Origin: Sinomonas humi | GTDB taxonomy: Bacteria > Actinomycetota > Actinomycetes > Actinomycetales > Micrococcaceae | DNA: 64,000 bases | Assembly (NCBI RefSeq): GCF_000802235.1 | Contig: NZ_JTDL01000149.1 | Coordinates: 1 to 64,000 of the forward strand | Reading direction: 5' to 3' | Shown: positions 1 to 64,000 of the stretch, one piece after another | Position numbering within the stretch: position 1 is the first letter of the stretch | How the letters are laid out: the number at the start of each line of letters is the position of its first letter | Translations under genes and position numbers: made by a program | The notes under the pieces: generated by a model | Database searches by the model: none | Seen by the model: only the letters and a program-made list of their open reading frames with translations | What the model was told of the DNA's origin: nothing

Positions 1-765
1 CTCGGCTACCCCACCACCGGAGTGGTGACCCTCTCCGACGGAGGCCAGTACCAGAACTTCCAGAACGGCGCGATCATCTGGAACAAGGCCACCGGCGCCC
101 AGGTCTCCCTCAACGGGCCCATCCGCACCGCGTGGCAGGCCAGCGGCTTCCAGACCGGACCGCTCGGCTACCCGACAACCGGAGTGGTGACCCTCTCCGA
201 CGGAGGCCAGTACCAGAACTTCCAGAACGGCGCGATCATCTGGAGCCAAACCACTGGTGCACAGGTCTCCCTCAACGGGCCCGTCCGCTCGTACTGGCTC
301 AACTCCGGGGCACAGCAAGGGACGTTCGGCTACCCGACAAGCGGGCTAGTCTCGGGCTTGACCGGCGGCGGTTCCTACCAGAACTTCCAGAACGGTGCCC
401 TCCTGTGGACCCAAGCGACGGGAGTCGAGCCCTCGCCGAATGGCCCCATCCGCACCGCGTGGCTCACCTCGGGAGCCGAGAAAGGCCCTCTCGCCTACCC
501 CACGACTGACGTCGTCACCGGCCTCGTCAACGGGGGGACGTACCAGAACTACCAGAACGGGGCAATCATCTGGTCCCAGGCCTCGGGAGCCCAGCTCTCC
601 CCCAACGGTCCGATCCGCACCTATTGGCTCAACTCTGGTGCTGAGCGCGGCCGCTATGGATATCCGACGTCGGGGCAGACCTGCAACAGCGCGGCAACCT
701 CGTGCTCGCAGTCGTTCCAAAGCGGCACGATCTCCTGGAGCAGCACCTCGGGGATCAAAGGCTGA
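1..765 (+). CDS. LGFP-repeat surface protein, C-terminal part (5' end outside window)
   Basis: The open frame runs in from base 1, so only the last 254 residues are visible. They are almost entirely a tandem array of about 54-residue units with the pattern LGYPTT...GGxYQNFQNGAIIW...GAxxSxNGPIRTAW, which is the LGFP repeat of actinobacterial envelope proteins. LGFP arrays are usually C-terminal wall- or glycan-attachment modules on secreted hydrolases or esterases; the catalytic part would lie upstream and cannot be named here. At least four units are present. The last is divergent and carries a Cys pair (QTCNSAATSCSQ). No LPXTG or membrane anchor follows the array. Bases 1-82 and 163-244 are nearly identical, so at least one unit was duplicated recently. 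The position beside a polysaccharide locus fits a glycan-binding surface role (inference). Confidence 0.85.
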   Translation, partial: LGYPTTGVVTLSDGGQYQNFQNGAIIWNKATGAQVSLNGPIRTAWQASGFQTGPLGYPTTGVVTLSDGGQYQNFQNGAIIWSQTTGAQVSLNGPVRSYWLNSGAQQGTFGYPTSGLVSGLTGGGSYQNFQNGALLWTQATGVEPSPNGPIRTAWLTSGAEKGPLAYPTTDVVTGLVNGGTYQNYQNGAIIWSQASGAQLSPNGPIRTYWLNSGAERGRYGYPTSGQTCNSAATSCSQSFQSGTISWSSTSGIKG

Positions 766-817
766 CACGGTTCCGCCATTCAGTACCAGGATGAGTTAGC
801 ACCAAAAGAACCTAGTA

Positions 818-878
818 CCGGAGAAGAAGGAGGGCCGTCCACCGCATCTAGCGGTGGACGGCCCTCCTTCTTCTCCGG
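818..878. terminator. Long perfect hairpin, bidirectional terminator
   Basis: The arms 818-845 and 851-878 are perfect 28-base reverse complements around a 5-base loop (ATCTA). The hairpin lies between the convergent LGFP-repeat gene and rmlA. The arm bottom is purine-rich on one side and gives a pyrimidine-rich CCTCCTTCTTCTCC run on the other, so both transcripts could stop here. A 28-bp perfect stem is unusually long for a terminator. Confidence 0.85.
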
Positions 879-913
879 GCGTTGGGGCCAGAGCCAACCG
901 CGCCGCTCGGGAC

Positions 914-1774
914 TCAGCCGAGTAGCTCGAGCAGATACCTCCCGTAGCCGCTCTTCACGAGGGGCTCCGCCCGCTCGCGCAGCTCATCGTCCGAGAGGAA
1001 CCCGAGCCGCCAGGCGATCTCTTCGGGCGCCCCGATCTTCAGCCCCTGACGGTTCTCGACCGTGCGGATGAAGTTGGAGGCATCGTTGAGGTCGCTAAAA
1101 GTACCTGTATCGAGCCAAGCGGTACCGCGCGGAAGCACCTCGACCTTCAGCTTCCCGGCCTCCAGGTAGGTCCGATTGACATCCGTGATCTCAAGCTCGC
1201 CTCGAGGCGAGGGCTTGAGCGACTTGGCAATTCCAACAACGTCGTTGTCATAGAAGTAGAGCCCAGGAACCGCGTAGTGGCTCTTCGGCTTCGCAGGCTT
1301 CTCCTCGAGCGAGACGGCCTTGCCGCCGCCGTCGAACTCGACGACACCGTAAGCCGTCGGATCCTTGACCCAATAGCCGAAGACCGCCGCGCCGTCGATA
1401 TTCTCGTGGCGCCGGAGCTGAGTGCCCATTCCCTGCCCGTAGAAGATGTTGTCGCCGAGGACAAGTGCGACGGTCTCCGAGCCGATATGGTCCTCGCCGA
1501 GGATGAAGGCCTGCGCAAGCCCGTCGGGCGAGGGCTGCTGCACGTATGTGAGGTTGATGCCGAATCGGGAGCCGTCCCCAAGGAGCCGTTCGAAGGATTC
1601 GGCGTCGTGCGGCGTCGTGATGACGAGGATGTCCCTGATGCCCGCGAGGATCAGCGTAGAGAGCGGGTAGTAGACCATCGGCTTGTCATACACGGGAACC
1701 AGCTGCTTGCTCACCCCCAGTGTGATCGGGTGAAGCCGGGATCCTGTGCCGCCTGCCAAGATGATTCCACGCAT
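914..1774 (-). CDS. rmlA: Glucose-1-phosphate thymidylyltransferase RmlA
   Basis: RmlA joins dTTP and glucose-1-phosphate to make dTDP-glucose, the first step of dTDP-L-rhamnose synthesis in the cytoplasm. The protein starts [16 protein letters not shown], the nucleotidyltransferase signature. It also carries [11 protein letters not shown] with the metal-binding Asp, the EEKP loop, and ELEITDVN near residue 195. At 286 aa it has the usual length of the short RmlA class. An ATG nine bases further upstream (1783, adding MGT) is equally open; I chose 1774 because family members begin at MRGIILAGG. The gene diverges from rmlB across a spacer of about 50 bp. Confidence 0.95.
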
Positions 1775-4249
<2,475 letters not shown>

Positions 4250-4253
<4 letters not shown>

Positions 4254-4978
4254 CCGCAGGGATTCGCGCCAAGACCCTCGTGATCATGCCCGCGTGGAAT
4301 GAATCCGAGTCGGTGGGCTCTACCGTGCGCGAGGTCCTCGCCTACGCACCGCCGTGCGACGTCCTTGTCGTGGACGATGGCTCAACGGACGGGACGGCGC
4401 GCATCGCGGCGGAGGCCGGCGCCCGAGTGATCCGCCTCCCCTTCAACATGGGGGTCGGCGGTGCGATGCGCACGGGATTCAAGTACGCGCTGCTCCACGG
4501 CTACGACCAGGCGATCCAGGTGGACGCCGACGGGCAGCACGATCCACGCGAGATCAAGCGGGTGCTCGAGGGGCTTTCCGACGCGGACATCGTCATCGGT
4601 TCGCGGTTCGAGGACCGCGCCGAGTACGAAGTTAAGGGCCCCCGCAAGTGGGCCATGATCGTCCTCGGAGGCGTCCTTTCGAAGATCTCGGGCACGCGCC
4701 TCACCGACGTGACTTCGGGCTTTCGTGCAGCCAACCGTCGCGCTATCCGCCAATACGTTGCCCACTACCCTGCCGAGTACCTTGGCGACACTATCGACTC
4801 GCTCGTCGTCGCCGTCAGGTCCGGCTGCAAAGTCGTCCAGGTCCCGGTGAACATGCGCCCCCGCCAGGGCGGGACGCCGAGCCACCATCCGCTGAAGGCC
4901 GCGGTGTACCTTGTCCGTTCTGGACTCGCCCTTGTCTTCGCCCTCACCCGGAAGAAGTCGTCGCCCGTCGGCGACTAG
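4250..4978 (+). CDS. Family 2 glycosyltransferase, polyprenyl-phosphate sugar synthase type
   Basis: This 242-residue GT-A enzyme resembles dolichyl/polyprenyl-phosphate mannose or glucose synthases, which transfer a sugar from a nucleotide donor to a lipid phosphate on the inner membrane face. The start region reads KTLVIMPAWNESESV. DVLVVDDGSTDGT and QVDADGQHDP hold the metal-binding aspartates, and PVNMRPRQGG occurs near the end. No C-terminal membrane segments are present. The chosen GTG at 4250 overlaps the rmlCD stop and follows a strong AGGAGG. The next gene is a DUF2304 membrane protein, a frequent partner of this GT class. The sugar and the lipid acceptor cannot be read from the sequence. 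Confidence 0.85.
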
Positions 4979-4986
4979 GAGAACCG

Positions 4987-5358
4987 ATGACCGTACTTGC
5001 CGTCCTGTTTGTCGTCGCGGTGCTCATCTTCGTCATCGAGATGCTGCGGCGCGAGAAGATCCGAGAGAAGTACGCGGTCCTCTGGATCGTGATCGGGCTC
5101 GCCACGCTAATCCTCGCCGTGTTCCCCGATCTTCTGATCTGGGCCGCGCACGTCGTGGGCGTCCAGATCCCCTCGAACCTCCTCTTCGCGATCGCCCTCA
5201 TTCTGCTGATGGGAGTGACGCTGCACCTCTCACGCGAGGTGTCCGCCAGTGAAGACGAGATCCGGGCCCTCGCGGAAGAGGTCGCAATCCTCCGAGCAGA
5301 TCTTCGCGACATCCAAGATCAGCTCCCGAAGGACCCGGAGTCACGTCCAATTCGCTGA
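4987..5358 (+). CDS. DUF2304-family membrane protein
   Basis: The 123-residue protein has three hydrophobic segments, at about residues 2-19, 30-50 and 60-80. After the first comes the basic stretch RREKIREKYAVLW typical of DUF2304. After the third comes a charged coiled-coil-like tail (SASEDEIRALAEEVAILRA). DUF2304 proteins are usually encoded directly after a polyprenyl-phosphate glycosyltransferase and are thought to act as its membrane partner; no catalytic motif is seen. The start follows AGGAGA, eight bases after the preceding stop. Confidence 0.8.
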   Translation: MTVLAVLFVVAVLIFVIEMLRREKIREKYAVLWIVIGLATLILAVFPDLLIWAAHVVGVQIPSNLLFAIALILLMGVTLHLSREVSASEDEIRALAEEVAILRADLRDIQDQLPKDPESRPIR

Positions 5359-5382
5359 CCCGTTCAATAGCTCATGAAGGCC

Positions 5383-5415
5383 GACGGCGGCCGCGCGAGG
5401 TGCGCGGCCGCCGTC
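5383..5415. terminator. Hairpin terminator between convergent genes
   Basis: Perfect 14-bp arms at 5383-5396 and 5402-5415 (GACGGCGGCCGCGC and its complement) enclose a 5-base loop. The hairpin lies 25 bp after the DUF2304 stop and 21 bp from the end of the convergent glycosyltransferase gene, so it can serve both. A U-rich tail is short, as is common at this GC content. Confidence 0.75.
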
Positions 5416-5435
5416 GTCTGCGTTCGAAGACCAAA

Positions 5436-6320
5436 TCAGCTCACAATGTGCTTGATGAGCCTCGGGAGAGAGTCGGTCTTGCGCTTTGCAAGCGACTTGA
5501 TGACGAGCGACCCTGCGTTCAAGCGGCTCGTGAGGTGATTGGAGGCGGCGCGGGCAGCCGAGGTCCAGCCGAGCGCGCGGAACCGCTCTGCCTGGCTCTC
5601 GAAGAAGCGGCGCTCCTCGTCGAACCGGCGTCCGTCGAGGGCACGCACTGACGAATCGGACGCTGAGTGCCGGCGGTAGAGGAAGGAGAGCTCGGGGTCG
5701 AAGATCATCGTCCCGCCCCCGGCAGCGATGTCGAGGAGCAGGGCCAGGTCCTGTACGACGTCAAGGCCCTGGGTGAATCCGATGCGCTGAATCGTCTCCG
5801 TCTTCCATGCAAGCGAGGGGAAGTAAGCCCAGTCCGCGCGGATAAGGCTCGTTGCCATGCGCTCCCCGGCCAGGACGAGCGGCACGCGAGTCTTCGGTGC
5901 GTAGGCCCACTTGACCGCGTCCGGGAGAGGCATCCGGGCGATTCCCAGTTCATCAATAACCTGAACGCCAGGCTGAACGACGTCAGCCTCGGGGTGCGCG
6001 TCGAAGTTGCGGACGACGACGTCGAGATAGTTGGGAAGCATGACATCGTCGGCACCCATGATGACGACGATGGGAGCCTCGGCCCTTGCAAGGGCCTTCC
6101 GGTAGTTTCCGTTCGCTCCGAGGTTCGCATCGTTCTTCTCATACGAGACTCGCGGGTCGGTGATCTCGGCGAAGAAGGCGGCCGGCTCGTCGCTCGGGTA
6201 CCCGTCATCGAAGACATGGAGCTTCCAGTCCTGGTAGTGCTGGCTCATCACGCTGCGGGCGGCAAGCTTCATCTGCTCGACGTCGCCGTAGTAGGGCAGC
6301 ATCACATCGACTGAGGTCAT
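5436..6320 (-). CDS. Family 2 glycosyltransferase
   Basis: A 294-residue GT-A fold enzyme, beginning MTSVDVMLPYYGDVEQMK. HVFDDGYPSDEP is the nucleotide-binding Asp region. VVIMGADDVMLPNYL supplies the DxD-like metal site, and EADVVQPGVQVID follows. Near the end comes ELSFLYRRHSASDSS, typical of rhamnosyl- or galactosyltransferases that build surface polysaccharide. No membrane segments are seen. Starts up to 6362 are possible; the ATG at 6320 is preferred because the GT2 fold begins right after it. Donor and acceptor are unknown. The locus makes dTDP-rhamnose, UDP-galactofuranose and CMP-pseudaminate, so any of these could be the donor. Confidence 0.8.
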   Translation of the reverse strand: MTSVDVMLPYYGDVEQMKLAARSVMSQHYQDWKLHVFDDGYPSDEPAAFFAEITDPRVSYEKNDANLGANGNYRKALARAEAPIVVIMGADDVMLPNYLDVVVRNFDAHPEADVVQPGVQVIDELGIARMPLPDAVKWAYAPKTRVPLVLAGERMATSLIRADWAYFPSLAWKTETIQRIGFTQGLDVVQDLALLLDIAAGGGTMIFDPELSFLYRRHSASDSSVRALDGRRFDEERRFFESQAERFRALGWTSAARAASNHLTSRLNAGSLVIKSLAKRKTDSLPRLIKHIVS

Positions 6321-6482
6321 CGTGGACAGGGGCCTTTCGGTGCGCATCATGGGCGAGGGCATGTGGCTTCACAGTGCCACGGCGATACCACTATATCCGT
6401 GCCCGCTGACCCACACCGTGGCCCCATCTTCCACCGGTATGATGACCGAGTTGCCTCGAGAGCTAAGGAAGACCTGCCCCCC
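6321..6482. promoter_or_regulatory. Divergent glycosyltransferase promoter region
   Basis: This 162-bp spacer separates two divergent GT genes. A TATAGT hexamer on the minus strand (6390-6395) and a TATGAT on the plus strand (6438-6443) resemble -10 elements, but neither has a convincing -35 box at 17 bp. The plus-strand start at 6483 is preceded by AAGGAAG. Confidence 0.3.
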
Positions 6483-8189
6483 ATGCCATCTCGTCCGAGC
6501 GTCAGCGTCTGCATGGCCGCGTACAACGGCGCGGATCATATTCAGGAGCAGCTCGACTCCATCCTCGCCGAACTCGCACCCGGCGACGAGGTCATCGTTG
6601 TCGACGACGGCTCTGAAGATGGCACGCGCGAGATCCTCGCGTCCGTGGATGATCCGCGGGTTCGCGTCGTCTTCAACGAGAAGAACCTGGGGTACGTCCG
6701 CAATTTCGAGAAGGCCCTCAGCCTCAGCACCGGGGACATCGTCATGCTCTCCGATCAGGATGACATCTGGATCCCGGGTCGTGTCGAGACCCTCGTCGCC
6801 GGGCTCGAGCACGCGGACGCGGCCGTTGGGAACTGCGAGTACTTCGGAGGCACCCCGGGGTACTTTCAGCGGTTGCGGGTCGACGCTCGCTTCTCCAGCC
6901 GCCATGCCCGGAACCTGCTCGGCATCCTGATCGGCTACCGGCTTCACTGGGGTTCCGCGATGGCTGTCACTCGAAGCCTTCTCGACGATGCACTGCCGTT
7001 CCCCGCAGTCATGACCGAGTCGCACGATCAGTGGTTGGCCATGGTTGCAAACGTTCGCCGCAGCGTCACTTACCTTGCAGCCAACACCGTCCGGCACCGG
7101 CTCCACGACGAGAATTTGACGCCGAAGAGGCCGCGGTCAATCCGGAAGATTCTCCGTGCGCGCGGCGAGTTCGTCGCCGAGCTTGGCATTGCGATAGCCC
7201 GAACGCGCGCATCCCAGGCCACTCCGACCCTCAGGGGGCTCTCAACCGCTTCCCATCGAAGCGAAACTGCCGCTGTCGTCTCTGCCTACAATCCGGACGA
7301 CACCCTACCCACGCACGTCGAATCCCTCCTGGCCCAGGTCGACAACGTGGTCGTCGTCGATGACGGTTCTCCCTTGGATGTCAGCACTGTTCTGGCGAAG
7401 GTCGAGACCCTAGGGGCCACGGTGATCAGGCTTGAGCGCAACTCGGGTATCGCTGCCGCGCTCAACGCAGGGGTGCGACGGGCACGCGAGGACTGGGACC
7501 CGGCCTGGATCATGACCATGGATCAGGACTCCCGCCTCACCGCCGACTACGTGTCGAAAGCCCTCGCATCCGTGTCCGACTCGGCGGTGCGGCCTGAGAC
7601 GGTAGGGGCCATTTCCCCAGAAAGCCACAACGGCAAGCCGCTTCCCACGCTTCCGGTCCGAGAACATCTGGAGATACTCGACCCGATGCAGTCCGGAACG
7701 CTGTACCGCGCCGAAGCCTTCGACCGTGTGGGCTATTTCGATGAAGGACTCTTCATCGACTGCGTCGACTCGGACTTCAATGCCCGCCTCCGCAACGTCG
7801 GCTATCACATCGCCGTCGGAAATGGCGTCGATTTGGTCCATTCCCTCGGGAAGTCACGCCCCATGCGGATCTTCGGCTGGGAAGCACATCTCGGAGACAA
7901 GAAGCTCTTCGTCTACGAACATCAACCGTTTCGCGTGTACTACATCACGCGGAACATCCTGACGATTGCCAAGCGCTACGCCATCCGACAGCCCAATTGG
8001 GTCGCACGCCGAGTGCTGATGGAAGTTGAAAGCAACGCCGTCCGGCTTGTGTTTGGCCCCCGCCGCCTCGCGAGCGTGATCGCGATCCTGAAGGGAGCGA
8101 GCGATTTCGCCGCCGGCCGCCTCGGAAGAATCCCAGAGGGTACGGCTCGCTCCTTGACTGCCCGTACCGCAACGAAGTCCGAAGAATAG
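6483..8189 (+). CDS. Tandem two-domain family 2 glycosyltransferase
   Basis: This 568-residue protein contains two complete GT2 domains. Domain 1 (about residues 5-240) has VSVCMAAYNGADHI, VIVVDDGSEDGT, MLSDQDDIW and TESHDQWLA. Domain 2 (about 261-560) has AAVVSAYNPDD, VVVVDDGSPLD, NSGIAAALNAGVRRA, TMDQDSRLTADYV, DPMQSGTLY and FIDCVDSDFNARL, the pattern of RfbN/GlfT-like rhamnosyltransferases. Domain 1 resembles the separate gene at 8231-9232, and domain 2 the separate gene at 9405-10361. Two active sites on one chain suggest a polymerase making alternating linkages, or two consecutive transfers (inference). The start at 6483 is chosen because of the SD AAGGAAG and because the fold begins at once. 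Confidence 0.85.
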   Translation: MPSRPSVSVCMAAYNGADHIQEQLDSILAELAPGDEVIVVDDGSEDGTREILASVDDPRVRVVFNEKNLGYVRNFEKALSLSTGDIVMLSDQDDIWIPGRVETLVAGLEHADAAVGNCEYFGGTPGYFQRLRVDARFSSRHARNLLGILIGYRLHWGSAMAVTRSLLDDALPFPAVMTESHDQWLAMVANVRRSVTYLAANTVRHRLHDENLTPKRPRSIRKILRARGEFVAELGIAIARTRASQATPTLRGLSTASHRSETAAVVSAYNPDDTLPTHVESLLAQVDNVVVVDDGSPLDVSTVLAKVETLGATVIRLERNSGIAAALNAGVRRAREDWDPAWIMTMDQDSRLTADYVSKALASVSDSAVRPETVGAISPESHNGKPLPTLPVREHLEILDPMQSGTLYRAEAFDRVGYFDEGLFIDCVDSDFNARLRNVGYHIAVGNGVDLVHSLGKSRPMRIFGWEAHLGDKKLFVYEHQPFRVYYITRNILTIAKRYAIRQPNWVARRVLMEVESNAVRLVFGPRRLASVIAILKGASDFAAGRLGRIPEGTARSLTARTATKSEE

Positions 8190-8230
8190 GGACCCCTAAA
8201 GCCTCGAAACCGGCGCCGAGGGGAAACCGG

Positions 8231-9232
8231 CTAGCTTCTGCGGAAAACCTCGACGATGCCGCCTACCGCAAAGGTGAGCGCCACGGGCACTGAGATTGTG
8301 CCGTGCCGGAGTCCGGAAGCGAAGACGAACCACAGGCGGCCCCAGTCGTGCCGGTTTCCAAAAGTCGAAGTTGCCTGGAAGACCTTCGTGTTCGAAGACG
8401 AAAGACGCCGGGCCAGGGCGTCCGCCATCACCCCTCGCCAACCGAAACTCAGGGAGTTCGTCAGCTTCAGGATTGAGCCGACGGTAGGAGAGCCCTCGTA
8501 GCGCAGCGCAAGCTCACGGGCTCGCCGGTACGACTGAACTGGATGAAGGCCTTTCACGGCCTCGCCAACCACGTTGTTTCCGTGCTGAATGTAATCCTGA
8601 ACGAGTTCGTCGACGATTTTCGCAGATCCGACGGCGTACGCGCAGACAGCGAGCCAGTGATCGTGGAGCTGCGACGGATTGTTCATTCTGGGGAATGGCA
8701 GCGCATCGACGAGCAATGACCGGCGGAACACCAAGAGGCCGCCGGTGAACTGATTCTGGACGAAGAGATTCAGGAACGAGGCGTTCGTCCTGCCCGTCCA
8801 CGGTTCAAGGACGCGACCGTCGTCACTCACCACGCGGGCCTGACCAGAGACCAGCACATATTCGGCAAGTTGCGGCAGGAGCTTTTCCAGCTTGTCCTCG
8901 TACCAGTAATCGTCCTGATCCGAGAGTGCTACCCATTCGGCATTTTCTGGCACATGGCTCAACCCACGCTCGAAGTTGCCGTAGAAGCCAAGCCTCTCTT
9001 CGAACCCCACGACTCGAAACCGGGCGTCGCCGGGAACGATTTGGTGAACAAGCTCGCGGACCTCTGCGTCACCACCGTCTGCTGTGATGAGGCACACAAA
9101 ATCCGTGTGGGTTTGCTGCGCGATCGACAGCAGTTGCGTTCGGAACAAGGACACGTCGGGTTTGTAGGCCGCTAGGACGATAGCGCCGAAACCGGTGTAC
9201 GTCTGCGTTTTCTGCACCTGCGGACCCTTCAC
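8231..9232 (-). CDS. Family 2 glycosyltransferase
   Basis: A 333-residue GT-A enzyme. GAIVLAAYKPDVSLF begins the fold. LITADGGDAEV replaces the usual DDGS. GFYGNFERGLSHV and VALSDQDDYW (metal site) follow, then PSQLHDHWLAVCAYAVG, which corresponds to the conserved HDxWLA of this subgroup. It is similar along its length to the N-terminal half of the tandem GT at 6483-8189. The start is GTG at 9232 behind GAAGGGGAG. It lies tail to tail with the tandem GT and diverges from the GT at 9405. The substrate is unknown; a role in the rhamnose-containing surface polymer is inferred from context. Confidence 0.82.
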   Translation of the reverse strand: MKGPQVQKTQTYTGFGAIVLAAYKPDVSLFRTQLLSIAQQTHTDFVCLITADGGDAEVRELVHQIVPGDARFRVVGFEERLGFYGNFERGLSHVPENAEWVALSDQDDYWYEDKLEKLLPQLAEYVLVSGQARVVSDDGRVLEPWTGRTNASFLNLFVQNQFTGGLLVFRRSLLVDALPFPRMNNPSQLHDHWLAVCAYAVGSAKIVDELVQDYIQHGNNVVGEAVKGLHPVQSYRRARELALRYEGSPTVGSILKLTNSLSFGWRGVMADALARRLSSSNTKVFQATSTFGNRHDWGRLWFVFASGLRHGTISVPVALTFAVGGIVEVFRRS

Positions 9233-9404
9233 ATCTCCCCTTCGCTCTACCCATTCCTCACGGTTGCCGAGCCCTCAGATTCCTGCAGGCAGCACATGAA
9301 GCCGCCCGCGTCCGGGCGCCACAACTCTATACCAGCAGCCAAAGCGCATTCGGCTAGACTCTCAGTCGCGACCGACGCTCGGCACCCGCAGAGAGGCATC
9401 ACGG

Positions 9405-10361
9405 ATGGATGAACAGCAACCTTCTTCGAACTCCCCTGAGGGGTCCCACGGAGTCGTTGCCGTCATCACCGCGCTGAACCCACCTGCTGACCTGACGCAA
9501 CGAGTTGAGTCCCTCCAATCGCAGGTGGATCTCGTGATCGTCGTCGATGACGGGTCGCAACCGGAAGGCTCCTCGGACATCTTCCTCGAACTCGAGCGGC
9601 TCGGGGCCCAGGTGCTCCATCATGAGGAGAACTCAGGTATCGCAGCGGCACTCAACACCGGTGTGCGTGCCGGCCTGGCCCACGACGCACAGGCGATTCT
9701 GACCCTTGACCAGGATTCGACGCTTACCGCGGATTACGTCGAACGCTGTCTGGAAGCCTTGGATGCCGCGGCAGGTGCGGGGCGACGGGTGGGATTCGTC
9801 TGCGCGCGGCGTATGAACGGTATCGATGTGCCTGAGTTCCGCGGGAAGAACGGCATTGAGCCCTATGACCCGATGCAGTCGGGCATGCTGATCCCCGCGG
9901 AGACCTTCCGCCGCGTCGGCCTCTTCGAGGAAGCTCTCTTCATCGACGCCGTGGATTCCGAGTTCACCCTGCGCGTCCGCCACGCAGGCCTGACGGTCGA
10001 GTTCGCCGACGGCACCGACCTCGAGCACGGCTTGGGCGAACAGACCCCCAAGAGACTCCTCGGGCGAACCCTCATGCACGAGGGCGCTCCCGTCTTCTTC
10101 GCGGCCCACAGCCCCATCCGGCTCTACTACGTCACCCGCAATCGAGTGATCACGAATGCTCGGTACGCTCGCCACTACCCGTCATGGGTGCTTCACCGCG
10201 TCATTGACGACGCCATCTTTGCCGGCCGAAACGTCGTCTTCGGCCCTGCGAAGTGGAAATCCGCGAAGGCCGTCGCATATGGACTCACCGACGGCCTCCG
10301 TCGTCGAAGCGGCAAGGCCGGGAACCATCTCGCCGCGAAGCTGTCGTCCCGGACGCAATAA
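9405..10361 (+). CDS. Family 2 glycosyltransferase, rhamnosyltransferase-like
   Basis: This 318-residue protein is a single-domain relative of the C-terminal half of the tandem GT at 6483-8189. Shared segments are VVDDGSQ, ENSGIAAALNTGVRAG, TLDQDSTLTADYVERCL, YDPMQSGMLIPAETFRRVG, LFIDAVDSEFTLRVR, and IRLYYVTRNRV near the end. The DQDS motif provides the metal-binding aspartates. The pattern matches rhamnosyl- and galactofuranosyl-transferases of O-antigen and wall-polymer loci. The ATG at 9405 follows GAGAGG. The donor is probably dTDP-rhamnose because the locus starts with the rml genes, but this is inference. Confidence 0.83.
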   Translation: MDEQQPSSNSPEGSHGVVAVITALNPPADLTQRVESLQSQVDLVIVVDDGSQPEGSSDIFLELERLGAQVLHHEENSGIAAALNTGVRAGLAHDAQAILTLDQDSTLTADYVERCLEALDAAAGAGRRVGFVCARRMNGIDVPEFRGKNGIEPYDPMQSGMLIPAETFRRVGLFEEALFIDAVDSEFTLRVRHAGLTVEFADGTDLEHGLGEQTPKRLLGRTLMHEGAPVFFAAHSPIRLYYVTRNRVITNARYARHYPSWVLHRVIDDAIFAGRNVVFGPAKWKSAKAVAYGLTDGLRRRSGKAGNHLAAKLSSRTQ

Positions 10362-10369
10362 GCGCCAAA

Positions 10370-10387
10370 GCCCTCGTCGCAGAGGGG
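10370..10387. terminator. Possible short terminator hairpin
   Basis: CCCTC (10371-10375) can pair with GAGGG (10382-10386) across a 6-base loop, and outer bases AGCGC/GCGCT about 20 bp apart could extend it. It lies in the 33-bp gap between two convergent GT genes. The stem is short, so this is a weak call. Confidence 0.3.
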
Positions 10388-10394
10388 CCCGAGA

Positions 10395-11333
10395 TCAGCG
10401 CTTTCCAGCCGACGGGAGAGGCTGCGTGAGCTTTTGACGGACATCCTCAGGCAGCGTGGCCAGCATCTCCCCAGGATGGACACGACGCGGGCGACGAGCA
10501 CAGCCCTGTGCGTATCCCTTTGCCACCGCTGCGGCCCACTGCTTCTTATCCGTTGAATTGAGGCCGTAGTAGACCGTCTGATGGAGCAGGTTGCCCAGTG
10601 CGACGACCTTGGTTGCCGGCAGAGCCTTGCGCTCTCGAATGAACCACAGGTTGTTGCGGATGTGGTAGAAGATTCGTGGACCTAGGTCCTTTGCCTTCGC
10701 CGCGACATCGGGGTGGTTGACCTGACTGGCGGGGACAACCATTGCGGGCGCCATCTGAGAGAGCCGGTGGGTGTACTCCGAGTCATCGATCCAGATGAAG
10801 AAGTCAGAGAATGGCAGATGGGTGGTCTTTGCGAGTTCTAGGTTTATGAGGACACCCACGAAAGTCGCAGCTTCGATGGCAATCGCATCGTACTCATGTG
10901 CCTCAACCTGCTTGCCCGCGTCCTGACTGATGACGGGCGGGTTCCGACGGTTAAACGTGTCGCGACCTGCGGTGACCAGCGACGCAAGGAACGAAGGCTT
11001 GGGGCTCATCGTCGCAAAGAGGTCAGCGAGAGGAGCAAGGGCGTCGAGCTCCGGACACGCGTCGTCATCCATCAGCCAAGCGGCTTCATGTCCGCGTGCG
11101 ATCGCGATCTCCACGCCCCATGCAAAGCCCCCAGCCCCACCGAGATTCTCGCCGGTCTCGAACAGGACCACATCTGGGTGCTCGTCGCGGATGTACTCGG
11201 CACTTCCGTCGGTTGACCCGTTGTCAACCACGATGATCTCGTCTGGCATTCGGGTCTGCCCCTTGAGGGCGGACAGGCATTCTTTGAGGAAGCCGAGGCG
11301 GTTGAACGATACGACGACTGCGGCGATGGACAC
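10395..11333 (-). CDS. Family 2 glycosyltransferase, GlfT1-like
   Basis: A 312-residue enzyme whose N-terminal half reads AAVVVSFNRLGFLKECL, IIVVDNGSTDGSAEYI, ENLGGAGGFAWGVEIA and AAWLMDDDACPELDAL. The GGAGGFxxG and DDD pattern is that of galactofuranosyl-/rhamnosyl-transferases of the GlfT1 type, which start galactan chains. FIWIDDSEYTHRL near residue 200 is the matching acidic region of this family. I chose the GTG at 11333 because AGGAA sits 7 bases upstream and the fold starts right there; a longer frame to 11498 has no support. A role in priming or building the galactofuranose polymer made by the genes at 29-32 kb is plausible but unproven. Confidence 0.8.
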   Translation of the reverse strand: MSIAAVVVSFNRLGFLKECLSALKGQTRMPDEIIVVDNGSTDGSAEYIRDEHPDVVLFETGENLGGAGGFAWGVEIAIARGHEAAWLMDDDACPELDALAPLADLFATMSPKPSFLASLVTAGRDTFNRRNPPVISQDAGKQVEAHEYDAIAIEAATFVGVLINLELAKTTHLPFSDFFIWIDDSEYTHRLSQMAPAMVVPASQVNHPDVAAKAKDLGPRIFYHIRNNLWFIRERKALPATKVVALGNLLHQTVYYGLNSTDKKQWAAAVAKGYAQGCARRPRRVHPGEMLATLPEDVRQKLTQPLPSAGKR

Positions 11334-11488
11334 AGAAGTTCCTGTCTTCAGGCTAGAGCGATCGCCCCCAATAGTAGCGGAGGTGCGACGACGGCCTCGC
11401 GATCGATCCCCGGTAGACTGTTGAAGGCCCGCGTGGGCTCCGTGCCGTGGCCCCGCGCCGCGCATGCAGGAAAAGGAGGAGTCCGGCC

Positions 11489-12763
11489 TTGGGCCCACGG
11501 TTGTCGATGGTCAAGAGGCTGGTGAGCTTCGCGCTCACGATTGGGCTCTCAAGCCTCGTGGGTCTCGTCGCAGTTCCGATCATCATCGCTGGCGCCGGTC
11601 CCGAGCTCTGGGGCATCCAGGCGGCACTGCAGACGGCAGCGACCTTGTTCGGTGTCGGTGTCTCGTTCGGCTGGGGAACCACGGGGGCGGCCGAGATTGC
11701 AGGACTTCCGGTTGACCAACGGCCGCAGGAGTACGCGAACTCCCTCGTGAGCCGCGCCTACCTGATGCTGGCCGTGTACCCGGTGATGTTCTGCGTCATG
11801 GGAATACTGAATCCACACCACCTCGCCCTGGTCGCGGTCGGGGCGGCTACGTTCCTCATGCCGTTCCTCGGAGCCTCCTGGTACTTCGTCGGTGAGGCTC
11901 GGCCAGCGAGGCTCTTCTGGCTCGACGGGTTCCCCCAGACTTTCGGCGTCGCGGTGAGCGTCGTCGTCATGATCATGACCCACGACCTCGTCGCGGTGCT
12001 CGCGACCCAGCTCCTCTTCAACCTCGGGGCCGTGACGATCGCTGCACGTCATATCTTCCGCTCGAGCACGGCGTCGCCACACTTCGATCTCTCACCGCGA
12101 TCGGCTTTCGGCCGGCTGGGCCATCAGCGTCACGCGGTCGCAACCTCGGCGACAGCCGCGCTATACGTGTCGCTGCCGCTGCTTATCATCAACGCCGTCG
12201 CGCCTGCTTCCTTGAGCCTCTACGCAATGGGGGACAAACTCTTCCGCTTCGCGCTGACGGCCTTTGGTCCGTTCCTCCAGCTCGTCCAAGGCTGGCTTCC
12301 GGAGGGCGGCCCCGAGAACCTCCGCCATCGGATCAGGCAGGCAGCACGGATGACGCCGGTGATCGGCTTTGGCGGCGGCGTCGCCATCGCCGCGCTCGGC
12401 CCATGGGCCGCCGCGATCCTCTCCGCACACCGGATTGACTTCGGCCCCGCACTTTCCGTTCCATTCGGCGTTGTCTTCGCGGCCGTCGCGGTCACCCAAG
12501 TCATCGGACTCGCCTGCCTCGTCCAGCTCCGAGCAACCCGGGCGCTGGCCCAATCCACGCTCGTCGGTGCGCTGTGCGGCATTCCTCTCATCGCCCTGGG
12601 TGCGGCATTGAGCGGTGCGGTTGGAGTGGCATGGGCCCTCGCTATCTCGGAGCTTGCAGTGCTTGTCTACCAATACGCCTCGCTCGGGCGTCGGATGAAG
12701 GAAAGCGGACCCGGCCGCAAGGCGACCCCGCCGATCGACAACGAGGCAGCCGAAGGGCGATGA
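11489..12763 (+). CDS. Wzx-like polysaccharide flippase
   Basis: This 424-residue, very hydrophobic protein has about 12-14 predicted membrane segments of the MATE/PST (Wzx) type. The first is VKRLVSFALTIGLSSLVGLVAVPIIIAG, followed by GPELWGIQAALQTAA, a form of the conserved early Wzx loop. Such proteins move lipid-linked oligosaccharide units across the membrane. The best start is TTG at 11489: it lies 8 bases after a full AAGGAGGA, whereas the ATG at 11507 has no ribosome site of its own. The stop overlaps the ATG of the next membrane protein (ATGA), so both are co-translated. A second flippase gene is at 15250. Confidence 0.82.
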   Translation: MGPRLSMVKRLVSFALTIGLSSLVGLVAVPIIIAGAGPELWGIQAALQTAATLFGVGVSFGWGTTGAAEIAGLPVDQRPQEYANSLVSRAYLMLAVYPVMFCVMGILNPHHLALVAVGAATFLMPFLGASWYFVGEARPARLFWLDGFPQTFGVAVSVVVMIMTHDLVAVLATQLLFNLGAVTIAARHIFRSSTASPHFDLSPRSAFGRLGHQRHAVATSATAALYVSLPLLIINAVAPASLSLYAMGDKLFRFALTAFGPFLQLVQGWLPEGGPENLRHRIRQAARMTPVIGFGGGVAIAALGPWAAAILSAHRIDFGPALSVPFGVVFAAVAVTQVIGLACLVQLRATRALAQSTLVGALCGIPLIALGAALSGAVGVAWALAISELAVLVYQYASLGRRMKESGPGRKATPPIDNEAAEGR

Positions 12764-14082
12764 CAGTCTCGTCCACGACGCGCGGGCCCGTACGTCCCCG
12801 CACAGGACGGCTCTCCGGCGTCGCAATCCCGGTTGCCATTGTGATGGCTGGAACAGCCCTTTCGCTTTTCCGGCTGCCGGCAACCGCCCAAGACACCCTG
12901 TGGGCCGAGGACGGAGGCATCTTCCTCAACGGTGCACTTCGGAACCGCAGCCTCTCCCAGATATTTGCCCCTTATCAGGGCTATCTTCATGTGATCCCCC
13001 GATTCGCCGCATGGTTTGCCGTCACATTCCTGCCGCCGAACTCGTATGCGTTGGCCTTTACTGCGCTCAGCTGCCTCGCCGTCGGCGTCGTCGCCGCCCT
13101 CATCTGGCACTGCTCAAGCGCCCTTTCACGCAACACATACGTCCGCCTGGCGTGGGCCGCAATTCCCGTTCTCGTAGCCGCCGGGCCGCGGGAGACCCTT
13201 GGAAATTTCGCGAACCTACACTGGTATCTCCTTTGCCTCATGCCCTGGCTCCTCATCAAGCGCCCCGCGTCAGTGCGCGAGAACGTCCTCCTCACGCTGG
13301 CCACGCTTTTCTCGGCGTTCACTGAGATCCAGACGGCGCTGTTCATTCCGCTGTTCCTCTTCCGGTTCAAGGACCGCGCCTTCTGGCCGCCGCGGCTCGC
13401 ACTCCTAGTCGGGGTTGCGTGCCAGATCATCACGGACCTGGTCTTCCCCCGCAGTGCTCCCACAGACCCATCCGTCAATTGGTGGTCGGTCATCGAAGGC
13501 TGGTTCCTCAACAGCAGCTCAGCCATCGTGTACGGCTCGTCACAGCAAATCATTCTGACCGTCACGCGCTTCGGATGGGTGCCTGTCGCGCTTGCAGCTG
13601 TACCGTTCCTCACCGCGTTCGTCATGGCGCTCGTGAGGGGCAGCCGGATGGAGCGCCTCATGGCGTGCGTCTTCCTCCTCGCTTCCATTGGGGTGTGGTC
13701 AGCCGCTCAGGCCATGAACTTCCAGCCGTATTTCGACTACGCCCGATTCAATGCGACGCAGTGGCAGAGCTTCTTCCTCTCGCGCTACACCTTGGCGCCG
13801 TCAATGTTCCTCCTTGACCTCGCACCCCTCGTCGCAGTCGTCGCAACCCGGATCAGCGGAGTTGCACTTCCGGCGATCCTCGGCGCATTCGCCGTCGTCC
13901 TTGCCGTTTACTTCTTCCCGCCCACGGTCGGCAGGGATCACGGGCCCACGTGGTCGACGGGGGTCCAGACGGCGCGCTCGGAGTGTCGCGACACCCCTGC
14001 AGCCACCGTGGAACGCGTGCCTATTGCACCGACTGGATGGACCTACGACAAGGTCCTTCTGCCGTGCGACATGCTGAGATAG
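12760..14082 (+). CDS. Polytopic membrane protein, GT-C-like, unassigned
   Basis: The 440-residue protein has a short basic N-terminus and about ten hydrophobic segments. The first loop after TM1 contains DTLWAEDGGIFLNGAL and then YQGYLHVIPRFAAW. An acidic motif placed there is characteristic of GT-C glycosyltransferases, which use lipid-linked sugars outside the membrane. No close family is recognised. The C-terminal 40 residues are soluble and hold a Cys pair (SECRDTP...LLPCDMLR), which suggests an exported tail. The ATG overlaps the flippase stop by four bases. It could attach a side sugar or act as a polymerase (Wzy) for the flipped unit; the sequence does not decide. Confidence 0.65.
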   Translation: MTVSSTTRGPVRPRTGRLSGVAIPVAIVMAGTALSLFRLPATAQDTLWAEDGGIFLNGALRNRSLSQIFAPYQGYLHVIPRFAAWFAVTFLPPNSYALAFTALSCLAVGVVAALIWHCSSALSRNTYVRLAWAAIPVLVAAGPRETLGNFANLHWYLLCLMPWLLIKRPASVRENVLLTLATLFSAFTEIQTALFIPLFLFRFKDRAFWPPRLALLVGVACQIITDLVFPRSAPTDPSVNWWSVIEGWFLNSSSAIVYGSSQQIILTVTRFGWVPVALAAVPFLTAFVMALVRGSRMERLMACVFLLASIGVWSAAQAMNFQPYFDYARFNATQWQSFFLSRYTLAPSMFLLDLAPLVAVVATRISGVALPAILGAFAVVLAVYFFPPTVGRDHGPTWSTGVQTARSECRDTPAATVERVPIAPTGWTYDKVLLPCDMLR

Positions 14083-14228
14083 CCGGGACGTGGGGACGTC
14101 GGAACAGTTATGGATCAGCTGTGAAGCTCTCTGCGCAAGCACGATCTGGGAGGAAGCTTCGGCGGCCATCCACTAGCCTTGTATGGTCGCGGTCGCGGCA
14201 TCGCACCTTGAAGGAGAAGTAAGTCCGG

Positions 14229-15257
14229 ATGGACATCCAGAATCACTTCTACGGGCACTCGGCTGTCCTCGCAGGCCATGCGGGGCTCCGTGCACCCCGG
14301 CATATCCCTGGCCTCTATCAGCATGGATGGACCCCGGTTACTCCCCTCCGGACACACTTCGCAGACCTCGCACACGCCACGCCTCCCGGCAATCTCTTCG
14401 TCTGGTCCCACGACTCGCGGGGGTGGACAGAGCGCGAGTCACGGATGGAAACCGGATTCTCCAGCACGCCGATCGGTGCGGCCGCGCTATATCTCGCCCG
14501 CCATGTCGAGCAATCGGGCATGCTTCCCGAAAGATCTATTGACTCAGTCGTCTTCCCCTTCCACGGAACCCGCCTCGTTTCGGTCGAAGGGGACCAAGCC
14601 GGCTTTGCCCGAGAGGTCTTCGAACGCGAAGGCTCCGCGGTGGTCTGCATGCACGTGGACGATATGCAGAAGCCCGAGATCGTGAAGGCGTGGAAAGACG
14701 CCGGCCACATCATCACGACGGCGGGAGAGCGGCGCGACCCGCTGTTCCTCGCTCGCGTCATGTGGCTCGTCATGAGCGCCAAGAAGATCGTCTCCAACCG
14801 TCTCGCAACTGCACTGGTCTATGCGGCCGCCGTCGACACTCCTGTCCATATCTATGGCCCTCATTTCCAGATCGCGGGCATCCAGGAGACATCGTCCGAA
14901 GAGTATCTCCGCGAGCTCTGGCCCGAGTTCTACGAGGAGGAGCCGAACACGGCTCAGCTCAGGAAGATCGCCGAGCAGGAGCTCGGAGAGGCCTACCTGC
15001 GCTCCCCTCTCGAGCTACGGAAGGTCCTCGGCTGGGACAAGCGCAACCCCCGGCCCTTCATCGACTACTGGTTGCGTTCACCACTCGCGAAGGCCGAGGC
15101 CATCCTTGGGCTCCGCGACAGGAAAGTCGGTCCGCTCGTGAACGAGGTCGAGGTCTCGCCCTTCCAATTCTTCAAGAACCCGTTCGAGCACCTCCCCGGC
15201 GCCCTCCCCCGGACCGCCTCGACGACCCTCGTGGCGCCCTCGCTCGACCGTGACTGA
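14229..15257 (+). CDS. Unrecognised soluble protein in nonulosonate locus
   Basis: I do not recognise a family for this 342-residue protein. It has no signal peptide or membrane segment. The start MDIQNHFYGHSAVLAGHAGLR contains several His. The middle alternates hydrophobic strands and helices. The segment KKIVSNRLATALVYAAAVDTPVHIYGP resembles the late nucleotide-binding region of GT-B transferases, where a SxxxTALxYA helix is followed by a strand and a donor-binding turn. It starts behind AAGGAGAAG and overlaps the next flippase gene by 8 bases. With that flippase and pseI just downstream, it is a candidate for the pseudaminic acid transferase of the locus, by context only. Confidence 0.55.
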   Translation: MDIQNHFYGHSAVLAGHAGLRAPRHIPGLYQHGWTPVTPLRTHFADLAHATPPGNLFVWSHDSRGWTERESRMETGFSSTPIGAAALYLARHVEQSGMLPERSIDSVVFPFHGTRLVSVEGDQAGFAREVFEREGSAVVCMHVDDMQKPEIVKAWKDAGHIITTAGERRDPLFLARVMWLVMSAKKIVSNRLATALVYAAAVDTPVHIYGPHFQIAGIQETSSEEYLRELWPEFYEEEPNTAQLRKIAEQELGEAYLRSPLELRKVLGWDKRNPRPFIDYWLRSPLAKAEAILGLRDRKVGPLVNEVEVSPFQFFKNPFEHLPGALPRTASTTLVAPSLDRD

Positions 15258-16644
15258 CGCCGCGGTCGGGACGCGCCCCAGCAACGCGCGGCAATCCCTG
15301 TACTACCTCCTTGGAGCGGCGCTCCAAGGAACGGGCGCCCTCGTTGTCCAGCCGTTCTCGATCCGCATACTGAGCCCGACGGAATGGGGGCGTGTCGGCG
15401 TCTCCATCGTCCTGCTCCAGATTGGCCAAGTCGTGTTGTCCGCAGGCCTACCCCTCGCCATCAGCCGCGCCTACTTCGACCCGTCGGGCGGCCCTGCGAA
15501 GGCGCGTGCGATTCACGGGGCCAACATCATCCTTGGAACAGGTCTCGCCATCCTTGCAGCCGTCGGCTACTTCGCCGCGGCGCCCGACAAGTCAAGCGCT
15601 GGCGGGTTCGCCTGGGCGCTCGCTGCAACCGGGTTCCTCAGCGTCGTCGTCAGCTCCCAGGCTCTGCTGCGGAGCCAGCATCGCGCCCTCTCCTTCGTCC
15701 TTCTGAGCGGTGGCGCTTCGTTGGGCGCCCATTTGGGAGGACTGGTCGGGATCCTTGCCTTCGGTCACACGGCGACCATCTACCTGGCTTCCTTCACAGT
15801 CGTGATGGTGGCTACGGCTGTCATATCGCTGATCCTGACGCGGCCGTCGCTCCCTTGGCGTCAGCGCGCAGCGGTCTCGGCGGCCTTTCGGCTCGGTCTC
15901 CCCGTCCTGCCGCACAGCATCGCGATCATCCTGCTGCTCCAAGGTGACACCTTCCTCGTCCAGCACTTTCAGGGCGCAACCTCAGTAGGGCGGTACGTCG
16001 CTGCAGCGGCCTTCGCGCTTGGGCCCTTCGCCGTCCTCTCCGGACTCAACAACGTCTGGACGACTCGCATCTTCGAAGCCGCCCATGGAGCGAAGCTCGT
16101 GCCGAATGTACGCGCCGTCGGCCGGGAGGTCGCCCTCGTGGCGGCCGGATTGGGGCTCTGCGGCACAGCTGCGGCAACCGTGGGAATGGTTGTCCTCAAG
16201 GGTCTTGACCACGAGGCCATTCAGCTCGCCAAGGTCCTGCCCGGCGTGTCAGTTGGCTACGCGCTCTACCTCGTCGGCATGTCGACCCTCTTCGCAGTAG
16301 GCCGAACCAAGGCACTCACGTGGGCGACCCCGCTCGTCGTCGTGGTCGCTGCTGGATTGGCTTGGTTCCCCGCGCAGTCTCCTCAGTACTGGCAGCTGGG
16401 AGCCATCCGTGTTCTCGTCTTCGCGCTGCTAGGCGCCGTGTACGCCGCGCTCGCTCTGCGGGAAGCACACCACGTCATTCCCCTGCGCCCGTTCATAGGC
16501 GCCCTCGTATTCGTCGCCGTCGCCATCGCCGCCAATCTGCTGCTCCCCACGACCGTCCTCGTCGGGGTGATCACATTGGTGATCGGCCTGGGTCTCGCCG
16601 GAGCCGGTTTTTGGGCAGTACGACGGCGCGGACTAGCATCGTAG
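15250..16644 (+). CDS. Second Wzx-like polysaccharide flippase
   Basis: A 464-residue membrane protein with about 12-14 segments of the polysaccharide-transport (PST/Wzx) type. The start region SLYYLLGAALQGTGALVVQPFSIRILSPTEWGRVGV is the typical first helix and loop. It is clearly different in sequence from the flippase at 11489, so the locus probably exports two different lipid-linked units. The GTG at 15250 overlaps the end of the unrecognised gene, and pseI follows after about 50 bp. This arrangement suggests it moves the pseudaminate-containing unit (inference). Confidence 0.82.
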   Translation: MTDAAVGTRPSNARQSLYYLLGAALQGTGALVVQPFSIRILSPTEWGRVGVSIVLLQIGQVVLSAGLPLAISRAYFDPSGGPAKARAIHGANIILGTGLAILAAVGYFAAAPDKSSAGGFAWALAATGFLSVVVSSQALLRSQHRALSFVLLSGGASLGAHLGGLVGILAFGHTATIYLASFTVVMVATAVISLILTRPSLPWRQRAAVSAAFRLGLPVLPHSIAIILLLQGDTFLVQHFQGATSVGRYVAAAAFALGPFAVLSGLNNVWTTRIFEAAHGAKLVPNVRAVGREVALVAAGLGLCGTAAATVGMVVLKGLDHEAIQLAKVLPGVSVGYALYLVGMSTLFAVGRTKALTWATPLVVVVAAGLAWFPAQSPQYWQLGAIRVLVFALLGAVYAALALREAHHVIPLRPFIGALVFVAVAIAANLLLPTTVLVGVITLVIGLGLAGAGFWAVRRRGLAS

Positions 16645-16696
16645 ACACCCGCCCAGGCGTCCCAGGACGCCACGATCCTAAGGATTGCACCCCTCC

Positions 16697-17749
16697 ATGC
16701 AGCCCTCCATTGATGTCGCCGGCCACGAAATCGGTTCCGCAAATCGACCGTTCATCATCGCCGAGGTCTCGGGCAACCACAACGGAAGTCTCGAGCGCGC
16801 GCTCGAAATCGTGGACGCCGTGGCTGCCTCAGGCGCGCAGGCGGTGAAGCTCCAGACCTACACTGCGGACACGATCACGATCGATTCTGATCGGCCCGAA
16901 TTCCGCATCAGCGCCGATCACCCTCTCTGGGGCGGAAGCAACCTCTACCAGCTCTATACCGAAGCGCACACCCCCTGGGACTGGCACGCTCCCCTTTTCG
17001 AGCGCGCCCGTGAACATGGGCTTGTCCCCTTCTCGAGCCCGTTCGATTCAACCGCCGTAGAGCTTCTCGAGTCCCTCGATGCTCCCCTGTACAAGATCGC
17101 TTCCCTCGAAATCGGCGACCTTCCCTTGCTGCGCCGTGTGGCGCAGACCGGCAAGCCCGTCATCCTCTCCAACGGGGCCGCATCGCTGAGCGACATAGAC
17201 ACCGCCGTTCGGACCATCCGGGCGGAGGGCAACGACCAGATCGTCGTGCTGGCCTGCACCTCGTCCTACCCCGCCTCCCCCTCCGAATCGAACCTCCGCA
17301 CCATTCCTGTGCTGCGCGATGCGTTCGGGGTCCAGGTCGGTCTCTCGGACCACACGATGGGGATCGGTGCAGCTATTGCGGCGGTGGCTCTCGGCGCAAG
17401 CGTAGTCGAGAAGCACGTCACCCTGCGGAGGGCCGACGGCGGAGTCGATTCGGACTTCTCGCTAGAGCCCCATGAACTCGCCGCCCTCGTCACGGAGAGC
17501 GGCACGGCGTGGGAGGCTCTCGGCTCGGCGGCCATCACCCCGACGAGCAGCGAGGGCGAGAGCCAGCGGCTGCGACGCTCGCTCTACGTGGTCAAGCCCG
17601 TACGGGCCGGCGACCTGGTCACTCCGGAAAACGTTCGGTCGATCCGACCTGCTGGCGGTCTCGCGCCTGCCCATTACGAGTCGGTGATGGGACGGGCCTT
17701 CCGAATCGACTGCGAGGCCGGCACGCCCCTGACCTGGGAGCTCGTCTAG
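16697..17749 (+). CDS. pseI: Pseudaminic acid synthase PseI
   Basis: PseI condenses phosphoenolpyruvate with 2,4-diacetamido-2,4,6-trideoxy-L-altrose to give pseudaminic acid. The 350-residue protein has the NeuB-type TIM barrel followed by a C-terminal SAF/antifreeze-like domain (about 285-350, LYVVKPVRAGDLVTPENVRS). PFIIAEVSGNHNGSLERA, KLQTYTADTITI and LYQLYTEAHTPWDWHAPLF match the pseudaminate branch better than NeuB or LegI. The metal-binding His regions are GLSDHTMG and VEKHVTL. The ATG at 16697 sits 12 bases after TAAGGA; the TTG at 16685 is less likely. It is the only pse gene on the plus strand. Confidence 0.88.
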   Translation: MQPSIDVAGHEIGSANRPFIIAEVSGNHNGSLERALEIVDAVAASGAQAVKLQTYTADTITIDSDRPEFRISADHPLWGGSNLYQLYTEAHTPWDWHAPLFERAREHGLVPFSSPFDSTAVELLESLDAPLYKIASLEIGDLPLLRRVAQTGKPVILSNGAASLSDIDTAVRTIRAEGNDQIVVLACTSSYPASPSESNLRTIPVLRDAFGVQVGLSDHTMGIGAAIAAVALGASVVEKHVTLRRADGGVDSDFSLEPHELAALVTESGTAWEALGSAAITPTSSEGESQRLRRSLYVVKPVRAGDLVTPENVRSIRPAGGLAPAHYESVMGRAFRIDCEAGTPLTWELV

Positions 17750-17793
17750 CAGCCCAGGGGAAGCGGGCTTAGCCGTCGAGACGCTAGAAGCCC

Positions 17794-19032
17794 TCAGCCC
17801 TCGGGCTTGTTCACTGGAGCGGCGGCGGCGATGTTGCCAGAGGTCCGGGGGCGCAGGTTCGACTCGTCGTACTGTCCGATCCCGATCTCGGCAGCGAGCT
17901 TCCCGTCCGTCTCCGCGTAGTACGTTCCCACCCATTTGGTGCCCCGGAGAAACGGCTGGAACTTCCCGCAAGTCCCACGAAGGCTCGACTCGAGGAGCCC
18001 CCCGCCGTCCTGCTCGCTCCAGTTCGACTGCACGAGCGGCTTGGACGGGTCGAACAGCTGCACGAGCCTCTGGCCACCGCCGGCAGCTCGGATGAAGCAC
18101 AGGACGCGCCCGTTGTGCGCAATGCGCAAGGCGGGCCACGCGTCGTAGCGCAGCCCAGGGCTGGGGCTGGGGAGTTGGATGGGCGCGGCCCACGTGCGTC
18201 CCCGATCCTTGGACTGGGTGACGTAGGCATTGGTGCGCGCTGATCCCCGGACGACAGCAACCCAATTCGTGGGCGAGACTTCGGCGAAGTCCCATTCGGT
18301 CGCGTCTGAGCGGTGTGGGGCCAGAACGTCTACGGGCGACGACCACGGCCCGAGCGGGTTCTTCGCGGTCACGAGGGACGCTCTCCAATAGCCCGCCACC
18401 TTGCGGTAGACCGGCATCCGCCAAAGACCGTCTGCTGAGCGACGAAGCCCTCCCGGTGTGAGGGCCGACGAGAGGACTTCTTGAGAGGGAGCCCACGTCA
18501 CGCCGTCATCGTCGCTGTAGGTTATCCAGGTGGCCCCGTTGAGGCTGCGCGCCCCCGTGAAGAAGGTCAGCCAAATCCTTGAGCCCCGTGGCTCCCTGTA
18601 GAGGAACGGGTCCCGGATATCGATTTTCTCAGCAGCGAAGCTGGAGACGAGCGTGGGAGAACCCCAGGTCACGCCCGCATCCGCCGAACGCCGCACATAC
18701 AGCTTGCCCGGATCGCTGCCGTACGCAAATGCATGGGCACTCCCAGCGCGATACGCAAGCACATAGTGACCGTTGGCGGCGTCGACCATGGCGGGAATGA
18801 GGTAGTTGTCTTCCCCGTCACTGATCTTGAGGGGGCGGCCGAAGGACTTCGAGAGCGAGAGGTCTGCGGTGACTGCCGAAGGCTGCCGGAGGGTCCCCCC
18901 GGTGCTTTTCGGCTTATCGTTCGAGGGCTGCGATACTCCGCACGACGCCACTGTCAGACCGAAAAGAGCAGCCACTCCCGAGAGTGCCAGCGCCTCTCGG
19001 CGAGATAGGTGTGGACGGGAACGATCTGACAT
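17794..19032 (-). CDS. Tat-type lipoprotein with sialidase/BNR Asp-boxes
   Basis: This 412-residue protein starts with a twin-arginine signal (LSRREALALSG) ending in a lipobox with Cys31 (TVASC), so it is probably exported folded and lipid-anchored. The mature part is a predicted beta-propeller with three canonical Asp-boxes, SADAGVTW (116-123), SDDDGVTW and SKDRGRTW. NYLIP at 76-80 occupies the place of the sialidase FRIP motif, but the Arg is replaced by Leu, so classical sialidase activity is uncertain. The ATG has AAGGA upstream. It lies just after the pse operon on the same strand, which suggests it binds, trims or modifies the nonulosonate on the surface (inference). Confidence 0.8.
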   Translation of the reverse strand: MSDRSRPHLSRREALALSGVAALFGLTVASCGVSQPSNDKPKSTGGTLRQPSAVTADLSLSKSFGRPLKISDGEDNYLIPAMVDAANGHYVLAYRAGSAHAFAYGSDPGKLYVRRSADAGVTWGSPTLVSSFAAEKIDIRDPFLYREPRGSRIWLTFFTGARSLNGATWITYSDDDGVTWAPSQEVLSSALTPGGLRRSADGLWRMPVYRKVAGYWRASLVTAKNPLGPWSSPVDVLAPHRSDATEWDFAEVSPTNWVAVVRGSARTNAYVTQSKDRGRTWAAPIQLPSPSPGLRYDAWPALRIAHNGRVLCFIRAAGGGQRLVQLFDPSKPLVQSNWSEQDGGGLLESSLRGTCGKFQPFLRGTKWVGTYYAETDGKLAAEIGIGQYDESNLRPRTSGNIAAAAPVNKPEG

Positions 19033-19120
19033 GAGTTCCTTTGACTCGAACAGGCAGCAAGGAAAGGATAACCCAGCATTTGGGGCACCTATTCACCCGG
19101 TCTCATGTCGCCGCAGCGGG

Positions 19121-20620
19121 TCAGGGACGCCGGGCTGCGGCCTTCACGAGCCGGTACCACCCGCCGTCGTCACTGGTCTCACGCCGGGCAACGCCACCTT
19201 CATAGCCAGCACCCACGAACAGTCGGTAGGACGGTTCGTTGGACGTGCGCATGACGGCGTGGAGGGTCGCCTCGGGATGGTCGCGGCGGAACCGCTCCTC
19301 CGCCTTATTCAGGATCGTCCTCGCGATACCCCGGCCGCGGGCGGGCGGCGCGAGGGTTATCGAAACCTCCCAGTCGCGATCGCCATGCGCGTCGAACCTG
19401 ACGGTCCCAGCGGCGAGTCCTTCCGCCTCGGCCAAGAGGAGCACGACGTCGGGACGCTGCAAAGCGCGCTCGAGCCACGCGACGTGGCCGTCCCACTGCA
19501 GTTCCCCGGTTGAGCGTGAGGCAGCCCGAACCGACGGATCGTTGCGCCAGTGAAAAAGCTGAGCGGCGTCCGAGAGCGTGGCAGGCCGCACCGAGACACC
19601 CCCACCGCTAACTGAAAGCTCCTCCCACAGCCTCACAATCCTGGAGGCGCCGGCGCCGTCGACGATGGAACGCGCGGCGCCTGCGAGTCTGGCGCGCAGG
19701 CTGGAATCCGTCAGGACTCCTCTGAGCGTCTGCACAGACCCTTCCGGATCGTCACCGAAGGCGCCGAGACCCGCGGCCATTCCGCGTTCGACCGCGAAGC
19801 CATAGTTCTGGCTTTGATTCTCCACGAGCTGGATGATCGCCATCGGCGTGCCGAGCGCGGCGAGTTCCCAGATCGTCGTTCCGGCTCCGCTGATCACGAG
19901 ATCGGCAGCGGCGAAGAGACGCGGCAGGTCACTCGACTGCTCGACCGAGTCGAGGCTGAGGCCTTGGGGCAGCTCGCCCGTCTCCGGTGCCTGGCCAAAG
20001 GGAGCCACGACCGTGCAATGCGAGGCCACGCCAGCCTCGGCCCACATGCGGACCGCCGCCGCCGTCGCGTTTCGGGCATCCGTTCCGCCCATGACCGTGA
20101 CAACCTCGAGGACATTGGCGTCGCTCCCCCGGCTCTCAGACGGCCTGCGGGCCCCCGCTCGCAGTTCACCGACGAGGGCACGGACAGGGATGAAGTCCGC
20201 ACCCCGCGCGAGGCGGAGCGTCCCATCGTCGGGGCGGCATTCGAGTTCGGCGCCCGCCGACGGATCGACCGCCAAGTCTGCAGGACGCCTGCCGAACGAG
20301 CCATCCTCCATCGAGGAGAGCAGGACCCCGACCTCGGCGAGTTGTCCGCGGACGTCGCCCTCGTCGTCGTACGTGTCGAGATGGACGACGTCGGCGCCCT
20401 CCTGCTGCGCCAGGCGCGCCAAAGCGCTGGCATCAGCAGGCCGAGGGAAGAGTTCGCCGGCCACTCCTTCGAGGAGTCGGCGGCCCAGCGGGCTTTCGAC
20501 GTCTCCCGCCGCTAATACGTCCCACCCTGCTTCATGTGCCGCCTCGCCGACGGAAACGCAGCGCACGACGTGCCCGAGCCCCTGGCTCTTCGTCGAATCA
20601 CAGCGGAGGAGAACGCGCAC
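19121..20620 (-). CDS. pseGH: Fused UDP-sugar hydrolase PseG and GNAT N-acetyltransferase PseH
   Basis: One 499-residue chain combines two pseudaminate steps. Residues 1 to about 335 are PseG, which releases UDP from UDP-2,4-diacetamido-trideoxy-altrose. It shows GLGHVVRCVSVGEAA at the start, VTVMGGTDARN, and SGAGTTIWELAALGTPMAIIQLVENQ, the GT-B-like nucleotide site. Residues about 345-495 are a GNAT domain with VRPATLSDAAQLFHWRND and APPARGRGIARTIL, the acetyl-CoA loop, matching PseH, which acetylates the 4-amino group. The GTG start follows GGAGGG. One base separates it from the pseF stop. It is encoded last of the four-gene pse operon. Confidence 0.88.
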   Translation of the reverse strand: MRVLLRCDSTKSQGLGHVVRCVSVGEAAHEAGWDVLAAGDVESPLGRRLLEGVAGELFPRPADASALARLAQQEGADVVHLDTYDDEGDVRGQLAEVGVLLSSMEDGSFGRRPADLAVDPSAGAELECRPDDGTLRLARGADFIPVRALVGELRAGARRPSESRGSDANVLEVVTVMGGTDARNATAAAVRMWAEAGVASHCTVVAPFGQAPETGELPQGLSLDSVEQSSDLPRLFAAADLVISGAGTTIWELAALGTPMAIIQLVENQSQNYGFAVERGMAAGLGAFGDDPEGSVQTLRGVLTDSSLRARLAGAARSIVDGAGASRIVRLWEELSVSGGGVSVRPATLSDAAQLFHWRNDPSVRAASRSTGELQWDGHVAWLERALQRPDVVLLLAEAEGLAAGTVRFDAHGDRDWEVSITLAPPARGRGIARTILNKAEERFRRDHPEATLHAVMRTSNEPSYRLFVGAGYEGGVARRETSDDGGWYRLVKAAARRP

Positions 20621-20621
20621 G

Positions 20622-21374
20622 TCAGCCCTCCAGCAGAGCCTTCTGCTCTACGTGTGCGTTGAGCGCGACGATGTCCGGACGGTCCGTCAGGATTCGGACC
20701 ACGTCGCGCCACCTCGCCGGCCGCGACGGAAGCAGGGCGACGAGCTCGTCCAACAGCCGAGCGTCCTCTTCGGTGTCCAAGGTCACTCGAAGGTGGTCCG
20801 AGGGCGGGCGGAAGGAGAGGGAAGCAAGCCCGAAGCCTGAGCCCTCCTCGTACAGGGCGCTCGTGACGTGAGCGCGGTGATGCGACTCGTGCCGGGCGTC
20901 AGCTGCACGAAGGGCCGAAACGGCCGCCACTTCGACGTCCAGCCCGCGTGGAAGCGAGCGGTTCTGCGTTGTGGAGACGTAGTCGAGGGCCGGGTCGATC
21001 CTCCACAGCGCGACGGCTTGGGAGATGATCTCCGGGTCCAGCAGGGGGCAGTCGGCCGTGAGCCGGACGACGGCGTCCGCCCCGGACTCTCGGGCTGCCA
21101 ACAGGAAGCGGCTCAGAACGTCGTCCTGACTCCCCCGGACGACCCGCGTCCCATGCGCGTCGGCGAAGGCCTCAACGGGGTCGTCAGCAGGCTCGGTCGA
21201 GGTCGCGATAAGGACTTCGTCGACGCCCCGCGCCGCCCGCGCAGCCCTCAGCACCCACGCCAGGACTGGCTCGCCGCCGAGGTCGCGCAGCACCTTGCCC
21301 GGCAGGCGGGTCGACTGCATCCGAGCCTGCACCACGGCGACCACCCGGCCTGAGGTTGCCTGCGCCGTCGTCAT
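20622..21374 (-). CDS. pseF: CMP-pseudaminate cytidylyltransferase (SpsF/PseF type)
   Basis: PseF activates pseudaminic acid as the CMP-sugar. The 250-residue protein is a nucleotidyltransferase with VAVVQARMQSTRLPGKVLRDLGGEPVL at its start (residues 11-37), the signature of the SpsF cytidylyltransferase group, and VVRLTADCPLLDPEII with the metal-binding Asp. Classical Campylobacter PseF is somewhat different, so the assignment rests partly on its place between pseC and pseGH. The ATG overlaps the pseC stop by four bases. Confidence 0.85.
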   Translation of the reverse strand: MTTAQATSGRVVAVVQARMQSTRLPGKVLRDLGGEPVLAWVLRAARAARGVDEVLIATSTEPADDPVEAFADAHGTRVVRGSQDDVLSRFLLAARESGADAVVRLTADCPLLDPEIISQAVALWRIDPALDYVSTTQNRSLPRGLDVEVAAVSALRAADARHESHHRAHVTSALYEEGSGFGLASLSFRPPSDHLRVTLDTEEDARLLDELVALLPSRPARWRDVVRILTDRPDIVALNAHVEQKALLEG

Positions 21375-22498
21375 GATCCTGCGACCTCAAGGACGTTCTC
21401 GATCACCATGCCGACCTGCTCGTCGCTCAGCCCCGGGAACAGCGGCAGGGAGATCTCCTGGCTGTAGTACTTCTCGGCCTCGGGGCACATGCCGCGGCGG
21501 TAGCCGAGATCCTCGAAGACCGGGTGCCAGTACGCCGGGATGTAGTTGACCTGCACCCCGATCCCCCGCCGACGGAGTTCTTCGAAGATCGCCTTCCGGC
21601 GATCCGCCTCGACCCGCAGCGGGTAGAGATGCCATGCAGGGGCGGCACCCTCGACGGTTCCCGGCACCGTGAGGTGCGGGTTGCCGGCAAAGGCTCCGTT
21701 GTACGCGTCGTGGATCTCCTGACGGCGACGCCGGAACCCCTCGAGGCGCGAGAGCTGGCTGATGCCCAGCGCGCACAGGACGTCCGGGAGACGGTAGTTC
21801 AGGCCGAAGTCATGCACCTCCTGGTGCCAGGGCCCCTCGTCGGGGAACCGGAGCGCGTCGCGGTCCCGCACAAGCCCTTGCCCCTTGAAACGGCGCGCGC
21901 GGGCCGCGAGTTCGGGGTCGGGGCTGACGACCGCGCCGCCCTCCGCCGTCGTCATGTTCTTCGTGGGGAAGAACGAGAAGGTGGTGAGGTCGGCGCCCGC
22001 ACCCACGGGCACGCCGTTCAGGACCGACCCGATCGAATGCGCCGCGTCCTCCACGAAGAGCGCATCGTGGCGGTGGGCCATCGCGGCGAAGGCGGCGGAG
22101 TCCACCGGAAGCCCGGCATAGTCCACGGCCGTGACCACCCGGGTTCGCGGCGTGACAGCGGCCTCGGCTGAGTCCAAGTCCAGATTTCCGGTCGCCGGAT
22201 CGATGTCCGCGAAGACGATCTTCGCCCCTGCGATCGCCGCGGCGGCAGCGGTGGCAACGAACGTCAAGGGAGTCGTGACAACCTCGTCGCCCGTCCGGAC
22301 CCCCGCGGCGACGTATGCGACATGGAGCGCCGCAGTGCCCGAGGTCACGGCAACCGCTTCCGAGCCGCCGGCGACCTCGGAGAGCGCGCGCTCGAACTCG
22401 TCCACCTTCGGCCCCGTGGTCAGCCAGTCCCCTCGCAGCACCTCGGCGACCGCTTCGATGTCGGCCTCGTTGATCGACTGGCGCCCGTACGGCAGCAT
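21371..22498 (-). CDS. pseC: UDP-4-amino-4,6-dideoxy-N-acetyl-L-altrosamine aminotransferase PseC
   Basis: This PLP-dependent DegT/DnrJ/EryC1 family enzyme puts the 4-amino group on the PseB product. It is 375 residues long. MLPYGRQSINEADIEAV begins the protein. VTSGTAALHVAY, VEDAAHSIGS and FFPTKNMTTAEGG, with the PLP lysine, follow in order. RFKGQG and NYRLPDVLCALGISQL are also typical. I chose the ATG at 22498; a frame open to 22585 only extends into pseB. The gene starts 5 bases after the pseB stop. Confidence 0.93.
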   Translation of the reverse strand: MLPYGRQSINEADIEAVAEVLRGDWLTTGPKVDEFERALSEVAGGSEAVAVTSGTAALHVAYVAAGVRTGDEVVTTPLTFVATAAAAAIAGAKIVFADIDPATGNLDLDSAEAAVTPRTRVVTAVDYAGLPVDSAAFAAMAHRHDALFVEDAAHSIGSVLNGVPVGAGADLTTFSFFPTKNMTTAEGGAVVSPDPELAARARRFKGQGLVRDRDALRFPDEGPWHQEVHDFGLNYRLPDVLCALGISQLSRLEGFRRRRQEIHDAYNGAFAGNPHLTVPGTVEGAAPAWHLYPLRVEADRRKAIFEELRRRGIGVQVNYIPAYWHPVFEDLGYRRGMCPEAEKYYSQEISLPLFPGLSDEQVGMVIENVLEVAGS

Positions 22499-22503
22499 TC
22501 GGC

Positions 22504-23490
22504 TCAGAACCCCTCTGCTGCGATCATCGCCTCGAGTTCCTCCACGGAGAGGAACACCTCGTTGCCGTCGGACTGGTAGCTCCACCCGTCCTGGACCGGC
22601 ACCGCCCCCTCCGGAACCTCGTACCGCCAGCCCACCAGATGCGGCGTGACGATGTAGCGGCCCTCGACCGAGACCGTACGCCGCGAGTCATCCGCCGCGA
22701 TCATCTCCTCGTGGAGCTTCTCCCCCGGACGGATCCCGATCTCATGGGTCGCCGCGTTGCGGTCCACCGCCGCAGCCAAGTCCATCAGGCGGATCGAGGG
22801 GATCTTCGGGACGTAGAGCTCCCCGCCCTGCATCATCTCGAAGGAATCAAGGACGAACTTCACCGCCTGCTCCAGAGTGATCCAGAAACGGGTCATGCGC
22901 TTGTCAGTCACCGGAAGGGACTTCCCCTCAGCGGCCAGACGGCGCCAGATCGGCACGATCGAGCCCCGCGAGCCCATCACGTTGCCGTACCGCACCACGC
23001 AGAAGCGCGTGTCATAGGCAGCCGCGTAGTGGTTGCCGGAGATGAACAGGCGATCGGCGCACAGCTTCGTAGCCCCGTACAGGTTCACCGGGCTCGAGGC
23101 CTTGTCCGTCGAAAGGGCCACGACCTTCTTCACCCCCGCATCGATCGCGGCATCGATGACGTTCTGGGATCCCCCGACGTTCGTCCGGACATACTCGAAC
23201 GGGTTGTACTCCGCCGTGTCCACCTGCTTCAGGGCCGCCGCGTGGATCACGTAGTCCACCCCGTGGAACGCCCGGTGGAGCCGATCACGATCACGGATGT
23301 CCCCGATGAACCAGCGCAGCCTCGGATCGTTCTCGAACATGTTCCGGACCTCGAGCTGCTTCAGCTCGTCACGGCTGAACACGACCAGCCTACGAACGTT
23401 GTGGCGCCCCAGAAGCTCTCGGATGAGCGCCTTCCCAAGAGATCCTGTGCCGCCCGTAATCAGAACGGACGAACCCTCGAGAAGGGACAT
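22504..23490 (-). CDS. pseB: UDP-GlcNAc 4,6-dehydratase (5-inverting) PseB
   Basis: PseB is the first enzyme of pseudaminic acid synthesis and converts UDP-GlcNAc to the 4-keto-6-deoxy-L-arabino sugar. The 328-residue protein has VLITGGTGSLGKAL at residues 9-22, FSRDELKQ, and AAALKQVDTAEYNPFEYVRTNV, a hallmark of the PseB/FlaA1 group. STDKASSPVNLYGATK holds the catalytic YxxxK, and RYGNVMGSRGSIVP follows. The ATG follows AAGGTGG. It is the first gene of pseB-pseC-pseF-pseGH; its promoter should lie in the 104-bp gap before the next gene. Confidence 0.95.
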   Translation of the reverse strand: MSLLEGSSVLITGGTGSLGKALIRELLGRHNVRRLVVFSRDELKQLEVRNMFENDPRLRWFIGDIRDRDRLHRAFHGVDYVIHAAALKQVDTAEYNPFEYVRTNVGGSQNVIDAAIDAGVKKVVALSTDKASSPVNLYGATKLCADRLFISGNHYAAAYDTRFCVVRYGNVMGSRGSIVPIWRRLAAEGKSLPVTDKRMTRFWITLEQAVKFVLDSFEMMQGGELYVPKIPSIRLMDLAAAVDRNAATHEIGIRPGEKLHEEMIAADDSRRTVSVEGRYIVTPHLVGWRYEVPEGAVPVQDGWSYQSDGNEVFLSVEELEAMIAAEGF

Positions 23491-23594
23491 AAGCCAACCA
23501 CCTTGAACCTGAACAATTATCGGGTCACAACGCGTCCACCTGCCGAAGCGACCTTGTCCAGCCTACCAGCGGACCTGTGAGCCACCTTTGCAGA

Positions 23595-25664
23595 TCACCC
23601 TTGGCATGCAACCACCTTGTAGAGCCGCGCGGCACCCTGCTGGTCGATGAGCTGAACGGCGTGCGAGCCTTGCAGGTCTTCCACGCCGTGGTACGGGTGG
23701 TTCTCGTGGTGAATCTCCTGGGTGCCGAAGTCAAGGACATATTGCACATGTAGGTCCTTGATTGCGGTGCACGCAGCCGAGTTTGCTGGAGCATCGCGCA
23801 GGCCGGTATCGACGGCCTGAATCTGCGGAGTGATCGGGGAGAGAATGTGAAGCTGAAGGGTCTTCCGGTCAGCGAGGGCATAGGCCAGCGCCGTTCCCGT
23901 GTAGGGCGAACCAGCAATGACCGCGTTCGATGGAACATGCGTGTCGAGCCGGTCCAAAATCGCCATCTCGTCGGTAGTGACAAGAGGCGAGTTCCCTCGT
24001 AGGTCGTAGAGACCTCTCGCATTCACTCGCTCAGTGGCCACCTGCCCGTATTGGGAGGCCAAGACAAGAAGAACGGTGAGCACGAGGAGACCGGCGCCGC
24101 TGAGAAGGGGCTGGATCTGCATTCGCTGGGGCTTGCTGCGACGTGCCGCCCCGAGCGCGGCCCCCGCCGAGGCGGAAACAGCTGGGAACCGAGTCGTGTC
24201 ACCGGCGGTCGACGCATCAATGTTCGACGGCGAGCCCGAAATTCGAGCGGCCGCTCGCCCCCACGCTCGAGCCAATGCCAGCGCTCCCCCCACAGCCACC
24301 GGAATGAGAACCATGGGCAAGAGTGAGGCTAGACGGTAGCTGTCGTTGTACCAGACCGCCGTCACAAAATTGCGGAAACTGCCTGCAGGGTAGCCGGAAA
24401 CGATCACATAGAGGCCAAGCCCCATAAGGAAGGTGATGAGTGCAGGCCACATCCGCCGGTTACGAACGCAGTAGAACAAGCCGACGACCAGAAGAACCAC
24501 GATGACGAATGTGGGGGCCATACGCATAGGGGCGCCGAGCAATCCTTCCCCGACCGCCTGGGCGATAGTTTGCGTAGGAGGCCAAAATGCGGCGGACAGT
24601 GGCGGACGCACAGCCTTCCACACCACCACTGACAGGATCAGGAAGACAAGCAGAAGAACCGACGGGCCGACAATCCGCCGGCGGCTCTTCACGCTCGAGC
24701 GCAGGACGCCCAGCACGTGCCTCGCGTACACCAGGATGAACAGCGGAATGCTGAAGGCCAACAGCGCCATCGCAGAATTGGGGTGCGCAACCGACATGCC
24801 GATCATCGCAGCGCCCAACATCAACCACTCGCGCAGAGCCGGAATGTTCGGCGCATGGGACAACCTCATTGCCCGCAACAACAGGGCGAGACAAGCTGGC
24901 AGAAGAGCGAGACCGAGATAATTCGGGTAGAGGACACCGAAGTCGATCATCAACAGGGGGAACGCCGCAAACCCCGCTGACAGGAGAGCTCCCGTGAAAA
25001 TCGCGAGCGGTCTGCTTCCAAAGATGGTACGGACGAGAAATACGACGGATACGGGCCAGACCATAGCTCCGATGGCGAGATTTGTGGCGTTCACGGCCAG
25101 AGGTATGGGAACGCCTGCCAGCCCTTGCACGAGGGAAGCAAGTGCATGCCAACCAGCAGGGTAGAACGACGACCCCGCCATCAGGCCAACGGTGAGCGAG
25201 GATGCAGAGCCCGTGTCTTGGATGTACCTCAGCGCATTCAGATGAAAGACGTTGTCGAATGTCTGGGAAAAGCTGTCAGGGCTGACGAAGGCGATGAGCA
25301 GGCTGCGACCAATGAGAGCGGCGGTGAATAGCAGGCCGAGCACATATGCGGCGTAGTGGATCCGATGCCCTCTCCAACGCGGGAGAAGTCTTTCCCCGGT
25401 GAGCGGCCAGCGCAGCAGCCGACGCAGCGCCCAGACAACGAGCCCGCCCAAGAGCGTCGCGACTGCGAGCGGCAGGATTCCCCAGCGCAGGTGGACCAGC
25501 GGGGCGAGCGTGGAAGCGATCGCGATGAAAGACATCGAGAATGCTGGTGCGAGTCCGACGAGCGCGTACCCTCGAAGTCCAAACGCCAGGCTCGCGAGAA
25601 GACCCGGAACCACCAGCACGAGCACGGCAATGCCTATCGCCGGGACCGCTCCAAGCCAACTCAT
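23595..25664 (-). CDS. Large membrane protein, DUF6541/GT-C-like
   Basis: The 689-residue protein has about 13 hydrophobic segments and a C-terminal extracytoplasmic domain of about 170 residues. The loop after the third or fourth helix reads SFSQTFDNVFHLNALRYIQDTG, with an Asp and a His in the position where GT-C enzymes bind lipid-linked donors, and then FYPAGWHALASLVQG. This matches the actinobacterial DUF6541 membrane family, which I recall from arabinofuranosyl- and glycosyl-transfer contexts. The C-terminal domain has two Cys (NSAACTAIKD, VVACQG). It is the last gene of the glf-glfT2-wzm-wzt operon, 61 bp after the acyltransferase. A role in adding side sugars to the exported polymer is inferred. 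Confidence 0.7.
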   Translation of the reverse strand: MSWLGAVPAIGIAVLVLVVPGLLASLAFGLRGYALVGLAPAFSMSFIAIASTLAPLVHLRWGILPLAVATLLGGLVVWALRRLLRWPLTGERLLPRWRGHRIHYAAYVLGLLFTAALIGRSLLIAFVSPDSFSQTFDNVFHLNALRYIQDTGSASSLTVGLMAGSSFYPAGWHALASLVQGLAGVPIPLAVNATNLAIGAMVWPVSVVFLVRTIFGSRPLAIFTGALLSAGFAAFPLLMIDFGVLYPNYLGLALLPACLALLLRAMRLSHAPNIPALREWLMLGAAMIGMSVAHPNSAMALLAFSIPLFILVYARHVLGVLRSSVKSRRRIVGPSVLLLVFLILSVVVWKAVRPPLSAAFWPPTQTIAQAVGEGLLGAPMRMAPTFVIVVLLVVGLFYCVRNRRMWPALITFLMGLGLYVIVSGYPAGSFRNFVTAVWYNDSYRLASLLPMVLIPVAVGGALALARAWGRAAARISGSPSNIDASTAGDTTRFPAVSASAGAALGAARRSKPQRMQIQPLLSGAGLLVLTVLLVLASQYGQVATERVNARGLYDLRGNSPLVTTDEMAILDRLDTHVPSNAVIAGSPYTGTALAYALADRKTLQLHILSPITPQIQAVDTGLRDAPANSAACTAIKDLHVQYVLDFGTQEIHHENHPYHGVEDLQGSHAVQLIDQQGAARLYKVVACQG

Positions 25665-25725
25665 GATCTCTTCCCCTTCTCATGACAAAACTCACGGTGC
25701 AGTTGATCCACAAACCGAACCCCAC

Positions 25726-27777
25726 TCACGAGACCACCCCGAGATGATCTGCTAGGAGCCCCGCCAACGACTTCGCGAAGGTGGCGGTCATGTGGTTGTC
25801 CCTGTAAACGACGATATTCCCGATGACAGCCGGACAAGTGCCGTTACGACAAAAGTAGGGGTGCAAGTCGAGCACGTTCACACCATCGACCTGCCGCGCG
25901 GCTGAGACGAGATCGTCTTCAGGACGTTGATCGGGGAAGCTGCAGGAGGACTCACCTGCCCCTGCTCGCTGTAAGCATTCCGCGGGGCTGCTCGGTGGGA
26001 AAGGATTGTCTGCCAGGACATGCACTCGGATACCCGCCTTGCCCAGCGTAGTGAGGGCGTCGACGTATCCGGACGTCAAAGGCTGGCTCGCGTCCCAGGT
26101 CCATCCGAGTGCGTTCTTGTATCCGCTGCTGGTCATTCCCGCCAGCAGCACAAGGTCGGGGCGATCCCGCAGGAGCCTCTGAAGGGTGACCTTATTCTGA
26201 TCCGAACAATTGGCAAAGCTCGTGGTGCCTGAGCGAGGCGGAGTTGTGGAAAAGGGGCACCCGTTGCGCACCATCGCGTGAATCTTCAGCGGAACGCGCT
26301 TGGAGATCTCGACAAGCGAATCGACATATTGACCAGCATGCGAGTCACCGACGATAGCCACGGTTGGAGCCGAGGACTCGCGGGGAGCCCCATACCAGCA
26401 CTGATCGTCGGGGGTCTTTTCCGGATCGTAGACACCACAATCGGTGGTGTACGTAACGGGTACGTCCTGAGCGGCCACCGCCGGGTCGGGCCGGGCAGGA
26501 AGGCCGCTCGAGACCGGCCGAGGATTGCTTCCCCAAGCCATCGCACCCGGGTAGTCCTGATTTGAGAGTCCTGCCTGCAGTTCGGCCCGCTTGCCTTCGA
26601 TCACCTGCCACGGCCCCCATGCCGTGAGGGCGACGACGAGCGAAGTGACCGCGGCGATGCGATAAGAACCCATGGTCCTCGATCTCCCCGACCGTGACTC
26701 CGGCCTCGGGCGCCGAAACCTCTCCTCGATGAGGTAGTAGGAAACGGCAGCGAGGGCAAGGCTCAACGTTGCAAGAACGATGGCTTCCCGAATCCGAAGT
26801 TCCCTGCCGAGGATCGCCACGGTGAAGACCACCAACGGCCAATGCCATAGATAGAGCGAGTAGGAGACATCTCCGACGAAGACGATCGGCTTCCAGCTCA
26901 ATATGCGGCCAGCTGACCAGCGGTTGTGAAGGCGAGCACCATCTCCCGACCTGAGCAGCAGCACTGTGCCAAGAACCGGCACGAGAGCAATGTAGCCCGG
27001 AAACGCCATGTCCGTGGAGAGCGTTCTCGCCGCAATGACGATTGCGGCGAATCCGGTCCAAGTCGCCAGGGCCGACCAGCCGGAAATCTGTTCGAGCGCG
27101 GTTTGCGGGACGAGAGCTGCCAAGCCGCCGACGGCCAGCTCCCAAAGCCTGGTGGTTGTCGCAAAATAGGCGAGCGTGTGCGCCGCGTTGCTCAGGAAGA
27201 CGCTATAGACGAGCGAGGCGCTGGCTATCAGTGCAAGCACAAGAACCGCGCGGCCTGCAATGGACCGGTCTGGTCGCCGCGACGACAGACGGAGGACAAC
27301 CCAAAGCAAGACCGGCACGAGCAGGTAGAACTGCTCTTCGACTGCGAGCGACCAGAAGTGTTGAATCGGCGACACCGCCGCGGTGGCGCCAGCATAGGAG
27401 GTGCTGGAAAACGCCTGATGCCAGTTCTGCACCTGAAGCAAGGAAAACAACACGTCCGACGAAACGGCCTGCCAACGGCTCCCCGGCAGGAGGACCACGG
27501 TAGCCGCAACGACGGCGAGAAGCACGACTGCGGCTGCGGGAACAAGCCGACGGATGCGCCGTGAGTAGAACGTCACAATATCCACCGTCTGGTCCCGCGC
27601 GGCCTCCCGGACCAGAGATCCAATAATGAGGAAGCCTGAGATGACGAAGAAGACGTCTACCCCAATGAAGCCACCCGGCAGGACACTTGGCCGCAGGTGA
27701 TAGACGACGACAAGGCTCACAGCAAGCGCGCGAAGTCCTTGGATGTCGCTGCGCTGAGAGGCCCCGCCCCGGCTCAC
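25726..27777 (-). CDS. Acyltransferase-3 with C-terminal SGNH domain (OafA type)
   Basis: A 683-residue protein. The N-terminal 370 residues are the multi-TM acyltransferase-3 module (GLRALAVSLVVVYHLRPSVLPGGFIGVDVFFVISGFLI, residues about 14-51, with the catalytic His). The C-terminal part, after a linker, is an SGNH hydrolase-like domain outside the membrane, with VAIVGDSHAGQY near residue 477 and YRDNHMTATFAKSL near 660. AT3-SGNH proteins O-acetylate surface polysaccharides and peptidoglycan. The GTG start overlaps the wzt stop (GTGA). The operon suggests that the galactofuranose polymer is its substrate. Confidence 0.88.
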   Translation of the reverse strand: MSRGGASQRSDIQGLRALAVSLVVVYHLRPSVLPGGFIGVDVFFVISGFLIIGSLVREAARDQTVDIVTFYSRRIRRLVPAAAVVLLAVVAATVVLLPGSRWQAVSSDVLFSLLQVQNWHQAFSSTSYAGATAAVSPIQHFWSLAVEEQFYLLVPVLLWVVLRLSSRRPDRSIAGRAVLVLALIASASLVYSVFLSNAAHTLAYFATTTRLWELAVGGLAALVPQTALEQISGWSALATWTGFAAIVIAARTLSTDMAFPGYIALVPVLGTVLLLRSGDGARLHNRWSAGRILSWKPIVFVGDVSYSLYLWHWPLVVFTVAILGRELRIREAIVLATLSLALAAVSYYLIEERFRRPRPESRSGRSRTMGSYRIAAVTSLVVALTAWGPWQVIEGKRAELQAGLSNQDYPGAMAWGSNPRPVSSGLPARPDPAVAAQDVPVTYTTDCGVYDPEKTPDDQCWYGAPRESSAPTVAIVGDSHAGQYVDSLVEISKRVPLKIHAMVRNGCPFSTTPPRSGTTSFANCSDQNKVTLQRLLRDRPDLVLLAGMTSSGYKNALGWTWDASQPLTSGYVDALTTLGKAGIRVHVLADNPFPPSSPAECLQRAGAGESSCSFPDQRPEDDLVSAARQVDGVNVLDLHPYFCRNGTCPAVIGNIVVYRDNHMTATFAKSLAGLLADHLGVVS

Positions 27778-28508
27778 GTCCTTTCCGCTCGCATCAGGTG
27801 AATCGCGTCATCGACCTTTCCGTCGAACATGACCCGTCCCTTCTCCAGCAGAATGCCACGTTGGCAGATCTCCGGGATCAGGTTCAGATCATGGCTCACA
27901 ACCACAAGAGTCTTACCCTCTGCGGCGAGCTCCTTGATCTTCGCTATGCACTTCCGCTGGAAAGGCTCGTCCCCGACCGCAAGGATCTCATCGACGAGGA
28001 ACACCTCGGGATCTGTATGGACGGCGACTGAGAAGGCAAGACGCAGGTACATGCCGGACGAATAGAACTTGACCTCGGTATCGATGAACTCGCCGATCTC
28101 CGAGAACTCGACAATTGAGTCGAAGCGCTCATTGATCTGTTCTTCGCTCATGCCAAGGATTGCGCCGTTGAGGTACACGTTGTCGCGGCCGGTGAGGTCG
28201 TGGTGGAAGCCCGCTCCCACCTCGATGAGACCCGCGACGCGTCCACGCGTCCGCACGGTTCCAGAATCCGGCGTCATGACGCCCGAAATGTGCTTGAGGA
28301 GCGTGGACTTCCCTGAGCCGTTGAAGCCAAGGAGCGCGACGCTCTCCCCCTGCTCAACGGTCAGAGAGACGTCATGCAAGGCGAAAAACTTCTGGCTCAG
28401 ATCTCCGCGGCGTCCCCGGATCAACCAGACGAGGGCCTCTTTGAGCGACCGGGTGTGGCGGAGCACGAACTGTTTGCTGATCTTGCTGACTTCGATTGCG
28501 GTCGCCAC
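27774..28508 (-). CDS. wzt: Polysaccharide ABC exporter ATP-binding protein (Wzt type)
   Basis: This 244-residue ATPase drives export of a finished polysaccharide through its membrane partner. Walker A is ALLGFNGSGKST. GAGFHHDLTGRDNVYLNG is the typical Wzt/TagH segment. The signature is KFYSSGMYLRLAFSVA, and Walker B is EVFLVDEILAVGD. There is no C-terminal carbohydrate-binding domain, so export probably does not depend on chain-end recognition. It resembles the mycobacterial galactan exporter ATPase Rv3781. GTG start, two bases after the permease stop. Confidence 0.92.
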   Translation of the reverse strand: MATAIEVSKISKQFVLRHTRSLKEALVWLIRGRRGDLSQKFFALHDVSLTVEQGESVALLGFNGSGKSTLLKHISGVMTPDSGTVRTRGRVAGLIEVGAGFHHDLTGRDNVYLNGAILGMSEEQINERFDSIVEFSEIGEFIDTEVKFYSSGMYLRLAFSVAVHTDPEVFLVDEILAVGDEPFQRKCIAKIKELAAEGKTLVVVSHDLNLIPEICQRGILLEKGRVMFDGKVDDAIHLMRAERT

Positions 28509-28510
28509 GC

Positions 28511-29364
28511 TCAGAGCTCCTGCGCGAAACGGCCCTCAAGCCGCCGGAAGGTGAATTGCCCGATCACGACCACCGCGAGAGATACTGCGAGGCCCACGGG
28601 GAGCCAAATGGTCACGAGGTGTGGCGGGAGCTCAGCCGTACCACTCGTGGTCGGATACCAGAATGCGTAATGGAAGATCTCCACCGCGATCGTTATCGGG
28701 TTGGCTTGATAGAACGCGAAGAAACCCGCTCCCAAGGTGTTGCGGACCTGGGTCCACACGTAGAGCACGGGCGACGCCCACGTGACCACCATCAGGAGGA
28801 GGTCGACGATGTTCTCGAAATCGCGGAAATACACGTTGACTGCCCCGAAGAACAGTCCAAGACCCGTTGCGAGCAGCGCCACAAGGATGAACCCGCACAC
28901 GGCGGCCGCCAGCTGCAGCAGCGACGGATGCCAACCCGAGAAGACGCACGCGACAATGAGCACCACGAGCTGCGGGAAGAAGTGCACCCCCGAAACCCAC
29001 ACCGAGGCGACGGGGAACAGTTCGCGAGGAAGATAGATCTTCTTGATCAGGTTCCCGTTGCCCACGATCGACCGGGCCGCGTTGCCGAGCGCCTCCGTGA
29101 AGAAGTTGATCAGCACGATTCCGGAGAAGAGGTAGACCGCGTAGTTTTCAGTGCCCTTGTTAAGGCCGAGGAACACACCCATGGCCAGATAGAACACGAT
29201 GAACTGGACGCCCGGCTTCACGTAGGACCAGAGCAGGCCAAGAACCGAGCCTCGGTAACGGACCTTGAGCTCCTTGCGCACGAGGAGCTTGAGCAGGAAT
29301 CGCGAACGGAAGGTGTCGGCCAGACCCGCTCCTACTCCGGGCCTGACCAACTGTTGAGCAGTAC

Positions 29365-29368
<4 letters not shown>
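28511..29368 (-). CDS. wzm: Polysaccharide ABC exporter permease (Wzm type)
   Basis: This 285-residue membrane protein of the ABC-2 family has six segments. LLVRKELKVRYRGSVLGLLWSYVKPGVQF is the usual amphipathic entry and first helix. It pairs with the adjacent ATPase to export polysaccharide, and the pair matches the mycobacterial galactan exporter (Rv3783/Rv3781). I chose the GTG at 29368, which overlaps the glfT2 stop in the GTGA style of this operon. A GTG at 29410, adding 14 residues inside the upstream gene, is also possible. Confidence 0.9.
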
Positions 29369-36743
<7,375 letters not shown>

Positions 36744-37134
36744 TGGCGAAGACCGGGCGTGAGAAAAGGAGGTAGAGCGCCGCAGCGGCCGGGACGAGGA
36801 TAAGTAGCCCGTAGAGGACGTATCCCCCGGACATGGTTGGGAGCCCGATGGTCCCAGCAAAGAGCTGGACGACCAACACGACTGAACGCGTCCACCGGTA
36901 GCCCCGCCACAGCAAAATGCCAGCGGCGCCGATTCCTGCACCCAGGACGATAAGGAGAACCATGGTGAAAACGGCCCCGCCAGGGGATACGTGCGCCTGC
37001 CCGGTGGCGAGTTCGACCGCGTACATTCCCGCGATGACCAAGAGCGCAAGTGCTTCGATGAGCACGAGCGCCACGAGGATCGTGAGCTGCGGGGGCTTGG
37101 ACGGACGCTGGTCCGAGGAGCTGGAAGACTGCAC

Positions 37135-37379
37135 AGGGCGAGACTACCCGGCACGGCGCATAAGCGATGCCAAGCGGGCGTCGCAGAAGCCTTCAGATGT
37201 GATGCATCCCTCGCTCTGCGGGCCCAAATCCTCCCTCTTCCCCCTTGTTTACACACAGTTAACGTGACAACCTTATTGGAGTTGACCGTGGGGCCCAGAT
37301 AAGGCCCCTTTGCTTTGGGACGCCTCGTGAAAAAGTTCACAAAGGCAGCGTCCCCCGGGAACGGAGTACTTCAAGAACC
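37135..37379. promoter_or_regulatory. Upstream region of whiB and of the small membrane gene
   Basis: This 245-bp divergent spacer is AT-richer near 37236-37285 (TTGTTTACACACAGTTAACGTGACAACC), the most likely place for the whiB promoter and regulator sites. GTTAAC is a perfect 6-bp palindrome, but no full known operator is recognised. Confidence 0.4.
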
Positions 37380-37628
37380 ATGGATTGGCGTGATCGTGCT
37401 GCATGCCTCGACAAGGATCCCGAGCTGTTCTTCCCCGTTGGGAATACCGGCCCGGCACTCCTCCAGATCGAGGAAGCCAAGAGCGTCTGCCGTCGATGCC
37501 CGGTGATCGACACGTGCCTCCAGTGGGCGCTCGAGTCTGGTCAGGACGCAGGGGTATGGGGCGGAATGAGCGAAGACGAGCGTCGGGCCCTCAAGCGCCG
37601 CGCCGCCCGGGCTCGCCGCGCCTCTTAG
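37380..37628 (+). CDS. whiB1: WhiB-family iron-sulfur regulator, WhiB1 type
   Basis: This 82-residue WhiB protein has the four [4Fe-4S] ligands Cys9, Cys37, Cys40 and Cys46, exactly the spacing of mycobacterial WhiB1. They are followed by GVWGGMSEDER (58-68), the beta-turn that contacts sigma-A region 4, and a C-terminal basic tail (RRALKRRAARARRAS) for DNA contact. WhiB1 is an essential NO-sensitive transcription regulator in mycobacteria. The neighbouring convergent gene encodes the PdtaS-type kinase, as in Mycobacterium (Rv3219/Rv3220c), which supports the whiB1 assignment. The ATG has GGAGT 13 bases upstream. Confidence 0.92.
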   Translation: MDWRDRAACLDKDPELFFPVGNTGPALLQIEEAKSVCRRCPVIDTCLQWALESGQDAGVWGGMSEDERRALKRRAARARRAS

Positions 37629-37681
37629 GGCCCCTAGCCTCCTCCTAAAGCCTTGAGCCAGGACCTCTGGCAGAACGCTTT

Positions 37682-37712
37682 CCGCCCGCCGCGCTCCGAG
37701 CCCGGCGGGCGG
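37682..37712. terminator. Terminator hairpin after whiB
   Basis: CCGCCCGCCG (37682-37691) pairs perfectly with CGGCGGGCGG (37703-37712) around an 11-base loop and is followed by TTCAGTTT. It lies in the gap between whiB and the convergent histidine kinase gene. The right arm and tail are also the first copy of the tandem repeat that follows. Confidence 0.65.
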
Positions 37713-37792
37713 TTCAGTTTAGGCCCGGCGGCCGGTTCAGTTTGGGCCCGGCGGCCGGTTCAGTTTGGGCCCGGCGGGCGGTTCAGTGTAGG
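37701..37792. repeat. Tandem repeat, 4 x 23 bp
   Basis: Four direct copies start at 37701, 37724, 37747 and 37770. The consensus is CCCGGCGGsCGGTTCAGTTT followed by rGG. Copies 2 and 3 are identical; copies 1 and 4 differ at two or three bases. Each copy repeats the right arm and T-rich tail of the terminator in front of it. The array ends 5 bp from the stop of the histidine kinase gene. There are no spacers, so it is not a CRISPR array. Confidence 0.95.
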
Positions 37793-37796
37793 GATG

Positions 37797-39269
37797 TCAG
37801 CTGTGGCCAGGTCGCAGCGTGATCGTCACTTCCGTGCCGCCACCAGCCCGTGGCCCCCAGTGGATGGATCCTCCCAGCTCGCTCGTCACGAGAGTACGAA
37901 CAATCTGGAGGCCCAAACCTTCGTGGCGGTTCTGCTGCTCAGGCATCCCCACGCCGTCGTCCGCGACCGTGACCTGCAGAGTCTCCTCACCCGAATCATC
38001 GACTCCGCGCCGCGCTATGAGCCATACGGTCCCAGAACGATCCTCCAGACCGTGTTCCACGGCGTTTGTGACGAGTTCGTTGATGACGAGCGCCAACGGA
38101 GTGGCTAAATCGCTCGGAAGGCCGCCGAATTCGCCCTCGCGTTCGGTCGCAACATGCTGATTTCCCGTGGCGACCTCCGCCGACAGGCGGAACTGGCGAT
38201 CGATCAGCTCGTCGAAATCGACATTCTGCGCGAGCCCCTGAGAAAGCGTCTCGTGGACTAGGGCGATCGTCGCGACACGGCGCATCGCCTGCTCGAGTCC
38301 CTGGCGCCCTTCCTCGCTCTTCATACGCCGCGATTGCATCCTCAAGAGGGCCGCGACCGTCTGCAGGTTGTTCTTCACTCGATGATGGATCTCACGGATC
38401 GTGGCGTCCTTGGTGACGAGCTCCATCTCGCGCCGGCGCAACTCAGAGACGTCACGGCACAAGACCAGCGCTCCGAAGCGCTCCCGCTCATCACGAAGCG
38501 GAATGGCGCGCAGCGAGAGGCTGACCCCACGCGATTCGATCTCGCTCCTCCACGGCATGCGCCCCGTCACCACGAGCGGAAGTGTCTCGTCGACCAGCCG
38601 ACGATCCTTGAGCAGATTGCTGGTGAGTTCGGCGAGGGACCGTCCCTCAAGTGAGTCGAAACCGCCCAGACGACGGAACGCAGAAACCCCGTTCGGGCTC
38701 GCATACTGGACGATGCCCTCAGCGTCGAGACGAATGAGGCCATCCCCCACGCGAGGTGCGCCTCGGCGAGAACCCGTGGGGGACGCGAAATCGGGCCAGA
38801 GCCCGAGAGTGCCCATCCGGAGGAGGTCGTAGGCACACTGGCGATAGGTGAGTTCGAGACGCGATGGCATGCGCGAGCTCGAGAGATCCATGTGGGAAGT
38901 GACAACCGCAAGCGTGCGCCCGTTCCGGACGAACGGGACGGCCTCGACGCGCAGGGCCATCTCCGAATTGAAACTTGTCTCGTGACTGCGCTCGATCGAC
39001 TGTGTTGTCCATGCGCGGTCGACGAGGGGCCTGAGGTCACCTCGGATCCGCTCCCCGACGATGTCCTCATGGAAGACCGTGTGCGTCGTCGATGGACGCA
39101 CGTGGGCCAAGGCGGTGTAGCCCTCGCTCGGATCCGGGAACCACAGTGCCAAATCCGCGAAGGCCAGGTCGGCCACGAGCTGCCAATCGCCGACGAGCAG
39201 ATGGAGCCACTCGGCGTCGCCTGGACCGAAATCAGCCTGCTCCCGGATCGTGTCCGTGAAGAGCGCCAC
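37797..39269 (-). CDS. pdtaS: PdtaS-type sensor histidine kinase
   Basis: A 490-residue cytosolic kinase with an N-terminal GAF-like domain (about 1-145), a PAS domain (about 180-290; GDGLIRLDAEGIVQYASPNGVSAFRRLG), a HisKA_2 segment with the phospho-His in TIREIHHRVKNNLQTVAALLRMQ, and an HATPase domain (LVINELVTNAVEHGL, VADDGVGMP, GLGLQIVRTLV). There is no membrane segment. PdtaS phosphorylates the antiterminator PdtaR, which binds RNA; pdtaR is not in this window. The start is GTG at 39269. It converges with whiB, as in mycobacteria. Confidence 0.92.
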   Translation of the reverse strand: MALFTDTIREQADFGPGDAEWLHLLVGDWQLVADLAFADLALWFPDPSEGYTALAHVRPSTTHTVFHEDIVGERIRGDLRPLVDRAWTTQSIERSHETSFNSEMALRVEAVPFVRNGRTLAVVTSHMDLSSSRMPSRLELTYRQCAYDLLRMGTLGLWPDFASPTGSRRGAPRVGDGLIRLDAEGIVQYASPNGVSAFRRLGGFDSLEGRSLAELTSNLLKDRRLVDETLPLVVTGRMPWRSEIESRGVSLSLRAIPLRDERERFGALVLCRDVSELRRREMELVTKDATIREIHHRVKNNLQTVAALLRMQSRRMKSEEGRQGLEQAMRRVATIALVHETLSQGLAQNVDFDELIDRQFRLSAEVATGNQHVATEREGEFGGLPSDLATPLALVINELVTNAVEHGLEDRSGTVWLIARRGVDDSGEETLQVTVADDGVGMPEQQNRHEGLGLQIVRTLVTSELGGSIHWGPRAGGGTEVTITLRPGHS

Positions 39270-39299
39270 GCTACCGCCTTGTCACTAGAGAAAGAACCA

Positions 39300-39327
39300 G
39301 CCGCGCGGGTGTCACCACCCGCGCGGC
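39300..39327 (-). terminator. Terminator of the glutamate dehydrogenase gene
   Basis: The 12-bp arms 39300-39311 and 39316-39327 (GCCGCGCGGGTG and its complement) enclose a 4-base loop. On the minus strand the hairpin follows the gdh stop by 18 bp and is followed by a T-rich run (GGTTCTTTCTC), the classical factor-independent form. Confidence 0.85.
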
Positions 39328-39345
39328 CTTCGACCTTCGCTGCGC

Positions 39346-42300
39346 CTAATGGCGCACAATCGACCGAAGCAGCCTCAATGCTACCGAGAGCGAAGCCATG
39401 TCGTCGCTCTCGAGGGCATTGACCTCTTGGAACATGGTCGACGCTCGGCTGAGCGATTCAGCGTTCTCGGCTTCCCAAGCAGCGAGCCGCTCCTCGGGCG
39501 ACTCCCCTGCCGGGGACATCTCCATGATCGACCTCGTCATGTCCGCGACCGTGCTGTAGAGGTCGTCGCGGAGAGCTGCCCTTGCGAGGGCCTGCCAGCG
39601 GTCCTTGCGCGGAAGGGCCGTGATTCGTTCAAGCAGCGCATCCACGTTGAACCGATCGAAGACGGTGTAGTAGACACCTGCGATTTCCTCGACCGTCTCC
39701 TCGGACGTCTGCGACAGCCGTGCGATGTCCAAGAGGGCGTAGCTCTCGAAAAGCTCGGCCCAGCGTTGGGCGAATTCCTCGGGAAGGCCCCATGACAAGC
39801 CCCGCTCGAGCCACTCCCGCACCCGGTCTGCATCCTGGCCGCGCAGGAAATCAAGGAGCCGCGAACGCAGCGCGTTCATCGTCGGGCCGTATTGCTCTAC
39901 GACCTCGCCGATGGTGTGATTGCCCGTGCCCTGATGAATGAGCCACCTGACTGTGCGGTCCAGCAGGCGCCGAATGTCGTGATGGATCGTGGTCCAGTGC
40001 TCAGTCGGGAACGACGCCGGGAGGCTGTTGACGGAGTCGATGAGCTCGTCGAGCTTGTAGACCTCGCGGAGGGCCACGAAGGCCTTGGCAACCGTGGCGT
40101 CCGTTGCGCTGGTCTCTTCGATCGCGCGGAACGCGAACGTGATCCCACCGATATTGACCATGTCATTCGCCACGATCGTCGCGATGATCTCGCGACGGAG
40201 TGGATGAAGGTCGAGCTCGTCCCCGAACCGCTCCCGAAGTTGAGCGGGAAAGTAGTTCCGCAGCGTGGCTTTGAACCAGGGGTCGTCGGCGAGGTCGCTC
40301 TCCCGCAACGACTCGGTGAGCTCGATCTTCGCGTAGGCGGCCAAGACAGACAGTTCTGGGGAAGTCAGGCCCTGGCCCTGCTCGAGTCGACGGTGAAGCT
40401 CAGCCGCCGTCGGGAGCGCCTCGAGCTCACGGTTGAGGTCCGCGTGAACCTCGAGCCAGTCCATCAACCGCTCGAGTGCCGGGCTCAATGGAGCGACGAG
40501 GGCCCGATCGTTGACGAGGAGGATGTTCTGATCGATGTTGTCTCGCAGTACCAGCTTGGCGACTTCGTCCGTCATCGAGGCCAGGAACTCGGCTCGTTCG
40601 TCCGCGCCGAGCTTACGCGCTGCAACCATGCGGTCGACGAAGATCTTGATGTTGACCTCGTGGTCGGAGCAGTCGACGCCGGCTGAGTTGTCGATCGCGT
40701 CCGTGTTGAGGATGACCCCCTGCAACGCAGCCTCAATACGACCCCGCTGGGTGAAGCCGAGGTTCCCGCCTTCGCCGACGACCTTGACGCGCAGGTCCCG
40801 TCCATCGACGCGAATCGCGTCATTGGCTTTGTCCCCGACCTGGGCGTTTGTTTCACTGCTCGCCTTGACGTATGTGCCGATCCCGCCGTTGTAGAGCAGG
40901 TCGACTGGCGCAAGGAGAATCGAACGCAGCAGTTCGTTGACACTCAGCTGCTTCATCCCCTCCGGGAGACCAAGTGCTTCCCTGACTTCCTCCGACACTG
41001 GGACCCACTTCGCCGTACGTGGGTACACACCGCCGCCGGTGCTGATCAGCTCCTTGTTGTAGTCGTCCCAGGACGAACGGGGAAGCTTGAAAAGCCGTTC
41101 CCGTTCGGCGAACGAAGTAGCTGGATCGGGATTCGGATCGAGGAATACGTGACGGTGGTCGAACGCCGCGACCAACCTGATGTGTTCCGAAAGCAGCATG
41201 CCGTTACCGAATACATCGCCAGACATGTCCCCCACGCCGACGACTGTGAAATCCTCGCTCTGGGTGTCGACGTCGAGCTCGCTGAAGTGCCGCTTGACCG
41301 ACTCCCACGCCCCACGGGCAGTGATGCCCATAGCCTTGTGGTCGTAGCCGACAGATCCGCCTGAGGCGAATGCATCGCCGAGCCAGAAACCGTACTCAGC
41401 CGAAATTCCGTTCGCGATATCCGAGAAGCTCGCGGTTCCCTTGTCCGCAGCAACGACGAGGTACGGGTCATCGTCGTCGTGCCGGACGATGCCCAACGGC
41501 GGGACGACGCTCTCGCCTTCCTCTGGCGTCGACACCCGATTGTCTGTCAGATCGAGCAGTCCGCGGATGAACGTCTTGTAGCTTTCGATGCCCTCGGCGA
41601 GCCATGCCGCCCGATCAAGGGAGGGGTTAGGGAGCCGCTTGGCGAAGAAACCGCCCTTGGCACCAGTCGGAACGATGACCGCGTTCTTGACCACCTGCGC
41701 CTTGACGAGGCCGAGAATCTCGGTCCGGAAGTCCTCACGGCGATCCGACCACCGAAGACCACCGCGCGCGACCTTGCCGAAGCGGAGGTGGACTCCCTCG
41801 ACGCGAGGCGAATAGACCCAGATCTCGAACATCGGCTTCGGCGACGGCAGGCCTTCGATCTCCGCCGGCCGGAGTTTGATGCTCAGGTAAGACTTGCCGA
41901 GGTAGTAGTTGGTCCTGAGCGAAGCCTCAATGAGGTTGATGAACGTCCGAAGAAGGCGGTCGGCGTCGAGCGTTGGCACCTGGTCGAGCGCCTCGGCGAG
42001 CTCCTCGCGGAGGCGCTCGATCGATGCCTCGCGCGTCTCCGCGCTGAGGCTGGGGTCGAACCGAGCCTCGAACAGTGCGACGAGACGCCGGGCCACCGCG
42101 GGGTTGGCGAGAAGCGTATCCGAGATGAACTCGAGCGAGTTCGTGTTGCCCATTTGCCGCATGTACTTCGCATAGCTGCGCAGAATCACAACCTGGCGCG
42201 AGCGCATTCCTTCACGCAGCACGAGCCGGTCCAATGAATCGGACTCGGTCTCCCCTGAAAGGGACAAGCTGAAGGAATCGGCAAGGAGCTCACCCGTGGC

Positions 42301-44211
42301 CAAAGGGTCGATGCCAGCCGGGTACTTGAGCCCAAGGTCGTAGAGGAAGAAGTCCCTCGCATCGGCGGTCTCGATCTCAAAGGGCTTCTCGTCGAGCACC
42401 TCGAGTCCCAGGTTGTGGAAGAACGGCAGAATCTGGCTCAGGCTCTTCGGCTCGAGGAGGTACAGCTTGACGCGAGCGTCTTCCTCGAGTTCCGCCCCGA
42501 CCCCCGCAGGTACGTAGACGCGGACGGATGGACGCTCGGCGAGCTCTTCGCCCTCCTCCTTCTCCGCGGCGGCCCGCTCCTGCGCGTACATCTCGAACCG
42601 TTCGATGTCTTCGAGAGCGTCCTCGATGCTGTAGTCCACGCGGTACGAGGCGGGGAACGCGTCCTGCCACACGGCCGCGAGGTGCTCGGCCTCGTCGAGG
42701 GGCCGATTCTCGTGCAGGGCTTGGGCGATCCCCTCTGCCCATGACCGAGTAGCCGTGACGAGCCGCTGCTCGAGCGCCACGGCGTCCGCGGAGGCGACGT
42801 CAGCGTTCTTGGGAAGGCGGATGCGGAAGTAAAGCCGAGCGAGGGCAGAATCGCTGAGGTGGGCGTCGTAGTCGATCTGATCCGAGTGGAATTCCCGCTC
42901 GAGCTCCGCCTCGATCCTCCGCCGAACAGCCGTGTTGTACCGATCCTTCGGCAGGTAGACGACTGCATTCATGAACCGTCCGTAGACGTCAGGACGGAGG
43001 AAGAGACGGGTGCGGCGCCTCTCCTGTAGGAGCTGAATCCGGGTGACCGTGTCGAAGAGCAGGTCCGCGTTCATCTGGAACAGCTCGTCGCGCGGGTAGG
43101 TCTCGAGGATCGCGAGGAGGTCTTTGCCTGAGTGGGAATCGGCCGGGAACCCGGAGCGGCGCATGACCGCTTCGATCTTGTCTTTGACGATCGGGACGCT
43201 ACTCGCTGACTGCGTGTAGGCCGAGGAAGCAAAGAGGCCGATGAATCGACGTTCTCCGTCGACCTTGCCCTGAGCATCAAAGCGCTTGATGCCGATGTAG
43301 TCGAGGTATGCGGGCCGATGCACGGTACTGCGCGAGTTCGCCTTCGTAATCACGAGCGCGCGCCGCTCGCGCGCATGCGCCTGACCCTCGGCCGTGAGGT
43401 GCTGAAGGGCGTGGGCGCCATCCCCCCGCAGCAAGCCGAGGCCACTGCCATCGACGAGCTCGAGGACGTCCTCACCGTTCTCCTTCTTGAGGTCGTATTC
43501 GCGGTACCCGAGGAACGTGAAGTTCCCGCCCTCGAGCCACTGCAGGAGCTCTTGAGTCGGTTTCAGGTCGGGAATGTCCTCGCCGCCGACGACATTGTCG
43601 AGGCCGCGAGCTATCTCGAGGGCCTTCGAGCGCATGGCTTGCCAATCGTCGACGGCTGCCCGCACGTCGGCGAGGACACGGAGCAGCCCCTCTCTGAGTT
43701 CGGTCTTGCGGGCACCCGGGACGCGGTCGATCTCAATAGCGATCCACGACTCCATATGGGTCACGAGGTCGCTATCCGCTACGAGATGGCTGAGTTTCGG
43801 GAGCGCAGCCGTGTCGCCGCTCGTGAGCCCCCACTGGGCCGGGACACGTTGGACCTCGACGAGAGAGCCCCCATTCCGCTGCCGAGTGACGACGAACATG
43901 GGGTGCACCACCAAATGGATTGCACAGCGTTCACGCACGAGTTCGGCGCTGACGGAGTCAACGAGGAAGGGCATGTCGTCCGTCACGATGTAGACGACGC
44001 TCCGGCCGCCCTCATCGACTACTTCGACCTTGGTCTCGCCCGGGCGTCTCTCCTCCGCTAGGGACCGGTGATGGCGAGCTCGCTGGGCAAGAGTGCTTGC
44101 CGGATACGACTGTCGGTCTTCTTCGGCGAGATGCTCGTAATAGTCCGCCAGGAAGCGGGCTTCCTGCTCGGCCGTGGGGAACGGTGTCTCCTGCGCGGTT
44201 CCGGTCGACAC
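39346..44211 (-). CDS. gdh: Large NAD-specific glutamate dehydrogenase
   Basis: This is the large (about 180 kDa) NAD-dependent glutamate dehydrogenase, which deaminates glutamate to 2-oxoglutarate. It has N-terminal ACT-like regulatory domains (EVVDEGGRSVVYIVTDDMPFLVDSV) and a catalytic core with PTGAKGGFFAKRLPNP (catalytic Lys region). The nucleotide-binding region is VGVGDMSGDVFGNGML. The chosen GTG at 44211 gives 1621 residues, the usual size in this group, and GGAGG lies 11 bases upstream. The frame is open to 44436, which would overlap the CpaE-like gene by 164 bp; other GTGs at 44304 and 44436 lack support. A strong terminator follows. Confidence 0.93.
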   Translation of the reverse strand: MSTGTAQETPFPTAEQEARFLADYYEHLAEEDRQSYPASTLAQRARHHRSLAEERRPGETKVEVVDEGGRSVVYIVTDDMPFLVDSVSAELVRERCAIHLVVHPMFVVTRQRNGGSLVEVQRVPAQWGLTSGDTAALPKLSHLVADSDLVTHMESWIAIEIDRVPGARKTELREGLLRVLADVRAAVDDWQAMRSKALEIARGLDNVVGGEDIPDLKPTQELLQWLEGGNFTFLGYREYDLKKENGEDVLELVDGSGLGLLRGDGAHALQHLTAEGQAHARERRALVITKANSRSTVHRPAYLDYIGIKRFDAQGKVDGERRFIGLFASSAYTQSASSVPIVKDKIEAVMRRSGFPADSHSGKDLLAILETYPRDELFQMNADLLFDTVTRIQLLQERRRTRLFLRPDVYGRFMNAVVYLPKDRYNTAVRRRIEAELEREFHSDQIDYDAHLSDSALARLYFRIRLPKNADVASADAVALEQRLVTATRSWAEGIAQALHENRPLDEAEHLAAVWQDAFPASYRVDYSIEDALEDIERFEMYAQERAAAEKEEGEELAERPSVRVYVPAGVGAELEEDARVKLYLLEPKSLSQILPFFHNLGLEVLDEKPFEIETADARDFFLYDLGLKYPAGIDPLATGELLADSFSLSLSGETESDSLDRLVLREGMRSRQVVILRSYAKYMRQMGNTNSLEFISDTLLANPAVARRLVALFEARFDPSLSAETREASIERLREELAEALDQVPTLDADRLLRTFINLIEASLRTNYYLGKSYLSIKLRPAEIEGLPSPKPMFEIWVYSPRVEGVHLRFGKVARGGLRWSDRREDFRTEILGLVKAQVVKNAVIVPTGAKGGFFAKRLPNPSLDRAAWLAEGIESYKTFIRGLLDLTDNRVSTPEEGESVVPPLGIVRHDDDDPYLVVAADKGTASFSDIANGISAEYGFWLGDAFASGGSVGYDHKAMGITARGAWESVKRHFSELDVDTQSEDFTVVGVGDMSGDVFGNGMLLSEHIRLVAAFDHRHVFLDPNPDPATSFAERERLFKLPRSSWDDYNKELISTGGGVYPRTAKWVPVSEEVREALGLPEGMKQLSVNELLRSILLAPVDLLYNGGIGTYVKASSETNAQVGDKANDAIRVDGRDLRVKVVGEGGNLGFTQRGRIEAALQGVILNTDAIDNSAGVDCSDHEVNIKIFVDRMVAARKLGADERAEFLASMTDEVAKLVLRDNIDQNILLVNDRALVAPLSPALERLMDWLEVHADLNRELEALPTAAELHRRLEQGQGLTSPELSVLAAYAKIELTESLRESDLADDPWFKATLRNYFPAQLRERFGDELDLHPLRREIIATIVANDMVNIGGITFAFRAIEETSATDATVAKAFVALREVYKLDELIDSVNSLPASFPTEHWTTIHHDIRRLLDRTVRWLIHQGTGNHTIGEVVEQYGPTMNALRSRLLDFLRGQDADRVREWLERGLSWGLPEEFAQRWAELFESYALLDIARLSQTSEETVEEIAGVYYTVFDRFNVDALLERITALPRKDRWQALARAALRDDLYSTVADMTRSIMEMSPAGESPEERLAAWEAENAESLSRASTMFQEVNALESDDMASLSVALRLLRSIVRH

Positions 44212-44272
44212 GGTGAAAATCGCCTCCAGAGGAACGAGTTCTGCGCTGCCGCGTTGCAGCGCTGACTCGAGC

Positions 44273-45625
44273 CTAGCGCGCTCCCCTGATGCCTGCCCTA
44301 GCACTTGGTACAGCGAATCTTCGTTTTCGTTGGACGGGCGAACAGACGAGGTCTGCGATGGCCCTCCGAACCGGACTTTGAGGCGCAGCTTCCAGCAGGG
44401 TCTGCCCGGCAAAAAGCGCCGCGTCCACCGTCTCACCTTCGAACGGAACTAGCCCGACTATGGGACGGGTAGGTCCGAAACGCTCCCAGGCCTCACGCAG
44501 AGCCCTGTCTGGGAAGCGTCCCAGAGCACTCCTCCTGACCTTGTTGAAGACAATGTCCGGGGCGGCGCTAGGAACTGCAGCAGCCAATTCATCGATGGAA
44601 CGAACAAGCCGAGGCATGCCAATGGTGTCGGCCGAGCCTACTGCTACGATCCGATCCGCCATTTCAAGCACGCGAAGCGTCACGGCATTTCGCCGAGGCG
44701 CCATGGTGTCGAAGGAGAGCTCCTCGTCCGCTTCGAGACAGAACCCAACATCGACCACGACTTCATCCGCCGCGCGACGTGAGGCCTCGAGCACGGCTGA
44801 CAGGGAGGCGGCGCGCAGCTCGTTCCAACGGTCAGCCCTCGTGACGCCTGTGAGCACCCGAAGCTCTCCGCCCTGGGTGACGACCGGCACGGCGAGCTGC
44901 TCAAGGCTGTGAGCGTCGAGCTGACCTTGATCCGCGAGCCGGCACGCCTGGGCGAGGCCCGCAGACTCATCGAGCAGTCCGAGGTGCGGCGCAACGCTCG
45001 GTCCGTACGTGTCCGCATCGACGAGGATCACCTTCCGGTTCTGCGCTACGAGCTCGGCCGCCGCGTTTACGGCAAGCGTCGTGCACCCCGGAGAGCCGAT
45101 GGGTCCCCAGAACGCGAGGATCCCGCCGTGCCTCGCGCCCGGTTCATCGACCGCCGGTTGGCCCGGTGCCGTCGGACCTTGAGCCTCACGGTGAGACCGG
45201 GCTCCGGAGGGCACCCCCGGGAAGGCGCCGGCGAGGGAAAAAGAAGAAGGCCGCCTCGCGTCAGCGCTTGCCGACTTGACTGCATGGTCGGCCGCGACGG
45301 CAACAAGCTCCTCGAACTGTTCGGCTGCAACATCGACGGGAGCGGCGAAGGCGCCTAACCCCTCGAGTCTGCGTCTCTCACCGTCGTCGTCTGATAGGCC
45401 GACGGTACCCACGCCGACGGCGAGGAGCCGGTCTACGAGCGTCATGGTGACTTCGTCTGTGCCGCCAGCCACCACCGCGACTCGAGCCGCTCCGCTCTGG
45501 CAGGCGGCTATCAGCTCCGCGAGTTCGTCGCATTCCCGGACGACGGTGACGGAGCTGCCGCTTTGGTTGACCCGCTCACCCACCTCGCTGAAGTCCCTGC
45601 CGATGACCGCTATGGGAAGCCTCAT
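44273..45625 (-). CDS. CpaE/TadZ-like MinD-family ATPase
   Basis: The 450-residue protein has an N-terminal receiver-like domain (MRLPIAVIGRDFSEVGERVN, about 1-110), a variable linker, and a MinD/ParA-like domain from about 190. Its P-loop reads FWGPIGSPGCTTLAVNAAAELV: the usual KGGxGKT lysines are absent, but Gly spacing and CTT are kept. KVILVDADTYGPSVAPHLG is the Walker A' strand, and VVDVGFCLE replaces Walker B. Similar atypical sites occur in TadZ/CpaE proteins that place pilus machines. Here no TadA, TadB or pilin gene is visible. The ATG overlaps the stop of the SAF-domain gene, so the two are coupled. Confidence 0.78.
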   Translation of the reverse strand: MRLPIAVIGRDFSEVGERVNQSGSSVTVVRECDELAELIAACQSGAARVAVVAGGTDEVTMTLVDRLLAVGVGTVGLSDDDGERRRLEGLGAFAAPVDVAAEQFEELVAVAADHAVKSASADARRPSSFSLAGAFPGVPSGARSHREAQGPTAPGQPAVDEPGARHGGILAFWGPIGSPGCTTLAVNAAAELVAQNRKVILVDADTYGPSVAPHLGLLDESAGLAQACRLADQGQLDAHSLEQLAVPVVTQGGELRVLTGVTRADRWNELRAASLSAVLEASRRAADEVVVDVGFCLEADEELSFDTMAPRRNAVTLRVLEMADRIVAVGSADTIGMPRLVRSIDELAAAVPSAAPDIVFNKVRRSALGRFPDRALREAWERFGPTRPIVGLVPFEGETVDAALFAGQTLLEAAPQSPVRRAIADLVCSPVQRKRRFAVPSARAGIRGAR

Positions 45626-46266
45626 CGCGCGCGACCTGACGGATTCCAGACGACTGAAACCTTTGCCTTGTTGGCTTGTGCTCCCAGCAGCTGGGGCAGC
45701 TTCTCGGCCTCGACAAGCACATGGACGAGCGTTTCCCTGGGGCCTCCGAGACCTGAAGCAGCGGTCTGCACATGGGCAATCTCTGCAGCGGGAATGATGA
45801 GGCGAGGCTCGGCGAATCCGTTTCGCCCGTCCGGCAAGGCAATCCAGATATCCACGCGCGTGCCTGCCACTGCCTCTGCCGGAAGCGGCTCTTGGAGGCT
45901 GATGGAGACAGGACTCCGGCCGAGGGAGTCTGCTGATCCCAGACTGGACGCCGGGACAAGATCGCCCTTGGACACTCTTTGGACCGCGACCCGTCCGGTC
46001 TGGACGCTTCCCTCCGTCAAATAGCGAGAAGCCACTGCGCCAAGCTTCACCTCGACGGGCATGAGCAGTTCCAGACTCACGGACTGGCCCACGGGAATGT
46101 CGTCCTTGGCTGCGTAGACCACGATGCTCGTCTCTGCGGCCTTCACCAGGCCAACGACGCCGGCCATCGAGGCGAGGACCAGAAGGACGCCGAGAAGAAG
46201 TCTCGGATCCTTCCATGAGGGCCTGCGCAATCTCAGTCCCGACGACGGCGTTCCAGCAGCATTCAT
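45622..46266 (-). CDS. SAF-domain membrane protein, CpaB/RcpC-like
   Basis: This 214-residue protein has one N-terminal membrane helix (about 22-45; DPRLLLGVLLVLASMAGVVGLVKAAE) and then an exported SAF domain (about 48-110; VVYAAKDDIPVGQSVSLELLMPVEV, KGDLVPASSLG). This is the layout of CpaB/RcpC pilus-assembly proteins, although the C-terminal half is shorter than in classical CpaB. The ATG at 46266 sits 6 bases after GGGGGAG. It is co-transcribed with the CpaE-like ATPase and diverges from the BldC-like regulator. Other SAF proteins bind peptidoglycan or sugars, so a wall role is possible. Confidence 0.78.
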   Translation of the reverse strand: MNAAGTPSSGLRLRRPSWKDPRLLLGVLLVLASMAGVVGLVKAAETSIVVYAAKDDIPVGQSVSLELLMPVEVKLGAVASRYLTEGSVQTGRVAVQRVSKGDLVPASSLGSADSLGRSPVSISLQEPLPAEAVAGTRVDIWIALPDGRNGFAEPRLIIPAAEIAHVQTAASGLGGPRETLVHVLVEAEKLPQLLGAQANKAKVSVVWNPSGRAR

Positions 46267-46421
46267 GCGGCGCTCCCCCAAAACAGCATGCTCAAGAGGC
46301 CGATACCGGCTCCGGAGACCATGGTGCAGCTGAAGGCTTGGAGAGCCTACATAGAGGGTCAAATCACGCCAAACGAGGGGCATATCGGTCAAAACGCGTC
46401 CCAGCATGACAGGATTGCCAT
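46267..46421. promoter_or_regulatory. Divergent spacer with 10-bp-phased CAAA repeats
   Basis: Three related elements lie on one face of the helix: TCAAAT at 46359, CCAAAC at 46369 and TCAAAA at 46389. They are in the same orientation at multiples of 10 bp. The spacer separates the SAF/CpaE pair from the BldC-like gene. A related array is found before the LysM gene (47312-47346). This is the direct-repeat form of site bound by BldC-type MerR-like proteins. Confidence 0.5.
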
Positions 46422-46646
46422 ATGCCCCGTTTCCTCACTCTCGCCGACGTCTGCGAACAACTGCAGATCAGCTCCGCTCAGGCCTACGCATTGGTCCGCG
46501 GTGGGGAGCTCAAGGCGATTCAGGTCGGCGGACGTGGCCAGTGGAGGGTCGAAGAGGTCAAGCTCGAGGAGTACATCCAAGAGAGCTATGCGAAGACCGA
46601 GCGGATGGTCGCCGACCAGCGCGACTCTCGCTCGCCACGTCCCTGA
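46422..46646 (+). CDS. BldC-like MerR-type HTH DNA-binding protein
   Basis: A 74-residue protein with one excisionase/MerR-like winged helix-turn-helix. FLTLADVCEQLQISSAQAYALVRGGELKAIQVGGRGQWRVEEVKLEEYI (residues 4-52) gives the two HTH helices and the wing. The size and fold match BldC-type small regulators and mobile-element excisionases. With no integrase nearby, a regulator is more likely. The ATG is preceded by AGGA at 8 bases. It diverges from the SAF/CpaE operon and could control both that operon and itself. Confidence 0.85.
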   Translation: MPRFLTLADVCEQLQISSAQAYALVRGGELKAIQVGGRGQWRVEEVKLEEYIQESYAKTERMVADQRDSRSPRP

Positions 46647-46664
46647 GTCACCGGCTTCCGGGCC

Positions 46665-47216
46665 TCACAGCTGCGAAACCACTGCGACGAGCGAGTCCAG
46701 CGGAACAAGCGTGCTACTGCGCCTACCCCTTCGTGACCCATTTTCACCGAGAGTGACGAGCTCGAAATAGTCGCGCCCCACCAGGTCGATCAGGCCGCGC
46801 TCGGCGAGTGGCTCGCCGGAGAACGTATCCAGATGACAGGCGACGCATGAGCGGTCCCGAGCGAGCGCCCTGAGAGCGGACCGGATGCTGAGCGAGCGGC
46901 GGACCAGCGAGGCTTCCCCTACCGATTCCCGGCCAACTCCCCTCACCGCCGCAACTCCCCGCATCGGTATGAGAACGCTGCGATGCACCTCTTCGACCAC
47001 GCACCATTCGTCGGCCAGCTCTACGATCCGACCCCGGAACCGGATGCCGCCGCGAAGGACGAATTCCACGTGCCCGGACTGCGCCCTGAGGCGGTTAGCC
47101 AGAGGGATTGCTCCCTGCTCGGCTCGCACCAGCTCGTTCACGCCGGACTCGAAAGCCACAACTTGGGCCGCAGTTACTTGTGCTTCCAGGTCATCAAAAA
47201 GCCTCCCCCAACGCAT
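46665..47216 (-). CDS. Unknown protein with beta-barrel-like N-terminus
   Basis: I do not recognise this 183-residue protein. Residues 1-45 are helical ([26 protein letters not shown]). Residues 48-90 form short strands ([29 protein letters not shown]...[13 protein letters not shown]), a pattern like an SH3/Sm-like small barrel. [37 protein letters not shown] follows in the C-terminal half. It has no signal or membrane segment. The two Cys of SCVACH might bind metal, but two further ligands are not obvious. It sits between the BldC-like gene and the LysM gene and diverges from the latter. Confidence 0.7.
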
Positions 47217-47387
47217 GGGCTCACCCTAGGGAGCGCGGGCCTGCGGAGCAATCGCTCGAGCCGTGGCAGTGGACACTGCTTGTCACGCATGGTCAGACTG
47301 TCTCCAACAAGTCAGAAGACACCAAACGATGCCAAACAGCATCAAGTGTCACTTTCACTGAATAAGGCGGAATGTTGGAGGACAGCC
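47217..47387. promoter_or_regulatory. Divergent spacer with phased YCAAA repeats
   Basis: Four same-direction elements at exact 10-bp steps occur here: TCAGA (47312), CCAAAC (47322), CCAAAC (47332) and TCAAG (47342). The central pair forms ACCAAACGAT-GCCAAACAGC. CCAAACGA also occurs at 46369 before the BldC-like gene. A likely promoter for the LysM gene lies just after the array. The start GTG at 47388 has GGAGGA at 5 bases. Confidence 0.5.
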
Positions 47388-48122
47388 GTGGAGTCAGCAA
47401 AAGCGCAAGCAGTGAACGACGCGGTGGTGGCCGGCCTCGTCCTCGTGGCCGGGATCATCCTCGCAGCTTCGGGCCACGCCATCGCTTCGACCGCAAGCCC
47501 TTCGAATGCCGAAGCGTTGGTCGGACTAGGTGCAAGCGCTCTCGGCTTGGTCATCCTGGCATGGTGGCTTCTCGCCATGACGCTCTCGGTGACCGCCGCC
47601 CTATTGCACGCGGCCGGACGTCAAGGCGCGGCTCGGTGGACTGGAGCGGCGGCTCCCCCGTTCATGCGGCGACTGGCGTTGGCCGTCCTTGGGGTGACTC
47701 TCGCCATCGGTCCTACGGCCTACGCAGCTGAGCCGCCTCTCGATCCGGCATGGCAGGCCAGCGCCCCGATCGAAACTTCCCCCGTCCACGTCGCTCCCTC
47801 GACTGCTCCACCCGAGGCTCGCACTGACGTTCCCAGGCCCGAATCGAACAGCTCGCCGGAGGCATGGGCGCCGAGCGTCGAGCCTGTGTCACCCGGTCCT
47901 CTGGCGCGCCCCGAGCTACGGACGACGGCGCACCCTCCTTCCGCCGTCGAAGTGCGCCCGGGCGACTCGCTCTGGAGCATCGCAGCCCGTCATCTGGGAC
48001 CGGGAGCTGGCGCCGTCGAGGTGGCCGCGACTTGGCCCCGGTGGTTCGAGGCGAACCGGGACGTGATCGGTGATGATCCGAACGTCCTGCGCCCGGGTCA
48101 GCTGCTTATGCCACCACATTAA
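47388..48122 (+). CDS. LysM-domain membrane-anchored protein
   Basis: The 244-residue protein has hydrophobic segments at about 10-33, 42-65 and 90-107, then a long Pro/Ala/Glu-rich linker outside the membrane and a C-terminal LysM domain (about 187-243; [45 protein letters not shown]). The LysM should bind peptidoglycan. The GTG at 47388 has GGAGGA five bases upstream; earlier in-frame codons lie in the regulatory spacer. In its layout it resembles other actinobacterial LysM proteins encoded near secA. It is followed by the Rv3235-family gene. Confidence 0.83.
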
Positions 48123-48174
48123 TGCGCCCAACAGCCTCCAGCCGCCATAGCCACCCGACAACGAAGGAATCATG

Positions 48175-48666
48175 ATGACCCAAGACGTACCGCGGCTCCC
48201 TGCGGGAATCACCGCACTCCCCCAGACTGCCGTAGGGATCGACGGGACTTCAGCCCTCGCAGCTTTGCCCGTCCCCCTAGCTCCGCGCGCCCTCCATGCG
48301 GCCGGCTCAAGCGCCGAACGCCACTCCGTCGAACAGCTCGCGGCGCGCATCACGGGTGCGGCCGTCGAAGTCCTCGCTGGGCAGCGTCCAGTCGCGCAGC
48401 TTGCGCCTTGGCTCCCACGCGACTTGCTGGCGAGACTCCAGCTGCGTGCGAATCTCGGCCGGATGGATTCAGCGCCAACCCCGTCCCGGTCCGCACGAGC
48501 CCACCGGGCCTCGACCGTGACCTCGGCTCGCGCCACGCTCGTGTCACCCGGCGTCTATGAGGCCTCGGCTGTCGTCTCGGACCGGCTGCGAAGCCGCGCC
48601 GTCGCCCTCCGGCTCGAAAACGTCCGCGGGAGCGGGTGGCGTGTCACCGCTCTCGAAATCGGTTGA
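48175..48666 (+). CDS. Rv3235-family protein
   Basis: This 163-residue cytosolic protein matches the small actinobacterial family named after Rv3235 and found close to secA. HSVEQLAARITGAAVEVLAGQRPVAQLAPWLPRDLLARLQLRA (about 48-90) is the helical core. YEASAVVSDRLRSRAVALRLENVRGSGWRVTALEIG forms the C-terminal strands. The fold resembles the SnoaL/NTF2-like arrangement, and no activity is known. The second of two adjacent ATGs (48172 and 48175) is better spaced from AAGGA. Its stop lies one base from the secA stop, with the two genes convergent. Confidence 0.8.
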   Translation: MTQDVPRLPAGITALPQTAVGIDGTSALAALPVPLAPRALHAAGSSAERHSVEQLAARITGAAVEVLAGQRPVAQLAPWLPRDLLARLQLRANLGRMDSAPTPSRSARAHRASTVTSARATLVSPGVYEASAVVSDRLRSRAVALRLENVRGSGWRVTALEIG

Positions 48667-48667
48667 A

Positions 48668-51394
48668 TCAGCGGCGGCGGTTCTTTGCCCGCCTAGGCGC
48701 CTGCTGGCCGGACGCCGGTCCGATGGCACCTGACCGGTTGCCACGCGAGCCGTTCTGAGAGGCCTTCGCTGACCGTGCCTGCTCGACGTGGGTTTCGGTG
48801 GAGCCGTCCTCGGCGGGCGCACTGTACTGGAGCTGGGCGGGGCGTTCCGGCGCCTCGACCCCCGACGCCTGTGCCTGCGCGCCCTCGGGAACTGCCTGTG
48901 CGGCCTGGACCTCGAGGTTGTACAGGAAGCTCACGGACTCCTCGCGGATGCCCTCCATCATCGTCTGGAACATCGCGAAGCCCTCGCGCTGGTACTCGAC
49001 GAGCGGATCACGCTGAGCCATGGCGCGGAGCCCGATGCCCTCCTTGAGATAATCCATCTCGTAGAGGTGCTCCTGCCACTTCCGGCCGATGACGGACAGG
49101 ACAACGCGCCGCTCGAGCTCGCGCATGTTGTCCGAGCCCACCTCCTGCTCGCGCCGCTGGTAGACCAGCTTGGCGTCCGAGAGGATCTCCTCCTTGAGCA
49201 TCTCGACGGTCACGCGAGCCTTGCCGCCCGCCTCCTCGATGATGTCCTGCGGCGTGATCGTCACCGGATAGAGGGTGCGGAGATTGTTCCAGAGGCCGTG
49301 GAAATCCCAGTCATCACCGTTGCCCTCCGCGGTCGAGGATTCGATCATCGCGGTGAGGGTGTCCTCAATGAAGAACTGGACCTTTTCGTGCAGGTCGTCG
49401 CCTTCAAGGATCCGGCGGCGGTCGCCGTAGATCGCTTCGCGCTGACGGTTCAGGACGTCGTCGTACTTGAGGACGTTCTTGCGCTGTTCGGCGTTTCGGC
49501 CCTCGACCTGCGCCTGCGCCGACTGGATCGCGCGCGAAACGAGCTTGGACTCGAGTGGCGTGTCGTCGGGGAGGCTGCTCGCCATGAGGCGTTCGGCGCC
49601 GCCAGTGCCAAACAGACGCATGAGGTCATCGGTGAGCGAAAGATAGAAGCGAGACTCCCCCGGATCGCCCTGACGGCCGGAACGCCCTCGAAGCTGGTTG
49701 TCAATACGCCGAGACTCGTGCCTCTCGGTGCCGAGGACGTAGAGTCCACCGAGCTCAAGGACTTCGTCGTGCTCCTCCTTGACAGCCTTCTGAGCCTCTT
49801 CTAGCGCCCCAGGCCACGCAGTCTCGTAGGCCTCCGAGTCCTCCTCGGGATCGAGTCCGCGAGAGGCCAACTCCGCAACGGCCATGAATTCGGCGTTGCC
49901 GCCGAGCATGATGTCCGTGCCTCGGCCGGCCATATTGGTCGCGACGGTCACAGCCCCTTTGCGCCCGGCCTGGGCGACGATCGCCGCTTCGCGAGCATGG
50001 TTCTTTGCGTTGAGCACTTCATGGCGCACACCGGCCTTGGCCAGAGCCTGTGAGAGGTACTCGCTCTTCTCCACGCTCGTCGTGCCGACAAGGACCGGCT
50101 GGCCCTTCGCGTTGCGGCGCGAGATGTCCTTCACGACCGCGTCGAACTTCACTACCTCGTTCTTGTAGACGAGGTCAGACTGGTCGACGCGTGCCATCGG
50201 CTTGTTCGTCGGAATCGGCACGACGCCGAGCTTGTAAGTGCTCATGAACTCGGCTGCCTCAGTCTCAGCAGTACCGGTCATGCCTGAGAGCTTCTCGTAG
50301 AGGCGGAAGTAGTTCTGGAGCGTGATCGTAGCGAGAGTCTGGTTCTCGGCCTTGATCTCGACGCCCTCCTTGGCCTCGATGGCCTGGTGCATGCCCTCGT
50401 TGTACCGGCGCCCCGGGAGGATGCGACCCGTGTGCTCGTCAACGATGAGGACCTCGCCGTCGAGGACGACATAGTCCTTGTCCCGCTTGAAGAGTTCCTT
50501 CGCCTTGATGGCGTTGTTGAGGAAGCCGATCAGGGGGGTGTTCGCCGACTCGTAGAGATTGTGGATGCCGAGGTAGTCCTCGACCTTCTCGATGCCGGGC
50601 TCGAGGACGCCGACCGTCCGCTTCTTCTCGTCGACCTCGTAGTCTCCGTCGTCGGAAAGGCGCAGCGCGACCTTGGCGAATTCCGAGTACCACCGGTTCG
50701 CATCACCCTGCGCGGGCCCGGAAATGATGAGCGGGGTCCGAGCCTCGTCGATCAAGATCGAGTCGACCTCATCGACGATAGCGAAATGGTGTCCACGCTG
50801 GACGAGCTCGTTCTTGTCCCACGCCATGTTGTCGCGCAGGTAATCGAAGCCGAACTCGTTGTTGGTCCCGTACGTGATCTCGGCTTCGTACTGCTTCCGG
50901 CGCGCTGCCGGGTCCATGTTTGCCAGGATGCAGCCGCTCGAGACGCCTAGGAAGCGGTAGACGCGCCCCATGAGCTCAGACTGATACTCGGCGAGGTAGT
51001 CGTTGACTGTGACCACGTGGACGCCCTTGCCGGTGAGCGCGTTGAGGTAAGCGGGAGCCGTCGCTACGAGGGTCTTGCCTTCACCGGTCTTCATCTCGGC
51101 GATGTTGCCGAGGTGCAGAGCTGCGCCGCCCATGAGCTGGACATCGAAATGCCGCATTCCCAACGTACGGCCGGCAGCCTCCCGCACCGCTGCGAATGCC
51201 TCAGGAATGAGGTCGTCGAGCTTTTCGCCGTCCTCATAGCGTGCCTTGAGCCGATCGGTCTCCTCCCGGAGTTCGGCATCCGTGAATCCCTTGAACTCTT
51301 CCTCGAGAGCGTTGGTCGCGTCAACGTAGACGCGAAGCTGCTTCAGGATCCGGCGGTCGCCGCTCCGGAGGAGTTTCTCGAGAAGGTTTGCCAC
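48668..51394 (-). CDS. secA: Preprotein translocase ATPase SecA
   Basis: SecA drives protein export through SecYEG. The 908-residue protein shows the N-terminal NBD1 ([30 protein letters not shown], Walker [22 protein letters not shown], Walker B), the preprotein cross-linking region, NBD2 ([24 protein letters not shown]) and the scaffold/wing domains. The C-terminus is a basic linker (PRRAKNRRR) without the Cys-rich zinc domain; this also holds for mycobacterial SecA1. The start is GTG at 51394 behind AAGGGAG. Confidence 0.97.
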
Positions 51395-51424
51395 GTGGCT
51401 TTCGCTCCCTTGTCAATGGCGTGA

Positions 51425-51449
51425 GCCCGCAACGCCGTGTATTGCGGGC
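51425..51449. terminator. Small hairpin between ycaQ-like gene and secA
   Basis: GCCCGCAA (51425-51432) pairs with TTGCGGGC (51442-51449) over a 9-base loop. On the minus strand it lies just after the YcaQ-like stop and before the secA start. The T-run (GGCTTTTAG) is on the opposite strand, so on the minus strand it may be a leader hairpin instead of a terminator. Confidence 0.45.
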
Positions 51450-51454
51450 GGCTT

Positions 51455-52792
51455 TTAGTCTACGGGAGACACGCGTAGGGGCGTATCCGGGTTCCCCACT
51501 GCCCGAACCTCAACGGGCTGGGCAGCCCTTTCCCTCGCCTCGAATGCCTGTTCTTCGAGCGGCTTCACCTCAAGGGCCTGAGCTACTGCCGCTGCCAGGC
51601 TTCCCTCGTCGCCGACCACGATGTCCGACAGTTGGAGCCAATCGGCAAGGAGGCGCAACTCCTGCGCGAGTTCGACGGCAGTCTCTGCGGGGGCGTCTGC
51701 CTCGCCATGGACGGCGTGGACGAGGAGGGCTCCGCCTGCACGATCGGCTTTCAGATCGACCCTCGCCACCATCGTCTCGCCAAGCAGGAACGGCAGCACG
51801 TAGTAGCCGTATCTTCGGCGCTCGGCGGGCGTGTAGATCTCAATCCGGTAGTGAAAGCCGTAGAGCTTCTCGAGCCGTCGTCGTTCGAATACAAGCGAAT
51901 CGAATGGGCTCAGAAGCGCTCTTGCCCCAGCACTCCTCGGGACACTCGCCGCGGCGTCCTTGAACAGCCGATCGCCCCAGCCGTGAACCTGCACTGGTTC
52001 CGCCTCGCCCCTGCGCACAAGTTCCGCGAGCGCCACCTCGGTGGCCTTCACAGGAAGGCGAAAGTAATCGGCGAAGCACCGGACCGTACCGATGCCGTGG
52101 GCCCGGAGCGCGGCGCGAGTCAAGACGAGTGCCGCCTCGTGCCGATCGAGACCCGCGCTCGTCTCGGCCTCGGGCGAGGTCGCCCGAGCCACGGGTGGCA
52201 TGACCGCGGCGGTGAGCGCGTAGCGCCGCTCGAACGACGCCGTTCGGCCGGCCGAGCTCACGACGCCCTGCTCGAACAGGTGGCTGACTACGCGCTTGAC
52301 GGCGTTCCAGTTCCAGCCCCAGTTGTCGGTACGCCGTTCCTCGACGTGTCCGAGGCGCTGCGTGAGCTGGGCGGCTGTGAGCGGGCGGCTCGATGCCAAT
52401 GTGCTCAGAATCCGTTCCGTCAATTCGTCGCGCACTCCGGGGTCGAGGCGGGATGCGCCCACCCAGTCGCGCTTCTGCCAGAGTCTGAGCGCCTCGAAGT
52501 GTTCTGGCTTGATGAAGCTCGCCTCGTGCGCCCAGTACTCCACCATTCTTCTGGGGCTCTGCGACGACAGGCGGTCGAGACTCTCTCGGTCGTATGGACC
52601 GAGCCTTGAGAAGAACGGCAGGTAGTGGCTGCGTACGAGGACGTTCACGGAATCGATCTGAACCAGCTGGAGCCTGTCAAAGGTCCGGCCCAAGGCCCTC
52701 GCCGTGGCGGGGGCCTTGGGCCGTGGTCCTGAAAGTCCTTGTGCCGAGAGGGCGATGCGTCGGCCCTGCGAAAGGCTCAGGCCACCGCCCAT
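51455..52792 (-). CDS. YcaQ/AlkX-type winged-helix DNA glycosylase
   Basis: A 445-residue HTH_42-family protein. LSLSQGRRIALSAQGL starts the first winged-helix region. RLQLVQIDSVNVLVRSHYLPFFSRLG contains the catalytic-loop motif Q-I-D, the QxD form of YcaQ/AlkX. WAHEASFI, GHVEERRTDNWGWNWNAVKRV and LLSPFDSLVFERRRLEKLYGFHYRIEIYTPAERRRYGYYVLPFLLG are typical of the family. E. coli YcaQ removes alkylated and crosslinked bases. I chose the ATG at 52792 because AAAGGAGA is 6 bases upstream. The gene lies between hpf and secA, where mycobacteria have none. Confidence 0.88.
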   Translation of the reverse strand: MGGGLSLSQGRRIALSAQGLSGPRPKAPATARALGRTFDRLQLVQIDSVNVLVRSHYLPFFSRLGPYDRESLDRLSSQSPRRMVEYWAHEASFIKPEHFEALRLWQKRDWVGASRLDPGVRDELTERILSTLASSRPLTAAQLTQRLGHVEERRTDNWGWNWNAVKRVVSHLFEQGVVSSAGRTASFERRYALTAAVMPPVARATSPEAETSAGLDRHEAALVLTRAALRAHGIGTVRCFADYFRLPVKATEVALAELVRRGEAEPVQVHGWGDRLFKDAAASVPRSAGARALLSPFDSLVFERRRLEKLYGFHYRIEIYTPAERRRYGYYVLPFLLGETMVARVDLKADRAGGALLVHAVHGEADAPAETAVELAQELRLLADWLQLSDIVVGDEGSLAAAVAQALEVKPLEEQAFEARERAAQPVEVRAVGNPDTPLRVSPVD

Positions 52793-52811
52793 CGGCTCTC
52801 CTTTCGCACCG

Positions 52812-53543
52812 TCAGTGGACGACCGCTCCTTCATCGTCAGAACGGTAGGCAAGGATGCGGTCCTCGACCGCGGCCTTGCCCGGCTCGCACGCCTGATCGA
52901 GGCTGATCACGCCGTAAGTCCACCCCCGACGACGGTACACGACAGAAGGCGTGTTGGTTTCGGCATCGATGAACAAGTAGAAGTCGTGTCCGACAAGCTC
53001 CATGTTGTCAACCGCGTCATCGAGGGTCAGCGTCGCCGCAGGGAAGACCTTACGGCGGATCAGAACGGGCGAGTTGCCTGCTGGGATATCGTTCTCCACC
53101 TCATAGGGCGACTGGCCATCGGACTCGGATTGATGGTCCTGGGTCTGAAGGGGCTCTCCAGCATAAATAGGGATGCTCCCACTGACCACGGGAAGCGATG
53201 CCGTTGCCGTCTTCACGGCCACCGGCGTGTGCTTGCCGTGGTGCACCTTGCGCCTGTCCTTCACCCGCCTTAAACGTTCAAGGAGCTTTCCGTAGGCAAG
53301 GTCGAAGGCCGCGAACTTGTCGGGGGCTGTCGCCTCGGCCCGGATCACCGGACCGCGCCCCGTGACCGTAAGTTCAACGGTCAGCTGATCGCCCCCTGAT
53401 CGGGCACTCGTCTGCTTCGAGCACTTTGCATCGACGCGTTGCACCTTGTCGGCGAGGTTCTCGATCTTCTCGAGCTTCTCGGTGGCGTACTCGCGGAACC
53501 GGTCCGACACAGTCAGGTTGCGCCCGCTGATCTTGAACTCCAT
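52812..53543 (-). CDS. hpf: Long-form ribosome hibernation promoting factor HPF
   Basis: Long HPF dimerises 70S ribosomes into inactive 100S particles in stationary phase. The 243-residue protein has the N-terminal S30AE domain (MEFKISGRNLTVSDRFREYATEKLEKIENL; VELTVTGRGPVIRAEATAPDKFAAFDLAYGKLLERLRRVKDRRK), a variable linker and the C-terminal dimerisation domain (VRRKVFPAATLTLDDAVDNMELVGHDFYLFIDAETNTPSVVYRRRGWTYGVI). The ATG follows GGAGGG. The gene sits between comF and secA as in other actinobacteria. Confidence 0.95.
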   Translation of the reverse strand: MEFKISGRNLTVSDRFREYATEKLEKIENLADKVQRVDAKCSKQTSARSGGDQLTVELTVTGRGPVIRAEATAPDKFAAFDLAYGKLLERLRRVKDRRKVHHGKHTPVAVKTATASLPVVSGSIPIYAGEPLQTQDHQSESDGQSPYEVENDIPAGNSPVLIRRKVFPAATLTLDDAVDNMELVGHDFYLFIDAETNTPSVVYRRRGWTYGVISLDQACEPGKAAVEDRILAYRSDDEGAVVH

Positions 53544-53727
53544 GGTGCCCTCCAGAAGACTACTCGGTCAGCCCGACGGGGGCTCGTGGGGGCCGCTGCT
53601 TGACAGTCGAGCCCCTTTCCTGAGCCGCTATCGAGAGGTTCCCCTCAGCCTGGAACCTAGTACCGACGTTAGTTGATCGTCACCGTTTGCACACCCCTTC
53701 TTGCCCTGAAATTCACTTCATGTCCGC
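53544..53727. promoter_or_regulatory. hpf upstream region
   Basis: This 184-bp gap between comF and hpf, both on the minus strand, must hold the hpf promoter. I see the GGAGGG ribosome site at its edge, but no clear sigma-factor hexamer pair and no strong hairpin. Confidence 0.35.
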
Positions 53728-54633
53728 TCAGAGCACCAAAGGACCCGCTTGGCGGGGCGCTTCGGGCACCACGGCGACGACAACCGCGCCAAGCACGACT
53801 GCACCAATGTCCTCGAGAGCCCGCTTGGCCTCTCGAAGGGTAGCGCCCGTGGTGAGCACGTCGTCGACAATGACGACGCGCCGGCCCGTCAATCGGCCTG
53901 ACATGCGGCTCCTTCCGAGCGAAGCCACGGGCCAGAACCCGAGGTATCTCGCGCTGAGCGGAATCCGCACACAGAAACTCCCCGCGAGTCGCGCTCTTCG
54001 GTCCCTTCGTCCGAGGCCCTTCTGGCCTCCTCGCGAGGCGAATAGCGCCGTACTCGCCAGGCTCCGGAGGGTCGCTGCGAAACCCGCCCGGCGCCTCCCG
54101 AGAACGGGCGCAGGTCGCGCCCCGGGCGGCAGCAGGCTGTGCCGGGAGAGCCACCGCAGGAGTTCTTGGACCGGATCAAAACCCCTGCGGATGAAAGCCG
54201 CGCTGGTCGTGGGCACGGGCACCAGCCAGACTGCAGCGTGGGGGCGGGACTTGGGCAGCGCTGCCCTCAGGGCTCTGCCCAGGGCGGCCGCCAACTCGTC
54301 ACGGAGGGCCGGAGTCCCATGGCGTTTGAAGGCAAGCAATGCCTGCGCGAGCTCGCCCCGATACAGGCCCGCCGCCACCGCGGCGAGGAGGACGCCGCCG
54401 TCGTACTCAAGAAGTGCCGGGGCGAGCTCCTCGCACCGGGCGGGAACCGACGTCGCCCGCCGAAGGCTCCGCGCGCAATCCCCGCAGAGAACCGTGTCGG
54501 GGACGCGGCAGGCGGCGCATTCCACAGGCACGAGGAGCGAAAGGAGTGCCGAGCTGCCTCGTTCGGCGGCCGTCAGACACCGACGAAGGGCGCCGGCCAC
54601 GGGAGCGACGTGACGAGAGGGACTGCTCACCAC
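53728..54633 (-). CDS. comF: ComF-family phosphoribosyltransferase
   Basis: This 301-residue ComF-like protein has an N-terminal zinc-type motif (VECAACRVPDTVLCGDCARSL, about residues 36-56). A type I phosphoribosyltransferase domain follows, with the PRPP loop RVVIVDDVLTTGATLREA near residue 260. ComF proteins take part in DNA uptake in competent bacteria, but in actinobacteria the function is unclear. The start is uncertain: I took the GTG at 54633, while a TTG at 54735 right after lpqB would add 34 residues. It follows lpqB on the same strand, as in mycobacteria (Rv3242c). Confidence 0.83.
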   Translation of the reverse strand: MVSSPSRHVAPVAGALRRCLTAAERGSSALLSLLVPVECAACRVPDTVLCGDCARSLRRATSVPARCEELAPALLEYDGGVLLAAVAAGLYRGELAQALLAFKRHGTPALRDELAAALGRALRAALPKSRPHAAVWLVPVPTTSAAFIRRGFDPVQELLRWLSRHSLLPPGARPAPVLGRRRAGFAATLRSLASTALFASRGGQKGLGRRDRRARLAGSFCVRIPLSARYLGFWPVASLGRSRMSGRLTGRRVVIVDDVLTTGATLREAKRALEDIGAVVLGAVVVAVVPEAPRQAGPLVL

Positions 54634-54735
54634 CCCATGCTGCCCTGCGCGTGCCTTGAGCGGCCGCCGATCCAGGGACGATGTGGACGAAGCGCCTGAG
54701 CAGACTCGGTGGAGGAACAATCTGTGGAGGAACAA

Positions 54736-56499
54736 TCAGCCCGGAAACGCGAGCTGCGTGGCCCCCTTGCCCTGCTCGGTCCACGACGTACGGACCAAGA
54801 GGAAGATGCCATCTGGAGTCATTGCATAGATCGCGGAATCTCCGTTGCCAGCCGAGAGCGACTGGATCCCCGTCAACGGGGAGATCTGGCGCGGTTCCCC
54901 GCCCTGAAGGCTTACGAGTTCGGGGGCCACCTGAGCCGTGGACGAGGTCTCAGAAACCACGATCGTCGACTCGTCGACCCAAAGCGCGATGTCGGGGTTC
55001 TTGGCTGTGACGGGGAGGGTGATGGGGTTTGTCAGCGAATGCGGCGCGCCGTCGGCACCGCGGACAATGCCAGCGACCTGAAGGAGGGTTTGGCCGTCGG
55101 CCTCGGAGAGAACCAGTGCGCGGACCCCATCACGGGAAACGCGGAGGGACTTGACCGTCCGCCCTGCGAGCCACGGCGCGGAGACGCTCGCGCGCGGAAC
55201 TGTCGCGCTCGGGCTGGTGCCGACCGGCCTGAAGGCGACAATCTGTCCCGCTGCACCCGAATCCGGCGAGGCGGACCAGACCCAGTCATCGGGCGCGATC
55301 GACGGCGGCGCGAGAGACTGCCCGGAATCCAGGAGCCGCGCGGGCTGGCCAGGGACGATCGAATACAGGCTCCTCCCGTCGTCGCCCAGGAACGCGTAGA
55401 CGTGTTGGGATGCAGCAGCGGCGGGATCCGACGGATCCAACTGCGAGACCGAGGAAAGACCGTCGATCTTCGAAGCCTGTTTCGAGCCGTATTGAACGAG
55501 CTGTCCGCCAGCGATGCCGACCTGCCATGACGGGACCTTCGGATCCACGAGCGGCTCCGGCGGCCGCGGCGCGGAGGGATCCTGGATCGCGACCTCAGTC
55601 TGATTGGTCCTCAGTGATACGTCCCCCACCGAGGGAAGTGCCGCGAACGTCCGCACAAGCTGGCTGTGCATTCGCTGCCGATCGGTGAAGGATGCGTCGC
55701 GCAATTCAGGCGTCAGGTCGACCTGGGCGACCCCTCCGACAATTGGCACGGACTCACGCTCAAGCTGAATTCCCGGTGGGAATGCGCTCGCGACGGCTGG
55801 CTTGAGATACGGCGCAGGTCCTGCGATGAGTGCGCTCACGAGGGACTTGGCGATGCCGGAATTGTCGATGAACCACCGCGCGTCAGGGACGAGGACGGTG
55901 AACGTCGGGTCGAAGAAGTAGATCGAGAAGGCTCGGTACAAGACCTTGAACGTCTCCTCGGGAATGACCGTGCCGTCTGGAATCTTGGAGAGCCGCCACT
56001 GGCCATCGACCTGTGCGACCTCCACATCAATGGACTGCTTCGTCCCCGGGGGGTACTGGGTCATGATTCCGTCCTGGTCGACGGAATACGCGACATCGAG
56101 CTCATATCGATAAGCGTTCGGGCGGCCCCCAGGGACCACGGTCGCACTGCCCCGATAGACGAGCGTTCGCTGGCTCGGCTTCCACGAGACGGCATTGGCC
56201 GGCGCGAGGAACTGCCGTGCGACCGTGAAGTCGTTCTGATAGCCCGAGCCTGCGTTGAAGAAGCCCTCGATGATCGATTGGGGCGAGGCTCCCGTCTGCG
56301 GCCCCGGGGGGATGTACTGCGGCGCGTTCCCGATCGCCGAACCGCCGTCATTGCTCGTCCCGACAGGGCCAGCGGTCGGGATCTGAGCGCAGGCGGACAC
56401 AGTGAGAAGCGCAACGAGGGCAAGGGCCGCCCAGCGGACCGCGCGCATCAGCACGGTGGCAGGGCGCCGCGAGACGGACGACGACGAGGGCTCGGTCAC
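54736..56499 (-). CDS. lpqB: Lipoprotein LpqB, partner of MtrAB
   Basis: LpqB is a surface lipoprotein that binds MtrB and tunes its signalling. The 587-residue protein has a signal peptide ending in the lipobox TVSAC near residue 33. A GerMN-type domain follows (IIEGFFNAGSGYQNDFTVARQFLAPANAVSW; about 50-300), and the C-terminal half is a beta-propeller-like region. I chose the GTG at 56499, which overlaps the mtrB stop (GTGA) and has GGAGG 10 bases upstream. The longer frame to 56754 lies inside mtrB. Gene order and length match the family. Confidence 0.95.
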   Translation of the reverse strand: MTEPSSSSVSRRPATVLMRAVRWAALALVALLTVSACAQIPTAGPVGTSNDGGSAIGNAPQYIPPGPQTGASPQSIIEGFFNAGSGYQNDFTVARQFLAPANAVSWKPSQRTLVYRGSATVVPGGRPNAYRYELDVAYSVDQDGIMTQYPPGTKQSIDVEVAQVDGQWRLSKIPDGTVIPEETFKVLYRAFSIYFFDPTFTVLVPDARWFIDNSGIAKSLVSALIAGPAPYLKPAVASAFPPGIQLERESVPIVGGVAQVDLTPELRDASFTDRQRMHSQLVRTFAALPSVGDVSLRTNQTEVAIQDPSAPRPPEPLVDPKVPSWQVGIAGGQLVQYGSKQASKIDGLSSVSQLDPSDPAAAASQHVYAFLGDDGRSLYSIVPGQPARLLDSGQSLAPPSIAPDDWVWSASPDSGAAGQIVAFRPVGTSPSATVPRASVSAPWLAGRTVKSLRVSRDGVRALVLSEADGQTLLQVAGIVRGADGAPHSLTNPITLPVTAKNPDIALWVDESTIVVSETSSTAQVAPELVSLQGGEPRQISPLTGIQSLSAGNGDSAIYAMTPDGIFLLVRTSWTEQGKGATQLAFPG

Positions 56500-58361
56500 G
56501 GCGTTCGGCCTCCGAATTCGGGGGGTGCTTCTATGCGTGGGGCTTCCAGGCGCGGGGCTTCTACGCCCGGCGAGGCGGTCGCTGGTCCTGAATTGAGCAT
56601 CGTCGTCGTACCGACGACGACGTCGCGCGTCGCCCCGCGGACGAGGGGAAGTGCCCCGCCGGGGTCGAGGGCTACAGGCGATTCCACAATCGTCCCGCCG
56701 GCGTGCAGGGGCAGCGTGAGCCGGAAGCATGAGCCTTCGCGCCGCCGTCCCCAAGCCTGCAGCCAGCCGTTGTGAAGCTTGACGTCTTCGGTGGCTATGG
56801 ACAATCCGAGGCCGGAGCCGCCGGTCTTGCGTGCGCGCGCGGGATCGGCGCGCCAGAAGCGGTCGAAGACGCGGGCTGCCTCCGACGGCGACATTCCGAT
56901 GCCATGATCGCGGACCGAAACCCCTACGGCGTCGGCATTGGCCGCGACGAAGATCTCGACGGGCTTGCCCTCGCCGTGCTCAAGCGCATTAAGGAGGAGA
57001 TTGCGGAGCACTCGCTCGATACGCCTCGCGTCCATGTCCACGATGATGCTCCCCGCCCTCGTATAGAGCCGGACCTCTGATCCGCAGGAGACGGCGATGG
57101 GGGCTGCCGTCTCGATGACGGCGCGCACGACGGCGACGATGTCCTGCGGTTCGACGTCGAGGCGGGCCGCCCCTGCATCGAATCGCGAGATCTCGAGAAG
57201 GTCGTTGAGCAGTGCCTGGAAGCGCTCCACCTGGTTGTACAGGAGTTCGGCGGACCGCTTGTTCACCGGGTCGAACTGCTCGCGCGCGTCGTACAGGACC
57301 TCGGCAGCCATGCGAACTGTCGTAAGGGGGGTCCTCAGCTCGTGGGAGACGTCCGAGACGAATCGCTGCTGCATCTGCGAGAGCGCAGCCAGCTGGTTGA
57401 TCTGCTCCTGAAGGCTCGTCGCCATGTGGTTGAAGGATTTGGCGAGTCGAGCGACCTCGTCTTCGCCTTCGACCGCCATACGCTCCTCGAGCTGCCCCGC
57501 GGCGAGCTTCTCCGAAACGGCGGCCGCGTGGCTCACCGGGCTCACGAGGCTCCGCGTCACGATCCACACGATCGCGCCGATCAGCAGGAGGAGGAACACG
57601 CCGCCGAACCACAGGACGTTCTGCATCTCGTCGAGGGTCTCCTGCGCTGACTGGATGTCATACAGGAGGTAGAGCTCGTAGACCGTCCCGCCGAAGGTCA
57701 CCTTGTTCCCGACCGCAATCGCCGGATGGATCGTGTTGTCGACTGTGAGGGGAATCGACTCCCAGAACTGCTCCGACTGCTGTGAGCCTTCCACGGCCTC
57801 TCGCAGCGACTGAGGGATATCGTTCTCGGTCCTGAGGTAGGACGCTCGGCTGTCCACCCACTGATTGCGCGGCTGGTCCTGATTCGGGACGGCAAGGAAC
57901 ACGTACTGACGCGGGGTGCCGGAATCTCGTGCCTCGAGCGTGGCCAATGTGTCGTTGACGAGCTTCAGGACACCCTGCTGATCACTGACCTGCGCGCCGT
58001 CGAAAGTCTCCTGGACCTGGGTCACGCTCTGGCGAGTCTGGACCTCGGCTTGGGTCAGGCGTTCTTGGAAGAGGCTGTTCGCGATCTGGTTGGACAGATA
58101 GATTCCGACGCCGAAAATCGACGCACACGCAAGGACGAGCGTGATGAAGACGGTACGGAACTGCAAAGAGCGACGCCAACGCTGAGCAAGCGCCGAACGA
58201 ATCCGGCCGGGGACGCGGAGCAGAAGCCGGAGGTATTTCCGGCCGCCACGGCGAAGCCGCGCGGCGGAGATCCGGGCACGTCGGGCGGCGAGCGCCCCGC
58301 GACGCTGCGCATGGCGCGCCACAACGCGGGCGCGTGCCCAGCGGTCCTCCTGCTGTTCCAT
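56496..58361 (-). CDS. mtrB: Sensor histidine kinase MtrB
   Basis: MtrB phosphorylates MtrA to coordinate cell-wall remodelling and division. The 621-residue protein has a basic N-terminus, TM1 (about 72-93), an extracytoplasmic sensor of about 160 residues, and TM2 (about 250-272). HAMP (RSLVSPVSHAAAVSEKLAAGQLEERM), HisKA (RFVSDVSHELRTPLTTVRMAAEVL, phospho-His) and HATPase (LNALEHGEGKPVEIFV, VRDHGIGMSP, GLGLSIA) domains follow. A tail of about 70 residues after the kinase domain is Pro/Glu-rich. It starts 12 bp after the mtrA stop. Confidence 0.96.
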   Translation of the reverse strand: MEQQEDRWARARVVARHAQRRGALAARRARISAARLRRGGRKYLRLLLRVPGRIRSALAQRWRRSLQFRTVFITLVLACASIFGVGIYLSNQIANSLFQERLTQAEVQTRQSVTQVQETFDGAQVSDQQGVLKLVNDTLATLEARDSGTPRQYVFLAVPNQDQPRNQWVDSRASYLRTENDIPQSLREAVEGSQQSEQFWESIPLTVDNTIHPAIAVGNKVTFGGTVYELYLLYDIQSAQETLDEMQNVLWFGGVFLLLLIGAIVWIVTRSLVSPVSHAAAVSEKLAAGQLEERMAVEGEDEVARLAKSFNHMATSLQEQINQLAALSQMQQRFVSDVSHELRTPLTTVRMAAEVLYDAREQFDPVNKRSAELLYNQVERFQALLNDLLEISRFDAGAARLDVEPQDIVAVVRAVIETAAPIAVSCGSEVRLYTRAGSIIVDMDARRIERVLRNLLLNALEHGEGKPVEIFVAANADAVGVSVRDHGIGMSPSEAARVFDRFWRADPARARKTGGSGLGLSIATEDVKLHNGWLQAWGRRREGSCFRLTLPLHAGGTIVESPVALDPGGALPLVRGATRDVVVGTTTMLNSGPATASPGVEAPRLEAPRIEAPPEFGGRTP

Positions 58362-58373
58362 TCCTGCCTCGGT

Positions 58374-59048
58374 CTACGTCCCTGCCTTGTACCCGACGCC
58401 GCGGACGGTCAGGACGATTTCCGGAGCCTCGGGATCACGTTCGATCTTCGAACGAAGGCGCTGCACATGGACGTTAACGAGCCGGGTATCGGCTGCATGC
58501 CGGTAGCCCCAGACCTGCTCGAGCAGGAGCTCACGAGTGAATACCTGCCACGGCTTGCGGGCGAGGGCCACAAGGAGATCGAATTCGAGCGGCGTGAGGG
58601 CGATCGGGTCTTCACCGCGCCTCACCGTGTGACCCGCGACGTCGATGGAGACGTCGCCGATCCGGAGGGTCTCCGGCGTCTTCGCCTCTCCCGGGCGCAG
58701 CCGCGCCCGAACCCGAGCGACGAGCTCGGCGGGCTTGAACGGCTTCGGCACGTAGTCATCCGCGCCTGATTCCAGCCCTCGAACAACATCCGACGTGTCC
58801 GACTTAGCGGTGAGCATGACGATCGGCACATCGGACTCGGCACGGATCCGACGGCACACCTCGATCCCGTCGAGGCCGGGAAGCATGAGGTCGAGCAGCA
58901 CGAGGTCCGGCTTCTGGGCACGGTAGACGTCGAGGGCCTCTGCCCCGTCCGCGCAGAAGACGGGTTCGAAGCCGTCATTGCGCAACACGATGCCGATCAT
59001 CTCGGCGAGGGCCTCGTCGTCGTCTATAACCAGAATGCGTGCCTTCAT
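58374..59048 (-). CDS. mtrA: Response regulator MtrA
   Basis: A 224-residue OmpR/PhoB-type regulator. The receiver holds DDDE at 9-12 and the phosphoacceptor Asp53 in LVLLDLMLPG, with Lys in YVPKPF. The winged-helix DNA-binding domain (about 130-224) includes PLEFDLLVALARKPWQVFTRELLLEQVWGYRHAADTRLVNVHVQRLRSKIE and ends VRGVGYKAGT. The ATG at 59048 is the family start; an in-frame start seven residues earlier lacks support. MtrA controls wall hydrolases and division genes in actinobacteria. Confidence 0.97.
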   Translation of the reverse strand: MKARILVIDDDEALAEMIGIVLRNDGFEPVFCADGAEALDVYRAQKPDLVLLDLMLPGLDGIEVCRRIRAESDVPIVMLTAKSDTSDVVRGLESGADDYVPKPFKPAELVARVRARLRPGEAKTPETLRIGDVSIDVAGHTVRRGEDPIALTPLEFDLLVALARKPWQVFTRELLLEQVWGYRHAADTRLVNVHVQRLRSKIERDPEAPEIVLTVRGVGYKAGT

Positions 59049-59121
59049 GCTTTCCACTTTCCCGCACAATCCGCTGCGGGCCGTTCAGGCACGCCCGCGC
59101 GTGCGCTGTTCCATTCTAATC

Positions 59122-59170
59122 TGGCGCATCAGTGCGCCATCCGCCGCACCGGCGCACCATCCGCCGCACC
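59122..59170. repeat. Dyad and 20-bp direct repeat upstream of mtrA
   Basis: TGGCGCA (59122-59128) and TGCGCCA (59133-59139) form a perfect 7-bp dyad with a 4-base loop. CCATCCGCCGCACC occurs exactly twice, at 59137-59150 and 59157-59170, with a 20-bp period and a GCGCACCA remnant after the second. These lie in the 179-bp divergent spacer between mtrA and the CtaG-like gene and may be regulator sites. Confidence 0.6.
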
Positions 59171-59227
59171 AGCGCACCAGCTCTCCCGTTCAGCTGGGCC
59201 CAAGCCGGGTGGCTTACAATCGCCAGA

Positions 59228-60115
59228 GTGCCGCCCGTCTCCACCCTCCTGACCACCGTCACGCTCGACCCCGCCGCCTTGGCCCTCGCGTTGATCGCCG
59301 CGGTGCTCTACGGAGTGGGTCTGCGCTCGGCGAGCCGCCGAGGTGAGCGGTGGCCCCTCTGGCGGACACTCAGCTTCTACGTCTTCGGCATCGCCGCCTA
59401 TCTCGTCCTCACCTGCGGCTTCACAGGCGCCTACGGCCGGGAACTCCGATGGGCGTTCACGCTCAAGCTCGCCCTTGTGTTCTTCGTGATTCCCCCGCTC
59501 GCGGGGCTCGGGCGGCCGCTCAGCCTCGCGCGCGCGGCCCTCGCCGATCGAGGACGCGAACGCCTCGACCGGATCATGGGCAGTCGCCCCATGCGCATCC
59601 TGGGCAACGCCTTCATAGCCCCGATTCTCGGCCTCGCCTTCTTCGGGACGTTCCTTACGCCACTGCTCTACACGTACCGCGCCGATGCAGTCGTGAGCGG
59701 AATTCTGAGCGTCGCGGTCCCGCTGCTCGGACTCTTGCTAGCACTGCCCATCACCGAGGCGGAGGGCTTCCAGCGCACCTCGAGCTTCATCATGCTCGAG
59801 TTCGTCTACGTGTTCATCGAACTTCTGGCGGACGCAGTCCCCGGAATCGCGCTACGGCTGAATGACAACGTGCTCGACCGAGTGACCCAATGGTCGGCTG
59901 GCGCTCCGAGCTGGTTCCCCTCCCCCATCCGCGACCAGCAGCTCGCGGGTGACCTCCTGTGGTTCATTGCCGAGATCGTGGATCTCCCGCTCATCATCCT
60001 CATGTTCGTGCGGTTCAGCCGGAGCGACCGGCGCGAGGCCCGCAGTTTCGACGAGCTGACCGACGAGGAGATGGATGCGCTCTCCGAGGCGCACCTCCGC
60101 CGACGGGGCGAGTAA
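59228..60115 (+). CDS. CtaG-like cytochrome c oxidase assembly family membrane protein
   Basis: The 295-residue protein has about seven hydrophobic segments in the layout of caa3-type CtaG proteins. FYVFGIAAYLVLTCGFTGAYGRELRWAFTLKLALVFFVIPPLAGLGRPL is the N-terminal half. IRDQQLAGDLLWFIAEIVDLPLIILMFVRFSRSDRREA near the end matches the conserved DQQLAG...W segment of the family. Few of the usual His/Met copper ligands are visible, so copper delivery is not assured. The GTG at 59228 has no strong ribosome site. It diverges from mtrA. Confidence 0.72.
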   Translation: MPPVSTLLTTVTLDPAALALALIAAVLYGVGLRSASRRGERWPLWRTLSFYVFGIAAYLVLTCGFTGAYGRELRWAFTLKLALVFFVIPPLAGLGRPLSLARAALADRGRERLDRIMGSRPMRILGNAFIAPILGLAFFGTFLTPLLYTYRADAVVSGILSVAVPLLGLLLALPITEAEGFQRTSSFIMLEFVYVFIELLADAVPGIALRLNDNVLDRVTQWSAGAPSWFPSPIRDQQLAGDLLWFIAEIVDLPLIILMFVRFSRSDRREARSFDELTDEEMDALSEAHLRRRGE

Positions 60116-60119
60116 TACC

Positions 60120-61154
60120 TCAGCCGAACGCGAGCTGATTGACGGCGTCGGCGAGCTTCACGAGTCGGGTGAGGGCCGCCGTCGCCCGTTCCGGTGAGAC
60201 GAGCCGAAGGCTATCGCTTGGGGTGACGCGGACGGCGCCCAGCGAGCGCTCCGCGAGTCCGAGCTGCCGCCACGGCCGAAGCAGCCGTTCCGCGATATCG
60301 TGCGTCGTCGCCGCCTGGGGCGGGTCGAGCGGAAGAATGCCCAGCCAAACGCGCGCCCCGCCCTCGACGGCGCCCGCGACGGACTCCCATTGCCCGACGC
60401 TCAGGGACTCGGCGGGGAGCGCGACACCGTCCGCGCCCGCCTCAAGGATGCGCTCGATGGGCGCCTCCCATGCCGGCGTCTGGACGATGACGTGCTCGGC
60501 TCCGCCGTCGTGCAAAGCATCAACCAGCCCGGACCATGCAGCCCTCGCCTCGGCTGGGGGCACCGCCCGCAAGGTCCTGTAGCCGCTCGCGGTCGGGAGC
60601 AGGCCCGCGATGACCTGGGCTGCGTCCGGCTCGGCGAGCTGCACCGTGAGCCTCGCGCCCGGCACCGCGGCGCGGACGCGCGCAAGGAATGGCGCGACGC
60701 CCGCCACGAGTGAGTCCGCGACGTCGCGGCGCGCCCCTTGGTCGGCAAGGACCCGCTCGCCATTGTGGAGATAGAGGCCGGCCATGAGGCTCAGCGGACC
60801 GAGTATCCGGACTTGGAGTCCCTCTGCACGAGATTCTTCGGTGCCTACCACGTCGGCCAGAACGTTGAGGTCGGTCGCGAGCGCTGATGCCGCCCTCGCG
60901 GAGTCACGTCCGGGCCGCTCGACGAGCCGCCAGCCGTGCGGCTGCACGTCGGCGTAGAGGTCCACGAGCAGGCTCGCGGTGCGCCCTACCGCATCCGAGC
61001 CGACGCCGCGCTCTGGCAATTCGGCGAGGAACGGCAGGTGAGGACCACCGAGCTCGCCCCGAATGGCCTTCTCTGCTTCGACAGGGTCAGTCCCCGGCCA
61101 CTCGCCCAGACCAGTGGCAGTGACCTGAGCCGGCACCGTTGGCTCTGACGACAT
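60120..61154 (-). CDS. MetE-like (cobalamin-independent methionine synthase C-terminal fold) protein, Rv3015c-like
   Basis: This 344-residue protein has the TIM-barrel fold of the MetE C-terminal domain. Segments include TATGLGEWPGTDPVEA, LPFLAELPERGVGSDAVG and QVRILGPLSLMAGL, then ARLTVQLAEPDAAQVIAGLLPTASGYRTL, and HDGGAEHVIVQTP. The zinc ligands of true MetE (His/Cys/Cys) are not evident, so methionine synthesis is doubtful; the Rv3015c group has no known function. It lies four bases from the chorismate mutase gene on the same strand. Confidence 0.75.
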   Translation of the reverse strand: MSSEPTVPAQVTATGLGEWPGTDPVEAEKAIRGELGGPHLPFLAELPERGVGSDAVGRTASLLVDLYADVQPHGWRLVERPGRDSARAASALATDLNVLADVVGTEESRAEGLQVRILGPLSLMAGLYLHNGERVLADQGARRDVADSLVAGVAPFLARVRAAVPGARLTVQLAEPDAAQVIAGLLPTASGYRTLRAVPPAEARAAWSGLVDALHDGGAEHVIVQTPAWEAPIERILEAGADGVALPAESLSVGQWESVAGAVEGGARVWLGILPLDPPQAATTHDIAERLLRPWRQLGLAERSLGAVRVTPSDSLRLVSPERATAALTRLVKLADAVNQLAFG

Positions 61155-61157
61155 CCG

Positions 61158-61619
61158 TCAGGCCTGATCCGTCAGTCCAGCCTCATCGGCCGGGCCGTCG
61201 TAGGCGGGGGCATCGGGGTTCTGGCGCGAGTGATGGTCCTCCGAGATCGCCTGATGATGCCGGATGACCTCGCTGATGATGAAGTTGAGGAACTTCTCCG
61301 CGAACGCCGGGTCCAGCTGCGCGTCCTCCGCGAGCCGCCGGAGGCGCGCGATCTGCGCGGCCTCGCGATCAGGGTCGGCGGGCGGCAGGTGGTGCTTCGC
61401 CTTGAGCCAGCCGACCCGCTGGGTCACCTTGAACCGCTCCGCAAGGAGGAAGACGAGTGTCGCATCGAAGTTGTCGATGCTCGAACGGATGGAGAGCAGC
61501 TCCTTCATGACGGCGGGGTCGACGTTGCCCTTGAGGGAGCTTGCGGTCGGATCGTATTCCTCTCCGGCTTCGCTCTCTGCCGACTCGGGGCGGGCGTCAT
61601 CACGGGGCTGCTCGGTCAT
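61158..61619 (-). CDS. Chorismate mutase, AroQ type
   Basis: This 153-residue protein has the single-domain helical AroQ fold (about residues 38-125). LLSIRSSIDNFDATLVFLLAERFKVTQRVGWLKAKHHLPPADPDREAAQIARLRRLAEDA shows the conserved Arg/Lys/Asp pattern that binds chorismate. It converts chorismate to prephenate for Phe and Tyr. It has an acidic N-terminal extension of about 35 residues and a short C-terminal tail. No signal peptide, so it is the cytosolic form. It is encoded just upstream of the MetE-like gene in the same direction. Confidence 0.9.
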   Translation of the reverse strand: MTEQPRDDARPESAESEAGEEYDPTASSLKGNVDPAVMKELLSIRSSIDNFDATLVFLLAERFKVTQRVGWLKAKHHLPPADPDREAAQIARLRRLAEDAQLDPAFAEKFLNFIISEVIRHHQAISEDHHSRQNPDAPAYDGPADEAGLTDQA

Positions 61620-61651
61620 GGTGCAAGTCTAGGTTGCCCAGAAGGCATGCG

Positions 61652-61690
61652 AGGACGACGACGGCGCGAGCCACCCGCCGTCGTCGTCCT
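61652..61690 (-). terminator. Terminator after the ABC transporter genes
   Basis: The 15-bp arms 61652-61666 and 61676-61690 (AGGACGACGACGGCG and its complement) enclose a 9-base loop. On the minus strand the hairpin begins 22 bp after the ATPase stop. A U-tract is lacking on this side, but the stem is long and perfect. Confidence 0.75.
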
Positions 61691-61712
61691 TTCGCTCCGG
61701 TTTCGGCTCGAT

Positions 61713-63431
61713 TCAGCCGCCCAGCAGTGCGCGGTGAGCCTTCCGGCGTTCGGCCTGCTGCACGGGGTCGGGGACGGGAAGGGAGGCGATGAGCCGCTTC
61801 GTGTAGGCGTCCTGGGGATCGTTCATGACGCGGCTTCCGATCCCCTGTTCGACGAGCCGGCCCTTGTAGAGCACCCCCACCCAGTGGCTCAGCTGGTCTA
61901 CGACCGCGAGGTCGTGGCTGATGAACAGGGCCGCGAAGCCGAGTTCGGCCTGGATTTCGCGGAACAGCTCGAGCACCTTGGCCTGGACGGAGACGTCCAG
62001 GGCCGAGGTCGGCTCGTCCGCGACGAGCAGTCGCGGCTCGAGGGCGAGAGCCCGGGCTAGAGACGCTCGCTGGCGCTGGCCGCCCGAGAGCTCATGCGGA
62101 TACCGCGACGCGTACGACGCCGGAAGCTGCACCGACTCCAAGAGCTCGGCTACCCGGCGGCGCAGCTGCGCCGGCTGCAGGCGCAGGTGCACCACGAGCG
62201 GCTCCGCCACGCACTCCCCGATCGTCAGCTGGGGGTTGAACGAAGCCGCCGGGTCCTGGAAGACGAACCCGATCTCCTTCCGGAGGGGCCGGAAGGACCT
62301 CTCACGGAAGCCGACCATCTCGTGGCCGAGGACCTTCAGGCTCCCGCCCGTGGCGCGGTTCAGCCCCGCGATCGTCCGCCCGATCGTCGTCTTGCCCGAG
62401 CCGGACTCGCCGACGAGACCGAAGACCTCGCCCGCGGAGACCGTGAACGAAACGCCTTCGACAGCGCGGAACGCGGGCGAGCCGAGCCGTCCCGGGTAGA
62501 CGATCTCGAGACCCTCTGCTTCGACGAGGACCTCCCCGCCCTGGTGGAGGCGCTCGGCGACCCCCTCGGAGGCGGAGTCGCGCCCGAGGTGCGGGACGGC
62601 GGCCAGAAGCCGGCGCGTGTAGTCCTCGCGTGGCTCGGCGAAGAGCTTCCGGACCGGTGCCTCCTCCACGACCTCGCCCTGGTACATGACGACGACGCGG
62701 TCGGCGAGGTCCGCGACCACGCCCATGTTGTGGGTGATGAGCACGATCGAGGTGCCATACAGGTCCCGCAGGTCGCGCAGAAGCTCGAGGATCTCAGCCT
62801 GGACGGTGACATCGAGCGCCGTCGTCGGCTCGTCCGCGACGATGAGCTCCGGGTCGAGCGCGAGGGCGGCCGCGATGACGACGCGCTGCTTCTGGCCGCC
62901 CGAGAACTGGTGCGGGTAGTAGTCCACGCGCTTCTCCGGATCGGGGATGCCCACCTTCCGGAGGGCCTCGATGGCCCGCGCCCGGGCCTCCTTGCGGCCC
63001 ACCCGATGCCCCTGTTGGCCCCCGCCACCCCGAGCCCTATGGGCACGGATGCCCTCCATGATCTGCCAGCCGACCGTGAAGACGGGGTTGAGCGCCGTCG
63101 AGGGCTCCTGGAACACCATGGCCACATCCCGGCCCCGCAGTTCGCGCAGCTTCGCGGCCGAGATCGAGACGACGTTCTGGCCCTTGATCACCACGGCGCC
63201 TGAGCTCGTGGCGGTCTCGGGCAGGAGGCCGAGGATCGTCTTCGCGGTCACGGTCTTGCCGGACCCGGATTCACCCACGACGGCGACGACCTCGCCGGCC
63301 TTCACGTCGAGGCTCACGCCGCGGACGGCACGGACCTCCCCCGCGTCCGTCGCGAACGACACCTCGAGGTCGTCGATGTCCAGCACGGTCTCTGCTTGCA
63401 CAGCGGGACGCACGTCAAGCTGCTCGCTCAT
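61713..63431 (-). CDS. Dipeptide/oligopeptide ABC transporter, fused double ATPase (DppD-DppF type)
   Basis: The 572-residue protein holds two complete peptide-type ABC ATPases in one chain. Domain 1 has GESGSGKTVTAKTILGLLP, YPHQFSGGQKQRVVIAAAL and LIVADEPTTALDVT. Domain 2 has GESGSGKTTIGRTIAGL, LSGGQRQRASLARALALEP and LLVADEPTSALDVS. The oligopeptide-transporter region PVRKLFAEPREDYTRRLLAAVP follows domain 1, and a matching AYTKRLIASLPVPDPVQQ ends the protein. The ATG overlaps the permease stop (ATGA). Peptide, nickel or related import is likely; the substrate is not visible. Confidence 0.93.
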   Translation of the reverse strand: MSEQLDVRPAVQAETVLDIDDLEVSFATDAGEVRAVRGVSLDVKAGEVVAVVGESGSGKTVTAKTILGLLPETATSSGAVVIKGQNVVSISAAKLRELRGRDVAMVFQEPSTALNPVFTVGWQIMEGIRAHRARGGGGQQGHRVGRKEARARAIEALRKVGIPDPEKRVDYYPHQFSGGQKQRVVIAAALALDPELIVADEPTTALDVTVQAEILELLRDLRDLYGTSIVLITHNMGVVADLADRVVVMYQGEVVEEAPVRKLFAEPREDYTRRLLAAVPHLGRDSASEGVAERLHQGGEVLVEAEGLEIVYPGRLGSPAFRAVEGVSFTVSAGEVFGLVGESGSGKTTIGRTIAGLNRATGGSLKVLGHEMVGFRERSFRPLRKEIGFVFQDPAASFNPQLTIGECVAEPLVVHLRLQPAQLRRRVAELLESVQLPASYASRYPHELSGGQRQRASLARALALEPRLLVADEPTSALDVSVQAKVLELFREIQAELGFAALFISHDLAVVDQLSHWVGVLYKGRLVEQGIGSRVMNDPQDAYTKRLIASLPVPDPVQQAERRKAHRALLGG

Positions 63432-64000
63432 GCCTGGCCTCCTTCTTGGCCGGTGGATGCTTCCGCGCCCGCAGCAACGCCGGGTACAGCATGTGCCGCC
63501 GGCGCCACCGAGTCGGAGGTGCGGGCCGTCGTCGTACGCTGCTTGCGGCTGCGACCGCGCGTGCGGAGCCGGGAGTCAGCGAGGTCGTTCATGCTCTCGC
63601 CCACGAGCGTGAGCCCGAGCACTGTCAGCACGATCGCGAGGCCGGGGAACACACCGGTCCACCAGATGCCCGCGGTGACGTCACTGATCGCCTTGTTGAG
63701 GTCGAAGCCCCACTCGGCCGCGCTCGTCGGCTCGATGCCGAACCCGAGGAAGCCCAGACCCGCGAGGGTCAGGATCGCCTCGGAGGCGTTGAGCGTGAAG
63801 ATGAGGGGGATGCTCCGCGTCGCGTTCCGGAAGATGTGCCGCGCCATGATCCGCCAGCTCGAAGCGCCCAGGACCTTCGCGGACTCGACGAACGGCTCGG
63901 CTTTGAGGCGGATGGCCTCCGCGCGCACGACGCGGAAATACTGCGGAATGAAGACGACGGTGATCGAGATCGCGGCTGCAAGGATGCCGCCCCACAGGCT
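63428..64000 (-). CDS. Dipeptide-type ABC permease DppC, C-terminal part (5' end outside window)
   Basis: The visible 190 residues run to the window edge, so the start lies beyond 64000. SLWGGILAAAISITVVFIPQYFRVVRAEAI, AKVLGASSWRIMARHIFRNA, the EAA coupling loop, and TLAGLGFLGFGIEPTSAAEWGFDLNKA are typical of DppC/OppC permeases of the binding-protein-dependent importer family. The protein ends with an unusual Ala/Thr-rich extension of about 50 residues after the last helix. It is followed by the double ATPase gene. Confidence 0.9.
   Translation of the reverse strand, partial: SLWGGILAAAISITVVFIPQYFRVVRAEAIRLKAEPFVESAKVLGASSWRIMARHIFRNATRSIPLIFTLNASEAILTLAGLGFLGFGIEPTSAAEWGFDLNKAISDVTAGIWWTGVFPGLAIVLTVLGLTLVGESMNDLADSRLRTRGRSRKQRTTTARTSDSVAPAAHAVPGVAAGAEASTGQEGGQA

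Follow-up and report, generated by a model that had tools for sequence, protein, structure and literature searches.

What would a soil actinobacterium do with a full set of genes for pseudaminic acid (Pse), a sugar studied mostly on Gram-negative flagella and capsules? Such a set lies in the window, the stretch of 64,000 nucleotides of Sinomonas humi contig NZ_JTDL01000149.1 that was analyzed here, and the host is, as the preliminary description had it, a high-GC Gram-positive bacterium (Sinomonas, Micrococcaceae). We propose that the cell makes Pse, a 5,7-diacyl sugar, for display on a surface glycan, a reading that we consider reasonably probable as a whole. The pse genes are the core of a 10.9-kb cassette, which is listed below with its genes and the gene that adjoins it.

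12733..23601, no strand: Pse cassette, presence/absence unit, 10.9 kb (12.73-23.60 kb)
12760..14082, plus: P0007 membrane protein, possibly a GT-C-like transferase (PHROG glucosyltransferase, 31 bits)
14229..15257, plus: P0008, candidate pseudaminyltransferase of an unclassified family (genomic context with pse genes)
15250..16644, plus: Wzx-type flippase (Polysacc_synt_3 and Polysacc_synt, 33.3 bits each, over the Pfam cut-off)
16697-17749, plus: pseI, pseudaminic acid synthase (NCBIfam TIGR03586, 463.6 bits; cut-off 340.25)
17794..19032, minus: lipoprotein with a BNR/Asp-box sialidase-like propeller (Pfam BNR_2, 49.2 bits; PDB relatives are sialidases)
19121-20620, minus: pseGH fusion, UDP-sugar hydrolase and N-acetyltransferase (TIGR03590 and TIGR03585, both below cut-off)
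20622-21374, minus: pseF-type cytidylyltransferase, SpsF/KdsB-like (Pfam CTP_transf_3, 96.4 bits)
21371-22498, minus: pseC, aminotransferase (NCBIfam TIGR03588, 424.8 bits; cut-off 423.5)
22504-23490, minus: pseB, inverting UDP-GlcNAc 4,6-dehydratase (NCBIfam TIGR03589, 474.3 bits; cut-off 407.75)
23595..25664, minus: DUF6541 membrane protein (Pfam DUF6541, 551 bits), adjoining the cassette but outside the presence/absence unit

Pathway genes of the pseudaminic acid type

All six Pse functions that the preliminary description had assigned (PseB, PseC, PseH, PseG, PseI and PseF) are present at these coordinates, with unequal firmness. PseB, PseC and PseI score above the curated thresholds of their models, PseC by a small margin only (424.8 versus 423.5 bits), and chance matches are ruled out for the three because their E-values run from 1e-127 to 1e-142. 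The two halves of PseGH stay below cut-off: TIGR03590 gives 78.5 bits (cut-off 153.55) over residues 1-272, nearly the full model, and TIGR03585 gives a near full-length match of 32.4 bits (cut-off 93.1) at residues 348-474. G14, G16 and H17 of PseGH are invariant across 18 rows. The match to PseF proper is weak. The product scores 27.3 bits against the PseF model TIGR03584 (cut-off 205.7), and its best solved relative is 6oew, a 'Cytidylyltransferase' (115 bits); by these scores, it is a predicted cytidylyltransferase of a branch other than TIGR03584.

The proposed coupling of the minus-strand genes agrees with the spacing observed. The pseB stop lies 5 bases from the likely pseC ATG at 22498, the Met at which the TIGR03588 match starts (the listed open reading frame begins at 22585); pseC and pseF overlap by 4 bases, and pseF and pseGH are 1 base apart. 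As also described, pseI is located on the plus strand, across the lipoprotein gene.

Is the product pseudaminate rather than legionaminate or sialate? The NCBIfam scores mark the complete pathway as Pse-type, as the preliminary description held. The Pse models outscore NeuB_NnaB for PseI (463.6 versus 277.5 bits; NeuB_NnaB cut-off 399.65), LegB for PseB (474.3 versus 72.3; LegB cut-off 475) and LegC for PseC (424.8 versus 196.2; LegC cut-off 420), and no Leg or Neu model exceeds its cut-off for any of the three. The second-best NCBIfam models are FnlA for PseB (234.8 of 730) and ArnB for PseC (259.9 of 631). In the PDB, the Pse synthase 8h2c heads the relatives of PseI with 257 bits, ahead of SpsE with 190 and NeuB with 136, and PseB is closest to 2gn4, a 'UDP-GlcNAc C6 dehydratase' (344.8 bits; next 231.7). 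The PDB alignment equates PseI E27, K55, H223, H244 and R321 with the functional residues E25, K53, H215, H236 and R314 of NeuB; all five are invariant in 18 of 18 PseI rows, comprising 17 chosen actinobacterial loci and the window. A check on whether PseI might fall in another clade was negative: in a tree without named Leg or Neu synthases, it groups with other actinobacterial PseI, apart from the genome's own NeuB-like paralogue. A legionaminate or sialate origin is rejected on the model scores and, within its scope, on this tree. A second locus, on contig C88, may give the strain another nonulosonate. For the cassette itself, a different nonulosonate, for example an epimer of Pse or a sugar of the Leg/Aci type, is quite improbable as the product; the models give enzyme class, not final stereochemistry, and PseG, PseH and PseF are divergent, but PseB, PseC (narrowly) and PseI exceed cut-offs of Pse-specific equivalog models.

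The reaction order of the Pse pathway is established for these families, and in Helicobacter and Campylobacter it runs PseB-C-H-G-I-F. PseB would dehydrate UDP-GlcNAc and invert C5, PseC would add the 4-amino group, the PseH half would acetylate this group and the PseG half would remove UDP. PseI would then condense the altrose derivative with phosphoenolpyruvate, and the SpsF-like enzyme would generate CMP-Pse, which the cell very likely makes. Sinomonas has the same six functions as the Helicobacter/Campylobacter pathway, and its PseB and PseI are nearest to solved Pse-pathway enzymes, whereas its PseG and PseH are fused and its cytidylyltransferase is SpsF/KdsB-like, not TIGR03584-type. A further comparison is offered by the Bacillus sps spore-coat operon through the roles of SpsE, SpsF and SpsG: SpsE ranks second among the PDB relatives of the Sinomonas PseI (190 bits), and we take the Sinomonas cytidylyltransferase to resemble SpsF. 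Unlike the sps operon, the Sinomonas locus is a putative actinobacterial surface-polysaccharide cassette that includes P0008 and a flippase.

A present-or-absent cassette under selection

In a close relative (G007), the whole cassette is absent with a clean break. The flanks align to 31525-33287 and 33298-35349 of the G007 stretch, leaving 10 bases at the junction in place of 10.87 kb in the window, and the DUF6541 membrane protein is retained. PseI of this type exceeds the cut-off in 3/15 Sinomonas genomes, and the cassette is contiguous in two of the genus (G013 and G014), with the same gene set in the same order. Sinomonas susongensis A31 is among the strains that carry the cassette. Contamination is ruled out by the synteny in two further Sinomonas assemblies, in one of which the cassette lies on a contig of 4.46 Mb. 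Compared with G013 and G014, nine cassette genes have dN/dS values of 0.035-0.19 and no internal stop. P0008, the flippase, pseI, pseGH, pseF, pseC and pseB stay together across Micrococcaceae genera; in one variant (locus L076), the flippase precedes P0008 and lies on the opposite strand, and in another locus (L077), the contig ends within pseC. Gene content, family membership, co-inheritance and selection of the cassette are direct observations, and by genome comparison the unit, which we read as a cell-surface cassette, is present or absent through gain or loss. With a complete, intact cassette of this kind in soil actinobacteria, the biology of Pse in Gram-positives would have a host that is easy to work with.

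The neighboring rhamnose and galactofuranose genes had been read as pointing to a new envelope polymer of Micrococcaceae. This was not borne out, and the link to Pse is weak: such genes also occur without the cassette. The neighboring glfT2 is found in all 15 Sinomonas genomes, against three with PseI, and rml genes occupy the corresponding region in four of the five Pse-negative genomes that were read, out of 12. Therefore, rhamnose and galactofuranose genes alone are not marks of a Pse polymer. Nor are Pse clusters peculiar to Micrococcaceae, as they also occur in Cellulomonas, Pseudonocardia, Nocardioides and Microbacterium loci. Among the matches listed from the open PMC literature, a scope in which subscription journals mostly do not fall, none deals with a Micrococcaceae Pse cluster.

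Destination of the sugar

P0008 would pass Pse to a lipid-linked glycan, both its transferase role and the lipid-linked acceptor being parts of our proposal; the cassette's Wzx flippase would export this Pse-bearing glycan, and its destination would be the wall or a capsule. Among other actinobacteria, Kribbella walls contain Pse. Wall teichulosonic acids have been described in Kribbella (PMC6113628) and in Streptomyces, where the polymer is one of Kdn (PMC7831098). The predicted Sinomonas product is likened to these polymers in placing a nonulosonate in the wall, whereas its sugar is predicted to be Pse rather than the Kdn of Streptomyces.

Could the cassette instead glycosylate flagellin or another surface protein? 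The genome carries two flagellin genes (contig C28), and Gram-positive flagellar O-glycosylation, in some cases with predicted Pse, has been reported (PMC13317340). However, these flagellin genes are on a contig other than the cassette's, and the cassette is flanked by polysaccharide genes and has its own Wzx flippase. A Maf-type flagellin transferase was set aside on the absence of a PF01973 match in the genome, which is weak evidence against Maf because the control matched in archaea only. We regard a protein acceptor as unlikely, and we favor a surface glycan over flagellin as the probable product.

P0008 as a candidate pseudaminyltransferase

Which protein would transfer Pse? P0008 has no match in Pfam (E<=1), NCBIfam (E<=0.1) or PHROGs (E<=0.1), none among 50,697 phage records (E<=0.01) and only two chance matches in a PDB profile search (E 0.91). 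Its candidacy comes from its company. P0008 and pse genes occur together in Actinomycetota, Bacteroidota and one cyanobacterial bin; in the latter (L154), P0008 starts within 10 bases of the pseI end, and in Aureibacter it lies one gene after pseI. In a phylum survey, the P0008 family was found in 5/396 genomes and PseI over its cut-off in 13/396; four of the five P0008 carriers have PseI, each within 10 kb. With the query genome removed, PseI accompanies P0008 in 3/4 genomes versus 12/395 (hypergeometric P = 8.5e-5, for genomes that are not independent). In a plasmid collection searched with a single P0008 query, 2/72,556 records match, both with pse genes within 8 kb. Besides the flippase and pathway enzymes, only P0008 is kept across Micrococcaceae genera (61-72%).

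Alternatively, P0008 may be another surface-glycan protein, with Pse transferred by a GT2 enzyme or P0007, a reading to which we give an appreciable chance, short of even. In one of the five carriers (G619), pse genes are lacking from the 19.9 kb around P0008, whose neighbors are a WecG/TagA-type transferase, an epimerase and a flippase-like match. Conversely, 3/11 Micrococcaceae PseI carriers lack P0008 in the 20 kb examined, as do 68 of the 80 pse loci kept from a genome collection (305 were found, and many loci are short); therefore, other transferases must exist. The survey profile (A1) consists of 16 rows, all taken at pseI loci, and favors Pse-linked members. Because of this bias and the non-independence of the genomes, we lowered our estimate that P0008 is a pseudaminyltransferase from slightly better than even to an even chance. 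Against P0007 as the transferase stands its distribution, limited to Sinomonas among the loci examined. P0007 has no Pfam or NCBIfam match, and its likely start at 12760 was deduced from overlap with the upstream gene (the listed open reading frame begins at 12574).

A double-displacement transferase would need an Asp, and none of the P0008 residues that are invariant, or nearly so, is one, which speaks against the proposal. The GT118 pseudaminyltransferase KpsS1 is a KpsC homologue (cited in PMC12887879). P0008 may catalyze the same reaction, from CMP-Pse to a surface glycan, but unlike KpsS1 it has no match to PF05159 (KpsC/KpsS), our proxy for GT118, at E<=1. The whole genome has no PF05159 match either; on this result a KpsS1-like transferase elsewhere in it was rejected, which favors our proposal. 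Should P0008 turn out to be the transferase, pseudaminyltransferases would gain a new kind, one that could serve in the synthesis of Pse glycans and aid genome-based finding of Pse surface glycans across several phyla. That Pse is made and displayed on a surface glycan and that P0008 transfers it is, as a conjunction, a tentative proposal that we hold less likely than its parts.

A sialidase-like lipoprotein

A broader conjecture, rather unlikely in its entirety, would have P0008 found a new pseudaminyltransferase family (Actinomycetota, Bacteroidota and Cyanobacteriota) without detectable KpsC/KpsS sequence kinship, the cassette act as a surface-antigen switch within the genus and make a Pse-bearing wall polymer in Micrococcaceae, and the propeller lipoprotein bind or trim this polymer. 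The lipoprotein, with a lipobox and twin Arg read from its sequence, occurs at no less than 81% identity in 3/395 family genomes, one of them its own. Its BNR/Asp-box propeller is shared with GH33 sialidases and with the Pseudomonas aeruginosa protein 2w38, labelled 'pseudaminidase' (PMC2716378). 2w38 is not among its PDB matches.

The alignment to sialidase A is unsure at the residue level because its per-segment E-values are 0.95-11, though 6e-10 overall, and it stops before the Tyr nucleophile region. With this low confidence, and taking the catalytic roles of the GH33 residues to map onto the lipoprotein, the RIP Arg and the acid/base Asp of canonical GH33 sialidases are replaced by L78 and A103; an ordinary GH33 sialidase is not supported. 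In the same low-confidence alignment, the lipoprotein keeps E246, R262 and R322.

Pathway genes and their assignment

The six Pse functions proposed by the preliminary description were recovered where it placed them by family-model and PDB comparisons, in a window drawn from contig C56 (75,993 bases), one of the 156 contigs of a 4.42-Mb Sinomonas (Micrococcaceae) genome. The cassette genes and their surroundings are:

0.9-4.3 kb, flanking the cassette: rmlA, rmlB, rmlCD
12760-14082, +: membrane protein (P0007)
14229-15257, +: candidate pseudaminyltransferase (P0008)
15250-16644, +: Wzx-type flippase
16697-17749, +: pseI
17794-19032, -: propeller lipoprotein
19121-20620, -: pseGH
20622-21374, -: pseF
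21371-22498, -: pseC
22504-23490, -: pseB
29.4-33.2 kb, flanking the cassette: mutase and GlfT2-type genes

PseB, PseC and PseI score above Pse-specific cut-offs, PseC by a narrow margin (424.8 versus 423.5). In a PDB search, the best solved relatives of PseC are ArnB-type enzymes (4lc3, 244 bits), followed by H. pylori PseC (2fn6, 180 bits); model score and operon context therefore carry the PseC assignment. PseG and PseH form one fused protein, with both scores under cut-off. Residues G14, G16 and H17 of the PseG half are invariant (18/18 aligned rows), and the PDB matches of the fusion are acetyltransferases plus one epimerase at E 0.09. The pathway cytidylyltransferase is of the SpsF/KdsB kind. 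Comparison with two genomes gave dN/dS values of 0.035-0.19 and zero stops for the nine cassette genes and for two control genes from the flanks. We conclude that the Pse pathway, with functions predicted from its genes, is real, complete and intact.

The pathway is assigned to the Pse type rather than Leg or Neu: cassette proteins score under the own cut-off of each of the NeuB, LegB and LegC models, and the PseI tree, which has 111 sequences (105 different) and is without named Leg or Neu synthases, groups the window with named Actinomycetota. We rooted this tree on 11 NeuB-like rows, including the own genome's paralogue. All 37 rows named Actinomycetota, with the window within, lie on one side of a single branch (SH-aLRT 99), the named rows having been collected by similarity to the query and thus biased toward near relatives. 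The closest named PseI is that of Sinomonas susongensis A31 (92%). Two same-family rows (G296, G197) and five same-phylum rows (G428, G518, G581, G637, G739) lie outside the branch, and their position suggests that Pse entered Actinomycetota more than once, against a single origin.

PseI exceeds the cut-off in 3/15 Sinomonas, 11/395 family and 13/396 phylum genomes, own genome included in each count. The setting of the pathway is little studied, yet Micrococcaceae are not its sole home.

A candidate pseudaminyltransferase

The most interesting part of the finding is P0008, which lies just outside the interval covered by the preliminary description. Searches with P0008 gave nothing in Pfam (E<=1), NCBIfam or PHROGs (both E<=0.1) and just two chance matches in the PDB. 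Y8-G9, H32-G33-W34, H112, N190 and Y209 are invariant in 16 aligned rows, the window among them. Of 11 PseI carriers in Micrococcaceae, 8 have the gene close to pseI. So do 12 of 80 PseI loci retained from the genome collection; these 80 were selected by PseI and so provide no test. In Aureibacter (Bacteroidota), a homologue annotated as hypothetical lies one gene past pseI in a cluster annotated pseB, pseC, pseF and pseI. A Nonomuraea homologue is separated from pseI by 7.6 kb, and one of 22% identity in a cyanobacterial bin, on a contig of unsure origin in that bin, begins <=10 bases from the pseI end.

The phylum survey genomes were drawn irrespective of PseI, and the family was found in 5 of the 396 with a profile whose rows all come from pseI loci, which limits the survey. 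Four of these five genomes carry PseI over cut-off, every one <=10 kb away; without the query genome, PseI occurs in 3/4 P0008 carriers versus 12/395 overall (P = 8.5e-5). When P0008 alone was the query in a plasmid collection, two records matched, both with pse genes nearby. The exception is the survey genome G619, whose homologue (L177:9418-10281, -) lies in a surface-glycan locus next to WecG/TagA, epimerase and flippase-like genes; the 19.9 kb examined around it is free of pse genes. From this gene context, we infer that P0008 transfers CMP-activated nonulosonates, in most cases Pse. Besides flagellin Maf proteins, a further Pse transferase family reported in print is GT118, a KpsC homologue (PMC12887879). 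P0008 has no detectable relation to PF05159.

The cassette in the envelope locus

Judged by glfT2 (86%), the nearest Pse-negative genome is G007. On either side of the cassette, window positions 11013-12732 and 23602-25681 match G007 31525-33287 and 33298-35349, and the intervening 10.87 kb is absent from G007. Either gain of the cassette in some genomes or its loss from G007 could account for this. The window from 11.06 to 25.66 kb aligns throughout to the two other cassette-bearing Sinomonas genomes, G013 (77%) and G014 (81%). glfT2 is present in 15/15 Sinomonas genomes, and rml genes occupy the corresponding region in four of five Pse-negative genomes read (of 12 such genomes), the fifth, G009, having just a 28% rmlA match there. 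Because these genes also occur in Pse-negative genomes, the cassette is a separable part of a standing envelope locus. Pse may decorate the rhamnose/galactofuranose-locus glycan or a separate glycan.

A further variable gene of the locus encodes an AT3-SGNH acyltransferase (25726-27777, -; SucT-like, under cut-off). No counterpart was found in the matching region of G007, G013 or G014, although G002 and G011 have 31-41% relatives there. A DUF6541 membrane protein (23595-25664, -; 551 bits) is found close to envelope loci in several genera, and a DUF2304 protein (4648-5355, +) adjoins a GT2.

The lipoprotein propeller resembles sialidases. Leucine replaces the sialidase RIP arginine in all three Sinomonas copies, and alanine is aligned with the acid/base Asp in an alignment that ends ahead of the Tyr region. 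Among 395 family genomes, close copies occur only in the three Pse-positive Sinomonas, and 23 further genomes give weak partial matches. We would guess at a role in Pse binding or non-canonical hydrolysis.

Elsewhere in the genome

A second nonulosonate-type locus (G000:C88:228000-246000; L016:7237-10394, -) encodes a CBS-NeuB-SAF-AP_endonuc_2 fusion adjoining a PseF-like cytidylyltransferase (TIGR03584 132.7 bits, under cut-off), Wzy_C and glycosyltransferases. PseI-model matches at E<=0.001 occur in 144/395 family genomes, mostly NeuB-like as at C88 and many in ~750-aa frames. Two flagellin genes lie at G000:C28:8693-18107, so the strain may be motile.
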